This document shows positions 1 to 64,000 of a stretch of DNA of 64,000 bases, piece by piece; the stretch's first letter is position 1; the number at the start of each line of letters is the position of its first letter. The stretch comes from Isoetes taiwanensis (Eukaryota > Streptophyta > Lycopodiopsida > Isoetales > Isoetaceae), in assembly GCA_021234155.1 (NCBI GenBank), contig JAJEKV010000026.1, positions 15,738,283 through 15,802,282 on the forward strand, read 5' to 3'. The notes beneath the pieces were generated by a model. That model saw nothing but the letters and a program-made list of their open reading frames with translations, ran no database searches and was not told the origin of the DNA. A program made the position numbers and the translations under genes.

Positions 1-686
1 AAATCTTTGCTGTCATAATATTAACAGTTCTTGCACAAAAATGGTCACCTTGGAATCATCAAAACATGCCATTGACAGGTTCCCATAATATGTTCTTAGA
101 TATTGTAGATAACCTCATTTTGTTCCTATAAGATGTGCCACTGGGGCGCACTATGCAGGTGCTCAATAAGCTTTCTATCATGACTCATGGAATCAATAGG
201 GTTCTTGATCATGTGAAAAGGATTTCTCTGTAATGTGGAAGCTTCGGCAAGTTTCTGTAAGATAAGGCATGCTGTACATTAATGTTTATATCCGATTTGT
301 AATTCTGGAGAGCAAATTAATTTTTGTCGAGCTTTTTGTATAGCTCGTGCCTCAAGCTTGGTTTAAAGCACCTGAATGGCATGGGAGAACAAAATAAACT
401 GATTAATTATCCAATAATAACAAACCATCAATAAATGATACGAAATCACAACAAAAAAAGAAGCAAAATTTCACAACTAAGGCTAGAATCACATTACGGC
501 AAAGCCTAAATAAATATGTGGCAAGTTTAGGCAGGTGTTGAGCCCAGAAATGGTTCTACCATTAGTCGATGTCACACTATCATGTCAAAATATTTTATAA
601 AGAAAACGAACCTTGTTGATGGCAACAAGGTTCTACCATTAGAGGCAAACCTTGACGAGTCCACCACATGGAAGAAACATGTTTAC
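1..686. other. AT-rich stretch without a recognisable gene
   Basis: No convincing coding segment was found on either strand. If the minus-strand gene proposed for 687-2080 is real, its downstream introns and last exons would lie here or beyond the left edge. The short plus-strand frame at 582-794 is the antisense of the better-looking minus-strand exon that ends at 687. Confidence 0.4.
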
Positions 687-2080
687 TTCCAATTTCTCAA
701 TGACTTCCTCATCTACATGCTCGAAAACCAGTATTTCAAAATCATCGGCATCGAATTGGGAAGAGTCGGAGCCAACTGCCACCAGTTGATATGAAATACG
801 ATATTCATGAAAAACGACACCTTCTAAATGTTTACTAGCAAGGGGTTTCTTGCGAAGAACAGCAGATATGCCCCTCTCGTATTAAGTCATTGTTTCCGTT
901 GCCATCCAAAGAACTCAAGTGAACATGGACTACAAAAGCTCGTTACCTAACAGCATTCAAAATTAAACATGAAGCAACTTTACATTTTCAAAAATCAACA
1001 GATTAGTACAGTCCCAAGAACTATTTTGCTAAAGAGATTACCACCATGGCACACGTGAGGCTGACGGTGGGCAGTGGCCATCTCAAACTTCGCAGCTCCT
1101 CCATTCTGGCCATGTTTTCCAAGTTTGCAAACACCATCTCAAGGCTGGGTAGTTATTTTAGAAAATAAAATAATTATCCGTGACTTCTTCATCTCCGTTT
1201 TTCGTATTATGTTTCTCCTTGTCTACACAGCTATATCAGCTGTGTCAGCTATATCATGATAAACATTTAAAAAAGAAGCTATATTTTATCAGGCATCCTC
1301 AATCTATGACAATGATTCTTCTGCAATTAGTAGGGCATATAAAACAAGATAAGCAGTTTGTTTTTTCCTTTCAAATGTGCAAGTTTAGTACATAGATATT
1401 TTGTGGGCAGTAACAACAGGGCACTATCTGGAACTACTGCAGAACTAGACCATTTGGAAAATGTACACCATTGAATTTCATGATCAGAGTGATACTCCTA
1501 TCAACAGAACTTGGCAAAGCAGAACATGGAAAAAGCGCATCAATGGGCAGAAATTTGGGTTCTAACTTTCTACTATAAACAGAGATTTTACCTGGAATTG
1601 GAGTCCTCTGGTTTGGCTATTTATTTAAGACAATAAAGAAAGGAGGCTAGTGCATGCAATAGTCTATTTATGCCGATCTTAAAAGGATAAAGCTCCACAC
1701 ATAGATTTACCTGGCTTTGCCAGATGGTAATGGTTGTAGCTGCAATTGACCCATTTTCTTGAGAAAATATTGCATTGATTTTTGTGCATATCAACCCTGT
1801 CTAATGCAGCCGAGGCTTGAGATACAACATCGACAATTTCTTTGCCTGCTTCTAATTCGGCTGATAATGCCTCTGCTTTCACTTTAGATTCATGAACTGT
1901 TGCATTTGTATTGATCGATGACTCTGCTGCATCAATGGTGAAATTTTTTGTTGTAACTTCTGATGCAATGACGGTACCTGATTCGAACAGATCCTGCAGA
2001 TTTTGAAGAAGATCAAGATCCAGATCACAGATTATGAAACCACCCAAAAGGAGCATAAATCTGGCAACCTTGTAATCCAT
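687..2080 (-). CDS. Possible multi-exon protein gene, function unknown (partial)
   Basis: I do not recognise the product. Three minus-strand segments look like exons. The first begins with an ATG at 2080 and encodes a hydrophobic start (MDYKVARFMLLLGGFIICD) and then an Ala/Glu-rich, probably helical stretch, with a possible donor near 1794. The second, 1042-1144, lies between an acceptor-like CCCAG and a donor-like GGTAATC and reads EMVFANLENMARMEELRSL and on. The third, 687 to about 875, reads KKPLASKHLEGVVFHEYRI, then an acidic run (DADDFEILVFEHVDEEVIEK), and ends at a GTAAAC donor. These stretches lack stops and have protein-like composition. Splice phases were not all checked, and the gene would continue off the left edge. 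It could be a chance arrangement or an old pseudogene. Confidence 0.25.
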
Positions 2081-3600
2081 GTTTAATCTTCCGACAAATC
2101 ATGCGCATGACCATGGGCTTTAAAAGGGAGGATCACGGACATGGCCTCTAGAATGTCCGACAGTTCTATCAACGTGAAAAAAAAGATTGGAACAATGGGA
2201 CGAACTTGAAGGAAATAGTGGTGAAAAATGGATGAGGGAAGGAACTCTGTTCTTCTTCTTCAAGCCTTCAGCCAAAAACACGGCAAAACAGCGAAGGGAT
2301 CGAAACGGAAAAAAGGCAAAATAGCAAAGGGATCGAAAAGGAAAAAATGGATGGTTTGAGGAATAGACGCCATAGCTCAAAGTAGTAAGGCAGTAAAGTA
2401 TGCGGACCTCCATAGCCGGGCCGGGCCTGGCCTCCATAGCCAAGGACGCAATGGGCATTGTGACCTCCTCCATCTCCGGGACTACAATTATCTAATTATC
2501 TAATTTCGTTGGCCCTTGATCTGAAAAAAAGAAGAAGATCTAATGATGAAAGCTAATGCCACTTCAGATTTTGCTGAGGTGGAGGTGCTACGTGGATAGG
2601 CTAGAATTGCAAGAAAGGCTGTAGGCTTGGTTAGGCTGGTGTGCTAAAAATAGAGTTGTTATTTTTGCTAGTATTCAAAATCTGTTGAGAGCTAATGTGC
2701 ACAATATAGAGATTACTTATTTGTATAAAATGTGTTGAGGACTGAATAAGGTGTCACACCATCCTGTTTAAAGCATTTTGAAATAATGCCCAATGTGCAC
2801 AATTTATTCATTTATACAAAATCTGTTGAGAGCTAACGTCCAGAATCTAGAGATTATTTATCGGTACCAAAGTTATTGAGAGCTGAACAAGGAATCATAC
2901 CAGTATGTTTTATAAGCATGTTGAGAATGGGCATGTTTTATATCTTTGGTCTTCTGCTTTTTAACTATTCATTATCTATAGACAACATTCTAGATCTATA
3001 ACTAATACATGTTTGTCTAAAGTTCAAGAGGATTTTCTTTGGTAATTTACAAGCTTACCGAGTTCACTTATTCAATACCCATTAAATATGCAAGCACTAC
3101 TCTTGCTATGCAATCCAAAAGAGGCAAATGCTGTCAAGAAAATATTCTACTTTTCATTCACAAAATTTTTTGATGCCTAATTAATAAACAACACAAACAT
3201 TTTATAGATTCATCAACATAAAATTTAGTTATAATTTTTTAATGTATAATCTCAAATATTCATTAAATATGAATGTGCATTGGCCATGATTCCCTTCTTC
3301 AACAAGTTTATATAGTTGTAGTATTATTTCAAGGTCAATTTCTATTGTAGACTTATAATAGATAGGAATAGGTTTTTTATGTTTAGAGCTTTCAAATTTC
3401 ACAATATGAGATGTTGTAAATTGTGAGATAGGTTTCTCTTAGTTTGTTGCTCCCTTGACTTTTGAAGCATGATTTCATTAATTAGAGAAATTTGGAATTC
3501 TCGTTTGACATTGAAATAGGTTGCAGTGGCCGTATAAAGCACTAAAAGTTGTTCACGAGGACCTCATTGGTGAAGCAAAAACGGGCAAAATATATTAAAC
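2081..3600. other. Intergenic, no gene seen
   Basis: AT-rich DNA with short local similarities (for example near-repeats of a CTGTTGAGAGCTAA phrase around 2680, 2830 and 2880). 2120-2480 is GC-richer and contains a repeated CCATAGCC phrase; it could be the promoter of the minus-strand gene proposed at 2080, but I see no clear TATA box. No RNA gene was recognised. Confidence 0.4.
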
Positions 3601-3602
3601 AA

Positions 3603-3733
3603 ATCGCGATTGCGATAATTATGATCATAAACGACCAATATATATAGTTTTTAAGGCACATTTATATAACAAATATACCAATTTCAATCAATTTTATCTA
3701 TGATGGGCTCGCAAAGATCGCCATTGCGATCTT
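3603..3733. repeat. Pair of related small palindromes
   Basis: Two hairpins with the same core lie about 100 bases apart. ATCGC-GATT-GCGAT is at 3603-3616. AAGATCGC-CATT-GCGATCTT is at 3714-3733, with a perfect 8-bp stem and 4-base loop. No coding sequence is associated with them. They may be remnants of a small transposon or a protein-binding site. Confidence 0.4.
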
Positions 3734-5274
3734 CTAAAACAAAATACGAGTGCAAAATGGGTGCATATAGGGCACCTCATGACAAATATACATTCAATTT
3801 AATTCAATTTAATGGGTCTAAAGTAACCATTATTAACAGAATTACCAAATAAATTTATAATATTCTAATTAAGTTTTATTATTAGCAGGGTTGCTTAACC
3901 CCCCCTGCCCACTTTCCTGTGTTCTGAGCTATGCCACGTGTCGTGCCACGTCAGCTGAAATTTTTTTGGGCCGTCCGATTCTGTAATTTCGGATCGTACG
4001 GCCAGCAAAATTAGAAAACTCAAGAAATTCTCTGCCCGGAGTTTTGCCGATCTTGCGCTCGCCTTGGCTATGGTGCCCCGTCCCGTCCGGCTATGGAGGT
4101 TTTTTTCATTCCATTTCTTCGACTTCGGCACAGTAGCGGCCCCAAATCGTCGAGCAGCTACAGATCTTCTAGGGCGGATCTTGAAGAGCAGGTCCGATGG
4201 CAGCGGCAAGAAAATAGGTGGCTTTCTCTTCCTGGAGGCATCACAGTGGGCTTTCTCTTTGTTCCTTTTGGAGCATGAAATCCTTGGTTTTACTCTTTCA
4301 AACCATGTCTCTGTGCCGTCTTCTCGCATCACAGTGCCCTACCTAAATTATAACCACCCCAAATTGATTTTTGGATCTTGGAACACTGCCCTGGAACACC
4401 CTCTGTTGCAGTGGCAAGGTATATCCTTCTTCAACTGGTGGTTTTGGGGAGTCATGTTGGCATTCTGATGTCTGTCACAGTCAGGGTTCAGCATCTTGTC
4501 TGCTTAAATCTAAAAGTGTGGCCGAATGTTGGCGTTTCAGAATGGAGCATTTGTTGCTGTGAAGATTCTAACTGGTAAGACCGCTCTCATACTATATAAT
4601 TCAATGTAAGACAAGGAAAGCAGATCAACTAAGAAGCTTCTTGCAGGCTACTATAATTAAACAATGGTTCTATCTTCCACCTTGCCGTGGCTTTGAGACA
4701 TTGCTTTCATTTCATGATTCTATTAAGCCGATTATGTGCCTGTTGGTCGAAATTTATTTTGACCTAGCACACTGCTGTACCAGAATTATTTCATCTGGAT
4801 TTTCTTGTCCCCATCTAAGGAACCCATCAGATCGCTATTTTTTTAGCCGTGAATGCAGACTTCGACAGAGTTAGGCAGGAGTTGAGAGAAACTCAAGAAT
4901 TCAAGGTGATCATATCTTAGTTTGGAGTTTTTTATAAGAATGTTTTTCTGATAAACAAGCGTTGTTTTGTAGGATGTAGAATAAGGTGATCCTTTGGATA
5001 AGATGCCAAGAACTCAAGCCATTAAGATTCTGTCAGATGGATACCAGTGCTCTCAATATTCTATGCTGTTGTGTTCCAGTTTCATATATAGGATTCCACA
5101 TCTACCAACATGTACCTATCATCGGAATGTGACGGATCATTGCTCCCTTTGCAGATAGGCATCTCACAAGCAAAAGAATTGGTCAGCCATATTGTTACTT
5201 GCTATCAGTTTGGTAAGGGAAAAATATGTTCCAACATTTTTACTCTTAAAAGTGTAGGCTTGCATTCAGATCTT
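3734..5274. other. Unassigned region, no supported gene
   Basis: 3890-4560 is GC-richer and open in several frames on both strands, but none of the translations resembles a family I know. Splice-like words occur (for example CAAGGTATAT near 4417 and TTCTTGCAGG near 4640), so a poorly conserved or non-coding spliced transcript on the + strand is possible. I cannot support a model. Confidence 0.3.
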
Positions 5275-5830
5275 TGAGATGATCATGTTATATCCATCAC
5301 ATATTTCTAAAATGTGTTGTAAACTTGAAACTTTGAGGTGATCATGTTATATCCATCACATATTCCATGATGCTTGCCATTGTAGGTCTCAGCTGCTGAT
5401 ATCTGTGAACATACTAGCACACATTAATATTTTATAATTTCTTCCAATACCTCAACCCTGCCATTCTGCTAGTTTATTTTTAGCTCTGAGACATCGCTAC
5501 AGCGATTTGCCTGAGCTGTATATACCTTATTTCTGTGTTTCTTGTGCTCGAAAGAAATGCAATGGCGATTTTGTGAACCAGAGAGACTACCTTTTTTCTA
5601 TGTTTCTTGTGTTTCTTGTGCTCGAAAGAAACGCAATGGCGATTTTGTGAACCAGAGAGACTGTAAAGCATCCCTGTAGGAATGCATGTGTGATTCCGTA
5701 TGATTTAGAAGGAAATGAGGAAGAAGAAAAATCTGTGAATAACCTGCATCTGTGAATCTGTGAATAAGAATCTAAGAGTCTGTGACTCTGTGAAACAAAG
5801 AAGATGAATAATCTGTGAATCACTCATATG
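5275..5830. repeat. Cluster of short tandem duplications
   Basis: Three local duplications follow each other. A 25-base phrase starting GATCATGTTATATCC occurs near 5281 and again near 5341. A unit of about 75 bases (TTTCTTGTGCTCGAAAGAAA through GAACCAGAGAGACT) occurs at about 5536-5592 and 5608-5664. A TCTGTGAAT word then recurs several times between 5735 and 5822. The frames across this stretch on the minus strand owe their length to the repeats and are not convincing genes. Confidence 0.6.
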
Positions 5831-6204
5831 CCTGCAAAGTTATGGAAAAGGGCAAACTTACCATAAGCAGTTCTGACCATAAGCAGTTTCGGCCATAGCC
5901 AGTTCCCACAAAATCTTCTTTCTTAGCAGTTGCCGGAGATAAGATGCAGCAAATCCATAAACAAGGATTTTCCATCAATCTCGTTGCTTTTTCTTTGCCC
6001 TAGAAAACAACAGAAGAAGGTGAGATTTTATCCGAGCCAAAAGAAAACACTGAGGATTTCTGGCAAACAATGAGGAGTTCTGGCTATGGCGGCATAGAAC
6101 AGGCCAACAAGACAAGATTAAAAGTCGATGGCTAAGCAGACTAGAACAGGCCACAACAAGATCCTTAAGGCTAGTTCTGTATGCAGAAGCTTCAACTCCG
6201 GCAT

Positions 6205-6570
6205 GCATCCTCTTGTATGGCGACCCTAATATAAATGCTCAGCTCAGCTATGGCAAACCAGATGCAAAGATATGGCGAACTCCAGCTATGGCGATCCAGC
6301 AGCTCCCCCTTTCCTGTTCTTCCTCCCATGGCCGCCTCTGCCTCCAAAAAACCTGCTTTCCTCCCTTTCCTGCTCTTCCTCCCTTTCCTGCTCTGCCCAT
6401 GGCCGCCTCTGCCTCCAAAAAAACCTCTGGCTCTGGCGATTTCCGGCGATGGCGCCCTCTTATTCCTGGCACAACTGGGCTATGGCGATCCAGGCTATGG
6501 CGGGCGACCTCCTATTCGAGCTTCCCTGGCGTCAAAGTGCATGGCCGCTGCTGAGCTGGGCTCATATACA
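6205..6570. repeat. Low-complexity GCTATGGCG / pyrimidine-rich tract with an internal duplication
   Basis: The words GCTATGG and CTATGGCGATCC recur through the tract. A block starting CCCATGGCCGCCTCTGCCTCC occurs at about 6326 and again at about 6397, separated by CTTTCCTGCTCTTCC repeats. All three plus frames are open because of this composition, and none looks like a real protein. The same GCTATGG/CCATAGC word also occurs near 2400, 4070, 5895 and 53300. Confidence 0.45.
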
Positions 6571-8240
6571 TTTAGGTGTTTAGGTATGACTTTAAATTCG
6601 AATTTCAAATTGTCCCGCCCAACGTGGGCTTGAATTAAAGCGGAACCACTTTTTGCTTATGGTGGGCCTGGACGAGGTCATTTAAAATTCTCAAAATCCC
6701 GTTTTTATACCCAAATAATGAATTCGTGCTTTTTGTGTAAAACAAACCTTATTGGTAGTTCAAACAGTAGGGCGATGTTGAACAAAATCCTAATGATCTC
6801 AATCCTAATCATTCAACATTGTTATACTATTCAATCTTGACAAGAACTTTAGATAAATCTACCTAGACGAAGCAGAGACACAATCGTTAACCCATCTTCA
6901 ATTCATATGCCAATTCCCATTTAGGTTTAGCAAGTTTGGCAACACTTGAGGCAATTTTGTGTAAAGAGATTCCAGTTAGAAACCTGACAGGAGACTAACA
7001 AACGACATCTACAATTATATCCCTCTTTATGCTAATTCAAAACTACTTTGGGAGATTCTTCTTTGTTCTATTCTTGATTCTAGAAATGACGTGGTTGTGA
7101 ACGACTCTTCACGGTTTGTGCTCCTTCATGGTGAATGGTTAATGCCCCAACAAATGTGTGGAGCATTAACCATACTTGGGCACACTACTATTGATTTAGA
7201 TGCCCCTCAAATCATATTATGCCATTCTTATTTGCAACGTATTGGCAAAACATGAGCATATTAAACAATGTCCAGATGCAATTGCAGAGATTGAATGTCT
7301 TCCTCATGTGTTTTACCTTTTGTGGCATGTAATATTAGGTCCAGAAGTTTGAAGCTACATCATGGTAGTTAATTTCACAATTTCATTTATGTTCTTATGC
7401 GAATGAATGTAGATTCTTCAATGCCAGCCATCCAACTTACATGCTATTCATATTCGTAAATGACAGCCATATTGTTTATGGCATTTAGTGTTAAGGTAAA
7501 TGGAAGAGGTGATTAGAGGTGTTGTTACCTATACCTATAATAATTGTCTTTCTCAATTCTCCTATTTTTCTCTTGCCCCTAATTCAATTTAGCAACTTAT
7601 TCTACCTATGCTACTTCATGCTTGCCTACAATAGAATTCTACTTAGGTGCAACAACAATGAGATTTGTTATTAGTCAACTTCATGGTTCTAACTGCCATT
7701 TGCTATCTTCAATAGGGCCATTCTATTTTGTTATTGCAAAGCGTTTGTGAGTCGTATACAACTAGGAACAATATTTACAACATTGTCATATTTTAGAGTG
7801 CTCTTGGAATAAACATCTCGGTTTGTCTATATCATATGATTAATAAAGGATGGCAATCCGTTCCCCATTTCTTTGAAATATTCTTCATTTCCCATGCCAA
7901 ATAATAATTACCTACATAAGAACTACTTTACATGCCAAACAGGTCGCAATGGGTTCACTGCAACTGTTGTGAAAAACATATACCCCACTTTTACAGTATG
8001 TTGTAGATGCAATTGTCATTTTACAATGAAGGAAACTGTTGGATCTTTAACTATGTTGCATGGATTCAAATGCCGTGAAGAAAATAGAGTGGTTGAATTT
8101 CAATAGTTGCAATTGTTTGACCTTTCAATAGTTGTAAATGTGACATCCAACTTGGACAATAACTTAAAAGGAGCATCATTAACAACCCTACATATGCTCC
8201 TAAATCCTACATCTTATTCATATAGTTTTATAGTAGAGTT
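6571..8240. other. No gene seen; possible body of a non-autonomous Helitron
   Basis: AT-rich sequence with no recognisable Rep/helicase domain. Because a Helitron-type 3' terminus lies at 8249-8276, part of this stretch may be the body of a short non-autonomous Helitron, but I could not identify a 5' TC terminus. The small frame at 7873-8106 has several Cys residues and no recognised match. Confidence 0.3.
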
Positions 8241-8248
8241 GTAATTAC

Positions 8249-8276
8249 GCCCGGCAACGCCGGGCACCATAACTAG
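8249..8276 (+). mobile_element. Helitron 3' terminus
   Basis: A perfect 7-bp GC hairpin (GCCCGGC-AAC-GCCGGGC, 8249-8265) is followed after 7 bases by CTAG (8273-8276) and then a host T. Helitrons characteristically end in a short GC-rich hairpin a few bases upstream of CTRR and insert between A and T, and this matches. The transposase and the 5' end were not found, so this is either a non-autonomous copy or a fragment. Confidence 0.6.
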
Positions 8277-9323
8277 TATATAATTGTAATAGAAATAAGG
8301 GGCCAGCTTAAACATATCTAATTTTTTTTGAAAACGAGCTTTAATCTGGAATCAAATGAATCTTATTTGCCTTTCACAATATGACACATGTGTTCAAGCT
8401 TGTTAGAAGCTGATATAAGGTTTCTGAAGTTTCTAGGCACCAATTAAAAAGTCCTTCTTGTGCTAAGTTGCACTTTTGGTAGACTATAATAAGTTATGTT
8501 AAACAATGAATTAAATCATAGGACTTACAGTGCAAATGTATGGTTGATGAGTAAATCAAGCAAAGCTTGAATAGTTATTAGCAAATCGGTAATTTAGCTT
8601 TACACCAAAAGCTAGACATCTAGAGCTGGCCATATTATTGGTTTACTGTGGACAATTCTAAAAATAATTCAAGAATAAAATAGCTCAAAGGCAAGTAGGA
8701 ATACGAGACAAACGTCTATCATTCCCGAAAGTTCTATGCCACTGAAATCAACTATCCTATTTATGATAAGAAACGGATAGCGATTGTTGACCTTTTTCTG
8801 GAGTGGCGACGATTTCTTGAAGGCTCTCCTCATAACTTTTCACATGGCCTGCTTCAGCATTTACCAGCTCTAATTAATCCTTGAAAAAGCATTTCAACAA
8901 ATTTCATTGTCGAGCTCCCATCTTTTTGGGGCCATGAGTGTTAGAATTAAGTCATGTTGTAAGATGTCATTTCATATTGCCTAGGATATCTTCAATGTGA
9001 TACAAACACTACAATGGACTTATAGCAGTGAATTTATCTACATGTTGAACGAAAACCTAAATGCATTTTTTATATGCATAAGGTTCAATGGTTGTAGTAC
9101 ATAAAAATAAATATGTATTTAAAATAGCAAGGCACTATGTGCCTTGGTTTTCTTGGATTAGAAATTGGAGAAATCATATTCTTGAACTTTTGGGTCGTTA
9201 TATTGGTCGGATTGACCAAGATAAAACAAGTAATAAGCATTCCGATAAGTATCATCTAAATTGGAGTGATTTCTGAGTGTTTTAAGGATTGAGCCTGGGA
9301 TCTCAAAGTGTACAATCAATGCA
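8277..9323. other. Intergenic, no gene seen
   Basis: AT-rich single-copy-looking DNA forming the left flank of the nested transposon stack that starts at 9324. No coding or RNA gene was recognised. Confidence 0.4.
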
Positions 9324-9332
9324 GCTACAGTG

Positions 9333-9334
<2 letters not shown>
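9324..9334. repeat. Left target-site duplication of the minus-strand LINE
   Basis: GCTACAGTGTT here is repeated exactly at 45027-45037, directly beyond the 5' end of the LINE. The left copy abuts the T-run that represents the LINE poly(A) tail on the + strand. Its length (9-11 bp; the last two T may belong to the tail) fits L1-type target-primed insertion. Confidence 0.75.

Positions 9335-9361
<27 letters not shown>
9333..9361. repeat. T-run and ATT microsatellite at left end of element A
   Basis: Eleven T followed by about six ATT units. This is interpreted as the outermost remnant of the LINE poly(A) tail (T on this strand), into which elements A and B inserted. The second copy of A's terminal repeat starts with only one ATT, so the microsatellite expanded at the left end. 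Confidence 0.6.
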
Positions 9362-9366
<5 letters not shown>

Positions 9367-9722
9367 ATGACTGGATTTTATGGATTGCTATACATTTTAC
9401 TCAACTATAGCTTTTATACCTTGGGGTCATGGTATGCCACTTCACTGGTTTTGTATATACAAGTGGTAAATACTAGTATTATGCAATATTTGGAAAAATA
9501 TCGTTATTGGGATTGAATACAACAGGTTTAGGGTTACAGAGTTAACCATATGGTCTGGCCGTGTGCTGGGCGTGTTTTGTGGATGCTGTATCTCAATCCG
9601 TTACATGCTATTGCTGGAATTTTGGATGGTATTTCTTTTTCCTAATATTTACGGGTACAAGTTCTATGATGGCTTAAGGACACGGCTGAGCAGCACGAAC
9701 CTTGCTAAGGTCTTAACCAAGG

Positions 9723-9730
9723 ATAAATAG
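9723..9730 (+). promoter_or_regulatory. TATA-like box upstream of element A exon 1
   Basis: ATAAATAG lies about 76 bases before the ATG at 9806 and recurs at 15849-15856 in the right repeat at the same place. Its role as a core promoter is inferred from position and sequence only. Confidence 0.4.
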
Positions 9731-9805
9731 AGGTGATCGGATGCACAATGCATAGGCACAGTGCTTGAAATCATCTTTGCCTTTGGATTATCCTTTAGGT
9801 GTAGC

Positions 9806-10134
9806 ATGGGCGTGAAGAAGGGAGATTTGAATATGGCAACCGGGAGAAATTAGAACGTGAGGCCAGCCTTGCTCCCAAGAAAAAGAAGGTGTGGGAATTT
9901 CATTAGAGCTACTAAATGTCCTCCAAATGTGGTGATTGTGGATGAGCCCAGTCTGATTTGGAAATTATTGCTAAGGATAAAGATGGTGGCAGTCTGGCTG
10001 ATGGGAAACCTGCACAAGATGTGAAGATCAGTGAAAATGCGAGCAATAAAAGGAGTGAGCCTGTTCAAGAGGCTGGATCTGCTGCATCTGCTGCACAATA
10101 CAAAGGGATTCCCCCTGGAGCGTCAAATATTCAG
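9806..10134 (+). pseudogene. Element A exon 1, left copy (frameshifted as given)
   Basis: This should be the functional first exon of element A. It starts MGVKKGDLNMATGRN and then hits a stop, whereas the right copy reads on as MGRKKGDLNMATRRKLERE. One base is missing at a CAGG-type word and two more compensating indels follow. The exon should end at CAG (10134) before a GTTATT donor, in phase 0. Because every indel against the right copy sits at a CAG-like word, I suspect consensus error over real decay. The protein has a PKKKKV stretch resembling a nuclear localisation signal. Confidence 0.5.
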
Positions 10135-11586
10135 GTTATTCTGGTTTTCTTGTAGGCTTTGGCACAATAATTGGATTTCTTTCTTGTGAGACTCTAGATA
10201 GAATATTAAGGTACTGAATGTTTTTATCTTAAATTGGGATCCCAGAATTATACAGGCTTGCATGATAACTTATGCCTAAGGCTATATAGCTTAGATGGTT
10301 CAGTAGGAATTATCATTATCTGATTATGAAGTCTTAAATCTTTAAAGGATTTAATAATGAAGGGACATCTGGCTAGGACAGATTATGATACTAAATTACT
10401 GAAAATGTTTCTAAGATTTCTATGGGTTGTACTTTGAGTGTTTATTATTTACTTGCTAATTGGACCGGACTCTTAATGATTAACTATAACTCCCTTAGGA
10501 GAGCAGAGCTTATTCTTTGTGTAATGCTTAGTAGATATTAGTCTACATTTCGGCTGCTTTTCCAGATTTATATGAGTGCTATAATAGATCTGATGGTCTC
10601 TCTACCATATTAACTAACTATTTGGGATCTACTTGCTAGATATGCTTTGTTGTAACCTGTACAAAATATTAAGAGATGTTGTTATCTTAGTATGTTAGAT
10701 ACATAAATCATTGCTAATTCTTATGGAAACTCAAGATCATGTGATGTTTACGGGTCTCTGGGGGATTTACACTAACATATTTATGATTATTAACTTACTG
10801 GTTGCATGCAAGTAGGTTATACCAGGTACTAGGTTTAAATGTGTTGCTAAATGGTAAAGTCTGGTGACCTTAGAAATAAGAATATGGAACTGATCTGCTC
10901 CAGCTTATAAACAGGGATATTAATGGAGCTGCCACTATTATATTTCTGTGTTCTAACTTCTATTGTGCTTTGACATGCTATTTGCTATGGTACATCTTTT
11001 ATAAACATGGTGAAGGGGATAACCCAAGAAACCTAATGCTTACCTATCAGTGCTGTCATTATTACCCTTCTTAGGCTAATTTTTGGCTGGTTTACTGCAG
11101 GTAACAAGGTTTCTTGCTCCATGCTTTGATGTATCTATTTGTCTAAGCTGATGGTTCAAGCAATACAAGACTTCAAGTAAGATTATTCCTTTGGGATGTC
11201 AAGATCTATAGCTGGAACTCATTTATGAGCTACATTACTGTCCTTTCTTATAGATGTTTATTTATGTAAACAGTGTTTTACTGTTTACCATTATGTAACT
11301 TTATGAATTTTTAATAATTTTGAAGGAATGGTTTTCAAAATATAATGTATAATGGTTAAGATTATTTAATGTCCTTGTCTTGGCCTAGTAAAATGTTCCT
11401 GTCATTTTGTCTAGGACTGCTAAAGGCAGACTTAGTATTTTCAAAGGGAAGTATTAAGTTTGGAAGTCTGGTTTCAGATTGGGGTTTTTTTTGTTAAACT
11501 CAGTTTTCTAGTTATACTAGAAACCAAGATTAGGACTAATACTACAGGAACAAAACATCGTCTAATGCATTTGCTTATTACTATAG
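10135..11586 (+). other. Element A intron 1
   Basis: Proposed intron from the GTTATT donor at 10135 to the acceptor CTATAG ending at 11586. It keeps exon 1 and ORF1 in phase 0. Presence of an intron in a retroelement is known for Penelope-like elements. At 11100/11101 a pyrimidine-rich tract ending TTTACTGCAG is followed at once by GTAACA. The same AG|GT arrangement occurs in element B and could be a recursive splice site or the edge of an alternative exon. Confidence 0.5.
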
Positions 11587-13134
11587 GCTGAGGTCAGAGT
11601 TGATGATTGTAACTATTGGATCAAAGAGCTCATTTTACTCAAGTATCATGAATGTGGGATTGAGAGTCCAAATCTGGCTGTACAGACCATTGTGGCATGT
11701 ATCAGGACCAAGGAAATCCATGAATACATTACATTCAAAGAGACCAACTTGGTGGACAAATCAAGATCACCTATCACATTCTTAGGCTTCAATGGTTGGT
11801 TTAAACTGCTCCACACTATGAAGAAGATGAATTTTGATTACAACAAATGTAAAGGTGCAATTCTGGAAGTCTATAATGATTTGGACAATATTCTTTACCA
11901 AAGAACTTGCCAAGAGGATGATATTGCCAGAAACTTCATGATTGGCCTTGCTGCCCTTGAAGAAGGTAATGGAATTTATCCTTCATTTGGTCCAAACAAT
12001 GATGATACTGATACTCCTTCCAATGAGGATGATATTTGCTTATTCTCTGATAAGGATTTGACAGAACCTGAACTATCCAATGGCCAAGCTGCCAATCAAG
12101 ATACATCCTATAGTGAACTGCAGCAGTCTGGTACTGAGCATGAGGAGGTCCCTAATCTTACATTAGGAAATTCGTCTTGTTTTCCCATTATTAATGAACA
12201 ATCTGTTGAAGGGCTTGCTGCTGCATACGATCACGCCATATGGAAGAGCCAAAATTTTGGTGCTCTTGCTCCTATCAACCTGGAAACTTGGATTGCATTG
12301 GCAGGTATAAACAAGGAAGAGATTGCACTGGCTAAGAGTTCAGCCACCAAACTTCAAAAAAGTTTTTCCTATATTAATCCTGATCTCAACTTTGATATGT
12401 CCTTCTTTGATGAAGTATGCATTAAGGACCCTGCTATTCAGGTTTGCCAAAAAGGCCATATGGCTTTCCCTAATGAGACTAGAGATGACTTCTTTCTCAA
12501 ACGGATGTGGCGCACTCACTGCCCCTATTTCAAATGCAAGTGCTTCAAAAATAAGAACTCTAACTGCCATTGTGGAATTATTTGGCTAGATCAGGGCATA
12601 TGGTTTTTACTAAACCATTTGGATAATGTTTATGAGGATTCTACTCCAATTATGAAGATGGTGGCAATTTCAAAACTTTTAAATAAGGTATTGAAGCCTG
12701 CGGTTATTGGATACATTTCATATCTGGAAGTTCGTAAAGTCATGATAAATATGACTTTAAAGTTTGCTGAAGATTCTAAGGCTAATCTGAAGAATATGTA
12801 TGGTAATAGCAGAATGGCAGATATTGTTGAGAAAACAATTAAACCTATCTCTTTCTTGCTGGAAAATGCTGAGCACAGTGGAAAAAACCAGGGCTCCAAG
12901 AAACAGAATTTGTTTAAAACCAAGTACAGTAAACATGTACCCAAATTTACAGCTAAATTGGCTCCAAGGGTCACTGTTGACCCGGCTTTAAACAAAAGAC
13001 AATATGTGCAGAATGAAGATGTACTGGCTGTCAGGCAGCACAGTGGCACAATACCTAGTGGTGGTAATAATGTTATCACGCTTGATGGAAATACCCCAGC
13101 TGATATTGAAGTTGTTCCTAATTCCCAAGAATAA
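11587..13134 (+). CDS. Element A ORF1: Cys-rich protein of unknown function
   Basis: Open from the acceptor at 11586 to the stop, 515 codons, with the first internal Met at 11692. It matches element B ORF1 along its whole length: the WIKEL start, YLGFNGWFK / FLGFNGWFK, an acidic middle, PNLTLGNSSC, GALAPIN.ETW and a conserved block RTHCPYFKCKC with a following C.C pair and IIWLDQGIWFL. The H-C-x4-C-x-C...C-x-C pattern could bind zinc or nucleic acid. I know no named family for it. It lies directly upstream of the RT and probably shares exon 1, so an RNA-binding or RNP role is a reasonable guess. The C-terminus ends in an acidic tail. Confidence 0.65.
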   Translation, partial: AEVRVDDCNYWIKELILLKYHECGIESPNLAVQTIVACIRTKEIHEYITFKETNLVDKSRSPITFLGFNGWFKLLHTMKKMNFDYNKCKGAILEVYNDLDNILYQRTCQEDDIARNFMIGLAALEEGNGIYPSFGPNNDDTDTPSNEDDICLFSDKDLTEPELSNGQAANQDTSYSELQQSGTEHEEVPNLTLGNSSCFPIINEQSVEGLAAAYDHAIWKSQNFGALAPINLETWIALAGINKEEIALAKSSATKLQKSFSYINPDLNFDMSFFDEVCIKDPAIQVCQKGHMAFPNETRDDFFLKRMWRTHCPYFKCKCFKNKNSNCHCGIIWLDQGIWFLLNHLDNVYEDSTPIMKMVAISKLLNKVLKPAVIGYISYLEVRKVMINMTLKFAEDSKANLKNMYGNSRMADIVEKTIKPISFLLENAEHSGKNQGSKKQNLFKTKYSKHVPKFTAKLAPRVTVDPALNKRQYVQNEDVLAVRQHSGTIPSGGNNVITLDGNTPADIEVVPNSQE

Positions 13135-13284
13135 TATACTACTTTGTAGTATAAGACATTTGTCAAAAACAGCTTTTGCTGATCCTTTCATTATTTAATA
13201 TTGCTTCTTAAAATCACCTGGTCTGTTTGATATGTTAAATATTTCTGTTCTTAATGGTTGATACTAATCCATTGTATTGTGTAG
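13135..13284 (+). other. Spacer between element A ORF1 and ORF2, ending in a splice acceptor
   Basis: 150 bases with stops in all frames after ORF1. It ends TTGTATTGTGTAG, and homology with element B ORF2 begins exactly after this AG. No clear donor follows the ORF1 stop, which favours ORF2 being reached by splicing from exon 1. Confidence 0.5.
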
Positions 13285-15343
13285 GTGCATAACAGAATTA
13301 TTACCAAAGATGCTAGTGGAAAAGACATCTGATTAATAATAAAGACGCAAATGATAGAAAAATAGTACATTTCACTTTTATTTCCAAAGCTTTGGATAAG
13401 TTAGATATCAGGAAGATTTTCAGTCTGATTTTAGAGGAGACTTTGCAAGAAAAAGGCATGGAATTGGTTGATAACACCATCTTTGCATGGAGATATGTTG
13501 AACAAATTAAAGACAAAGTTTATAGACCTTTTCTGTTTTTGCTGAAGGAAAGGATGTTATGTGCCCTTGTTCAAATCCCAACCTGGCCAAATTCATAGAT
13601 CCTAGAATTGGGCATGTAAGGACCACAGACTTGGGAATTGTCCACTGTATTAAGTTGAGAAAGGCATTCGCCAAAGGACTAAACCATATACCAGATTGCA
13701 GCCTTAGCATACAGAAATTTAGGGAGGAATTCCTAAGGTTATGCCAACAATTTTGGGAGGTCCACAAGTTTGAGATTATGAATCTCAATGATATTGACAT
13801 TGCAAACATTACTGAAATGCTACTGCAGTACGCACATATGGAAATAATACAGGTGAAGGAAGGATTACCCAATAAAAGATTTTTATGGGATGACCCTCAA
13901 GTGATTAAGAATGTGGAATGGTTAACACGGAATTTTTTCATTTCAGGGTTGGACAAAGCCAACAATAACCCATGTTTCATATGCCAGAAACATATACATG
14001 AGATGGCAATTGCAAGGCTGGGGGGGCCTGACTTTCGATCTACACATTGCCCTCCTGATCAAATATTGGAGGAATGCAGACAATACATACAACAAGCCAT
14101 AGGTTTGGAACATGATGAGGTTGGTAAATTGCCTTATCTTATGGCCAGCTATAAGGCACATAAGGCTGAATATAGATGGTTAACAAATGCAAGTAATACC
14201 ATCTTCTCAACTGTGGCTCAATGGGTTACTGCTATCTTGAATAATATTATGCAGATTTGGCCTCAGTTATGCCTTAGACAAACTGCCCCATACAGGTTAT
14301 TCAACAGAGTTAAGATCAATGCCTCTTGGATGGTAAGTTCTGCTTATGAGGTAGTTCTTAATCTACCTTACAAGATCAGCAGTGTTTTTGCAGCTGATAT
14401 AACAAAATGCTATGAGAATATACCCATTTTTGGTGATGATGGTATTATTGAAATTATGAATGATGTAACCGAACTAGCCTGGGAACACATGAGAAAGGAT
14501 CAACAGCTTATACACATGCTCATAAAGGAGAAAGCCGGTGGCTTTGAAATAAAGTGGGAAAGACATGTAAAAAGGGATTTAAACAAAACATGCTGGACAA
14601 TAGTGGAAAAAGATAAGTTTAAGGCCGTCAACAGTTGGTTGTTGTCACACTGTTTTTTACAATCAGGTAATGAAACATGGCAGCAGAGGAAAGGTATCCC
14701 TATGGGATTTTCGTGTAGCCCAGCTTGGTGTAATTTATACCTTGCCTGGCACGAATTAAGGTTTATGCTGAAACTTGCACACAATGGCAGATTTAAAGAC
14801 ATTAAGAAGTTTGAATGTGCAGCTAGATATATTGATGATCTTAGTATACTAAATGCTGGTTGCATTGATGAGTACTTTGACCCTGAAGCAGATTGCACGA
14901 TTTATAACATGCTTCATCTTGGTATAAAAGATGAAACTGAATACCTTATAGATGGCGATGGAAAACATGGGTGCTCCATTAATTTTCTCAATGTGTGCAT
15001 ACAGGTTTCTGACAGAAATCGTGGACTCTTCAGTATCTCAAGATATGACAAGAGAAATAAACTACCCTTTGAGGTTTACAAATTTATAAAAGCGGATAGC
15101 TGTCGTCCATACTGGCATGCTTTAAAAGTCATAATTTCACAAATTCTTCCATACGTGTATGCGCACTCAGACTTTGAATCTGCTGCTAAAGATATATGTA
15201 ACCTGATTAACAATTTTGTTATGAATGGGTTTGGCAGGAATGAGGTCTGCAAAACTGTCCTGGTGTACTTACAGGGTGAACAGTTTCCTGGTCTGCTGTA
15301 TAACTGTGGGGACATGATACATGCCCTTAAAAGAATGTTATGA
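13285..15343 (+). pseudogene. Element A ORF2: Penelope-like reverse transcriptase (two 5' frameshifts)
   Basis: Homology with element B ORF2 starts right after the acceptor at 13284, shifts frame near 13322 and near 13520, and is then open for 594 codons from 13559 to 15343. Motifs, counted from 13559, are: C-P-C and GHVRT.DL near residues 2-24; LDKANNN...C (a DKG-like box) near 140; YKAHKAEYRWL near 195; motif A AADITKCYENIP near 278 with its Asp; GIPMGFSCSP near 378; YIDDL near 424 with both Asp; ISRYDKR near 495. The catalytic triad is intact. The GIPMG box and DKG-like box point to Penelope-like rather than LINE or LTR enzymes. No endonuclease follows; the protein ends about 100 residues after YDKR. 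The two frameshifts may be decay or consensus errors. Confidence 0.7.
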
Positions 15344-15389
15344 AGGTTATAATTTTGTGCTGATAAAAATTAAACAGCATTGTGAGGGT

Positions 15390-15412
15390 AGGGCCTTGGA
15401 CAGCAAGGCCCT
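15390..15412 (+). promoter_or_regulatory. Element A 3' UTR stem-loop
   Basis: AGGGCCTTG-GACAG-CAAGGCCCT forms a perfect 9-bp stem about 50 bases after the RT stop. Element B has a related stem-loop at the same place (24837-24871), with covarying bases and a conserved GGGTAGGGCCT start. It may be the RT recognition structure; that role is inferred by analogy with other non-LTR elements. Confidence 0.6.
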
Positions 15413-15505
15413 GCACTCCTTGTTGTATGCATTGCGGTTATTTATGCACTATTCAGGCATAACCAGCAATTGCCCCCCGAGCAAAGGTCGGAGGTAGGTT
15501 TTTTT
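15413..15505 (+). other. Element A 3' end and T7 junction with the second repeat
   Basis: The unique 3' end GGTCGGAGGTAGG is followed by seven T (15499-15505) and then the 5' end of the next repeat. Element B ends in the related GGTTGGAGGAAGGA followed by T7 (24957-24963). This marks the true 3' end of one unit and the head-to-tail junction. Confidence 0.6.
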
Positions 15506-17604
15506 ATTATATGACTGGATTTTATGGATTGCTATACATTTTACTCAACTATAGCTTTTATACCTTGGGGTCATGGTATGCCACTTCACTGGTTTTGTAT
15601 ATACAAGTGGTAAATACTAGTAAATATCGTTATTGGGATCGAATACAACAGGTTTAGGGTTACAGAGTTAACCATATGGTCTAGCCGTGTGCTGGGCGTG
15701 TTTTGTGGATGCTGTACCTCAATCCGTTACATGCTATTGCTGGAATTTTGGATGGTATTTCTTTTTCCTAATATTTACGGGTACAAGTTCTATGATGGCT
15801 TAAGGACACGGCTGAGCAGCACGAACCTTGCTAAGGTCTTAACCAAGGATAAATAGAGGTGATCAGATGCACAATGCATAGGCATGTGCCGAAATCATGC
15901 TGCCTTTGGATTATCCTTTCGTGTAGCATGGGCAGGAAGAAGGGAGATTTGAATATGGCAACCAGGAGAAAATTAGAACGTGAGGCCAGCCTTGCTCCCA
16001 AGAAAAAGAAGGTGTGGGAATTTCGTAGAGCTACTAAATGTCCTCCAGCTGTGGTGATTGTGGATGAGCCCAGGTCTGATTTGGAAATTATTGCTAAGGA
16101 TAAAGATGGTGGCAGTCTGGCTGATGGGAAACCTGCACAAGATGTGAAGATCAGTGAAAATGAGAGCAATAAAAGGAGTGAGCCTGTTCAAGAGGCTGGA
16201 TCTGCTGCATCTGCTGCACAACACAAAGGGATTCCCCCTGGAGCGTCAAATATTCAGGTTATTCTGGTTTTCTTGTAGGCTTTGGCACAATAATTGGATT
16301 TCTTTCTTGTGAGACTCTAGATAGAATATTAAGGTACTGAATGTTTTTATCTTAAATTGGGATCCCAGAATTATACAGGCTTGCATGATAACTTATGCCT
16401 AAGGCTATATAGCTTAGATGGTTCAGTAGGAATTATCATTATCTGATTATGAAGTCTTAAATTTTTAAAGGATTTAATAATGAAGGGACATCTGGCTAGG
16501 ACAGATTATGATACTAAATTACTGAAAATGTTTCTAAGATTTCTATGGGTTGTACTTTGAGTGTTTATTACTGCTGTGCTAATTGGACCAGACTCTTAAT
16601 GATTAACTATAACTCCCTTAGGAGAGCAGAGCTTATTCTTTGTGTACGTTAGTAGATATTAGTCTACATTTCGGCTGCTTTTCCAGATTTGTATGAGTGC
16701 TATAATAGATCTGATGGTCTCTCTACCATATTAACTAACTATTTGGGATCTACTTGCTAGATATGCTTTGTTGTAACCTGTACAAAATATTAAGAGATGT
16801 TGTTATCTTAGTATGTTAGATACATAAATCATTGCTAATTCTTATGGAAACTCAAGATCATGTGATGTTTACGGGTCTTTAGGGGATTTACACTAACATA
16901 TTTATGATTATTAACTTACTGGCTGCATGCAAGTAGGTTATACCAGGTACTAGGTTTAAATGTGTTGCTAAATGGTAAAGTCTGGTGACCTTAGAAATAA
17001 GAATATGGAACTGATCTGCTCCAGCTTATAAACAGGGATATTAATGGAGCTGACACTATTATATTTCTGTGTTCTAACTTCTATTGTGCTTTGACATGCT
17101 ATTTGCTATGGGACATCTTTTATAAACATGGCGAAGGGGATAACCCAAGAAACCTAATGCTTACTTGTCAGTGCTGCCATTATTACCCTTCTTAGGCTAA
17201 TTTTTGGCTGGTTTACTGCAGGTAACAAGGTTTCTTGCTCCATGCTTTGATGTATCTATTTTTCTAAGCTGATGGTTCAAGCAATACAAGACTTCAAGTA
17301 AGATTATTCCTTTGGGATGTCAAGATCTATAGCTGGAACTCATTTATGAGCTACATTACTGTCCTTTCTTATAGATGTTTATTTATGTAAACAGTGTTTT
17401 ACTGTTTACCATTATGTAACTTTATGAATTTTTAATAATTTTGAAGGAATGGTTTTCAAAATATAATGTATAATGGTTAAGATTATTTAATGTCCTTGTC
17501 TTGGCCTAGTAAAATGTTCCTGTCATTTTGTCTAGGACTGCTAAAGGCAGACTTAGTATCTTTAAAGGGAAGTATTAAGTTTGGAAGTCTGGTTTCAGAT
17601 TGGG
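15506..17604 (+). repeat. Element A direct terminal repeat, right copy
   Basis: Second copy of 9362-11484. It stops at a T-run that corresponds to the eight-T tract inside intron 1 of the left copy, so it contains promoter, exon 1 and truncated intron 1 but no ORFs. The AG|GT double site is at 17221/17222. Confidence 0.75.
15928..16257 (+). CDS. Element A exon 1, intact copy in the right repeat
   Basis: 110 codons in frame from ATG 15928 to the CAG before a GTTATT donor. It begins MGRKKGDLNMATRRKLERE, has a basic PKKKKVW segment that could act as a nuclear localisation signal, then an acidic and Ser/Ala-rich tail ending GASNIQ. The start is supported by the identical MGRKKGDLN start in element B. 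In this right-hand copy the exon is not followed by ORF1, so it is probably not functional here, but it shows the intended sequence. In a full copy it would join ORF1 in phase 0. Confidence 0.6.
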
Positions 17605-17627
17605 TTTTTTTTTTTTTTTTTTTTTTT
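17605..17627. repeat. T-run between elements A and B
   Basis: 23 T. It forms the right border of A and the left border of B, and is interpreted as part of the LINE poly(A) tail or its extension by insertion. Both borders of both elements are T-tracts. Confidence 0.65.
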
Positions 17628-17639
17628 AATTAAATGTAT

Positions 17640-18260
17640 GAATGGCTTTGGTAGACAAGATAAAGCATGCCAAATGTAAGTCCAAAGTTGAAGAAAAGGA
17701 AAGACCAATGGTTAAACTTGGGTACATTTACGGCACAAGGTTACTAGGTAATCCTTGAAGTACCTAGGCTAGGCAAAACCAGCATGCACAGTATGGTGCT
17801 ATAACATGAAAACATGCAGGAAATAAGCCTCGGGCTGGATGGAAATACGTGAATAACTAGGGTAAGCATGATTGAGCATACCAAAATGGAGTATGACCAA
17901 GGGTTAAACTGAGGTGTATATACCGTACAAGGATACTTGGCAATCTTTGGATTACCTAGGCTATGTAAAACAAGATGTACATGAAGTAAATAAGCCTGGG
18001 GCTAGCTGGAAATATTTGAATAATGTGGCACAAATAACTATGGTTGACATGATAAAGCATACCAGAGGTGAGTCCGAAGTTGATGAAAAGGGAAAGACCA
18101 ATAGTTAAACTCAGATATGTATACTACACAATGTTACTTGGTAAACTTTGAATTACCTAGACCATGAAAAACCAAGATGCACACTAGGGTGCTTTAACAC
18201 GCAGCAAACAAGCCCGGGGCTTGCTAGAAATACTTGATTAAAGTTGCACATGTGTAAAAA
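17640..18260 (+). repeat. Three diverged tandem monomers in element B 5' region
   Basis: Units of roughly 180-240 bases start at about 17663, 17877 and 18056. Each runs from AAGCAT(G/A)CCA through a GGTTAAACT-like phrase, an ATTACCTAGGC-like phrase, AATAAGCC(T)CGGGCT and GAAATA. The same array is in the right repeat from about 24975. Promoter-proximal tandem monomers are common in retroelements and may set transcription strength. The small frame inside unit 2 is not convincing. Confidence 0.55.
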
Positions 18261-18744
18261 CACAGGTAAAAACCATGGGGTACTTGATGTATAGCTCTAT
18301 TGGCTGTTTATTGGCAAAAAAGAAATGTTATTGTGAGCATCTAAAAGGATGTTAATTTTAATTTCGTAACTGATGATATGGTAAAGCATAAGTCTTAAAG
18401 AGTGATAGGGTGATACATGAGCTATTTGTTATGAGCTATCTATTATGATTGCAAAATACAAATTACACTTGATGGCTTTAGCGGGTAACTTATTGTGGAA
18501 CATTTCTAGATACAACGAAAACCTTTGGCAAATGTAACATATGATGTATCGACTGAAGTGTTGTCGAAATGTTGGACGGCTTAACCTACTGTCATTTTTA
18601 GGGCAAAAAGTGAGCAACTGCTTGTCGGCTGGTTTCTCCAATAATCCGGCCAGAGGAAAGCTCTGGCCACATCATCGCTACAGCTAATGCACAGATAATA
18701 GAAAAGGTAAGTACTGGTTGTTGCTTAGTGCTGGGAGCGTAAGC

Positions 18745-18752
18745 TATATAAA
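18745..18752 (+). promoter_or_regulatory. TATA box of element B
   Basis: TATATAAA lies about 127 bases before the first ATG of exon 1 (18872) and is repeated at 26060-26067 in the right copy. The function is inferred from sequence and position. Confidence 0.5.
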
Positions 18753-18820
18753 ACAAGTCTAGGTAAGGACTGCCGGTTGGATTATATATACTGAGGATGG
18801 GCTTTATGATAAACTGCAAA

Positions 18821-18842
18821 ATCCGCATTGCATGGTGCGGAT
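18821..18842 (+). promoter_or_regulatory. 5' UTR hairpin of element B
   Basis: ATCCGCA-TTGCATGG-TGCGGAT, a perfect 7-bp stem, about 30 bases before the ATG. It is preserved in the right copy. Outer bases GAGGAT (18793) and ATCCTC (18841) could form an alternative pairing. The core does not match a hammerhead ribozyme. Confidence 0.45.
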
Positions 18843-18871
18843 CCTCCTACTTTGTAGCCACGTTGCCATAG

Positions 18872-19231
18872 ATGAGCAGCGAGATGGGTAGGAAGAAGGG
18901 TGACTTGAATTATGCTACTAGGAAAAGGCTGGCACAAGAGAAATTGGATAATAGAAGCAAGAAGAATCTGTTTCAGTATCATAAGGTTGCAAGGGTTGCT
19001 GAACCAAAGAGTAGTGCAGGGGCAGTTGGATGCAATGTGAACATTCAAGAGGAATTGCCAAATCAGGGGATTGCTGAACTGCCTACAGCAGAGATGATTT
19101 CCACTAACAAAAATGCAGAAAAGGGGATGAATATAGGTCTAGCAATGACCAAAGCTTGTGGATCTACAAGCCTGAAGCATGTTGCTGATGAAAATCCTAG
19201 CAAGCCCAATGGAGTGGAGCGCACTTCTCAG
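18872..19231 (+). CDS. Element B exon 1
   Basis: 120 codons from ATG 18872 (MSSEMGRKKGDLNYATRK), ending at CAG before a GTTCCA donor, phase 0. An inner ATG at 18884 gives exactly the MGRKKGDLN start seen in element A and may be the real one. The rest is basic, then Asn/Glu-rich, and poorly conserved with A. Joined to 20648 it continues into ORF1 in frame; joined to 22754 it would continue into the RT in frame. The copy in the right repeat has lost 10 bases after AAAAGGCT. Confidence 0.6.
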
Positions 19232-20647
19232 GTTCCAAAATTTAGTTCAATTTTCTACATGGTGATTTTAGATATGGATATCTTTATGAATGGGATCTGG
19301 TATAATGCAATTTGTGTTATCTTAATTATGTAGATAGATGCTGCTAAGTATAAATCTGCACAGAAATTATAATGGCTTTAGCCTAGTGCGTAGATCATTG
19401 GATTATTAAGCTTATGAATTAATATCTGAAATATGGTGTGAGATTATTGCATAATGTCATTGTTCCTGCATGGAAATTTAACACAAAACGGAGGTATTTA
19501 AGGAATATAGAGTAATAAGATTTGATCTGATTTATCATTCCGCTGATGTCAAGATAGATCTGGATAACATATTAGCCATCAGGATTTTTAAATATTTCTT
19601 AATAAATGAAAGTCAATTACCTGGATCTTTGGTTCTAGGCTGGTAAATAATGATAAATATGACTTAGTAACATTGTTGAAAATGTTTGCAAACCGATATG
19701 GCTGTCTTACTGAAATTTATGCTAATTAGAACTGCTGCATAGATGGTGAAGCTTTATGGTTGGTAACCTGGATTTGCCTAGCAGCATATAGACGAATGTA
19801 GATCAGAAATCAGAGATGGCTCTTATATAATCTAAGGGATAAAACAAACAATAGTTCTGCTAAAATGAATCCATATGGGGATAAAAGATCTGATTATGTA
19901 TGCAGTGTGTTGTACTACAGATAAACTTGTTATATGACAGATCTGAAGCTTAGGCCTATGACTTATAATAGATTCTGTAGTTGACTGAGGCAAGTTTGAG
20001 CAGTAAATATCTGTTGCTAAACATATAGACATGTGTGAACTATTGTGAACAGTGTTTAATGATTCTAAATGTCCTTACCCCATGATATGTATGTGAAATG
20101 AGCAGGGTGAAGGGCCATAAACCTAAAAAGTCCCATGACACCTGCTACCCTCAGCATGGCAACCATACTAATGCTTGTTTTTGTTGTTTTGGGTGCAGGT
20201 AACAGGACTTTTTACTCCCTGCTATGTTTTATTTAAAAGATGGAAGATGGACAAAAATCGGAAATTCTTTCTCACGAATTGGTCTTGAAGACTCAACATA
20301 AACTTGGAATTACTTGGAATTACTGTTCCTACGACTTTTAGTCTTATGTTTATTGTTGTTGCATACTTATAAGATTTGGATTTATTTGATTTTATGTCTG
20401 ATGTATTTTGAAAACAGTTTGAGTTACAATAAAGTACTCTTGTTATGGGAAAACGTAACCAGATCACATGGCCTTGTTGTTTAAAGTCACCTACTTAAAT
20501 ACAAGGGTTGCTTATTGAATCGAAATTTGGTCCTTGAAAAGGTCTAAACTAGATTAAAATCTGTCTTTTGACAGGTCTAAGGTTTTTGTTTTAATTCCAG
20601 CTTCTTGGTTATACCAAGTTCCTTGATTTTGGTTACATAATGTGTAG
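19232..20647 (+). other. Element B intron 1
   Basis: Proposed GT-AG intron from 19232 to the acceptor TAATGTGTAG at 20647. It includes the AG|GT double site GGGTGCAG|GTAACAGG (20198/20199) that is shared with element A, preceded by a strong T/G-rich tract and a CTAAT branch-like word. The TTTTTGTTTT tract at 20583 is where the right terminal repeat ends. Confidence 0.5.
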
Positions 20648-22206
20648 GTGAATTGCTATTTGGCTGTTTATGACATTCTAACAATGAATTTGGAGCATGA
20701 GCCAGTCAATGACAATGTATGGATCAAGGAGCTTATTGCTTTACAATATGATAAATGCGGTATTGACAGTCCAAATTTTGCTGTTCAAAATATTCTGGCG
20801 TGCATCAAAGGCAAGGATATCCACTCTCTCATTACATTCAAAGAATGCAATTTACTTGATAAGAGACTTTCCCCAGTAATGTACCTTGGTTTCAATGGCT
20901 GGTTTAAAGTATACCAACAGATTAAGATGGTGAACTTTGAATTTTCTAAAGCTAAGGAGATTATTGCTGCTGTTTATGCTGGTATAAGCAGTATTTTATA
21001 TGAAAGGACCTGCCTAGAAGACTTACAGGCCAGCAAATTTGTGGCTGGACTTTCAGCCTTAGAAGCTGCCAATGACATCATACCCTCGTTTGATAGCAAA
21101 AATGATGAAGTTGCTATCAATACACAGAATAATGAGGAATTTCAAGGGTGTTTATTTTCTGAAGCTGATTTGGCAGAAGATACTTTGCAAAATATTGAAG
21201 TTGACAATAGTGGTGGTAATGGCTTAGAAGTTGAAGTTCCTAACCTCACTCTTAGCAATTCTTCATGCTATCCAATACTTATTGAACAAACCGTTGAAAC
21301 ATATTCTGCTGTTTATAATCATGCCATTTGGACCAGCCTAAATTTTGGAGCCTTGGCTCCAATAAATGTTGAAACATGGATGGCCTTGTCTGGAGTAACT
21401 AAAGATGAAGTAAAGTATGCAAAGACAGCTGCAACTAGACTTGAAAAGGTATTTACAACTCTTGATGTTAATTTACCTTTTAAAATGGACTTCTTTGGCC
21501 TGACTTGTCTGAAAGATACCATTATCCAAGTTGGACAGAAAGGTCACATGGCCTTTCCTAATATTGAGCGTGATGACTTTTATCTTAAACGCATATGGAG
21601 GACTCATTGTCCTTACTTCAAATGCAAATGTGAGAAGAGAGAAAAGAACAATAGGAGAAGAGATGATGTATGCAAATGCACAATTATTTGGCTGGACCAA
21701 GGGATATGGTTCTTAATGAACCACATGCATGAGCTGTATCCTGATGCCTCACCAATTATGAAGATGGTCACATTGACGAAATTCCTAAATCAGGAACTCA
21801 AACCTGCTGTAATTGCATATATTGGATACTTGGAGGTGAAAAGACCATGCTGGACATGACTATGGCCTACGCTGAGACTCCGGAAAAAAACCTTAAAGTC
21901 ATGTTTGGCAACAATAAAGTTGATGATATTGCTGAGAAGATGATTAAACCAGTCACTTTTATGAGCATGCAAAACCCAAATAAGCGCACTGGAATTATGC
22001 AGAAAGCAGTATATGTTTCCAAAAATGTTAGCACAAATTATGTCATCAAGGCTCCTAAGTTGCCACCAAGGATCATGGTGGACCTAAAGAATGCTGACAA
22101 CATCATTAAGAATACTGAGGTTGGTTGTTCCAGCACGGATGAGATAGTTACATCTCTAACTGATGATATGCCTCCAAACGTGGAAATTGTGGCAGATACA
22201 CAGTAG
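20648..22206 (+). pseudogene. Element B ORF1: Cys-rich protein (one frameshift)
   Basis: Homologue of element A ORF1, open from the acceptor at 20647 for 403 codons to 21859, then continued in another frame from about 21840 to 22206. The break is one missing base in GAGGTGAAAAGACC; a fragment of the same gene at 32737-32907 has GAGGTGAGAAAGACC, so the ancestor was intact. Conserved blocks are LGFNGWFK, PNLTLSNSSC, GALAPIN.ETW, RTHCPYFKCKC followed by C-K-C, and IIWLDQGIWFL. Function unknown. The Cys/His block may bind zinc. Order exon 1 - ORF1 - RT is the same in A. Confidence 0.6.
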
Positions 22207-22230
22207 GATGCAGTATTCTCTTTACAATTT

Positions 22231-22780
22231 TCCAGCTAGGAAATATGTTCCTAAGCTTGGGCGGATAGTATATAAAATGGCCATTTGGCTTGGATTTTCA
22301 ATCCATACTAAATAAAGATTTCTTTCTGTTGAAATAATGTGTAAAGTTCATTTTAGCTCATGAACTCATAATATTTCTATAGGTCACTGATATGGACCAG
22401 AAATATTGTTAAATCTTCCAGATAGAAATTTATTTTTTATGGGCTGATATTATATGAACTGGCCATGTGGCTTGGAATTTAAATCCATAATAAAAATACT
22501 TTATCTTCTATCTTCTGTTGAAGTAATATGAAAACTTTGCGTATGCTGTTAACGCATATTATTTCTGGAAGTCACGAATAAATGAACCTGAACTATTGTT
22601 TAAAATTTTCCAGCTAGGATTTGTATTCCTTAGTATGGATAGACACTTCATGAATTGGCCATTGGGCTTGGATTTTGAATCCATACTAAATATATTTTAT
22701 CTTCTATCTTCTGTTGAAGTTATATATAAAATATGTCAATGCTCACTCTGTAGGTCACTGATAAAGCGACCAGAACCATT
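22231..22780 (+). repeat. Threefold ~190-bp tandem repeat between element B ORF1 and ORF2, each with an acceptor-like end
   Basis: Units start at TCCAG near 22231, 22417 and 22609. Each carries TTGGCTTGGATTTT.AATCCATA, CTTCTGTTGAA and, near its end, an acceptor-like phrase: CTATAGGTCACTGATATGGACC (22377 on), CTGGAAGTCACGAATAAATG, and CTGTAGGTCACTGATAAAGC. The last is the proposed ORF2 acceptor (AG at 22752-22753). The corresponding spacer in A is only 150 bases and unrepeated. Confidence 0.65.
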
Positions 22781-24829
22781 ATCAGAGATGTAAGCAGAAA
22801 ATTACACCTGGTAAGTCAAAAAGTAGAGGACAAGAAATATATAGTACATTTCACCCTTTTTAATAAAGCGCTCGAAAAGTTCAACATAAAAAGAATATTT
22901 TACATTGGGTTAGAAGAATGTTTGGAAGAAAGGGGCATTGAATTAATGGATCAGACTATCTTTTCATGGAGATATATTGATCAATTAAAAGACTTTGCTA
23001 TTTTTGCGGATGGTAGTAAGGTAAAATGTGCCTGTAAGAACCCAAATCTCAAGAGATTCATTGATCCCAAGATTGGGCATGTTAGAACCATTGATTTGGA
23101 AATCATTCATTGCCCAAAACTTAGAAAAGCATTTGCTAATGGATTTAATCATATCCCTGACCACTCCTTCAATGTTGAACAATTTATGACTGAATTTGCT
23201 CTTGCATGCAAACAGTTTTTTATGGTTCATAAATTTAATCTTCTAGATCTCACGGATAATGATATCAAAAACATTACTGATGTCCTTATGCAATATGCCC
23301 ATATGGATATTGTGGAGTTCAAAAACAAGATGACACCAAAAAGGTATCTATGGAATGATCTTGAGGTCAGAAAAAACATTGAATGGCTAAACAATAGCCT
23401 ATATATTGCTGGATTAGACAAAGCTGCTAATAATGCTGCCTTCATATGCCAGAAGCATATCCTGGATATGGCCATGAACAGGCTGGACAGTAATGATTTT
23501 GAAAAATGCATAGAATCCACTGAAGATATAAAAGTGAAGTGCATTAAGGATATTCAAGCATTTTTGGGCTGTGACACAGGAATACAGAAAAATCTGCCAT
23601 ACTTAATGGCTACATACAAGGCACATAAAGGTGAATATAGATGGCTGACTAATGCCCATGATACGTTGTTTTCTGAGCTGGCATCCCTTATTACAGCTAT
23701 TCTGAATAACTTCATTGAAAACTGGCCAAACATTTGTGTTAGAGCCACTGCCAGATATAGAATGTGGAGTAAAAAACCTATAAATGCATGTTGGATGGTG
23801 AACTCGCTTTATGATGTGGTTTTAAACCTACCTCTAAAAATACATGATGTTTTTTCTGCTGACATCACTAAATGTTATGAAAATATTCCGATATATGGGG
23901 ATGAAGGCATTATTGAGATAATGAATGCCATCACAGACATGGTTTGGCAATATATGATGGAAGACTGCCATTTATTTGACCTGATACTTAAAGTTAAGAT
24001 TGACATGGTACAAGTTAAATGGGTCAGATCACATAGTGCTAAAGAATATGTAAGCTGGAAGCTGGTCACCAAAAATGAATTCAAAAACATGAACTCATGG
24101 CTATTGATCCACTGTTTCTTGCAAATGGGTACAAATACTTGGAGGCAAAACAGGGGCATTCCAATGGGATTTGCATGCAGTCCTGCATGGTGCAATTTGT
24201 ACTTGGCCTGGTTTGAACTTAGGTTTATAATTAAGCTGGCTCAATCGGGAAGAACAAATGACATTCACAGATTTCAGCATGCTTCAAGGTTTATAGATGA
24301 CTTAAATATTATCAATGGTGGACATTTAAGTGAATTCTTCTCTAGTCAATCACAGCTGTCAATTTACAACCTGAACCACTTGGGAATTAAGGATGAAACC
24401 GTCTACAGCTCCCAAACTGGTATGGACCATCCTATTGGCATTGAATGCAATTTCCTGAACATTACTTTCAAAGTTATTGACCATGAAAGAGGTATTTTTG
24501 AAATTAGTAGATATGACAAAAGATGCAAGTTACCATTTGATGTGGAGAAGTTTATAAAAGCATCCAGCTGCAGGCCATATGGGCATGCATCAAAGGTCAT
24601 CATTTCACAGGTTCTACCATATGTCTATGCCCATTCCAGTGCTTTTAACGCAGCTAAAGACTTATATGATTTAATCTGTGCATTTTGCAACAATGGATTT
24701 TCTCGGAAGGATATAATACAAAATGTGATGGGTGTACTGCTGAATGAAGATCTTCCAGGAACACTGTACAACATAAAGGACATGATTCATATTCTGAAAA
24801 ATTTGTGCACCACTGATCGTAAGATGTGA
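22754..24829 (+). CDS. Element B ORF2: intact Penelope-like reverse transcriptase
   Basis: Open without interruption from the acceptor at 22753 (691 codons; first Met at 22922 gives 635). Order of motifs, counted from 22922: KCACKNPNLKRFIDP and GHVRTIDL near residues 38-60; LDKAANN..F.C, a DKG-like box; YKAHKGEYRWL; motif A SADITKCYENIP near 311; GIPMGFACSP near 412; RFIDDL near 457 (F replaces Y of YIDD, both Asp kept); ISRYDKR near 530. The triad is intact, so the enzyme could be active. No endonuclease, RNase H or integrase domain is visible. Upstream in-frame sequence (VTDKATRTIIRDVSRKLHL) aligns with element A, supporting the splice acceptor as the true start of this exon. A 3' stem-loop follows. 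Confidence 0.75.
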   Translation, partial: VTDKATRTIIRDVSRKLHLVSQKVEDKKYIVHFTLFNKALEKFNIKRIFYIGLEECLEERGIELMDQTIFSWRYIDQLKDFAIFADGSKVKCACKNPNLKRFIDPKIGHVRTIDLEIIHCPKLRKAFANGFNHIPDHSFNVEQFMTEFALACKQFFMVHKFNLLDLTDNDIKNITDVLMQYAHMDIVEFKNKMTPKRYLWNDLEVRKNIEWLNNSLYIAGLDKAANNAAFICQKHILDMAMNRLDSNDFEKCIESTEDIKVKCIKDIQAFLGCDTGIQKNLPYLMATYKAHKGEYRWLTNAHDTLFSELASLITAILNNFIENWPNICVRATARYRMWSKKPINACWMVNSLYDVVLNLPLKIHDVFSADITKCYENIPIYGDEGIIEIMNAITDMVWQYMMEDCHLFDLILKVKIDMVQVKWVRSHSAKEYVSWKLVTKNEFKNMNSWLLIHCFLQMGTNTWRQNRGIPMGFACSPAWCNLYLAWFELRFIIKLAQSGRTNDIHRFQHASRFIDDLNIINGGHLSEFFSSQSQLSIYNLNHLGIKDETVYSSQTGMDHPIGIECNFLNITFKVIDHERGIFEISRYDKRCKLPFDVEKFIKASSCRPYGHASKVIISQVLPYVYAHSSAFNAAKDLYDLICAFCNNGFSRKDIIQNVMGVLLNEDLPGTLYNIKDMIHILKNLCTTDRKM

Positions 24830-24836
24830 CAATATT

Positions 24837-24871
24837 GGTGGGTAGGGCCTAGCAACAAGGTCCTACTCACC
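24837..24871 (+). promoter_or_regulatory. Element B 3' UTR stem-loop
   Basis: GGTG.GTAGGGCCT-AGCAACA-AGGTCCTAC.CACC: a 9-bp inner stem (one G-T pair) plus a 4-bp outer stem, seven bases after the RT stop. It has the same position and GTAGGGCCT core as in element A, with compensating changes. Confidence 0.6.
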
Positions 24872-24963
24872 TTGTTGCTTTTTATGTTGCTCAAAATTGA
24901 TAGATATATACTGTCAAGCAATAACAGGCCCATCTGACCAATGGTTGGAGGAAGGATTTTTTT

Positions 24964-27897
24964 ATTAAATGTATGAATGGCTTTGGTAGACAAGATAAAG
25001 CATGCCAAATGTAAGTCCAAAGTTGAAGAAAAGGAAAGACCAATGGTTAAACTTGGGTACATTTACGGCACAAGGTTACTAGGTAATCCTTGAAGTACCT
25101 AGGCTAGGCAAAACCAGCATGCACAGTATGGTGCTATAACATGAAAACATGCAGGAAATAAGCCTCGGGCTGGATGGAAATACGTGAATAACTAGGGTAA
25201 GCATGATTGAGCATACCAAAATGGAGTATGACCAAGGGTTAAACTGAGGTGTATATACCGTACAAGGATACTTGGCAATCTTTGGATTACCTAGGCTATG
25301 TAAAACAAGATGTACATGCAGTAAATAAGCCTGGGGCTAGCTGGAAATATTTGAATAATGTGGCACAAATAACTATGGTTGACATGATAAAGCATACCAG
25401 AGGTGAGTCCGAAGTTGATGAAAAGGGAAAGACCAATAGTTAAACTCAGATATGTATACTACACAATGTTACTTGGTAAACTTTGAATTACCTAGACCAT
25501 GAAAAACCAAGATGCACACTAGGGTGCTTTAACACGCAGCAAACAAGCCCGGAGCTTGCTAGAAATACTTGATTAAAGTTGCACATGAGTAAAAACACAG
25601 GTAAAAACCATGGGGTACTTGATGTATAGCTCTATTGGCTGTTTATTGGCAAAAAAGAAATGTTATTGTGAGCATCTAAAAGGATGTTAATTTTAATTTC
25701 GTAACTGATGATATGGTAAAGCATAAGTCTTAAAGAGTGATAGGGTGATACATGAGCTATTTGTTATGAGCTATCTGTTATGATTCTTTAGCGGGTAACT
25801 TATTGTGGAACATTTCTAGATACAACGAAAACCTTTGGCAAATGTAACATATGATGTATCGACTGAAGTGTTGTCGAAATGTTGGACGGTTTAACCTACT
25901 GTCATTTTTAGGGCAAAAAGTGAGCAACTGCTTGTCGGCTGGTTTCTCCAATAATCCGGCCAGAGGAAAGCTCTGGCCACATCATCGCTTCTGACTAATG
26001 CACGGATAACGAAAAAGGTAAAATCTTTGGTTGTTGCTTAGTGTCTTTGGGGCGTAAGCTATATAAAACAAGTCTAGGTAAGGACCGCCGGTTGGATTAT
26101 ATATATACCGAGGATGGGCTTTATGATAAACTGCAAAATCCGCATTGCATGGTGCGGATCCTCCTACTTTGTAGCCACGTTGCCATAGATGAGCAGCGAG
26201 ATGGGTAGGAAGAAGGGTGACTTGAATTATGCTACTAGGAAAAGGCTAAATTGGATAATAGAAGCAAGAAGAATCTGTTTCAGTATCATAAGGTTGCAAG
26301 GGTTGCTGAACCAAAGAGTAGTCACGAGGCGCTTGGATGCAATGTGAACATTCAAGAGGAATTGCCAAATCGGGGATTGCTGAACCGCCTCACAGAGATG
26401 ATTTCCACTAACAAAAATGCGAGAAAAGGGGATGAATATAGGTCTAGCAATGACCAAAGCTTGTGGATCTACAAGCCTGAAGCATGTTGCTGATGAAAAT
26501 CCTAGCAAGCCCAATGGAGTGGAGCGCACTTCTCAGGTTCCAAAATTTAGTTCAATTTTCTACATGGTGATTTTAGATATGGATATCTTTATGAATGGGA
26601 TCTGGTATAATGCAATTTGTGTTATCTTAATTATGTAGATAGATGCTGCTAAGTATAAATCTGCATTTAAATTATAATGGCTTTAGCCTAGTCATGTGAG
26701 ATCATTGGATTATTAAGCTTATGAATTAATATCTGAAATATGGTGTGAGATTATTGCATAATGTCATTGCTCCTGCATGGAAATTTAACACAAATATTTG
26801 AGATATAGAGGTATTTAAGGAATATAGAGTAATAAGATTTGATCTGATTTATCATTCCGCTGATGTCAAGATAGATCTGGATAACATATTAGCCATCAGG
26901 ATTTTTAAATATTTCTTAATAAATAAAAGTCAATTACCTGGATCTTTGGTTCTAGGCTGGTAAACAATGATAAATATGACTTAGTAACATTGTTGAAAAT
27001 GTTTGCAAACCGATATGGCTGTCTTACTGAAATTTATGCTAATTAGAACTGCTGCATAGATGGTGAAGCTTTATGGTTGGTAACCTGGATTTGCCTAGCA
27101 GCATATAGACGAATGTAGATCAGAAATCAGAGATGGCTCTTATGTAATCTAAGGGATAAAACAAACAATAGTTCTGCTAAAATGAATCCATATGGGGATA
27201 AAAGATCTGATTATGTATGCAGTGTGTTGTACTACAGATAAACTTGTTATATGACAGATCTGAAGCTTAGGCCTATGACTTATAATAGATTCTCAGAAGT
27301 TGGATCGAGGCAAGTTTGAGCAAGAAATATCCATTGCTAAACATATAGACATGTGTGAACCTGTTGAACAAAGTGTTTAATGATTCTAAATGTCCTTACC
27401 CCATGATATGTATGTGAAATGAGCAGGGTGAAGGGCCATAAACCTAAAAAGTCCCATGACACCGCTACCCTCAAAGATGGCAACCATACTAATGCTTGTT
27501 TTTGTTGTTTTGGGTGCGTAATGACTTTTACTCCCTCGCTATGTTTTATTTAAAAGATGGAAGATGGACAAAAATCGGAAATTCTTTCTCACGAATTGGT
27601 CTTGAAGACTCAACATAAACTTGGAATTACTTGGAATTACTGTTCCTACGACTTTTAGTCTTATGTTTATTGTTGTTGCATACTTATAAGATTTGGATTT
27701 ATTTGATTTTATGTCTGATGTATTTTGAAAACAGTTTGAGTTACAATAAAGTACTCTTGTTATGGGAAAACGTAACCAGATCATGGCCTTGTTGTTTAAA
27801 GTCACCTACTTAAATACAAGGGCTGCTTATTGAATCGAAATTTGGTCCTTGAAAAGGTCTAAACTAGATTAAAATCTGTCTTTTGACAGATCTAAGG
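24964..27897 (+). repeat. Element B direct terminal repeat, right copy
   Basis: Second copy of 17629-20582, containing monomers, TATA box (26060-26067), hairpin, a broken exon 1 (from about 26189, frameshifted after AAAAGGCTAAATTGG) and intron 1 up to the T-run. Many differences from the left copy fall on CAG/CTG words, for example GTGCGTAATGACTT for GTGCAGGTAACAGGACTT near 27515. Confidence 0.75.
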
Positions 27898-27918
27898 TTT
27901 TTTTTTTTTTTTTTTTTT
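27898..27918. repeat. T-run joining element B to the LINE 3' end
   Basis: 21 T. On the minus strand this is the poly(A) tail following the LINE 3' end (27919). It is also the right border of element B. Confidence 0.65.
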
Positions 27919-28240
27919 GAAGAACTGTGTCATCAATATATTAAAAGAATGGTAATGTTACAAAGCAAGTGAGGAGGAAGGAGAACTGCCCAAAAGAGAC
28001 AGCAATACCTTGACACTCCACAACAAACTCACGTAAAAACCGCAACTCTACCGCTGTACAAACCCACCATCACCATCTACAACACCCAAGAAGTCCCGCC
28101 AAATGGCAAACTTCCGCTCTACTAATCCCGGAACACCGAAGCTTTGAAATAGCTTGTACTGAAGTCGAGGAATCGAGAGGCCGCAGTCGGAATCCCCCGA
28201 AGATCCACAACCGCCGCCGCTTCCAAATCAGCCACACCAA

Positions 28241-28790
28241 TCAAGCCACGCACAGATGCAAGGCTTGTTGCCGCAAGAGCAGCCAAGCACCAGGATACAC
28301 ATGAAGCAGCAACTGCTGGCTAGCCAATCTCACTTGAAACAGAGCTCTAACCCAATCCCAGACAGCCTGCAAGTGAGGGCATAAAACCAGACAATGCTCC
28401 ACAATCTCGTGATGAAGGCCACAACAAGGGCAGAGAGGGCTCACACCCGGCCTAAACTGACTCACAAGGGCATTCACCCTGATACAACGGTGCACCACCT
28501 GCCACAGAAGCACCCTAACCTTCGGTGGGGGAAGTGAGCTCCATGTCCACGTCCAAACCGAGCGCCATCGAGAACCCAGAAGCTGCAGAGACCACTTGCT
28601 CGGGCGCGCAGTGTCATGAATAGCCAGCACCCTGTAACAAGACCGCACAAAACAAGAAGACACAACATCCGGATGAACCTTCCAAACCTGCACCACCACA
28701 TCATCCTGAGGAACTATAGGTATGTGTAGCGGAATACTCCCCGCCACTTGTTCCCAGATAGCCCGGTCACTGCCCCTCAGACGCAAGCGA
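28241..28790 (-). pseudogene. LINE ORF2 C-terminal zinc-finger (zf-RVT) part
   Basis: The minus-strand frame contains W..LPPPKVRVLLWQVVH, then CPCC....EIVEHCLVLCPH, the C-x2-C...H-x4-C pattern of the zf-RVT domain at the end of plant L1 ORF2, followed by W. It lies downstream of the RT pieces on the same strand and about 320 bases before the poly(A). It is broken from the RT by frameshifts. Confidence 0.65.
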
Positions 28791-29133
28791 GCTCGAAAGA
28801 ACTCCCACGAAGCTAACTGACCACCCCAATATCAATCCTCCAAGGTGAGCACACGGCAGCTTTCGCCTCCAACGGTTTGCATCCGAGCATGCACGGTGGC
28901 GACCAAGGGCAAGTCTTGCTAGGGGTAGAGGAACCCACAAGAAAGGAGAAGAGTGGTGATAAACTGAGGCATAATCTAGCCGGAAGAGCACACACACATG
29001 ATCCCAAGCCCGCAACACCCCGTGGAGAAAAGGGGATGCATGTGGGAAAGGCCGGAGACCATACAACAAAGGCCTGTGGCAACTCCACATGCAATGATTT
29101 CCGCTTCCCAAATGCCACACAATGGCGAAGAGA

Positions 29134-31267
29134 TCAACAACAACAACACGGCACGGAGAAGATGCTCCATCTTGCGTAATGCTCCAAACAAACTTGAGAC
29201 CAACACCTTACTATGCGGTGCCAAATCCAGAATGGCCAAGCCCCCTCCTCCCGGGGGCGGAGACACTTCCACCAAGCCACTTTAACAACTGCCTCTTCAT
29301 CATCCCCGCCCCACACAAAATTTCGAACAATCTTATCCAAAGCCCAGATCTTACCCTCGAGAGCTAACATCGCAGATGTCAGATACACATGAGTGCTACA
29401 AAGCACCTTGACTTGGCAATAGTGATCGTGACACCGCCATGGACAACTTGCTACCCTTCCACCAATTGAGGTGTTTCTGCAACCCCTGCAAAATTTCATC
29501 CCACACCCTCCCCATGGAAACATCCCCTCCAAAGGGAATACCCAATAGCTTAGTACACACATTACCTAGAAGCACCCCAAGTGAATAAAGCCAAACAAGG
29601 GGGAGGCGGAGTCAGCTGGGCCCATAATGCGGAGCACTTACCCCAATTCAAAAGAATGCCCGAGGCCAAGGAGAAAGTATCCAGCAGACCCTTCACCTTC
29701 CGCAAATTCCTCTCTTCTGCCACCAAGAAGAGGAGAGTGTCATCGGCAAACTGGTTAATAATCTGCTGACTACCATCCTGCATCCGAAGCCCATCCATCA
29801 CCCCCTCCTCCACTGCAACCAAAAACAACTGAGACAGTGCCTCCGCCACAATCGTAAACAAAAATGGCGCCAAAGGGCACCCATGACGCACCCCGCTGCC
29901 TAAGGAGAAAAAGGCGGAGGGTTCACCCTGACACACCACCGTAGGGTCGTGCCGACCCTATGCGCTTCATGATCGCCTCTCAGTAAAAGCATGGACCACA
30001 GCCCAACGCTAACATCATGGCAGACAAGAACTCCCAACGGACACTATCGTAAGCTTTGGCAAAGTCAAGCTTAAGATAGGCAATGCCTTGACCTATTCTC
30101 CTGGCCCAATAAAGGCCCTCATAAGCTGTGGCAACATTAGTCAAAATGTTCCTCCTAGGGACAAACCCAGACTGCACCTTACTAATGGAAGAAGTCAACA
30201 TCGGCTTCAACTTCTCTGCCAGGGCTTTCGCAATAATCTTATACACAGAGGACAACAAGGAGATAGGCCTCCAATCATAGTAGAAGGCTGCTTAACCTTA
30301 GGAATCAAGGAAATGCATGCGGTATTCAAGATCCTATCCATTTGAGAAGACTGCAGCAACTCAAGATACACTTGGTACACAGACTCACCAGCCCACTCCC
30401 AATAAGTCTGAAAGAACTCCACATGGATGCCATCCATCCCAGGACATTTATCCTTGGCCATGCACATACATGCCTCCGCTAAATCCTCTCTGGAGAGCTC
30501 CGCTCCAAGCTCTCCTGGTGGTGGCCCGAATAGATGGCTTAACCCCCAAAAACAAAGCTTCGTATCTCCCCCTCCATAGGGAAGAGTCGCCAGGCGAAAA
30601 ACCCTAAGAAATGAGCATGCACATACCTCGCAAATCGATGGGATCCTCCAAAGTCCGCCATCGCAAAGCAAGGGGCGCCATAGATGTTGCATATCGCCGT
30701 TGCCTAGCTGCTCAAGAACAACCGACGAACTTGTGTCCCCCTCCTTCAACCGTGGGGGCCGCCTTCACACGCCGCCTCACGCACTTTAACCTCGCTCCCA
30801 GCAACAATACTGGCTGCAACACCGTGATTCTCCCTAATGCCATCGGAAGGTCGCCCAATCTTCTCCAACTCCCCGATAGAGACCATGCAACTCCCCGCCG
30901 CCTCTGGCCGCACACGCTGCCTACCAAAGACCTTTGGCAAAACGCTTCACCCGCCAACGCAGTCACCATACCGCATATACCCTTCGAGATGAAAAGGTAT
31001 CAAGCCACAACTCCCCGCATCGGGCCGAAAATCCGCATCAGCCGTTTCGCCGGGTGTTCAAACGAACACTGTCCTAGAGGGGTCGAGAGGCAACCGCACT
31101 CGACTGGACAAAACCTGAGGGTAATGATCAGAAATGGAGGTAGACAGAATGTTACTCCGGCGCAAAGAGGGCACACCATCCAGTGCGCATGGGGAAGCAT
31201 AGCACCGGTCATGCCTAATATACGCCCGGCCCGCATCAATCTGCCTATTACAATAGGTGAAAGACAA
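29134..31267 (-). pseudogene. LINE ORF2: endonuclease end and reverse transcriptase (fragmented)
   Basis: Pieces in order on the minus strand: FTYCNRQIDAGR..I..DRC and SISDHYPQ (end of the APE endonuclease, about 31060-31267); AKDKCPGMDGIHVEFFQ and LNTACISLIPK (RT start, 30207-30749); YKIIAKALAEKLKP...QSGFVPRRNI and KLDFAKAYDSVRWEF (29980-30258); GVRHGCPLAPFLF and FADDTLLF (29562-29939), the catalytic FADD. Several frameshifts break the protein, some possibly consensus errors. Its 5' part lies across the gypsy insertion at 42513 and beyond; the frame joins smoothly if one GTCCC is removed. Confidence 0.7.
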
Positions 31268-31272
31268 GTCCC
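31268..31272. repeat. Left 5-bp target-site duplication of the gypsy element
   Basis: GTCCC, repeated at 42508-42512 directly outside the other LTR. Five bases is the normal duplication size for Ty3/gypsy integrases. Confidence 0.8.
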
Positions 31273-31870
31273 TGTTTGGGGTCTGGGTTCGGGAACTCCT
31301 GTAAGACAGCCCTCTGTGAGGACCCTTGGATCTAACAGGAGAATCCGGGGGACTATGTCACGCGGGATTTGCAAGAAAAGAACAAGAAGAAGAAAACAGA
31401 ACAAAAGAGAACAATGAGAGGAAAATGATAAGCTTCCTTGATATCAATGATGAACATACATGAGCTCTCGCAATCGAGAGAAGACTGAAGAGAGACAAGA
31501 CTCAAAACTCATCTAAAACTCATGTGCTAGTTCTACTCATATATATAGTACAATGGCCTTTGGCCCAATATAGACACTCGACCGATCTCTCTGCAACTCC
31601 GGAAGGAGGCCTGATTTGCGTGGAATATTGGCGGTGCCTCTTGAAGTGCCTAGAATCACGCCGACGCCGACGCTTGCGGTGACGCCGTCACTTGTCCGAG
31701 CGGCGCCTCTTGTTGACGGGACGCCTTGAGGCTTTGACCGCGTGGTGCTCGCCGCTTGGTCTTCTCACTGAGCCTTTGATGGCTGACCCGTGGGTGACTG
31801 TGGATCCTTGAGCTTGACTTGGTCCGTCAGATGCATGAATAGTCTGAACCGGGGAGGCATAGGACTAACA
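31273..31870 (-). repeat. Gypsy 3' LTR
   Basis: 598 bases, matching 41912-42507. On the minus strand it starts TGTTAGTCC and ends CCCCAAACA, with canonical TG...CA ends. It includes a plausible TATA (CATATATATAGTAC region near 31540). The two LTRs differ most at CAG/CTG and CCG-rich places. Confidence 0.8.
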
Positions 31871-31883
31871 CTCCCCCACCAAA
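31871..31883 (-). promoter_or_regulatory. Polypurine tract of the gypsy element
   Basis: Minus strand reads TTTGGTGGGGGAG immediately before the 3' LTR start TGTTAGTCC, the expected position and composition of the plus-strand primer for LTR retrotransposons. Confidence 0.6.
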
Positions 31884-34800
31884 CGACACCGAGAGTGAAG
31901 AAAAATGAGGAAGTGTCTCGAGGGCGGGAAGCCATCAGCCCGAAAGTGATCCTCACGGAATGAGGACGGGCACCATTATGGTAATCGGCCAATGAGATCC
32001 CGCGTGTTTGAAGAGCGTGAGGAGTGTTGAGGCCAAGGGCGTGATCTGCATCAATGAGAAAACGAGATCGCACCATGTCTTCAAGGGCGATGGGCGCCTA
32101 AGAAACAAACCGACATTCCATGAGGAGGCGTGTCCGAGGTCAAGACACCGACGCCGGCATTTGGATTGCAAAAAAAATGGGACGCCGCCGATTTAAGGAG
32201 CCGAGCAAGATGCATTTTAGAGCAGCACAAAACCTCGCTTTGAAGGTGGATCGGGCGGATCCGGTGAGGTGGCGGCGATGCAAGAAGGTGTCAAGACCAT
32301 GGAGCGCGATCGCCAGGCGTTACCAACCACGCCATTAGCAATATAGATCCAATTCGTGGTGTTATCAAGAATGGCACCCTCCTCCCAATGGGAGCGGCGA
32401 ACAAAACGGGGATCCCACCGGAGATCCGTCGAGATCTGAGGTGGAGTCCATCCAGCATGGCCATCCATGACCTTTGTCCAAAAGGGGAGACGCCAATCAG
32501 AAGTCAGGAACCTGGGGCGTGGAGGAACACCCAGGGAAGCATAGGGAGAGGGAACCATGCCCATGGGCGTGGGTTGTTGAGCCTGCTCCCGGAATTCACT
32601 GACAAGGGCCGGATCAAGAGCTTTACACCAACGATCCCAGACAGGAGCAGAGAGTTGAGAGTTGACAGGAGGGCTATCCCAGCCCGTGGGGACTGTCTTG
32701 CTATCCAGAAGAGCACGTAATTGAGCACGTAATTGCGGCTGGACCAAGGGATATGGTTCTTAATGAACCACATGCATGAGCTGTATCCTGATGCCTCACC
32801 AATTATGAAGATGGTCACGTTGACGAAATTCCTAAATCAGGAACTCAAACCTGCTGTAATTGCATATATTGGATACTTGGAGGTGAGAAAGACCATGCTG
32901 AGACTCCTGGATAGGGATTGCCAGGTAGGGATACTTCCGCTTGCCAGAGAGGTAAATGATGTGCAAGCTCAGGTATGTACTCTTGATGAAGAGCGTGTGT
33001 CTGAGCATGATCAGCCAGGTAGGGGTTGTTATCCCCAAGCAACCATTGAAGGGTGGGGTCACCCTGATAGTTCTGTGGTGGCCCATCCCGAAATCTCTCC
33101 TGTGTGTCACCCAGATAGAAATCATGAAAAATGTAAGCCATGGGCTGAACAACTCTGAAGGTGATGAAATCCGGATCTTCGCAGTGAATGAGATCAAAGA
33201 CTAAAAGGGCACGCCAGACACCTTTGTCTTCAATGGAGAGTTACGGCCAAATCGAAGAAAATCGCGGTGGCGCATGGAACATCCACGGGACCATCAGCCC
33301 CATGCCACTTCGGAAGAAAGAGGTGGCGGCGCAACCACATAATCGGATAGCGGGAAGGAACTAGGGAAATCAACAGGCGGGTTGCTAACGATGGTGATAT
33401 AGCCGCCCGGTTTGGTCGAGCCTCATCGCCAGATTGAATAGCGTCTTTGTAGAGCCGTTGTTCGAGGTCACGGATCCCTGTGGTCCTTTTTTCTACCGTA
33501 GGCGTGGTCGGTCACGGACCCGTTTAGAAGTGTTAACTTTGTGAGGAGGATTGCCCAGGAGCATTGAGTCGGCACGGCAATCTCCGTCATCAAGAAGTTT
33601 ACGTTTTACAACCTCCGTAAAGCGATCTTGGAGGGGCGTGAGCTAAGAAGTCTCAAGTGGAGAGCCGGCCGTCAAAGAGGCAATTTGAGCATCACGCCTC
33701 GTAAGGTGTTGAACTTGAGTCTTTGTAATTGTCACAAAGCTCGAGTACAAGGCGTCGAGCTTAGCAATATCTTTCTCCTTGTCACCCGGGGGTGGCTTTG
33801 GACTTGTTTTGCTCCAATAAGTCCTGAATTTGGGATTGAAGCCGAGCACGCGACCGCAAGGAGGCTGGTCTGATCCACGCACTTTTGAGATCTATGTGGG
33901 CTGTAAAGAGAGCCGTGCTTTTCTTGAAGTTAGGCTTCCAAAGTTTGAACGTGTCGCGATGGCGGCTTGAAGATCACGCGAAACCGCATCGAGGTCCGCC
34001 GGGGCGTGTGAACCTCATTCATAAGAGCTTCTTGGGATTCTTGTAACTTTAGAACGGCGGCTTGAGCATCCTGCCGATCTTGATACAACGGTGGACGAGG
34101 GTTTGTGGTGGTGGAGCCCGCCGTTGCACGGTTTGCGATGTTTGTGAGACATGGTGTGAACTGAATGCTTGGATTCATGCTTGAGGAGGAGACAAAGACA
34201 TGGGAGTCGCGAAATTTTGACATGACCGGAGGAAGAAGGGCGTGAAGTGCCGACTTGGTGAGTCCGAGGAAGGGACGCCGAGTGGAATCATGAGAATGAG
34301 GAGGTGTGGGATGAAAGTAATGACGGATAATAGCTTGAAGGTGGCCTCCCACGAAACTTGAAAATAGAAGTGGCGGCAGAAGACGGTCCACTTCTTGGAG
34401 AAGACGGTAGAACGGCAATTGGGGCCAATCAATGTGGTGGGTTGGCGAGTAGCGCGACTTCTGATATTATAGAAAGGTTTATTGATATGGGTGTTCTTGA
34501 TAGAATACCCAAGGAACTTGGCGCCACGTAAACTTAACAAAGGTCTCATGGGGCTTGTCAATATTGGTCGAGCGATGCACATTTGCATGATAAGCGGGAG
34601 CACCAAACTTCGGTGACATCGAGATCATGTATGGCGGACCAAGATAAACAAGGGGGTTTGCAAAGGAATATGGAATACCTCGAAAATCAGGTCTTGAGTC
34701 GTCAAAATGGTGGTGCCATCGACCATTGTGGGTGTATCCCTCGGGCTATTGACGATGTTCATATGAACCGCTTCACCGGTCGATTTGAAGCCGGAAGTTC

Positions 34801-35860
34801 CATTTGAGAGAATTCGTAAAGTTTACGCGTTCATGCATGACCGCGATTCGGGCCAACAAGGGCTTCACGGAAAGTGGGCCGTCAAGAAAGATAATGACTT
34901 CGAAAAGAGATTTGGTTCCGGGCGAAAAGGCTTGAAGTGTAGGAAATTTTGGGGCCGCCATGGCAAAGAGCTTCAGAAAAGAACGGTGATGCAAAGGCGA
35001 GAGCGGAGATGTAAGGTGAAGAACTGACGAATGACGGCGCGCAGAGGGACGAAAAGGTTTAGGGCATAAATGGAGGTGAAGAGGCATGATAAAGGCGGCT
35101 GCAACCGTTGATGGTGCCAGGTGTCGAAAGATGCCAAGGAGGCGATTGAGAGGCAAAAATTTGGCTAAGTCCCCAAACAACAAAGGGAGAAGTAATGAAC
35201 GGTGGAGATGAGGCGTGAGAGAATGATGGGATGTGACAGGTGGCCAAAGGACACACATTAATGTTCGACGGGCGTGAAAAGAAGCAATGGCATTTAATGC
35301 TGGCAACTCGAAGTGGGATATCATTAAAACGAATGTGTCAGAGGGTACCATGGCTAGATATGCAGCGGGAGAAAAGATTCTCTTTTTAGAAACAGCCTTG
35401 CATTACAAACATGTTGGCGATTTTTTTGATTGGTCCACGTCAACAAGGAGTTCCTCAGTTGGCTATATAAGACGAACCGGGAGTGAAGCGAAGGCATCCG
35501 ATGGCGCTCAGCATGGCTGCTGCTGGTTTGAACGAGAACTACACGATGCCCACTAACTGTCAAGAGTGGATTACTTGCAAAATGAATTGTCTGGACCTCT
35601 GGCACTGCCACAATCGTGGCCTGAGAATGGATGGCTGGTGTTCTGGGATGGCTGAACATCCCGATCCTCATACCAACGGGATGGAGGTGGTTCTCGCACC
35701 TTCGCCGGGGACCACTGGCAGAACCTCTACCACATCCTCGCATCACCTCTCTCCGCCCCAACCCGAGTAGAGGGTTTTTCTTCTTAGGATTTAGTAGATA
35801 GGGCTCGAGAGCCCGTTTTTGTATATAGGGCGCGGTGCCATAAGCGAAATAGCTGGGTCG
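31884..35860 (-). pseudogene. Gypsy 3' region with remains of an additional reading frame
   Basis: About 4 kb between the integrase and the 3' LTR. Minus-strand frames look protein-like in patches: AAPKFPTLQAFSPGTKSLFEV (about 34.9 kb), FVGGHLQAIIRHYFHP (34.3 kb), a coiled-coil-like AVLKLQESQEALMNEV (34.0 kb), HDFYLGDTQERFRDGPPQ and LGDNNPYLADH (33.0 kb), and WDRWCKALDP (32.6 kb). I do not recognise a domain. It could be an extra ORF like those of Tat/Athila elements. It is interrupted by a fragment of Penelope-like ORF1 at 32737-32907 and by frameshifts. Confidence 0.4.
32737..32907 (+). mobile_element. Captured fragment of element-B-type ORF1 inside the gypsy element
   Basis: This stretch matches 21690-21853 of element B with about two differences over 160 bases (CACGTTGACG for CACATTGACG; GTGAGAAAGACC for GTGAAAAGACC), then skips about 22 bases to GAGACTCC. 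Orientation is opposite to the gypsy genes. The left flank has a doubled GAGCACGTAATT. It encodes the WLDQGIWFL part of ORF1. Confidence 0.8.
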
Positions 35861-35909
35861 GCCCACATTTTGTAAAAAAATTCCACCTATAATATAATAT
35901 GCCACTGTT

Positions 35910-37200
35910 TTAGTCACTTTCGGTTGTGGTTGTGTCTTGAACTGCATCTGTTTGTTGATTGTCGCTTTCTGTGTGATGAAATATTTTGAGGCGGAAGCCA
36001 TTAACCAGTGTAGGTAATGGAGTGCCATCTAACTCAGCCAGTTGGAAAACGCTGGGTCGAACCACTTGAACGATTTGATAAGGGCCAAGCCAACGAATCT
36101 TAAGTTTACCCGGAAAATTTCTGTACCGAGAATCATAAAGAAGAACCAAATCTCCTTCTTTGAATGTTTTTGTCTTCAGACGTGTGTCATGTAGAGATTT
36201 TTGCAACCGTTGTCCATGAAGAACACGAATATAAGCATCCCTTCTAAGTTCATCCAACTGTTCCAATTGATAAACCCTTTCTTTGAGTGCAAGCAAGGAT
36301 TATGGGCAGTAGCCAGTTGAAAACGGAGAGTGGGGAGAATGTACTCAAAAGGCATGAGAGCTTCTTGACCATAAACCAATTTGAAAGGAGTGTGACCAAA
36401 TAGCTATTTTGAAACAAGTATTGTAAGCCCAAAGAACAAAAGGGGAAGCTTGGTTTGCCGGTCCACATGCGAGAAGCGTCACAAATTTTCTTGAGAATTG
36501 TGACCGAGTTTTGTTGGTGCTTTCTCGCCAAACCATTCCCTTGAGGATAGTAAGGTGTGCTCTTGTGATGATGTATCGAGATAGTCCGTCGGCTCCTTGA
36601 TGGTATGATTGATAAAATGGATACCACGATCACTGACCAGCTCCGTGGGGCAGCCAAATCGCGTGATAATTTGTTGATAGAGGACCTTGGGTGTGCTTGC
36701 CACGGTGTTGTCCGGAAGTCGCGCAAGCTTCCGCCCATTTAGTAGCGTAGTCGGTGAGAACGAGAATGTAGCGAACGCGGGTGTGCCGCCAGGAGAGGAT
36801 CGATGGGTCCCACAAAATCCATTCCCCATTTTTGAAGGGAAGTGGTGTGGCGGCCGGGCGTCAAAGGGAAGAGCGTCCACGTCGCCGGGCCGCGCCCCAC
36901 GCCGACAAGCATCACACGCGTCTTGGGCGTATGTGGCGTCTTTGAAGAGCGTGGGCCAAAATACCCAGCTAGAAGGATTTTGCCCGTGGTGTCACCATGA
37001 AAATGACCACCACCTAGCCCTTGATGAGCTTCATGGACAATATCCGAACTTCATGAGGTAGAACACGGTCCGAAGGATGGTATCCTTACCCTTTTGTAAA
37101 GATGTCCGGCAACCATTGTGTAGTCACGGACGTCGCGGAGAAATTGATGACGACGGGATTGTCGTTGGGCATTAGAGAGCGTCATGTCCTCTGGTGGAAG
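35910..37200 (-). pseudogene. Gypsy integrase (fragmented)
   Basis: Minus-strand pieces: WILWDPSILSW and ILVLTDYATKWAEA (core, first Asp region, about 36.8 kb); a piece with GTGHVHFINHTIKEP-like sequence in the 36.6-kb frame (second Asp region); ALKERVYQLEQLDELRRDAY, FKEGDLVLLYDSR, GPYQIVQVVRPSVFQLAE and NGFRLKIFH (C-terminal GPY module, 35910-36296, intact frame). The catalytic core is broken by frameshifts. No chromodomain follows the GPY module. Confidence 0.65.
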
Positions 37201-38560
37201 AGCGCCGGTGAGGAGGTACTGCTGAAAGTCATGGAACCAATGTGGTGTTGCCGTGACTAAAAAGAGTTGAGCGTCAGGAAAGGCATCTGAGACTCCCGTG
37301 GAGGGATCATCTGTATGGATGCGTGAAAGATAATCCGGGACAACGTGAGATTTGCCGGCCTTGTGAACAATTTCAAAAGGGGCAAATTCTTGGAGAAGAA
37401 GGACCCATCGAGCAATGCGGCCCGTGGGCGTGGATTTGTTGATCAAATAAAGGAGTGCTTGGTGGTCAACAAAGAATTTGATCTGACTGCCTAAAAGATA
37501 GTGACGGAAGCGTTGGACACAGAAAATTAAACCCAAGGCTTCACGCTCTGTGGCAGAGTAGTTGCGCTCCGCAGAATTGAGTTTCCGGCTGGCGTATCGG
37601 TGTGATTTGTCAGTGTGTGCATCATATTCTTGAGAAAGAACAGCTCCAATAGCAAATGCCGAGACATCGACATGAACATGAAAGGGCTTGTCCCATTGAG
37701 GAGGAACAAGAACCGGGGCCTGAGTAAGCAAAAGCTTCAATCGGTGGAAAGCGAAGATCCTTTGGGGAATTCCAGCCCGTGGATTCATCACTCGTGAGTT
37801 TATGAATGGGATCTGCAATGGCAGCTAGTCCAGGAATGAAGGTGGAGTAATAATTGACCTTACCCAGGAAAGAGCGTGTCTCCTTGATATTGGCTGGTGC
37901 TTGAGCCTTGAGCACACAACTGATTTTGGCAGGATCTGTGGTGATACCTGCTTTGCTGACAACATGTCCCAAAAGAACACCTGAAGTGACGCAAAAGGTG
38001 CATTTCTCGGGATTGAGACTAATGCCGGACTCATCACATTTCTCGAAGACGAGTTCCAATTTATCCAAATGGTCAGCCATGGAACTCAGAGGCGCGTGAG
38101 AAGTCATCTTGAAAAATTTGCAAGAAGGGATTTTCCTTCATAAAATCATGAAAAACTGAGAGCATGATACGTTGAAACGTGGATGGAGAGTTTGATAATC
38201 CAAAAGGAACCACCTTGTAGGCAAAAGTGCCCCACGGGGTGGTGAAGGTAGTCTTGAGTTGATCAGATTCTTTGATTGAGATCTGATTGTAGCCAGAAAA
38301 ACCATCCATGAAGGAGTACATCTCATGTCCAAAGAACTTCTTCCGAACACAGTGCCGTGAAGGGAAGTGGAAAATGATCACGCCAGTGGCTCCGATTGAG
38401 TTTTGGTAGTCCACACAAACGCGGATCTTACCATTGTGTTTGAGTGCAATGACGATGGGGCTCACCCATTCGAATGTTTGACCTCATAGATCAAACCCCG
38501 CAGCAAGGAGTTTGTCAATTTCCGCTTTGACACGATCCGCGGTAATTTGGGTTGAGCCCG
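37051..38560 (-). pseudogene. Gypsy reverse transcriptase and RNase H (fragmented)
   Basis: RT pieces: SPIVIALKHNGKIRVCVDYQ, MYSFMDGFSGYNQI, TFAYKVVPFGLSNSPSTFQR (38073-38465), a FQDDF where gypsy elements normally have Y-x-DDF, then LLGHVVSKAGITTDPAKI and SFLGKVNYYSTFIPG (37622-38107). RNase H (37051-37818): FHVHVDVSAFAIGAVL, ATEREALGLIF, FVDHQALLYL, with the D-E-D residues visible. The frame breaks between RT and RNase H. The unusual first residue of the DD box could be real or a base error. Confidence 0.7.
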
Positions 38561-39102
38561 TCGCGCCGTTGCTATCTTTGGCGTGCATCGAGACTTGGTA
38601 GGAATGGTGAGTTCCCCAAGGTTTTGTTGATCCCCGAAGATCTCTCGTAGCTCCGTGGCAAAAATGTGTTTGAACTTTTTGAAGAGCGTGATGGCCCCGT
38701 TACGATAGGGTGTCGGAAGATTTGGCGACAATTCGGACAGTGATTGTTGCCTCGTCCACAATCTCGACTTGTGAGTCCGAATATGGGGATAACCGTGTCC
38801 TCGGACAATATGAGCGGGAGGTTGAAGCATAACGGGATGCGTGACACTCTGCGTGGTGAAAAAGAGAGGTTCTTTGAGTTTCATCCAGCCAGGTTGCTTC
38901 GAGCGGCATGTACATCTACAGGGCGGCGGCGGAGATTCAAATCGAAAAGTGATCAACACGTTGGATGCGATTGCAAGGAGCCGCGGTAAGGGTCAAGCAA
39001 CGCAGCCATAGCCCGGTCCCGATCAAGAGTCATTTCTCCCCAAGGATCGGCATATTCTGGGTAGGATGACGCAGGCGGACTTCGCAGTGGAGCCCGAACT
39101 TG

Positions 39103-39620
39103 CTAGATATTCCTGCGTCCTCGTCCTCGAATCGGTTGTCGAGAGAGAGGGTTCAAATTGTCGACGAAATGATTTTGCCTCGTTTCCAAATCCATGGTGG
39201 CATTAAGGTGACCATCTGTGATGACTAAGCGTCCGTGGCCCAAGAATGGATACTCTTGGCTTTGGCGGGAGAAAAGGTCTGCCGACCAACATTTCATAAT
39301 CACCGGATCTTCTCCGCAGCCTTCCAAACACACAAATTCCAAGGGGAATCTGAGATCACCAATGTTGATGTGAAGAAGAGGCGTGGCGCCTTTGGGGTCT
39401 CGTGATATGGCCATTGGCCAATTTGATGTCATATGGAGCACGATAGAGTTGTTTGATGCCCATTTGTTTTGCGGAGTTTATCCGCGTGATGAGATTAAGC
39501 TGCGCTACCTCCGGCCAATTTGAACATGGTTGACTTGCTGATTGCCCACCGTGGCATGTACCGTGGGTGTAGAGGTAGCAACAGCCCCAACTAAAACAAT
39601 CGGAGTGGTAATCGGTCCTT
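39103..39620 (-). pseudogene. Gypsy protease region
   Basis: Minus-strand sequence gives ATVGNQQVNHVQIG... and NLITRINSAKQMGI, where an aspartic protease would have a D-G-G-S or D-S-G-A active site between them; that site is disrupted by a stop and indel. Further down is YDIKLANG and a piece reading LGHGRLVITDGH. Position between gag and RT fits the gypsy protease. Confidence 0.5.
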
Positions 39621-41811
39621 GAGAGCGGGACCGAGTTTCAAAATCGTTGCAAGACTTAGAGGAATTTTGATTTTTGCCGGCTCCTCTTGGAGTTCCGTGG
39701 GCACATGAGAAAAGGATCTGCGGGATCCACAGTCTTTGAGGCGTGGTAAGGAAGCCGCAACTTCTTTGAGGAGGTCTACCTCGTGAGCAATATTTGGATA
39801 TGACCGAGAGTGTGGAGGTTGAGACATGGAAGGAGCTTCTTGTCCGTGTTGAGCTCGAGTGGTGGCATGAACATTAGCCAACGCGGCGGCCTTGAAATTT
39901 GCATGAGGTTGAGAATGCTTTGGCTTAACTTTAGGCATGACATGCGGCATGAGTTTCTCCAAGTCGTGCAAAGTGAACCTTTTTTCTTCATCATGAGGAA
40001 TTGTGTCGACCGCAAAGGGGGGTTCGCGTCGCTTAGGAATAATGGTTAAGGGGCGGCATGCAGTGTCAGGCGTGAAACCAAACCTACCCAATTTGATGGC
40101 TGGACTGGAGGATTAAGAGCTTGAAAAATTTCTTCCTGTGCTTGTTGATCCATCTGAGGTTGATTTGCAGGAGCTGGTTGATAGCGTGATTGCTGAGGTG
40201 CACGAGGTGGCTTCCGAAGAACCGGACGCGGGCCTTGTTTGCCATTGGCAATCCAAAGTTGGTAAGCCGTGAGGCGGACCGATGTGGTCTGATTTGTGCC
40301 AGGAAGCTGCACCTGAACTTGTGGAAGTTGAGGACACGCCGTGGTGGTATGACCCCATTCTTGACAGTGATAACACCGAGCGCTTTGGCGATCAAAAAGG
40401 AGGGCGTGTGTTGGGTCCCCTGTTGCTCCCCGCTGGCCGATAGAGTTGATTGGGTTGCGCCTGCAGTGGTGGCTGCTGATATGGCAATTGGTGCTGAGGT
40501 GTTGTTTGCACTTGATAAACCATCTTGTTGCGGAAAGGTGTAGGATGAGTGCGAGTGCACTCTTCCGTGGCATGATTGCACATGTTGCAGCGTTTACAAT
40601 GAGGCGGGCCATTGGTGGAGTTGCACTCATTCGCCAAGTGGCCTTGATATTTGCAGATATGGCACCAGATCTGACTGCGCTGCGGATTGGCGTGTTGAGG
40701 TTGAACAGCAGTCTGGGGAACCATGACGGGTGGAATGAAAGGGAGCTCCTGAAGAGCCACGCCACGGGAGGAAACATTGATCGAAAGTGATTGACAAGAT
40801 CGATAGCCCGCCCAAAGTCTTGGCGTGTATTCGGTCATGAGTCGGATAGGCGAGGAAGTCCTTGGAGAAACCAAACCAAGATCCGGCTCAGGTGGGGTAC
40901 TCCTTGAGTTTGCTTAGCGTAATGTGAAGTCGACGAAAAATCCTGGCCCGGACTCCGTGGGCTCTTGTTGAAGGTCATTGAGTTGCTTGAGATGAAGTTG
41001 ATCATCATCCGTGGTCCCATAGTGAGAAAGAAAAAGCAGTTTTCATTTCGACCAATCTTGTTTCCAAAGTGGCTTTTGTTGGACATGAGCCATTGATGAG
41101 GGAGCCACGCCTTGGCGTGGAAAAAAGATGTGGAATTTCAGTTGAGGTTGCGCATGACCATTTAGGACAGCCGGAGCCTCGAATTCTTCCATATGGGCCC
41201 CGAGCACTTTGGTCTAATGGTTTGCCTTTTCGTGTTGCCAAAGGTAGGATAAGTCACTTTTAAGGGTCCGAAAAGGTAGAGGTAAAAAGTCTTTGGGCTG
41301 GACAGAACATGATAGTGAGGATATTGAGGTGGAGTTGGAGGGGGTATGGTGCTGGAAAGACCCTGCTGAAGGGGTGGCTGATGTGGAGGTACGGGAGGTG
41401 CCTGATCATTGGGTTTGAGGTCTGTAAGATTGTAAACAGGAAGAGCGGTGGGAAAGGTAGGGAAGGGAAATTCCTGGGGAGGAGCAAAGGAGACATGAGG
41501 ATATCCCGGTCCACCCGTAGGAGATGATGGTTGTGAAGGCAGAGGCGATGGCGGGGGCGACCGATGGATGAAGGCATGTTCGGGGTATGAAAGTAAGGTT
41601 GAGCAGGTTGAGCCGTATAGTGCTCCTGATAGTGATGAGGAGACTGAGGTTGTGAGCAATGTTTGCACGGTTGAGGCGGAGAATTTGGACGAGACATGAC
41701 ACGAGGGGTGGGTGGCGCCGACTGAGCCCGAGACCGAATGTGGCCTCCCTCAATGTCATAAGCAGATCCATACATGTCACGAACAGCTTCCCTTCGATGA
41801 TGGCGCTCCAA
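39591..41811 (-). pseudogene. Gypsy gag with three CCHC zinc knuckles (fragmented)
   Basis: N-terminal Pro/His/Gln-rich region (41260-41811, MERHHRREAVRDMYGSAYD), a middle part with frameshifts, then zinc knuckles CHICKYQGHLANEC and CKRCNMCNHATEEC (about 40.55-40.68 kb) and CYHCQEWGHTTTAC (about 40.36 kb), all C-x2-C-x4-H-x4-C. The third sits some 65-70 residues after the second and in a different frame as given. A linker rich in Gln/Pro leads to the protease. Confidence 0.65.
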
Positions 41812-41911
41812 GCGAGACGCCGTCTGGGAAAGGAGTTCTTCCGGGCGAAGTTTCTACGCATATGGCGCATTGTAAGAAAGGAAAATCGAATCGGAACCCG
41901 CGCAGCGGCGG

Positions 41912-42507
41912 TGTTTGGGGTCCGGGTTCGGGAACTCCTCAAAGACAACCCCCTCTGTGAGGACCCTTGGATCTAACAGGAGAATCCGGGGACTATGTCA
42001 CGCGGGATTTGCAAGAAAAGAACAAGAAGAAGAAAACAGAACAAAAGAGAACAATGAGAGGAAAATGATAAGCTTCCTTGATATCAATGATGAACATACA
42101 TGAGCTCTCGCAATCGAGAGAAGACTGAAGAGAGACAAGACTCAAAACTCATCTAAAACTCATGTGCTAGCTCTACTCATATATATAGTACAATGGCCTT
42201 TGGCCCAATATAGACACTCCCGATCGATTCTGGTGTTTACTCACGGAAGGAGGCCCGATTCTGGGGGAATATTGGCGGTGCCTCTTGAAGTGCCTAGAAT
42301 CACGCCCCGACGCCGACGCGGGCGGACCGTCACTTGTCCAGCTGCGCCTCTTGTTGATTTCGGACGCAGCTTTGACCGTGGTGGTTCGCCGCTTGGTCTT
42401 CCTGCCGAGCCTTTGATGGCTGACCCGTGGTCGATCAGGGATCCTTGAGCTTGACTTGGTCCGTCAGATGCATGAATAGTCCCGAACCGGGAGGCACAGG
42501 ACTAACA
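41912..42507 (-). repeat. Gypsy 5' LTR
   Basis: 596 bases, partner of 31273-31870. The internal sequence just beyond it on the minus strand (CCGCCGCTGCGCGGGTTCC) does not contain a primer-binding site that I recognise. Confidence 0.8.
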
Positions 42508-42512
42508 GTCCC
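42508..42512. repeat. Right 5-bp target-site duplication of the gypsy element
   Basis: GTCCC, partner of 31268-31272. Joining the flanks through one copy gives LVEVPGDLSFTYCNRQ, an unbroken LINE endonuclease frame. Confidence 0.8.
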
Positions 42513-45013
42513 CAGGGACCTCAACCAAGGCCAAATCCTGCAACAAACGAGACCACTGGTCCCTCTCAAACCCATGCACAACCTAGGTTCCAAAACCAAA
42601 GCGATCCTCTACTCGCTCTACCATATTGAAGTCCCCTAACAAGAACCAAAGCGAATTCGCAACCCACCAAGGGCTCGCGAACTTATTCCTGATCAGGCCC
42701 ATAAAGCATCCCACCGAGAAGGCTGATTAGGGGCATAAACATTAACAATCCCCCACTCTTGCCCTCCCTCCAACCACTTAATTATTGCCCACCGACCAAA
42801 CCTGTCTCTCTGCTGCAGAGTACGTGACCTGCACATCCATCCTCCAAGCAATAAGAGTACCCCCACTAGTCCGCCTAAGAAGAAGAAGCGAGAGGCAACC
42901 GCCTACCAACCATATTCATGAGCTGGACATATCACCCTCAGGACACTTATGCTCCTGAATGCAAACAATATCGGGGCCAAATCCGGTGCCAAAGAAACAC
43001 GGGCCCTCTTACTACTAGAGGACCGCACCCCCCGCACATTCCAACTAAGGATCGATCGACCTATTCATCCCGGAGGAGAAGTGTCCAGCCCTACATGCCT
43101 ACCCACCAAAGCATCAGCCCACTCCACAGAGTCATCATCTAGAGCCAGAGGATTAATCACAGCAATGTGACCCACAACCGCTCTACGTGACATTCCACTT
43201 CCAACACGTGTTGGAAGTCCCCCAGGCACCTCCATAGAGTCATGGGCCACACTAGTCTCTACCTCCAACTGGGCTGCTCCAGCCACCTCATGCTCAGCAC
43301 ATACCGCTACCGGGACATCCCCAATAGGATCACCAGCCCCTCCCCCACGGCCACGTCCCCCCGGACCTAGCCACAACCAAATCATCCCGAGCCCTTCCCC
43401 CGAGACACCACGCCCCTAGCCCCCGCCATCCAATGGGCGGCCAAAGAAGAAGCCCCCTCGCCTCGTCCCCACACCACCTCTCCCAACCACACCACCTCGT
43501 CCAACTCCACTCACTGCACCACGGAGTCCTCTGCCTATTGCCTCAGGAACAGAGGAATCCCGGGCCCCTGCATAAGCACCCGCAATCCCTACCACATCAC
43601 AAGCAATAGCAGGATCATCAACAGAGTCAGATGGTAGCACAATAGATGAAACATCCGCCGCATCTCAGAGCCATTCAAAAGCTTCAATCGGAAGAGAAAA
43701 TGCCAGGGACCACTACGCACTGGAAGAGAAGTGGGCATAGGCTGCAAAGCAGGCAGAGCAACATAGATCTTGGGGACCTGCACAATAGAATGAGCCAAAT
43801 ATACACCCAGGCCATTAGCCATAGAAACCAAGAAATCAGGCACCATCAGATCAGGAGAAAAATCCTGAATCTAGAACCAACACGGGATTTTAACCGCTGT
43901 CAAAGAACTGGTGGACATTGCCAGAGTATAATACTGATACAACACATAAGATTCACCCAAAGTATCCACCCCCCGACTAACTAATTGCCGCACGAAAGAC
44001 TCGGCCTCAAACATGATTATGAAGAAATTATTTGGTAGGAATTTCGTAGGACCGATACCAGGCAAACCAATCCGCGGATGTCGCAAGCCAAGAGCTAAAC
44101 CTCCTCGTGTCTAATATATAACCCGTGAAGTAGCCCAATACCGCAAATGAAACTAGATTCTCAATGGTCTGAACATGCCTGGTATGATCAATATCTATCC
44201 ATGGAGTCTCGAAGAGTCACCTGCAGTCAACAGAGTGATGATCCTCCAAAAATTTCAGAGCTTCTTGCACACAATGGCAGTCCTACACTCGAGCCTTGGC
44301 GCTTGATCCAATCTGAAAATCCCGGCCGAAAGTGATGCGAAAGCAACAAGGGTCATTGCTCGCCCGGCCGGGCGGACAGAGTTGGGGCTGCCGCCTTTGG
44401 CACCTCGAGAGGTATCCGGGGCACCCCAGAGGCACATCAGCCTACATGCACCCTAAAGGAGGGCGATCACCAAGAAGTGATCCCTTCCCAAGCACGGGGA
44501 AGAGGGCATCACTGCATCCGATTTTCAAAGGGGCATGCTTGATGGAATCAAGACCCGAGTCTCCAAAACACAATCCATCGGGTCTCGGGGAATATATTGA
44601 GAGGAAGCGCAATCCACATACCTCTCAACCGAAGGGGATTCCAAGAGCTCCCTCATCTCTGCCACCAATTGCATGCCACTTCCTATAGCCCGCGCCTCTT
44701 CATGCATGCCGAGACCCGCGCCCTTCCCCTTTACTGGAGGATTCTTCCTCCTCGCCATCTCCCTTGGCTTTAGCCCCAAGCCATGAGGCTCAATCGATCC
44801 CCCATCAGCCTGTCTGGCAGGAGTTATGACATCCGAACCAGTCCGGAAATCAGCTGTTTGCGGCAATAATCCACATGCAAAACAGCTGATGCTATACACC
44901 TCTGGAAAGAGCTCGGAGCAAGCTTTCCAAGAGCCCAAGCAAGCCGAAATCTGACACCAGATACGAGAGATATCGCCGATCAAAGTTTCGCCGTCAGAAC
45001 CCCGACCGCCCAA
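42513..45013 (-). pseudogene. LINE ORF1 and start of ORF2 endonuclease (fragmented)
   Basis: From the 5' end on the minus strand: a first frame at 44525-45013 (MGGRGSDGETLIGDISRIW, with CFACG); then a DUF4283-like part at about 43.6-44.1 kb (NNFFIIMFEAESFVRQLVSRG, VPKIYVALPALQPMP, RSGPWHFLF); a Gly/Arg-rich tail near 43.5 kb; then ORF2 with LSWNVRGVRSSSSKRAR near 43.0 kb and endonuclease pieces VNVYAPNQPSRWD and GDFNMVERA near 42.6-42.8 kb in shifting frames. DUF4283-type ORF1 followed by APE endonuclease is the usual plant L1 order. Confidence 0.55.
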
Positions 45014-45026
45014 TTCGACCGCCTTC

Positions 45027-45037
45027 GCTACAGTGTT
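45027..45037. repeat. Right target-site duplication of the LINE
   Basis: GCTACAGTGTT, the exact partner of 9324-9334, immediately beyond the LINE 5' end. Confidence 0.75.
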
Positions 45038-45239
45038 CGAGTCAATCCCAAGGAATAGTATTTTTTGTCACTATAGCACCAATGATTATTATTATTATTA
45101 TTAACTTCATTGTTGTTGTTAACTAATACAATTTTTGACCCGAAGTTACATAGTTGATTTATTGCATTAAGTGCATTGGTGTATTGGATTAAGTGCATTA
45201 GCGCAAATTGTGATTAGAACAAGGATTGAATAGAAAATC

Positions 45240-45730
45240 CCTTCACTGGCATAAAGCCAAGTTGAGACAATGTCTACTAGATTCGGAGCAGATCTATTAA
45301 ATTCATTTGAAGTATTTAAAGGTGAGAATGATTTCAGATTTGGAAACAGAGCATTAGGCAAGTGTTGGAATTTAAAAACTTATGGTATCTAATTGATGCA
45401 AATACTGTAAGACATCCAAGTGCTATCTTGAGTGTAGAAATGTGTAATGCAGGGGAGGAATTGGAATAATAGGTGAATACTGCAGCACGAGGTACACGTT
45501 TTGACTCTGATAAAAGTATGAAGGTCATGGAGACACAGGAAATTATCTGTTGTAAGGTAGGAGCAGCTATCAAGTTAAAACTCAGAGGTATGACTCTTAG
45601 AGAAATGTGGATGTACATGATTAACAATTATGAGGCTAAAACATTATCACATATTGATGTATTGGAAAAACAATTAAGAATTGAAAATGCATGATAAGAA
45701 AAACATAACTGAGTTTTTTTAGAGGTTTCA
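45240..45730 (+). pseudogene. Degenerate Ty1/copia gag fragment
   Basis: Plus-strand reading with shifts gives MSTRFGADLLNSFEVFKGEN, DFRFWKQSIRQVLEFKNLW, then METQEIICCKVGAAIKLKL, LREMWMYMINNYEA and HIDVLEKQLRIENMHDKKN. The W...VL...LW and L-x-x-MW...Y...L spacing resembles the gag of copia elements. Stops and frame changes show it is a relic. No pol part follows. Confidence 0.4.
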
Positions 45731-45827
45731 CCCAATAGATTATATGCTATAATTGTGAAGGCAAAGGTAAATAATGAAGTGAGCTGTAAGATAGGTTTAA
45801 GTTGACGGGCAATTCACTTAATATGAT

Positions 45828-47468
45828 TTACGCCCCTGTGTCTCTATATCTTGTTTCACTCAATGAAACATTAAAACAATCAGCATACATATTTGACATC
45901 AGGATATATCCAACACTGCAGAAGGAATCCAAACAGGTTAATGCATCAAAGCAGTGTCTTCCCAACTCAAGATTCCCATGAATTCTGCAGGCACTAAGCA
46001 AAGATGCCCACCCTAGTATATCAGTTTGTATATTAACCTGAAGTACACATTTTGCTTCATTAAGATATCCTCTATGGCCCAAAAGGTTGATCATGGAAGT
46101 ACAATGGGAAACAGTTGCCACAACACCATGATAATGCGTCATCAAAGTAAAATACCAGTGTGCCTCATCCACAAGACCAGCATGGCTACACGCAACAAGA
46201 AGACTATTAAAAACTACATTATTTGGCTTTGCACCTTGATTTTGCATGTCTTCAAAACTTTCTACAGCTTTTAACTCTTCTCCATACAGGGCATATGCAG
46301 CTATCATTGCATCCCATGATTTGATAGTGTACTCTGACAATGCATGAAAAATTTTCTGTGCCTCCTTTAGGTTCCCACATTTAGCATACATATCAACAAA
46401 ACTGTTCCCAATATTATCTGACCAAAGTCCATTTTCTAGAACTCTTTCATGAATTAGTCTGCCCTCTTCTATATATCCTGTGCTGGCACATGCTTTAACA
46501 ATTTCTAATATTGTTACACCATTTGGTTGTATCTCTTCTTGCTGCATCTTCTCAAAGCAATTGATTGCATTAAGACCTCTGTTGTTCTGAACATATCCTG
46601 CAATTATTGAGTTCCATGATACTACATTCCTGTTTGACATGGTCCAAAACATATTGCGTGCCTCATATAGGCTCCCTGACTTTGCATACATATCAATAAG
46701 GATGTTTCCAATAACATTACTCGAATGTAATCCATATTCCATGATCTGACAGTGTATGGACCTACCCCGAGCTAATGCACCAATATTTGCACATGCCTTC
46801 AAGGTGCTTGAAAATGTTATTTCATTTGGGATTATACCTTCCCGCTGCATCTGCTCAAAAGATTCAACGGCTAGAAAGCCTTCCTCATTCTGAGCGAAAG
46901 CTGTAATGATTGACCCCCATGAGACAATATCACGATCTGGCAAATTGACAAATGCTTTACAGGCCCCATCAACATGTTCACATTTGGCATACATATCAAC
47001 CAGTGCACTCCCCAGAATAACATCTGATTGTAGCTCATTTCCTAATATATTTTCATGGATAATCTTTCCATGCATAATGAGCGTGGCTAAAGTACATGCC
47101 TTAAGAACAGCAAGAAAAACATGCTTATTGCTTTTTATCCTAACCTGTTGCAATCTGAAATAGATTTCCAGAGCAGCGTCCCCATGGTCAAGCTTAGCAT
47201 TTGCAAACAGAATTGCAGACCATGTGTGTACACTTGGTTTTAAAATCCTGTTGAATGCTTGATTTGCTTCAACCAAATATCCAAAGGAAGAAAAGAGCCG
47301 AATGAGATGGTCACCCAAAACAGAAATCGAGTCCAATCCACTGTTGATCATATAGCATTGTACATTCCTCGCTAAGTCTCGGTCCCTGTCTGTTTCGCAT
47401 TTCTGTAAGAGAGAGTAGGCTGTATTTCTGCTTATCGTGGGATATTGACTTCGTTTTAGCAGCATCAT
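45828..47468 (-). CDS. Pentatricopeptide repeat (PPR) protein, PLS type, short C-terminus
   Basis: 546 residues, no intron. PPR proteins bind organellar RNA for editing, splicing or stability, so plastid or mitochondrial location is likely, though the N-terminus (MMLLKRSQYPTISRNTAYSL) is not a clear transit peptide. Roughly a dozen repeats are visible, with LVDMYAKC, VSWGSIITAFAQN, EITFSSTLKACANIGAL, LIDMYAKSGSL, VSWNSIIAGYVQNN and LLVACSHAGLVDEAHWYF blocks, a pattern of P, L and S motifs. It stops soon after LMSNMYAD, where E and DYW domains would normally follow, so it cannot carry its own deaminase. It is a tandem paralogue of the gene at 47871-50084. Confidence 0.85.
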   Translation of the reverse strand: MMLLKRSQYPTISRNTAYSLLQKCETDRDRDLARNVQCYMINSGLDSISVLGDHLIRLFSSFGYLVEANQAFNRILKPSVHTWSAILFANAKLDHGDAALEIYFRLQQVRIKSNKHVFLAVLKACTLATLIMHGKIIHENILGNELQSDVILGSALVDMYAKCEHVDGACKAFVNLPDRDIVSWGSIITAFAQNEEGFLAVESFEQMQREGIIPNEITFSSTLKACANIGALARGRSIHCQIMEYGLHSSNVIGNILIDMYAKSGSLYEARNMFWTMSNRNVVSWNSIIAGYVQNNRGLNAINCFEKMQQEEIQPNGVTILEIVKACASTGYIEEGRLIHERVLENGLWSDNIGNSFVDMYAKCGNLKEAQKIFHALSEYTIKSWDAMIAAYALYGEELKAVESFEDMQNQGAKPNNVVFNSLLVACSHAGLVDEAHWYFTLMTHYHGVVATVSHCTSMINLLGHRGYLNEAKCVLQVNIQTDILGWASLLSACRIHGNLELGRHCFDALTCLDSFCSVGYILMSNMYADCFNVSLSETRYRDTGA

Positions 47469-47723
47469 CTGTTCCGTTCTTCATAATGATATGGCCACCT
47501 TGGATTGAGCGGCTTGCCTTGTATGTTCAAAACTGCCATATTTGAACCCTAAAAATCTTACCTTGATAAGCATTGTATGTTGCCCTAGTAACTTTGAGCT
47601 ATTAAAACGTCTCTTTACTGAACAAAATGCCTAGGCCTAATGATTGAATGGATATTAAGTATATATTTTGGTCATTTTTGGTGCGATTTTGAACTCAAAC
47701 ATATGCTATTATTCATCCCTCAT

Positions 47724-47724
<1 letters not shown>

Positions 47725-47765
<41 letters not shown>
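47725..47765. repeat. A41 homopolymer
   Basis: A run of 41 A between the two PPR genes. It could be the tail of a degraded retroposed sequence on the + strand, but no SINE or LINE end was recognised beside it. Confidence 0.6.
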
Positions 47766-47769
<4 letters not shown>

Positions 47770-47870
47770 TGTCCTGAGTTCATGCTTAGCAGTTTTGAGA
47801 AGACGCAAGGAATGTTTTATCTGTTAATTTTTGGCATGTGTTCTTTGGAAATTCAGTTATGGATATTCAG

Positions 47871-50084
47871 TTATATGGGACCAGCATATATGTTTGACAT
47901 GAGCACATATCCAGCAGCACAGCAAGTTTCCAGCTGGACAATTTGATCAAAACACTGCGTCCCTAGCTCAAAGTTCCCAAGCATTCTACATGCACTGAGC
48001 AAGATCTGCCAACCCACAATATTTGTCTGCATAGTAGTTCTGAGTAAGCATTCTGCCTGAATCAGATATCCTGCACGTCCCAATAGATAAATCATGCAAT
48101 TACAATGAGAAATAGTTGGTGTAATATTTCGGAATGTTTTCAGAGATTTAAAATACCAATGACCTTCATCAACTAATCCTGCATGACTGCAAGCTGTGAG
48201 CATACTGGTGAGTGAAACTTCATTTGGCTTTATGCCCTCATGCCACATGTTTTCAAAACATTGTGCAGCTGAAAGGCTTTCACCATAATGAGCATATCCT
48301 GTAATCATTGAACTCCAAGACACGATATTATGACTTTGAAATATAGAGAAGGCATGGCATGCCTCGTCTAGACTTCCACAATTTGAGTACATATCAATAA
48401 GTGTGCTTCCCATAGCTAAATCTGATTGCAGCCTACAGCAAACAATCTTTTCGTGTAGGTATCGTCCTTCCACTAATGCGCCCGTGTTAGAACATCCCTT
48501 TAGGACATTCAAGAATGTAACAACGTTTGGCCTTAAACCTTCCTCCTGCATTTTGCCACAGCATTTTAAAGCTAGAAATGCATGCTCATTCTGAACATAA
48601 CCCATGATCATAGAATTCCATGACACTGTGTTTGGATCTAACAACATATCAAATTGCTTGCAAGCCTCCTCCAAGCTCCCACATTTGGCATACATATCAA
48701 CTAAGGCATTTCTTATGGTTATATCTGAGCCATACCTGCTGGTTATTATCTGCTCGTGGATAAACCTGCCCTGCTCTATTATTCCAACATTACCACAGGA
48801 TTTTAAAATGCTTGAAAATACAACTTCATTTGGCATTAGACCTTCCTGTTGCATCTTCCTAAACCATTCCAGTGCAAGGCTGCCCTCCTCATTCTGTGTA
48901 AATCCCACAATCATTGCACCCCAAGATACAATATTCCGGCTAGACAGGTTGTGAAACAATTGTTGTGCCTCATCCAAGCACTTGCATTTAGCATACATAT
49001 CAACAAGTGTACTTGCAATCACCACATTTGATTGCAGTTCTCTCTTGATGATATTATCATGGATAATTCTTCCTTCGCATAGTGCTTCCATGCTTGCACA
49101 TGCTTTTAAGCTGCTCAGAAAGGTCACTGAATCTGAAATTGTGCCTTCCTGTTGCATTTTTAGGAGATATTCTAATGCCATCGGACAATCCTCGTTCTGC
49201 ACATATCCTGTGATCATTGCATTCCATGATACCACATCTGGTTTTATGCCCTCTTGCTGCATATTTTGGAAATAATGCACAGCGAGGAAACAGTCTCCAT
49301 GCTGGGCATGCCCTGCAATAATTGCATTCCATGATATAACATCTCTATTTGATAAGTTTTTGAAGACTTGGCATGCCTCCTCAAGGCTTCCACATTTAGC
49401 ATACATATCAATCAGTGTATTCCCCACTATAACATCTTTCTGGAGCCTGCTCGTGAAGATATGGTGATGAATAGTCCTTCCTTGTACAAGTGATTTTGTA
49501 ATTGCACATGATTTGAGAGCCGCAACATAGATGTATGTGTTATTTTGAAGACCACAAGATCCGATCTCATCATACAAATCGAGAGCTGTCTCACCATGAC
49601 CCAATCTTGTATTTGCCAAGATAACAGCTGCCCATGAATATGAACTGGGGTTTTCCATTTTGTTGAAAGCTTCATTTGCTTCCACCAATTTTTGGTGGTA
49701 AGCAAATAACCGAATCAAGTGATCATTCAATACGGCAACTGAGTCCAATCCACTATGAACCATCAGAGATTGGACACGCTTTACACATTGCAAACTTTTT
49801 CTTCTTTCGCATTCTTGCAGAAGCAGGTAAACGCTGTTTCTAGTTACGTTAATCTTTTGTTGTTCTATGTTTCCTAAGTCCTCATGCTCTGCCGATGAGA
49901 CCTTCAAACGCCTGTTATTCGAGGACTGCTTTTCTAAATCCTCATGCTCTGCCGATGAAACCTTCAAACGGCTGTTATTGGAGGGCTGCGAAGTGTCGAG
50001 TCTTTCACTGGTAATGTGGTTATGCAGGCAAATTCCAGAAGGGCAAATCCTAGGGGTGTGGGATGAGGAATTGGCATATTCCAT
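47871..50084 (-). CDS. Pentatricopeptide repeat (PPR) protein, PLS type, short C-terminus
   Basis: 737 residues, no intron. Repeats fill most of the chain from about residue 75 (LLLQECERRKSLQCVKRVQS, LIDMYAKCGSLEEACQVF, ISWNAIIAGHAQHGD, SLKACASMEALCEGRIIH, LVDMYAKCGSLEEACKQF, LTACSHAGLVDEGHWYF), alternating P, L and S forms. Residues 35-70 contain a tandem duplication of the phrase RLKVSSAEHEDL. The chain ends at LMSNIYAGPI, the same point as the neighbouring paralogue, without E+ or DYW domains. An RNA-binding role in an organelle is inferred from the family. The ATG at 50084 is the first in this frame. An Arg/Ser-rich stretch just upstream in another frame would look more like a transit peptide, so an N-terminal frameshift is possible. 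Confidence 0.85.
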   Translation of the reverse strand: MEYANSSSHTPRICPSGICLHNHITSERLDTSQPSNNSRLKVSSAEHEDLEKQSSNNRRLKVSSAEHEDLGNIEQQKINVTRNSVYLLLQECERRKSLQCVKRVQSLMVHSGLDSVAVLNDHLIRLFAYHQKLVEANEAFNKMENPSSYSWAAVILANTRLGHGETALDLYDEIGSCGLQNNTYIYVAALKSCAITKSLVQGRTIHHHIFTSRLQKDVIVGNTLIDMYAKCGSLEEACQVFKNLSNRDVISWNAIIAGHAQHGDCFLAVHYFQNMQQEGIKPDVVSWNAMITGYVQNEDCPMALEYLLKMQQEGTISDSVTFLSSLKACASMEALCEGRIIHDNIIKRELQSNVVIASTLVDMYAKCKCLDEAQQLFHNLSSRNIVSWGAMIVGFTQNEEGSLALEWFRKMQQEGLMPNEVVFSSILKSCGNVGIIEQGRFIHEQIITSRYGSDITIRNALVDMYAKCGSLEEACKQFDMLLDPNTVSWNSMIMGYVQNEHAFLALKCCGKMQEEGLRPNVVTFLNVLKGCSNTGALVEGRYLHEKIVCCRLQSDLAMGSTLIDMYSNCGSLDEACHAFSIFQSHNIVSWSSMITGYAHYGESLSAAQCFENMWHEGIKPNEVSLTSMLTACSHAGLVDEGHWYFKSLKTFRNITPTISHCNCMIYLLGRAGYLIQAECLLRTTMQTNIVGWQILLSACRMLGNFELGTQCFDQIVQLETCCAAGYVLMSNIYAGPI
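49873..49985 (-). repeat. ~57-bp tandem duplication within the PPR gene N-terminus
   Basis: CCTCATGCTCTGCCGATGA with its flanks occurs twice (near 49880 and 49940), encoding two copies of a NN.RLKVSSAEHEDL phrase. It keeps the reading frame. Confidence 0.75.
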
Positions 50085-50433
50085 AAGACATGCTTATTGG
50101 ACCTTGCCTTGGATGCCAGTTGGACGAGTGAGATCGGCTCTAGGGATATGCAACTCCTCATATGAGGGGAAGAAATCCATGGAGATACGAGATGATAGCC
50201 TCGGAATAGTCAATCAATGTGTGTTTGGATCTGTATGATGCCTGATAACTGGGATAGGAGTTATGGATCATGCAGTTTTTTAATAGCATTAAAACTTTGG
50301 GAACTGCCATAAAAAATAACAAAAGTATTTGCGAACTCTAGATGAATGCATTAGTACATCCACTCGAATACACCACTAAACATAGCAAAATCATATTGAA
50401 AAGTGTAAAAAAACACAAAAATAATTCCTATTA

Positions 50434-51770
50434 GGGTCCATTCAAACCCTCGGTTAAGTTAGGTTAAGTTAAAAACAATAACTAGCTAATTCAACTTAAT
50501 TATAGCAATTGTATTCCGACTCAGAAAAGTTAAGATTCTATTAAATACTAAACTAGGACAAGCAAAATATCTTCACACCGCGCATAGTTAAGTTAACAAT
50601 TTCAACTTAACTAAACAGCCTGGATTGTTGTTCAGACATTGTCTTGTTAGGTTAGTAGTAATCAAAATGCCTTCAGACACGTCTTTAGTTAAGTTACAAT
50701 TTTAACTTTACTAGAATGCCTTCAGACCAACCTAGTTAAGTTTACTACTTTAACTTAACCAATTGCCCTCGCACATGTTCTAGTTAAGTTATCTACCTAT
50801 TTCAAAGATTTTGCTTTATTTATCTACTTTTAGACATAAATTACAATAGTATAGAGTTTGTATGCCAAACAAAAATACACCATACTATCATTGGCAAGTA
50901 AATATCAGTACTCTTTCAAAGATTCTCGAAGATCAAGACCCTTTTGAATCTCAAGACTCTCTAATGTATCGATCTCAACTTTAGTGTTATCTTCAAGACC
51001 CTCTACCCTAGAAGTTTCACTCTCAACTTCATTGTCATCATCAACTTCATGGTCATTATCATCTCCTTCTAGTTGTCGAAGCCGTAGTAATTCCAACTCC
51101 TCATCCACATTACCTTCACCAATATCAATTAGCAAATTGTGAAGGATACAACATGCATGTGCAACTGTTGGGACATACATGGACTTCATTTGCAACCTTC
51201 TGTCAAGGCATTTGAACATGCTTTTCACTAGCCCAAATGCTTGATCAATGTATAAACATCCACATTTCAGCTTCTTGTTAAGTATACCCTCATAAATACA
51301 ACAATGTTTAATATTCAAAGAGACAATAGAAAGAACTAACATTCTTACCAGCAATTGCTAATTGCCTAGGGTCCTTTTGATATGGTAGCATCAACCATGA
51401 AGAACATTTATAACCATTATCTCCCAACAAGTATAGTTTCAACTCCCTCCTAAAGACAACATTTATAATATGCACTTGCAATAGTTGGCGTTCTTCAATC
51501 CTTTTCTCGAGACATGAATTTCTCAATACTTTAACATCATGTACAGATCTAGGATTTCCAAAATATATCCATAAATCTTTGCTTTGTATTACATACCACT
51601 TGCATAATGATGCTAAATCTGCATTTTCTATCATAGTAATCAGATCCTGCTGGCTGGACCTGCAAGTTGTAAGATTTCAAAATGGATACAATCAATTGCA
51701 CCAGCAGCAAAAGCAAAAGTGATAGTCATGGGTTGTTTTGTTGGTTTATCCTTCACACAAGATTTGAAAA
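50434..51770 (-). pseudogene. PIF/Harbinger transposase relic with one terminus
   Basis: Minus-strand pieces match the DDE nuclease of Harbinger: GAIDCIHFEI (first Asp, about 51.69 kb), then PRSVHDVKVLRNS and LLGDNGYKCSSWLMLPY (second Asp, 51308-51634), then IDQAFGLVKSMFKCL...ACCILHNLLID (50905-51354). The third catalytic Glu of the usual ER-x-FG box is Asp here. Frames are broken near 51330 and 51640. At 50431-50448 TTA is followed by GGGTCCATTCAAACC, like a Harbinger terminal repeat with its TTA target site. A matching right end was not found, so the element is truncated. Confidence 0.65.
50449..50800. repeat. Subterminal GTTAAGTTA/TAACTTAAC repeats of the Harbinger relic
   Basis: The word AGTTAAGTTA and its complement occur about eight to ten times, often with CCTTCAGAC between them, spaced roughly 50 bases. 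Such arrays next to the terminal repeat could be transposase binding sites. Confidence 0.55.
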
Positions 51771-52520
51771 ACAATAGAGGCTCTGACTTATGTTGCTACC
51801 TTGAAGGCATGTGGTATTCTTCCTTATGCTACAAAGAAAGCATGAATTTCTGATAGATGGAAGAATTGCAAGGGATCCGCAATACAAGAAGGAAGCAGGC
51901 AATATATGTGAGATTGTTGTTGCCGATGGATAGGAAGGAATAAAGTGGCCATTATAAAGCAGCTTCTTTTATTAGTGTGATTAATCAGAAAACATTGTAT
52001 GATAACTACATAAGTCATCACCATAGGTGAAATAATATCAAAGATGCTCGTCATCTTATCTGCTGAAATCATGCTACAATTAGATATCCACAACCTCAAG
52101 TTGTGGTGCAAACAAAGTAGCCCAATTGGGTATCTTCAGAACATCAAGTCTTGTTTTTTATCACATGATCTAATATTCCCTTCAGATCATGTCAAATTGT
52201 TATTTTTCTTCTCATTGACATTTCGCTGCAAGAGATAGTCTGGCTTGGAATATCTAGCATTATAACAGGGGGTTTTTTTTGTGTTTTTGTACTGTTTTCT
52301 CTAAGGTTTTCATATGATTTGGTGGCCGTATTCATCCAGGTGTACTAAATAGTATTTCTAGAGTGCACCCTTTTGTTAGCCGTTGATTTTAGAAAGGGGA
52401 GCAAATCCTGTGGTGGCTTTTTTGTGGTGGGTGTGAATATCCTCCCATTAGTTTTAGGGTTTTTTTTTAGGGTTGTGTGGATTAGTCTTTTAGGATTGCT
52501 AGGTCGAAGCAGTCTGTTTA
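51771..52520. other. No gene seen; possible intron upstream of the desaturase exon
   Basis: AT-rich DNA with T-runs (52269 on, 52463 on). It ends in CAGTCTGTTTAG (AG at 52520-52521), a good splice acceptor in front of the desaturase homology. Earlier desaturase exons were not found here. Confidence 0.35.
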
Positions 52521-52521
52521 G

Positions 52522-53156
52522 TGGGTGACATGGTAACCGAAGAAGCCCTTCCCATATATTTGACAATGCTCAACACGTTAGACAGAACTCGGGACGAAAC
52601 AGGCGCAAGTTCTTCCTCCGGGGCTCAATGGGGCCGAGCTTGGACCGCAGAGGAGAATCGGCATGGGGACATCCTCAACAGATATCTGTATCTAACTGGG
52701 CGCATTGACATGAAACAGATCGAGAAGACCATCCAATACCTGATCTCGTCTGGGATGGATCCTCAAACAGAGAACAACCCTTATTTGGGATTCATCTATA
52801 TCTCCTTTCAGGAGCGAATCACTGCCATATCCCATGGTAATACCGCCCGCCATGCTAAGGAGCTTGGTGATCCTAAGCTAGCCACCATCTGTGGCCTTGT
52901 TGCAGCTGATGAAGAGCGCCATGAAAATGCATATATTAAGATTGTAGAGAAGCTTTTTGAGGTTGATCCCAATGGCGCCATGCTTGCATTGGAGAACATG
53001 ATGCAGACAAAGATTTCCATGCCTGCGCATTTGATGTTTGATGGGCAGAATGAGAACCTTTTCGCCAATTTCTCCTTAGTTGCTCAAAGGCTTGGAGTAT
53101 ACACTGCTCAATGCAAACATTCTGGAGCACTTGGTGAAACCCATTTCAGGACATGA
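52522..53156 (+). pseudogene. Stearoyl-ACP desaturase, catalytic core exon (N- and C-terminally incomplete)
   Basis: Plastid enzyme family that puts the first double bond into stearoyl-ACP with a di-iron centre. Homology begins at [11 protein letters not shown] (acceptor at 52521) and runs through [89 protein letters not shown] and [10 protein letters not shown]. The di-iron ligands of the E, E-x-x-H, E and E-x-x-H type all lie in this part and are present. After GVYTA the frame is lost; NILEHLV, the normal continuation, appears in another frame at 53108, then homology fades. About 130 N-terminal residues, including the transit peptide, and the last 40 or so are missing. It is a decayed gene or an incomplete model with a base error. 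Confidence 0.75.
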
Positions 53157-53297
53157 CTGCAGTGCAGACAGCCATGATGGTCTTGGATTTCATGCTTCTT
53201 GTCTCTTTGGTTTGATGTTTATGTCTGCCGGGTTCGATTCTTTTTGTCAAATAAGAGACTAGAAGGGAAGGAAGTTGATTGTTCAGCAGAAGTATCT

Positions 53298-53493
53298 ATG
53301 GCTATGGCTATGGCTATGGCGTCTCCGGTGTCGGCCTTGCTGGTGGCTATGGCAGCCATTTCTGGTGCATATGCATGGTCTGCAAGCTGTGCAGATGCAT
53401 ACTTCAAAGGCTGCTATGGAGTGGTTTAGAGATGCCCTCCTGGATGCCCCAAGACTTGTGAAGTAGATTGCATATACTGCAAGCCTGTCTGTG
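53298..53493 (+). pseudogene. First exon of a root-cap/LEA-like Cys-rich secreted protein, with an in-frame stop
   Basis: ATG 53298 opens a signal-peptide-like sequence (MAMAMAMASPVSALLVAMAA) followed by SCADAYFKGCYGVV, then TAG at 53427, then in the same frame RCPPGCPKTCEVDCIYCKPVC up to a GTAAAG donor at 53494. The C...C..CP.GCP..C.VDC..CKPVC pattern is that of plant root-cap domain proteins just before their usual CDKPGAVC exon, from memory of the family. That next exon was not found in the following kilobase. The stop and missing exon suggest a pseudogene. It lies 140 bases after the desaturase homology, on the same strand. Confidence 0.45.
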
Positions 53494-53499
53494 GTAAAG

Positions 53500-54592
53500 T
53501 TTTTACTTCATAGATGTCTTTGCTCTGTTCTAAAATGGCCATTGTGACTGCATTTGCCTAAATATCCTTTTTCCTTTCAACTGGGTTGTCATATATCAGC
53601 ATAGATCTTTGGACCTCATTCGTTGTTTCTGAATTCTCAATGTTAATCTTGTATCTTCACACTGGTCTGCAATAATGTCCAAGATGGATGCTTAGTCTAT
53701 ATCCATGTGCTACTTTGTTTTTAGTATCTTAGCATTGGGTCTATTATATGACTCGACCTGCCACAATGGATTCACAAGCTCATCTCATGCAGTGCCAACA
53801 TTTAAAGGCCATCTATATGTTGGGCAGCAGCTGCTTCCGACTTCGAAAGTGCAGACCCTAATGATGTATTATCATCTAAGAGGCCTAACAGATCCGAAAA
53901 TGGGCTTTTGGCAAGGTACAATAAATAAATCTGCAGCTATTCTTCCAGAATTTGCCTATGCTCTGTTGGTCATTGTAACAGACTTTCCTGAATGTTATTG
54001 AAAACGCTAACAAGGCAACAGTGCCCCGGGTTCACATTTAAAATCATTTTCCAAGCACTGGCCTTGAAAATAAAACTTCATTTTTTGCATACTAGAGGTG
54101 GAGTTTAATATTGAGTTTTGACTTAATATGAATCTTTGGCAGGTTAGAAAGAAAAAGATAGAGTTGGCCACTTCAATAACTAAGGCCAAATCTGTTGCTG
54201 ATGAAGATAATAAATGGTTTTTTTTGGAAAAAACGTACCACAAAATCACGTGCCTATGTTTGCTTTAGTTAGGGCCTGAAGGGCCCAAAATTTTTTTTAA
54301 TATAACAATCAACACACAACTACCATTAACATTATTAACACAAACCATTGCATTTAACACATTTAAATTAATTTTTACAATACATGTACAAAATTAACAC
54401 CATTAAGTACATTCTCTCAAACCTTATAGTATTTTGCAAACCTTAATATACAGTATACAAAAACTTGTACACGCATATCCCACAAAGGAGGATCGCTATG
54501 TGCGGTCCAGATCTTGGAATAAAGGGCAAATAAGCCCATCCGACAGCTCTCATTGCTTGGAGTAACCCCCCGTGTGAATATGCACCCAAACC
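53500..54592. other. No supported gene
   Basis: AT-rich sequence. The 98-codon frame at 53705-54001 has no recognised similarity. 54271-54288 has a small inverted repeat (GGGCCTGAAGGGCCC). Confidence 0.35.
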
Positions 54593-54844
54593 AAAGCAAC
54601 AATATAAACTTACAAATAACTCCGATATAAACAACGAGGCAAAAAAACATCATCTTTATCTTTTGAACATATAGAGGTGCATAAGCTAAAGCAAACAAAA
54701 CAGGGAACATCATGTGATAAAGCAACAATATAAACTTACAAATAACTCCGATATAAACAACGAGGCAAAAAAAAACATCATCTTTGTCTTTTGAACGTAT
54801 AGAGGTGCATAAGATGAAGCAAACATAACATGGAACATCATGTA
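54593..54844. repeat. 126-bp tandem duplication
   Basis: Units 54593-54718 and 54719-54844, each starting AAAGCAACAATATAAACTT and ending in a GGAACATCATGTG/T phrase, with a handful of substitutions. The unit stays open on the minus strand and gives a hydrophobic 42-residue repeat (CLVVYIGVICKFILLL) in a 216-codon frame (54417-55067) that I do not recognise; the frame may be an accident of the 126 = 3 x 42 length. Confidence 0.75.
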
Positions 54845-55236
54845 TACAATGCAAATTATAATTGAATTCAAAAAGATAATACACAATAGCAATAAATGAG
54901 AAAATAAAGTATCCACAATGTCTGTTATAGTACACTCTTCCAATTTTATTCCAGGTTTTTCCACTCGTCAAAAATGCTGATTTTCCTTTAATAATGGAAT
55001 AATTGTGGTCTATCTCTCTAGATAGGTTCATCCATATTTTTTGCCCATCAAGGCGTGTAATGTCCAAAGTTCAAATGAAGCATTAATATGTAGCAAAATA
55101 ACAGGGGATTCCAAAGGGATTGGATCTGGATTTAAAAAAATAACAATTCCTGAAACCATAAACCATATATCCCTAAAACAATTAAATGGGTTGTTATAAA
55201 AAGAAACATAGATTCAAGATAAAAAAATAATTACAT

Positions 55237-55306
55237 TAGCTCCTAGGTATATTGGTTATAATAGTTTTATTAGGACATTGAGTTATTTTGGTAGAGGTTC
55301 AAGCCC
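55237..55306 (+). repeat. tRNA-derived SINE-like promoter (A and B box)
   Basis: TAGCTCCTAGGTATATTGG (A-box-like, 55237-55255) followed after about 40 bases by GGTTCAAGCCC (B box, 55296-55306), the internal RNA polymerase III promoter layout of tRNA-derived SINEs. A second B-box-like GGTTCGATATTCC is near 55347. It does not fold as an intact tRNA, and element ends were not defined. Confidence 0.35.
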
Positions 55307-56340
55307 CCGTATTTCATATTCTAAAATCTTAGGCAAAGTCGTATAGAGGTTCGATATTCCCTCAAAACCTTAGGCGAACTCGTATTTCATATTTCAAAAT
55401 CATAGGCGCCTCCAATCATAAATGACTATAACCCAGAGATCCCAACATACAATCTGGGTCGTAGGATCGGCGAATCCGACGACAGGTAGTCCAGTGTGCA
55501 CCTGGTTTAGAATATGTAGCAAAATAACAGGGGGTTCCTGGTAAAAAAATAACAATATGGCAAGGAGGTGGCTCTTCTACGACAACAAACATAATGTTTC
55601 TAACTTTCATCATGAAGCCTATCTTGATCACCTCAGTTCAGAACTGTAAAGATTTGCTTTTATGAAGTCCCCATGTTCTGCATTGTACATCCAGTGCTTC
55701 TTTTACTATCCTCAAAGCAACGTATTTTAGTTATGGCTAACTTCTCTTTCAAAAAATGCCACTTACTATCATTGTGCACTGAATGTGGTACATTGATGTA
55801 AGACATGCTTTCTGCTCATTGTATTTTTGTATACTGATCAAAGAAACGAGCATATCCATCTTGCAAAGTCTGGCCAAACGCTGGCCAATATTGAAACGTC
55901 CACACATATGTCAATGTTTTAACTGTGTACTACAACAATGACCCTAGGAGGCTTCGTCTCACTTATTTGCTAGCATTGTACCATTGTCCTTATTCTGCAT
56001 TGGCAAAAGCACACAAAGTAGATATAAGCAACTTCTTCAAGAAAAATTTGTTCCTGAATTCCCAATAATACATTAGCAATAATTATTGGGTTTAGCATTG
56101 TATGATGCAAAATAAATACAAAATGCAAACTATTAGGCGTTTGAACTGATTTCAGCTATGCACATACGCGAAAAGCCATCCTTGCATGTCTAGATCTCCA
56201 TCATATCAAATAAGAAAAAACAAACCCACAATCATATACATATTTGCCAGGGAAAATACTTCGGACATTAGAGCTTTTCAAAAGGACAAATGGATTAATC
56301 GTGATGGCTAGCTGCAAGTGGATAAGGCATAACAAAGGTG
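55307..56340. other. No gene seen
   Basis: AT-rich DNA. A phrase ATGTAGCAAAATAACAGGGG occurs near 55089 and again near 55516, flanking the SINE-like stretch, and could mark a larger repeat. No protein similarity was recognised. Confidence 0.35.
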
Positions 56341-56346
56341 ACAGAA

Positions 56347-56760
56347 TTAGGTCTTAATTCTTTTAACTGCATTTGTTAGAATAGTCCGCGCTCCCACATG
56401 TCCATGCTGGCTGTATATCATGATCATGCAATTCCAAGTTATGAGATCTCTCTCTTGCATTCTCTCAAATATGCAAGACGCATCCTCCAAGCATGCACAT
56501 CTACCATGCATGTTAAGGAGGGAATTCTCAATCACAAGTTCGTGTTGGAGTTCCTTTGCAACGGAAGCATAAATTTTGTAAGGGCTCTTGAGTTACCACA
56601 TGCACTACGAACACTGATAAAGCGGCTGTACTTGGGAAAGCACCAAGCTTCTTCATTACACGAAATAGCTTGAGAGCATACTCATTTCTACCATGCTCAG
56701 TGCATGCTGAGATCACAAACAATCCATGATATAACAGTCCAAGTTGGCGTGGAGATTACA
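56347..56760 (-). pseudogene. PPR gene fragment (frameshifted)
   Basis: Minus-strand pieces read ISACTEHGRNEYALKLFRVM (about 56.7 kb), then in another frame ENSLLNMHGRCACLEDASC, IFERMQERDLITWNCMIMIY and SQHGHVGA. These are consecutive PPR motifs of the PLS type, so this is a piece of a PPR gene in which the frame has been lost. It is not closely similar to the two PPR genes at 45.8-50.1 kb. Confidence 0.65.
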
Positions 56761-57900
56761 ATAGTCAGTCCCATGATTACAACAGTCCATGCTGGCATGG
56801 TGGCGCCTGCACAGATCTGCACACGAGATCTTAATATGCATACGAATAAATGCAAGAGCAGCCCTTGAGCAATATCCTTGAGTCATCTTTGTAAGTTGAT
56901 ATTTGATCTTGCCTTGTCATTTGTTTCATATTGATCTTGCCTTTAATCTCTTTTCATTTGCTTTTTTTGCAATGCACAAGTAGGTCTGCAACATATCCGT
57001 TGAACAGCTTAGAAAACATGTGCATAATTCTCACATGCAGACATTATCTTATGTGCAAGAGGATCTGTTGGAGAGGCTACTGGAAGAGGCACAAATTATA
57101 CAAGGTGTATGCTACTAGAGCATGACACAGGGTGAGCAACTTGAAGGGTAATTGGTCCTCATTTTGTTTCGAGAAGTGGTAAAACTTGCTGCCAACTCCA
57201 TGCATAATTCATTAGGCTTTGTAGCTGTTTTGCATCTTGTTTTTGCGAAGTATTATTTCGACGAGAGATCTTTCAAACGATCAATTGCACATTCATATAT
57301 GTTCTTGGCATTGTTAGAGTCAAAATCCGAGGCAAATCATCCTCTTGAGCACTAATGTCAATAAATCATTTCCCATTTCTCATCATTGGGTTTGAGTTTG
57401 GAAGCCTTGCCATGGTGCTGGTGTTGTTGAGCAAGAGAACTCTCATCTGCATTTCTTTTGCATGATTATAATATGATCTTCTATGTTTATGGGCCTGTGT
57501 GTAGATTTTACTTAGTAAACCCACTGCATTTTTTTCTCACGTGCAGCAATAAATCTGTCTTTGATTTTCTTTTTAAGATTTCCTTATGACAATAAGATCT
57601 CTCCTCACTATATCCACAAAGCCATTGGTGTTAAATGCTGGGATATCTCTATATTTTGGGCCTAAGTCTTTTCCAATGAGGAGAATGAGACTTTAGTTCG
57701 TCAACACCCTAGACTTTATAAAATGAGGAATACAGGACTTGGCAAGAAGATAGATGGAAAACTAACTTAGGAGGAAGTTAAAGCCATCATCACTGAATCC
57801 ACCACACTACAACCTATTTCTGAGTGTTTAGAGGATATGAACCCTTACTATACTCTCAATGGACACGATAGATGCATGGTTAAGAAACTTACTCAGTTAT
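56761..57900. other. No supported gene
   Basis: Frames at 56931-57125 and 57152-57355 show no recognised similarity. The stretch from 57600 may already belong to the retroelement relic described at 57950. Confidence 0.3.
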
Positions 57901-57949
57901 AACATCTTTTGCTCAAGGGCTCTGCAATCAACAATTTCTTAGGATGTTA

Positions 57950-58430
57950 AAGAATACATTGTCCACCTATGTCTAACCTAGACCTAATTTGGAAAGCCCT
58001 CCACCAAGGGCTCCCCTCAAATTAAAACCTTCATCATAGACTGGTAAATAGGCAAAGTGATCCTACTTGCAAACTATGTTCTTCAACAACTAAAACAATC
58101 CAGCACATATTTAGCTGCTCTGCCTCATGCTTTTCAAATGCTATCACTTGACTGTTTGCTTTCTATGTTTGAGAGGCTCTTTTCAAAAGTTGCAACACTT
58201 AAAACTATGTCTTACTATCACAAGGAATACTTTCACTCTCTTGGCTCTAAATTGGTCCAAGAAATCCATCCTCTCTTACTGTTCTCTGTGGCCCTTGAAT
58301 AGATTGAATTACTCACGTCATACATTTACAGATACTCCTTTATTTCTTATCGTTGAGTTGCATCAAGTGTTAATCCCTTCTTGGGCATCTGCCCCATCCA
58401 CTAATTATTTTGCAAAGTGAAAGTCCAGGC
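57950..58430 (+). pseudogene. Degenerate non-LTR retroelement C-terminus (zf-RVT-like)
   Basis: A plus-strand frame reads HHRLVNRQSDPTCKLCSSTT then KTIQHIFSCSASCF, the C-x2-C...H-x4-C arrangement of the zf-RVT domain at the end of LINE polyproteins, followed by stops. No RT part is recognisable upstream. Confidence 0.4.
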
Positions 58431-59112
58431 CCAATTTTTCAAAATTTGCGGCATGTATTCTAGGAAGTTGCTACTTGGATACCTCCCCCCCTTTTTTTCC
58501 CCAAAAATCTAATGGTGATATTAGATTTTGTACGTATCATTATACAGTGGGTATTTTAAATTCATGATTTATAAGCATTGAATATAGTGCAAGTGACATT
58601 TCAGGCAATAGTTGGCTTGGCAAATGCTTAGCATTTTGTACTTTTATAGCAGTACTTTCTATTCTGCAACTTTTAGTCTCAGTACTTTCTATTTTTTAAC
58701 TTTTAGTGATAATACTTCCTATTTGTGTAACATTTGTGGGACGAAATTGGGCTTTCTCTCAAATCTAGAGGCTAGTAAACTGATAGATGCATGTGGAACT
58801 TTATTCCGGATCAGATGCATATGGGCCTTATGTAGAAATGAAGGTTTCTTGTTTTATTTTTGTGCAGGTATGTGAAACACAGCTCTGTTCAGCTTGATTG
58901 TGGGCGAAAATTCATTTTATCTGGTTGCGTCTTATTTTTTTGCTCAATTTCTCTTAACTATAGATGATTTATGGTAGCAAGATTTCATATGTGAAGGTGC
59001 ACGTGTTTTCAGGCCAGAATCACCTTTGCCTCCTTGTTCTGGAATATAAAGGACATCTTGGTTGTTAGGATGACGACACCAATCATCACCTTTTGTTCTT
59101 TGTGATTATGTG
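58431..59112. other. No gene seen
   Basis: AT-rich. Contains short near-repeats of a CAGTACTTTCTATT phrase near 58645 and 58681. No RNA gene was recognised. Confidence 0.35.
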
Positions 59113-59154
59113 ATGTCGTATTGGTGAGGTGATGTGATGGCACCAATACGACAT
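59113..59154. repeat. Perfect 14-bp inverted repeat
   Basis: ATGTCGTATTGGTG at 59113-59126 and its exact complement at 59141-59154 with a 14-base loop (AGGTGATGTGATGG). It could fold as a strong hairpin. It lies about 150 bases before a gypsy fragment. Confidence 0.7.
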
Positions 59155-59283
59155 GAAGTTTTGCGTTGAATCCTCCTGGACGATATTCTTTTTAATAATT
59201 AATCTTGAATTAATGGCCCTTGAATTAAATGGGTACTTATATTATTTTCTTTTTCCACATGTACTTTTTGTGGAGGCATAATT

Positions 59284-59980
59284 CTGACGGTTGGCTTTGC
59301 AGAAACTCAGACGCCACCAACTATATGCCAAGTTCTTCAAGTGTCGGTTTGCAACTACCAAGGTTGATTACTTAGGATATATTGTGTCTGCGGAAGGGAC
59401 AACCACAGATCCAGCTAAAATTGAAGCAGTAAAGGATTGGCCAATTCCAACCAATGTGTCTGAGGTTCGCAGCTTTCTTAAGTTTGTCAAAGACTTCACC
59501 AAGCTCGCCGCGCCCTTAACAGACCTAACTAAGCATGAAAAGGTTAGGGATTGGATGGCACATTGGAAAGACAAAGTTCAAGCTGGGTTTCAGTCATTGA
59601 AGGATGCCTTGACAACAGCCTCAGTTCTCACCTTGCCAGATCCTCATAAGGATAAGTGGGTTGCCACGGATGCTAGTAAGATAGCTACTGGTGGAGTGTT
59701 GATGCAAGGAGGTCGGTTTCTTACCTACGATTCTAGAAAGATGAATGATGCAGAACAACGATACCCCATGCATGACCAAGAATTGCTCGCGGTTGTGCGT
59801 GCCTTGCGCATTTGGAGGCACTATTTATTTGGAAGATGATTCCAGTTGGATACTGATCTCCAGAGCCTCCAGTACATAATTACACAACCTCACCTCAACT
59901 TGAGACAAAGACGCTGGATGGAATTCCTTGAGGAATATGATTTTGAGGTCATCTATAAGCCGGGAAAACATGTAATGTAA
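59284..59980 (+). pseudogene. Ty3/gypsy RT thumb and RNase H fragment
   Basis: The plus-strand frame reads LRRHQLYAKFFKCRF, VDYLGYIVSAEGTTTDPAKI, EVRSFLKFVKDFTK (RT end; the usual YYR after SFL is missing), then WVATDASKIATGGVL, YDSRKMNDAEQRYPMHDQEL and RIWRHYLFGR (RNase H), a stop at 59837-59839, and FQLDTDLQSLQYI...EEYDFEVIYKPGKH. It is a truncated copy without gag, protease or integrase. It ends in a short GTAATGTAATGTAA repeat where the next LINE begins. Its sequence is unlike the gypsy element at 31-42 kb. Confidence 0.75.
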
Positions 59981-60528
59981 TGTAAAAATGTAATGTAAAT
60001 TAAATCACGCCAGTTGAGACCCTCGGGTCCGAGAAGGAGGATAAACGTTAGGCGCAGGAAGAGGCATCGTCTTGGGAAGTGTGCGAAACCAGACCCCGAT
60101 GGATGAGGCCTTTCTAGAGGCTGTTCTCCAGGGACTTGGTTTCCCGAGCATTCCCTTAGATCATGATGTGACAGTAGCTTACCTAGATAGCATAATAAAT
60201 CAGACGTACACATCTAATTCTAGGATAGGATTTTCTAGACAGTCTTTCAGTACCCATTATCTCTGTATTCTTGTGTTTCGATAGAGTGGGATCTTTAAGG
60301 ATTTCGGCCCACAACACAAGATATCTTGCAGCAGGAAGATATTCAAGAAACATTTTTCAAATTTCAGTCCTTGAACGATTTGGCACGGAACCTCTTTGGC
60401 ACTGGTCGACATTCTTTGATCTTAGGCGAGCCCAATTCTTGCCGGACTTGGAAATTGTCGTTTGGAGGTTTGCTCTGGCGAACTAGCTTCTTGTTTCTTG
60501 TTTCAGGAAAGTATCAGAAAAGGGGAAG

Positions 60529-62452
60529 ATGGCGGAAGTGGGGAATCAAGGAAAGGGGAAGAAAGCAATTAACTCAGAGAAGCCAAGAGAAGATGAGGAA
60601 TGGAATATGATATTCCGGTTGGAGGATAGGAATGATTTGGCTTGGAAAAACCTCAAAGAACTTTACGTTGCCTTTGAGATTATCAAAGATCAGCAAAAGG
60701 CGGTAGCATTTTGCATGGACGTCTCGGGGGAGGGATCGATATGTGCCAGCTTGAACAAAATCAAAAAACTTGAGGAGGATTACACAGGAGGGCGAGCAAA
60801 TGATAGGGATTGGGCCTGGAACACCCCGGAAATCTTGCAAGAAATGGACAGAAACCTATACAAGCTTATCACGGCCAAGCAGGGGCATAGTGAAGAGGAT
60901 TGTTGCAGCCTAAAGAACAATATTTTCCGGAAATCCATGAACGAAATGCTTAACAGAACTAAGGAGATTCTAGTGGAAATGGAAAAGCTCAAATGGAACT
61001 CGCTAGCCTCAATTAAACTGATAAGGAGGTGGAAAGATGCGGATGATCAAGTTATTGAGAGACAGCGCAGGATTTTCAAGAATAAACTCTCCTATGATGC
61101 AGCTCAGTGCTCGATAATGTATCCAAGAACTATGAAACTCATCAAATCCGACTAAAAAAGGATACCAAGGCATGCAAGATCCGGGATAGCAACGGGTTCT
61201 TTAATCCTACAGAGGTCGGCCAATGTGATTGCAAAAATTGTGAAGAGGTGCAGATCTCCATGCTGAACAGAACCAGTACCAAAGTGGGGGACCACCATAT
61301 CCGCAACAGAGCTCCAATTCTGGGTAAAAGCGACACTGCCAAAGGTTTGAATGCTCTTTCATATAAAAATGCTCTTCTTAATCAAGTTAATTATGAGTTC
61401 ACTTCGTCTTATGATGCTAATGAAGGTAGAAATGAGATTAAGGAGGGGATTATAGATCTTTCTGGGATTAGGGACTCCTCGGCTTCAGATTTATACTCTA
61501 AAAGAGGGATTCTTATTCATTTTCCTGATAAATCCCCATCCCTGGGGGAGGTTAAGTTCTGGATCACTAAGATTCAAAGAGTTCCGATCCTCTCTATTCT
61601 CAAATTAGACAATAAAACCTTCCAAATTTTATGCTCTGACGAGAATAGTGTAGGATCTATTCTTAGGAAAAAGCTGGATACTATTGGAAACAGGGAATTT
61701 TTCATTATGAAGTGGAGCCCGATCTATATCCCGGGTAACTATGGTTTAATCTCTACATCCACCTGGGTAACTTATTCCAATTTACCGCCCAGTCTCTGGA
61801 CCAAATCTCACCTGCAAGCCATATCTGAGAAATTGGGAGAGGTTATCAGCATCAACATCCCCCAGACAAACTTCCCCTCAGTTTGCATTTCAAAGAGAAT
61901 TAGATCCGACTGGAGAAGGGAAGTTACAGTGAAAGTTTCTGATTACACTGTCTTCAACTTATTGATAAGGGCAAAGGAATAAATCTAGAGGAAAAGGTGA
62001 ACAGATCTACCCCCCTTATAATTAGACAAGAGTGGAGACCCAAAAGTACTGGTTTACAAAGTATAGTTCAAAAAGGGGAGAGTAGCAATTGCCATAGCAA
62101 TCAGGAAATAAGTAATAGTGAGGACCAGGTAAGAGGGTATGAGGGTAACTTCAAGATTGATAAGAACTGGGTTCTCACTTTTAAGAATATTGACCTCTCA
62201 TTCAAAATCAATCCGGGATTCATGACAGTCTCTATCCCCCACAGGGTTCCTGACATATTTCAAGAGGAAGTCTATAGTAATAAAGATGAGCATTCTAGTG
62301 ATAATGATGGTGATGACATGAGTTGGCAGCAGATTAGTCATAAAAAAAGAGGTAAAGGCCAAAAAAAGATCTACTCTGGACCTATTAGGGTTAGTCCAAG
62401 AAAGGCAGCTATCCAATCCAGAATAGCTAAGAATAATTATAAAATTGTTTAA
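60529..62452 (+). pseudogene. LINE ORF1 (DUF4283-like; two frameshifts)
   Basis: Three consecutive pieces: 60529-61155 (MAEVGNQGKGKKAINSEK; charged, probably helical), 61107-61982 (VGQCDCKNCEEVQ; LSILKLDNKTFQILCSDENS; WSPIYIPGNYGLISTSTWV; NLPPSLWTKSHLQAISEKLG) and 61997-62452 (acidic, then a basic tail KKRGKGQKKIYSGPIRVSPR). The middle piece has the layout of the DUF4283 domain of plant L1 ORF1 proteins, which bind the element RNA. Breaks lie near 61110-61150 and near 61965. The final stop TAA is directly followed by the ATG of ORF2 in the same frame. Confidence 0.65.
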
Positions 62453-64000
62453 ATGATAAAGTCTATCAAGATGATTACTTGGAATCTCCAAGGGATAAAT
62501 AATAGTATCAAAAGAGATAGACTTAAAGTTTGTCTTTCTAACCTTTGCCCTGACATTCTTTTTATTCAGGAACACAAGATCCATGATCCGAATCATGAAA
62601 GGATTATATCTAATATTCTTCCTCCTAATTATAATATTTGGTCCATTGTTGCTAACAATTTGTCTGCAGGTATAGCCATAGCATGGAGTCACAAGATTAA
62701 CATGGAAGACATTTATATGGTCAATGATACCAATGGAAGATGGCAGACTCTTGTTGGTAGTATAAATTCATGCAAGATAGCCTTTACTAATGTTTATTCT
62801 TACCATGAACCTTCAGAGAGATCTATGATGTGGAATAGAATCAACAGCAGTTTGGGTAATTTGGAAGTGGAGGAATGTGTTATATGCGGAGACTTCAATA
62901 TGGTCACAGATAGATTTATGAAAAATAAGAATTTCAGGAATCTTCTTCCACAGGAAAGATGTGCTTGGGACAACCTTCTCTCTTCTCATAATTTGACCTT
63001 GGCCAGAACCAAATCCCAAGCCTTTAGTTGGTCTGACCATAGAATGGATCCTATCTGCTGCCTCCATGATAGGCATTACCTAAGTGAAAATCTTTTGAAC
63101 AGCAGCAACAGAGTTGAAAATCTTGAAGATTATACAATCTCTGATCATTATCCCCAGCAAATTATCATATCAGGGGATGACAATGGCAATAAGAGAAAAG
63201 CCTACTTCAAAATGAACACAAGTTTGATGGATAATGATGATTTCATGGTCAAGCTTGAGGAAATCATCAAAGGAAATCCCAAGCCCATTGGGAACACAGG
63301 TTGGATGTACTGGTGGATTGACATAGCCAAACAAATAAAATGTTGGCTCAAAGAATGGGGCAAGAATATTTTCAATCAGAATAAAGCTCATCTTCAAAAT
63401 TTGAGACAGAGCATTATTACAGCAAGTGATGAGCAAAAAGTGGAGATAAAAAGGCAGATCGAGATGGAGGAAATCAAAATTGCAAAAGGATGGAAATTGA
63501 AGGCTAAAATAAAGGAGTTAAAGGAAGATGAGAGATGCAACTCCAAATACTTCTTCAATAAGGCCAGATTCAGAATCAAGAGGAATCATATTTATGAGGT
63601 TATGGTGGAAGAAAATTTAATTTCTGAAGACAATGACCTCAAACAAGCTGCAGTTGATCATTTCAAAAAGCTTATGGGCACCAATATGGATTCTACTCCC
63701 ATGGTTATGGAGGAGTTCATTTGTCTTAACAAAAAGGTCAATGATGAGCAGAACTCATATCTTACTAAACCTTTTGTGAATGATGAGCTTTTGCAGGTTG
63801 TCAAAAATATGGAAAATGGCAAGACCCCTGGTCCTGATGGCCTTCCAGCAGAATTTTTTAAAAAGACTTGGCCCTTGCTTGGAGACAGCATCATCAGAAT
63901 AGCCAATGAGTTCAGGGAGACAAAGATATTGGATGCAAGAATTAATACCAGTTTTATTGCATTGATTCCTAAGATTGATTCTCCTAACACCTTCTCGGAT
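62453..64000 (+). CDS. LINE ORF2: APE endonuclease and start of reverse transcriptase (cut by window end)
   Basis: Open for 516 codons from ATG 62453 to base 64000. Endonuclease signatures: MITWNLQGINNS (catalytic Asn), ILFIQEHK (Glu), AFTNVYSYHEP, VICGDFNMVTD (Asp and Asn), DYTISDHYPQ (Asp, His). RT begins with NGKTPGPDGLPAEFFKKTW and INTSFIALIPKID. The enzyme nicks target DNA and copies element RNA from the nick. All visible catalytic residues are present, so this copy may be recent. The start is set by the TAAATG junction with ORF1. Confidence 0.8.
   Translation, partial: MIKSIKMITWNLQGINNSIKRDRLKVCLSNLCPDILFIQEHKIHDPNHERIISNILPPNYNIWSIVANNLSAGIAIAWSHKINMEDIYMVNDTNGRWQTLVGSINSCKIAFTNVYSYHEPSERSMMWNRINSSLGNLEVEECVICGDFNMVTDRFMKNKNFRNLLPQERCAWDNLLSSHNLTLARTKSQAFSWSDHRMDPICCLHDRHYLSENLLNSSNRVENLEDYTISDHYPQQIIISGDDNGNKRKAYFKMNTSLMDNDDFMVKLEEIIKGNPKPIGNTGWMYWWIDIAKQIKCWLKEWGKNIFNQNKAHLQNLRQSIITASDEQKVEIKRQIEMEEIKIAKGWKLKAKIKELKEDERCNSKYFFNKARFRIKRNHIYEVMVEENLISEDNDLKQAAVDHFKKLMGTNMDSTPMVMEEFICLNKKVNDEQNSYLTKPFVNDELLQVVKNMENGKTPGPDGLPAEFFKKTWPLLGDSIIRIANEFRETKILDARINTSFIALIPKIDSPNTFSD

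What the first reader, a model, noticed from the sequence alone, without database searches (positions are those of the whole stretch)
9362..27897. Two related intron-containing Penelope-like retroelements with a novel ORF1 and no visible endonuclease
Seen: A and B share order (promoter, MGRKKGDLN exon, intron, Cys-rich ORF1, RT, 3' stem-loop, direct repeat) while being diverged at DNA level. The RT has a DKG-like box (LDKANNN / LDKAANN), motif A DITKCYENIP, GIPMG, Y/FIDD and YDKR. Known: GIPMG/DKG-type boxes, pLTR-like repeats and retained introns characterise Penelope-like elements, and EN-lacking ones are mostly known from telomeres. Inference: a plant family of EN-minus PLE-like elements with an extra ORF. 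I recall uncharacterised animal RT proteins with the same C-x-C, GHV.T.DL, DKA.NN, GIPMG and YDKR order, so the RT may belong to a wide, poorly described clade.
Basis: partly seen in the sequence, partly recalled or inferred. Interest (0 to 1): 0.88.

Follow-up and report, generated by a model that had tools for sequence, protein, structure and literature searches.

The report
Telomerase-like jumping genes in poly(A) tails
Two related mobile elements in what is almost certainly a quillwort genome use a telomerase-like copying enzyme, show no recognisable DNA-cutting enzyme, carry a new companion protein, and sit inside runs of A/T that in several cases are the tails of other jumping genes, which points to an unusual way of inserting into a genome.

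Summary
Confirmed and extended. Window 9357-27907 holds two related retroelements, A and B: a 2-3 kb direct repeat with TATA box, leader exon (MGRKKGDLN) and intron; Cys-rich ORF1; RT; structured RNA 3' end; the repeat again. The RT model (pLDDT 89.6) has telomerase RTs as its 15 best PDB matches, and its profile matches Penelope-like elements (PLEs; hhalign E 2e-12). No endonuclease was found; ORF1 matches nothing known. The host assembly matches Isoetes taiwanensis in size; 65 RT matches were listed there. Of 20 fetched copies, 19 show the plan; no telomeric repeats nearby. New: (1) copies lie in long T-tracts, sense on the T strand; in 5 of 7 right flanks examined at length the tract is, or looks like, a LINE poly(A) tail, and in the window an 11-bp LINE target duplication encloses A+B. 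(2) The 3' repeat stops at an internal U-run (15 of 17 ends held) just 5' of a covarying hairpin, as expected for internal initiation, here primed by a poly(A) 3' end. (3) The RT frame follows an in-frame TAG|G splice acceptor (21 of 22), as ORF1 mostly does, implying one leader exon spliced to either. New variant of PLE-type elements; mechanism inferred.

The parts
9324..9334 (.). left copy of the LINE target-site duplication GCTACAGTGTT; a T-run and (ATT)n follow, the start of the tract that holds A and B
   Evidence: the 11-mer occurs only at 9324 and 45027; 3 of 4921 random placements reach this length
9357..11495 (+). element A, 5' repeat (U3-like region, TATA-like box near 9724, decayed leader exon, intron start)
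11485..11492 (+). A internal T8 (U-run in RNA): the point where the 3' repeat ends
11505..11523 (+). A junction hairpin TTTCTAG-TTATA-CTAGAAA, absent from the 3' repeat
11587..13134 (+). A ORF1 (Cys-rich, no known family), begins at a phase-0 splice acceptor
13526..15343 (+). A RT frame (N-terminal part upstream decayed)
15390..15500 (+). A structured RNA 3' end and purine tract GGAGGTAGG before T7
15501..17616 (+). A 3' repeat, contains an open leader exon 15928-16257 (MGRKKGDLN)
17622..20592 (+). element B, 5' repeat (TATA box near 18746)
18884..19233 (+). B leader exon, MGRKKGDLN..., donor CAG|GTT in phase 0
19234..20647 (+). B intron 1 (to the ORF1 acceptor TAG|GTG), inferred from sequence
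20583..20592 (+). B internal T-run: the point where the 3' repeat ends
20604..20618 (+). B junction hairpin CTTGG-TTATA-CCAAG
   Evidence: 5 of 7 pairs change on both sides; covariation score reached by 0 of 500 shuffles
20648..22206 (+). B ORF1 in two overlapping frames (one frameshift near 21837; other copies read through)
22754..24829 (+). B RT exon, TERT/PLE type; the in-frame TAG of its splice acceptor precedes it
24839..24878 (+). two interleaved 9-bp helices at the unit 3' end (S1 24839-24847/24861-24869, S2 24852-24860/24870-24878)
   Evidence: 97.4% of cells paired, 7 of 18 pairs changed on both sides, 0 of 500 shuffles
24943..24963 (+). conserved purine tract GGTTGGAGGAAGGA followed by T7, the unit boundary
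24957..27907 (+). B 3' repeat, ends at the internal T-run and joins the LINE poly(A) tail
27920..31272 (-). LINE, 3' part (poly(A) tail reads as the T-run up to about 27919)
   Evidence: RVT_1 and zf-RVT
42514..45026 (-). LINE, 5' part, split from the 3' part by an LTR retrotransposon at 31273-42513 (read by eye from broken frames)
45027..45037 (.). right copy of the LINE target-site duplication

Best explanation
A and B are members of a lycophyte family of Penelope-type retroelements without a recognisable endonuclease. SHOWN: common anatomy, TERT/PLE-type RT, conserved ORF1, conserved splice-site sequences, recurrent repeat borders, location in T-tracts with a fixed orientation. INFERRED: the promoter in the repeat makes a pre-mRNA whose leader exon (start codon plus basic stretch) is spliced either to ORF1 or to the RT exon. 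Unspliced RNA that reads into the second repeat is the template. The RT binds the junction hairpin and starts copying at the U-run just 5' of it, using as primer the 3' end of an A-tract (a nicked, broken or nascent poly(A) tail, often of a LINE) annealed to that U-run. Copying runs through the unit to the T7 at the unit start, where the A7 end of the cDNA can anneal to the other strand of the same homopolymer. The result is an element embedded in a T-tract and framed by LTR-like repeats.
Against: No RNA data: splicing, start sites and the template RNA are inferred from sequence. Nine of 21 ORF1 frames have an in-frame ATG 3-36 nt after the acceptor, so ORF1 might start on its own. The 3' repeats of L011 and L016 stop elsewhere than the U-run. 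In 2 of 7 long right flanks (L020, L025) no LINE was recognised, so the target may be any T-tract. The element's own target duplication cannot be seen in a homopolymer. A transcript starting at the TATA box lacks the upstream part of the first repeat, so how the full left repeat is made is not explained. ORF1 could hide a nuclease; its model failed (pLDDT 33). Weaker TERT rows tie with group II RT in VIA Z, and the only NCBIfam hit of the two window RTs is a weak group II maturase match (E 0.0013-0.0036, 16-18 bits against a cut-off of 300). The PLE HMM match to single members is modest (best 28.5 bits), and one LTR fragment also passed its inclusion line at E 0.006.
Confidence: 0.78

Rival explanations
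1. An LTR-like retroelement with a TERT/PLE-type RT: the repeats are true LTRs, the conserved purine tract before each 3' repeat is a polypurine primer for plus-strand synthesis, and both repeats are made by strand transfer before insertion into T-tracts.
For: Repeat borders recur (16 of 17 left, 15 of 17 right ends) and repeats within a copy are about 92-99.6% identical. A purine-rich tract sits directly before T6-8 at the unit boundary, motif found in 19 of 22 rows. This would explain a complete left repeat.
Against: No RNase H, integrase, protease or gag domain was found in ORF1 or RT. L011 has the RT end of another unit upstream, a head-to-tail array as in PLEs. The RT fold and profile are TERT/PLE.
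Confidence: 0.15
2. Passive insertion: EN-less RT copies RNA at any exposed 3' end, and T-tracts are only the places where breaks or replication slippage leave A-rich ends; LINE tails are hit because they are the commonest long A-tracts.
For: Two of seven long flanks show no LINE. EN-deficient PLEs are said to prime at exposed 3' ends and double-strand breaks (PMC3846280, passage).
Against: Fixed orientation and an end at the U-run in 15 of 17 right ends argue for base pairing of A-tract and U-run, not random ends. This is a variant of the main model rather than its opposite.
Confidence: 0.3
3. Tandem duplication or unequal recombination made the direct repeats, and T-runs grew by slippage; no special insertion mechanism.
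For: T-runs expand easily; A and B lie side by side.
Against: The same two borders recur in diverged copies on different contigs (RT 56-95% identical to B), and a LINE target duplication frames the whole array.
Confidence: 0.03

Closest known systems
EN(+) Penelope-like elements (Penelope/Poseidon type; 6316 proteins at E<=1e-3, best 120 listed)
   Same: TERT-related RT; direct pseudo-LTRs and tandem copies; retained introns; insertion at AT-rich DNA with internal initiation in a stem-loop past the pLTR-ORF junction (PMC11167929; PMC3846280, passages)
   Different: no GIY-YIG domain; DKA instead of DKG; separate ORF1; repeats of about 2-3 kb with leader exon and intron; U-run start that can pair with an A-tract; no hammerhead ribozyme found in the window
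EN(-) PLEs (Athena, Coprina; Selaginella, Pinus and Picea entries in PMC9033089, table passage)
   Same: no endonuclease recognised; one known host is also a lycophyte
   Different: copies here are interior and not beside telomeric repeats; whether the Selaginella EN(-)PLE of Gladyshev and Arkhipova 2007 is this family could not be checked (paper not held)
Telomerase reverse transcriptase
   Same: best fold match, extending N-terminal of the RT core, where TERT has its RNA-binding domain (domain assignment recalled)
   Different: multicopy mobile element with ORF1 and repeats; about 10-15% identity over the aligned residues
Selaginella moellendorffii proteins P0023, P0029, P0038, P0039 (SELMODRAFT models)
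   Same: 28-33% identical RT; gene models P0038 and P0039 carry an ORF1-like stretch before the RT (BLASTP E 9e-5 and 2e-8 in a six-sequence database)
   Different: annotated as fused gene models; element structure not examined

Membership tests
Penelope-like elements (broad sense) | RT related to TERT and to known PLE RTs | tested here: met
   fold; PLE profile
Penelope-like elements (broad sense) | pseudo-LTRs / head-to-tail copies | tested here: met
   array seen at L011
Penelope-like elements (broad sense) | introns kept in genomic copies | tested here: inconclusive
   conserved splice-site anatomy only, no RNA:
Penelope-like elements (broad sense) | RT falls inside the PLE clade in a tree with TERT and other RTs | not tested
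   the tree holds only this family and 8 canonical PLEs
Canonical EN(+) PLE | GIY-YIG endonuclease domain | tested here: not met
   none at E<=0.1 in 40 RTs; found in canonical P0065 and P0129 with the same library
Canonical EN(+) PLE | hammerhead ribozyme in the pLTR | tested here: not met
   no ribozyme family at E<=1 in 9000-28200 (window only)
EN(-) telomere-associated PLE (Athena/Coprina) | location at telomeric repeats | tested here: not met
   no exact TTTAGGG doublet in the 35 loci then held, none with one mismatch in the window; 18 of 20 fetched copies lie in contigs of 3.7-53 Mb, 0.3 Mb or more from an end; the repeat type is assumed
EN(-) telomere-associated PLE (Athena/Coprina) | RT in the Athena or Coprina clade | not testable with these tools
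   no labelled Athena or Coprina sequences were obtained
LTR retrotransposon | RNase H / integrase / protease and LTR-type RT | tested here: not met
   no such domain
LINE (non-LTR) | APE or REL endonuclease, poly(A) 3' end, no LTR | tested here: not met
TERT | TERT RNA-binding domain | tested here: inconclusive
   the fold match reaches N-terminal of the RT core but no Pfam TERT domain was hit

The most novel reading that the evidence does not exclude
A telomerase-like retroelement clade that needs no endonuclease of its own because it base-pairs an internal U-run of its RNA with the 3' A-tract of LINE poly(A) tails, perhaps while LINEs are still integrating, so that it lives as a hitchhiker of LINEs; and that makes two proteins from one start codon by alternative splicing of a leader exon placed in its repeat.
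Probability: 0.4. Interest if true: 0.92.

Novelty: new variant of a known kind. Interest (0 to 1): 0.82.

Why it matters
PLEs are regarded as the retroelements closest to telomerase, and how members without an endonuclease insert away from telomeres is open. Here the borders of many copies record the apparent start point of reverse transcription (a U-run beside a covarying hairpin) and the target (a homopolymer, often a LINE tail), so a simple testable rule follows: an A-tract primes on a U-run, as telomerase primes a DNA 3' end on its RNA. It also supplies a conserved ORF1 of unknown fold, two conserved RNA structures, and a gene plan in which one leader exon may serve two proteins.

Tried and rejected
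Rfam on 9000-28200: only a sub-threshold snoRNA match. Relatives in viral contigs: none by A1 or by the typed PLE consensus; in prokaryote contigs one weak bacterial RT (L001), not pursued. PDB sequence search with A1 and A8: nothing relevant. Pfam on the 11 ORF1s at E<=1: two single-member hits (E 0.09 and 0.21), taken as chance. Foldseek against viral proteins gave mainly RNA polymerases and polyproteins, best E 1.9e-7. Rejected: telomeric location; LTR-retrotransposon membership; T-runs as chance.

The LINE duplication was sought in 6 right flanks. Scan, controls at least as good: L013 1 of 45, L015 7, L020 40, L021 34, L025 13, L028 0. L028 is counted. L015 has 7 exact bases exactly where the LINE match ends (my reading; the scan chose another place). 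The L013 match lies inside the LINE ORF and is not counted. Nothing was found for L020, L021, L025; for L013 and L021 the LINE may run past the 5 kb held.

An alternative outer helix for the 3' RNA was counted too: 86% of its cells pair, with double changes in one of 6 pairs, weaker than S1 and S2. S1 and S2 leave no linker between them, so both cannot form fully at once; they may alternate; not resolved. The junction hairpin region as a whole does not fold better than shuffles (z -0.15 in A, -0.27 in B), and the B minimum-energy fold does not contain it; the case for it is covariation.

Rows dropped: one search holds 20 of 22 copies (L023 and L029 had no motif match), holds 19 of 22 (L026, L027 and L029 had none). 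In one search, L011, L016, L019 and L022 gave short or no T-runs at some junctions and are counted as misses. In one search the right ends of L010, L014, L018 and L022 were not reached.
Full report
What is there. Self-comparison of the window shows two units, A (5' repeat 9357-11495, 3' repeat 15501-17616, 96.8% alike) and B (5' repeat 17622-20592, 3' repeat 24957-27907, 95.7% alike). Each unit holds, in order, a TATA-like box, a leader exon beginning MGRKKGDLN, an intron, a Cys-rich ORF1, an RT exon, and a structured 3' end followed by a purine tract and T7. A is decayed in its RT N-terminus and first leader exon; B has one frameshift in ORF1, while other copies in the genome read through there.

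Host. The host assembly has 1,658,258,908 bases in 1110 contigs. The published Isoetes taiwanensis assembly has 1658.30 Mb in 204 scaffolds plus 909 contigs and many PPR genes (PMC8566536, passages), and the window has a PPR gene too. That the host is this quillwort is an inference from these numbers. The word Penelope occurs 0 times in that paper's main text.

PLE relationship. The profile of 28 of them against the family profile gives probability 97.7 and E 2e-12 over residues 216-661, from the DKA box to the C-terminal region. An HMM of 101 of the 120 (those of 600-900 residues) passes its inclusion line for 41 of 45 family members, for B (E 4e-9) and A (E 2e-6); no LINE fragment passes, one LTR fragment does at E 0.006 (small databases, filters off). 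The precomputed domain PF26215, present in nearly all of the 120 listed PLEs, is also given for family member P0012. A tree with 8 PLEs joins A and B with full support but cannot place the family among RTs.

Copies in the genome. 65 RT matches were listed for the host genome (64 of 4726 candidates scored, so a lower bound); many are open over the whole length, with identities to B mostly from 95% down to 56%. I fetched 20 of these places at up to 10 kb each. Direct repeats were found in 19 of 20 and ORF1 in 19 of 20; L029 has neither in the stretch held. Repeat pairs are about 92 to 99.6% alike. L011 has the RT end of a further unit upstream, a head-to-tail array.

Borders and target. With the two window units there are 22 copies. 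The left end is the unit start preceded by a long T-run in 16 of 17 ends examined; the 3' repeat stops at the internal U-run and runs into more T in 15 of 17 ends within the stretch held (L011 and L016 stop elsewhere); the purine tract followed by T and ATT marks the unit boundary in 19 of 22. T-runs, the element's own T6-8 included, are at least 10 long at 16 of 17 left ends, at least 11 at 15 of 18 right ends, and 5-7 at the 16 of 21 resolved inner junctions; random 57-bp windows with T of 10 or more make up 0.135%. In the window the right T-run is the poly(A) tail of a minus-strand LINE, itself split by an LTR element; its 11-bp target duplication GCTACAGTGTT lies left of the array at 9324 and at the LINE's 5' end at 45027 and nowhere else in the window. 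So A and B lie inside the LINE's tail. Of six further right flanks of 5 kb, two hold a LINE RT on the minus strand (L030 for L013, L033 for L021), one starts with the same LINE 3' end as in the window (L015, 88.6% over 245 columns), one has a 13-bp duplication 1.2 kb away that none of 45 controls reached (L028; no LINE coding was recognised there), and two showed nothing (L020, L025). The other copies' right flanks were too short to class. No TTTAGGG doublet was found in the 35 loci then held or in the window; 18 of the 20 fetched copies lie in contigs of 3.7-53 Mb, at least 0.3 Mb from an end.

RNA structures. A hairpin lies just after the internal U-run in 20 of 22 copies (inner stem 23-29 nt after the start of the U-run), in the unit but beyond the point where the 3' repeat stops. 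On 19 distinct rows, 5 of its 7 pairs change on both sides (4 of 500 shuffles do as well) and no shuffle of 500 reaches its covariation score; the two outermost pairs fail in 10 and 11 rows. The region as a whole does not fold better than shuffles. At the unit's 3' end two 9-bp helices covary: 97.4% of cells paired, 7 of 18 pairs changed on both sides, 0 of 500 shuffles. Shuffle numbers are not probabilities, since the rows are related. The two helices interleave without a linker and may alternate.

Expression. In 21 of 22 copies the RT frame follows an in-frame TAG that is also the end of a TAG|G splice acceptor (18 exactly at the aligned start, 3 within a few codons); A has the acceptor but its frame is shifted. 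ORF1 likewise follows an in-frame TAG|G in 18 of 21. The leader exon with KKGDLN is present in all 22 and has a phase-0 AG|GT donor at codon 103-125 in 16 of 22. The simplest reading is one leader exon spliced either to ORF1 or to RT. No RNA was examined. Nine of 21 ORF1 frames have an ATG of their own 3-36 nt after the acceptor.

Mechanism. A purified PLE of Anolis cuts AT-rich DNA, most often an ATT motif downstream of its own ORF-pLTR junction, and starts reverse transcription internally in a stem-loop past the pLTR-ORF junction (PMC11167929, main-text section read). The elements here have a similar geometry: an ATT motif after T6-8 at the ORF-repeat junction, and an end point next to a hairpin past the repeat. 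In that PLE the start site is not homologous to the cut DNA; here the new feature is a U-run at that point and an A-tract at the target, which can pair. I therefore propose A-tract-primed internal initiation. How the complete left repeat arises (read-through RNA of arrays, or strand transfer as in LTR elements) is open.

Literature. Nothing describing such elements showed in the listings of searches of the held open-access library (two returned no papers); key papers on EN(-)PLEs and on Naiad/Chlamys are not held, so prior description cannot be ruled out. A review lists EN(-)PLEs in Selaginella, Pinus and Picea (PMC9033089, passage), and another says spike-moss PLEs are telomere-associated (PMC12477314, passage).

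Noticed in passing
window 32737-32900: A 164-bp piece of B-type ORF1 (98.8% identical to 21690-21852) lies inside the LTR retrotransposon, next to a doubled 12-mer: a captured fragment.
   Followed up: partly
window 31273-42513: An LTR retrotransposon (minus strand, RT_RNaseH domains, LTRs about 90% alike) is nested in the LINE.
   Followed up: partly
window 45828-50093: Two long open frames on the minus strand (550 and 740 aa), parts about 64% alike at DNA level; the second is a PPR protein by Pfam, the first looks like one.
   Followed up: no
window 52503-53156: Exon of an acyl-ACP desaturase-like gene (FA_desaturase_2, E 9e-99).
   Followed up: no
window 17646-18250 and 22221-22743: Diverged repeats of about 200 bp inside B: two or more in the U3-like part and three in the stretch between ORF1 and RT.
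   Followed up: no
L024 left flank: The left flank ends like the 3' end of another element of this family, a second case of elements stacked in one T-tract, as A and B are.
   Followed up: no
L001 8001-8465: A bacterial (Anaerolineales) RT with 24% identity to the family over query residues 451-619.
   Followed up: no
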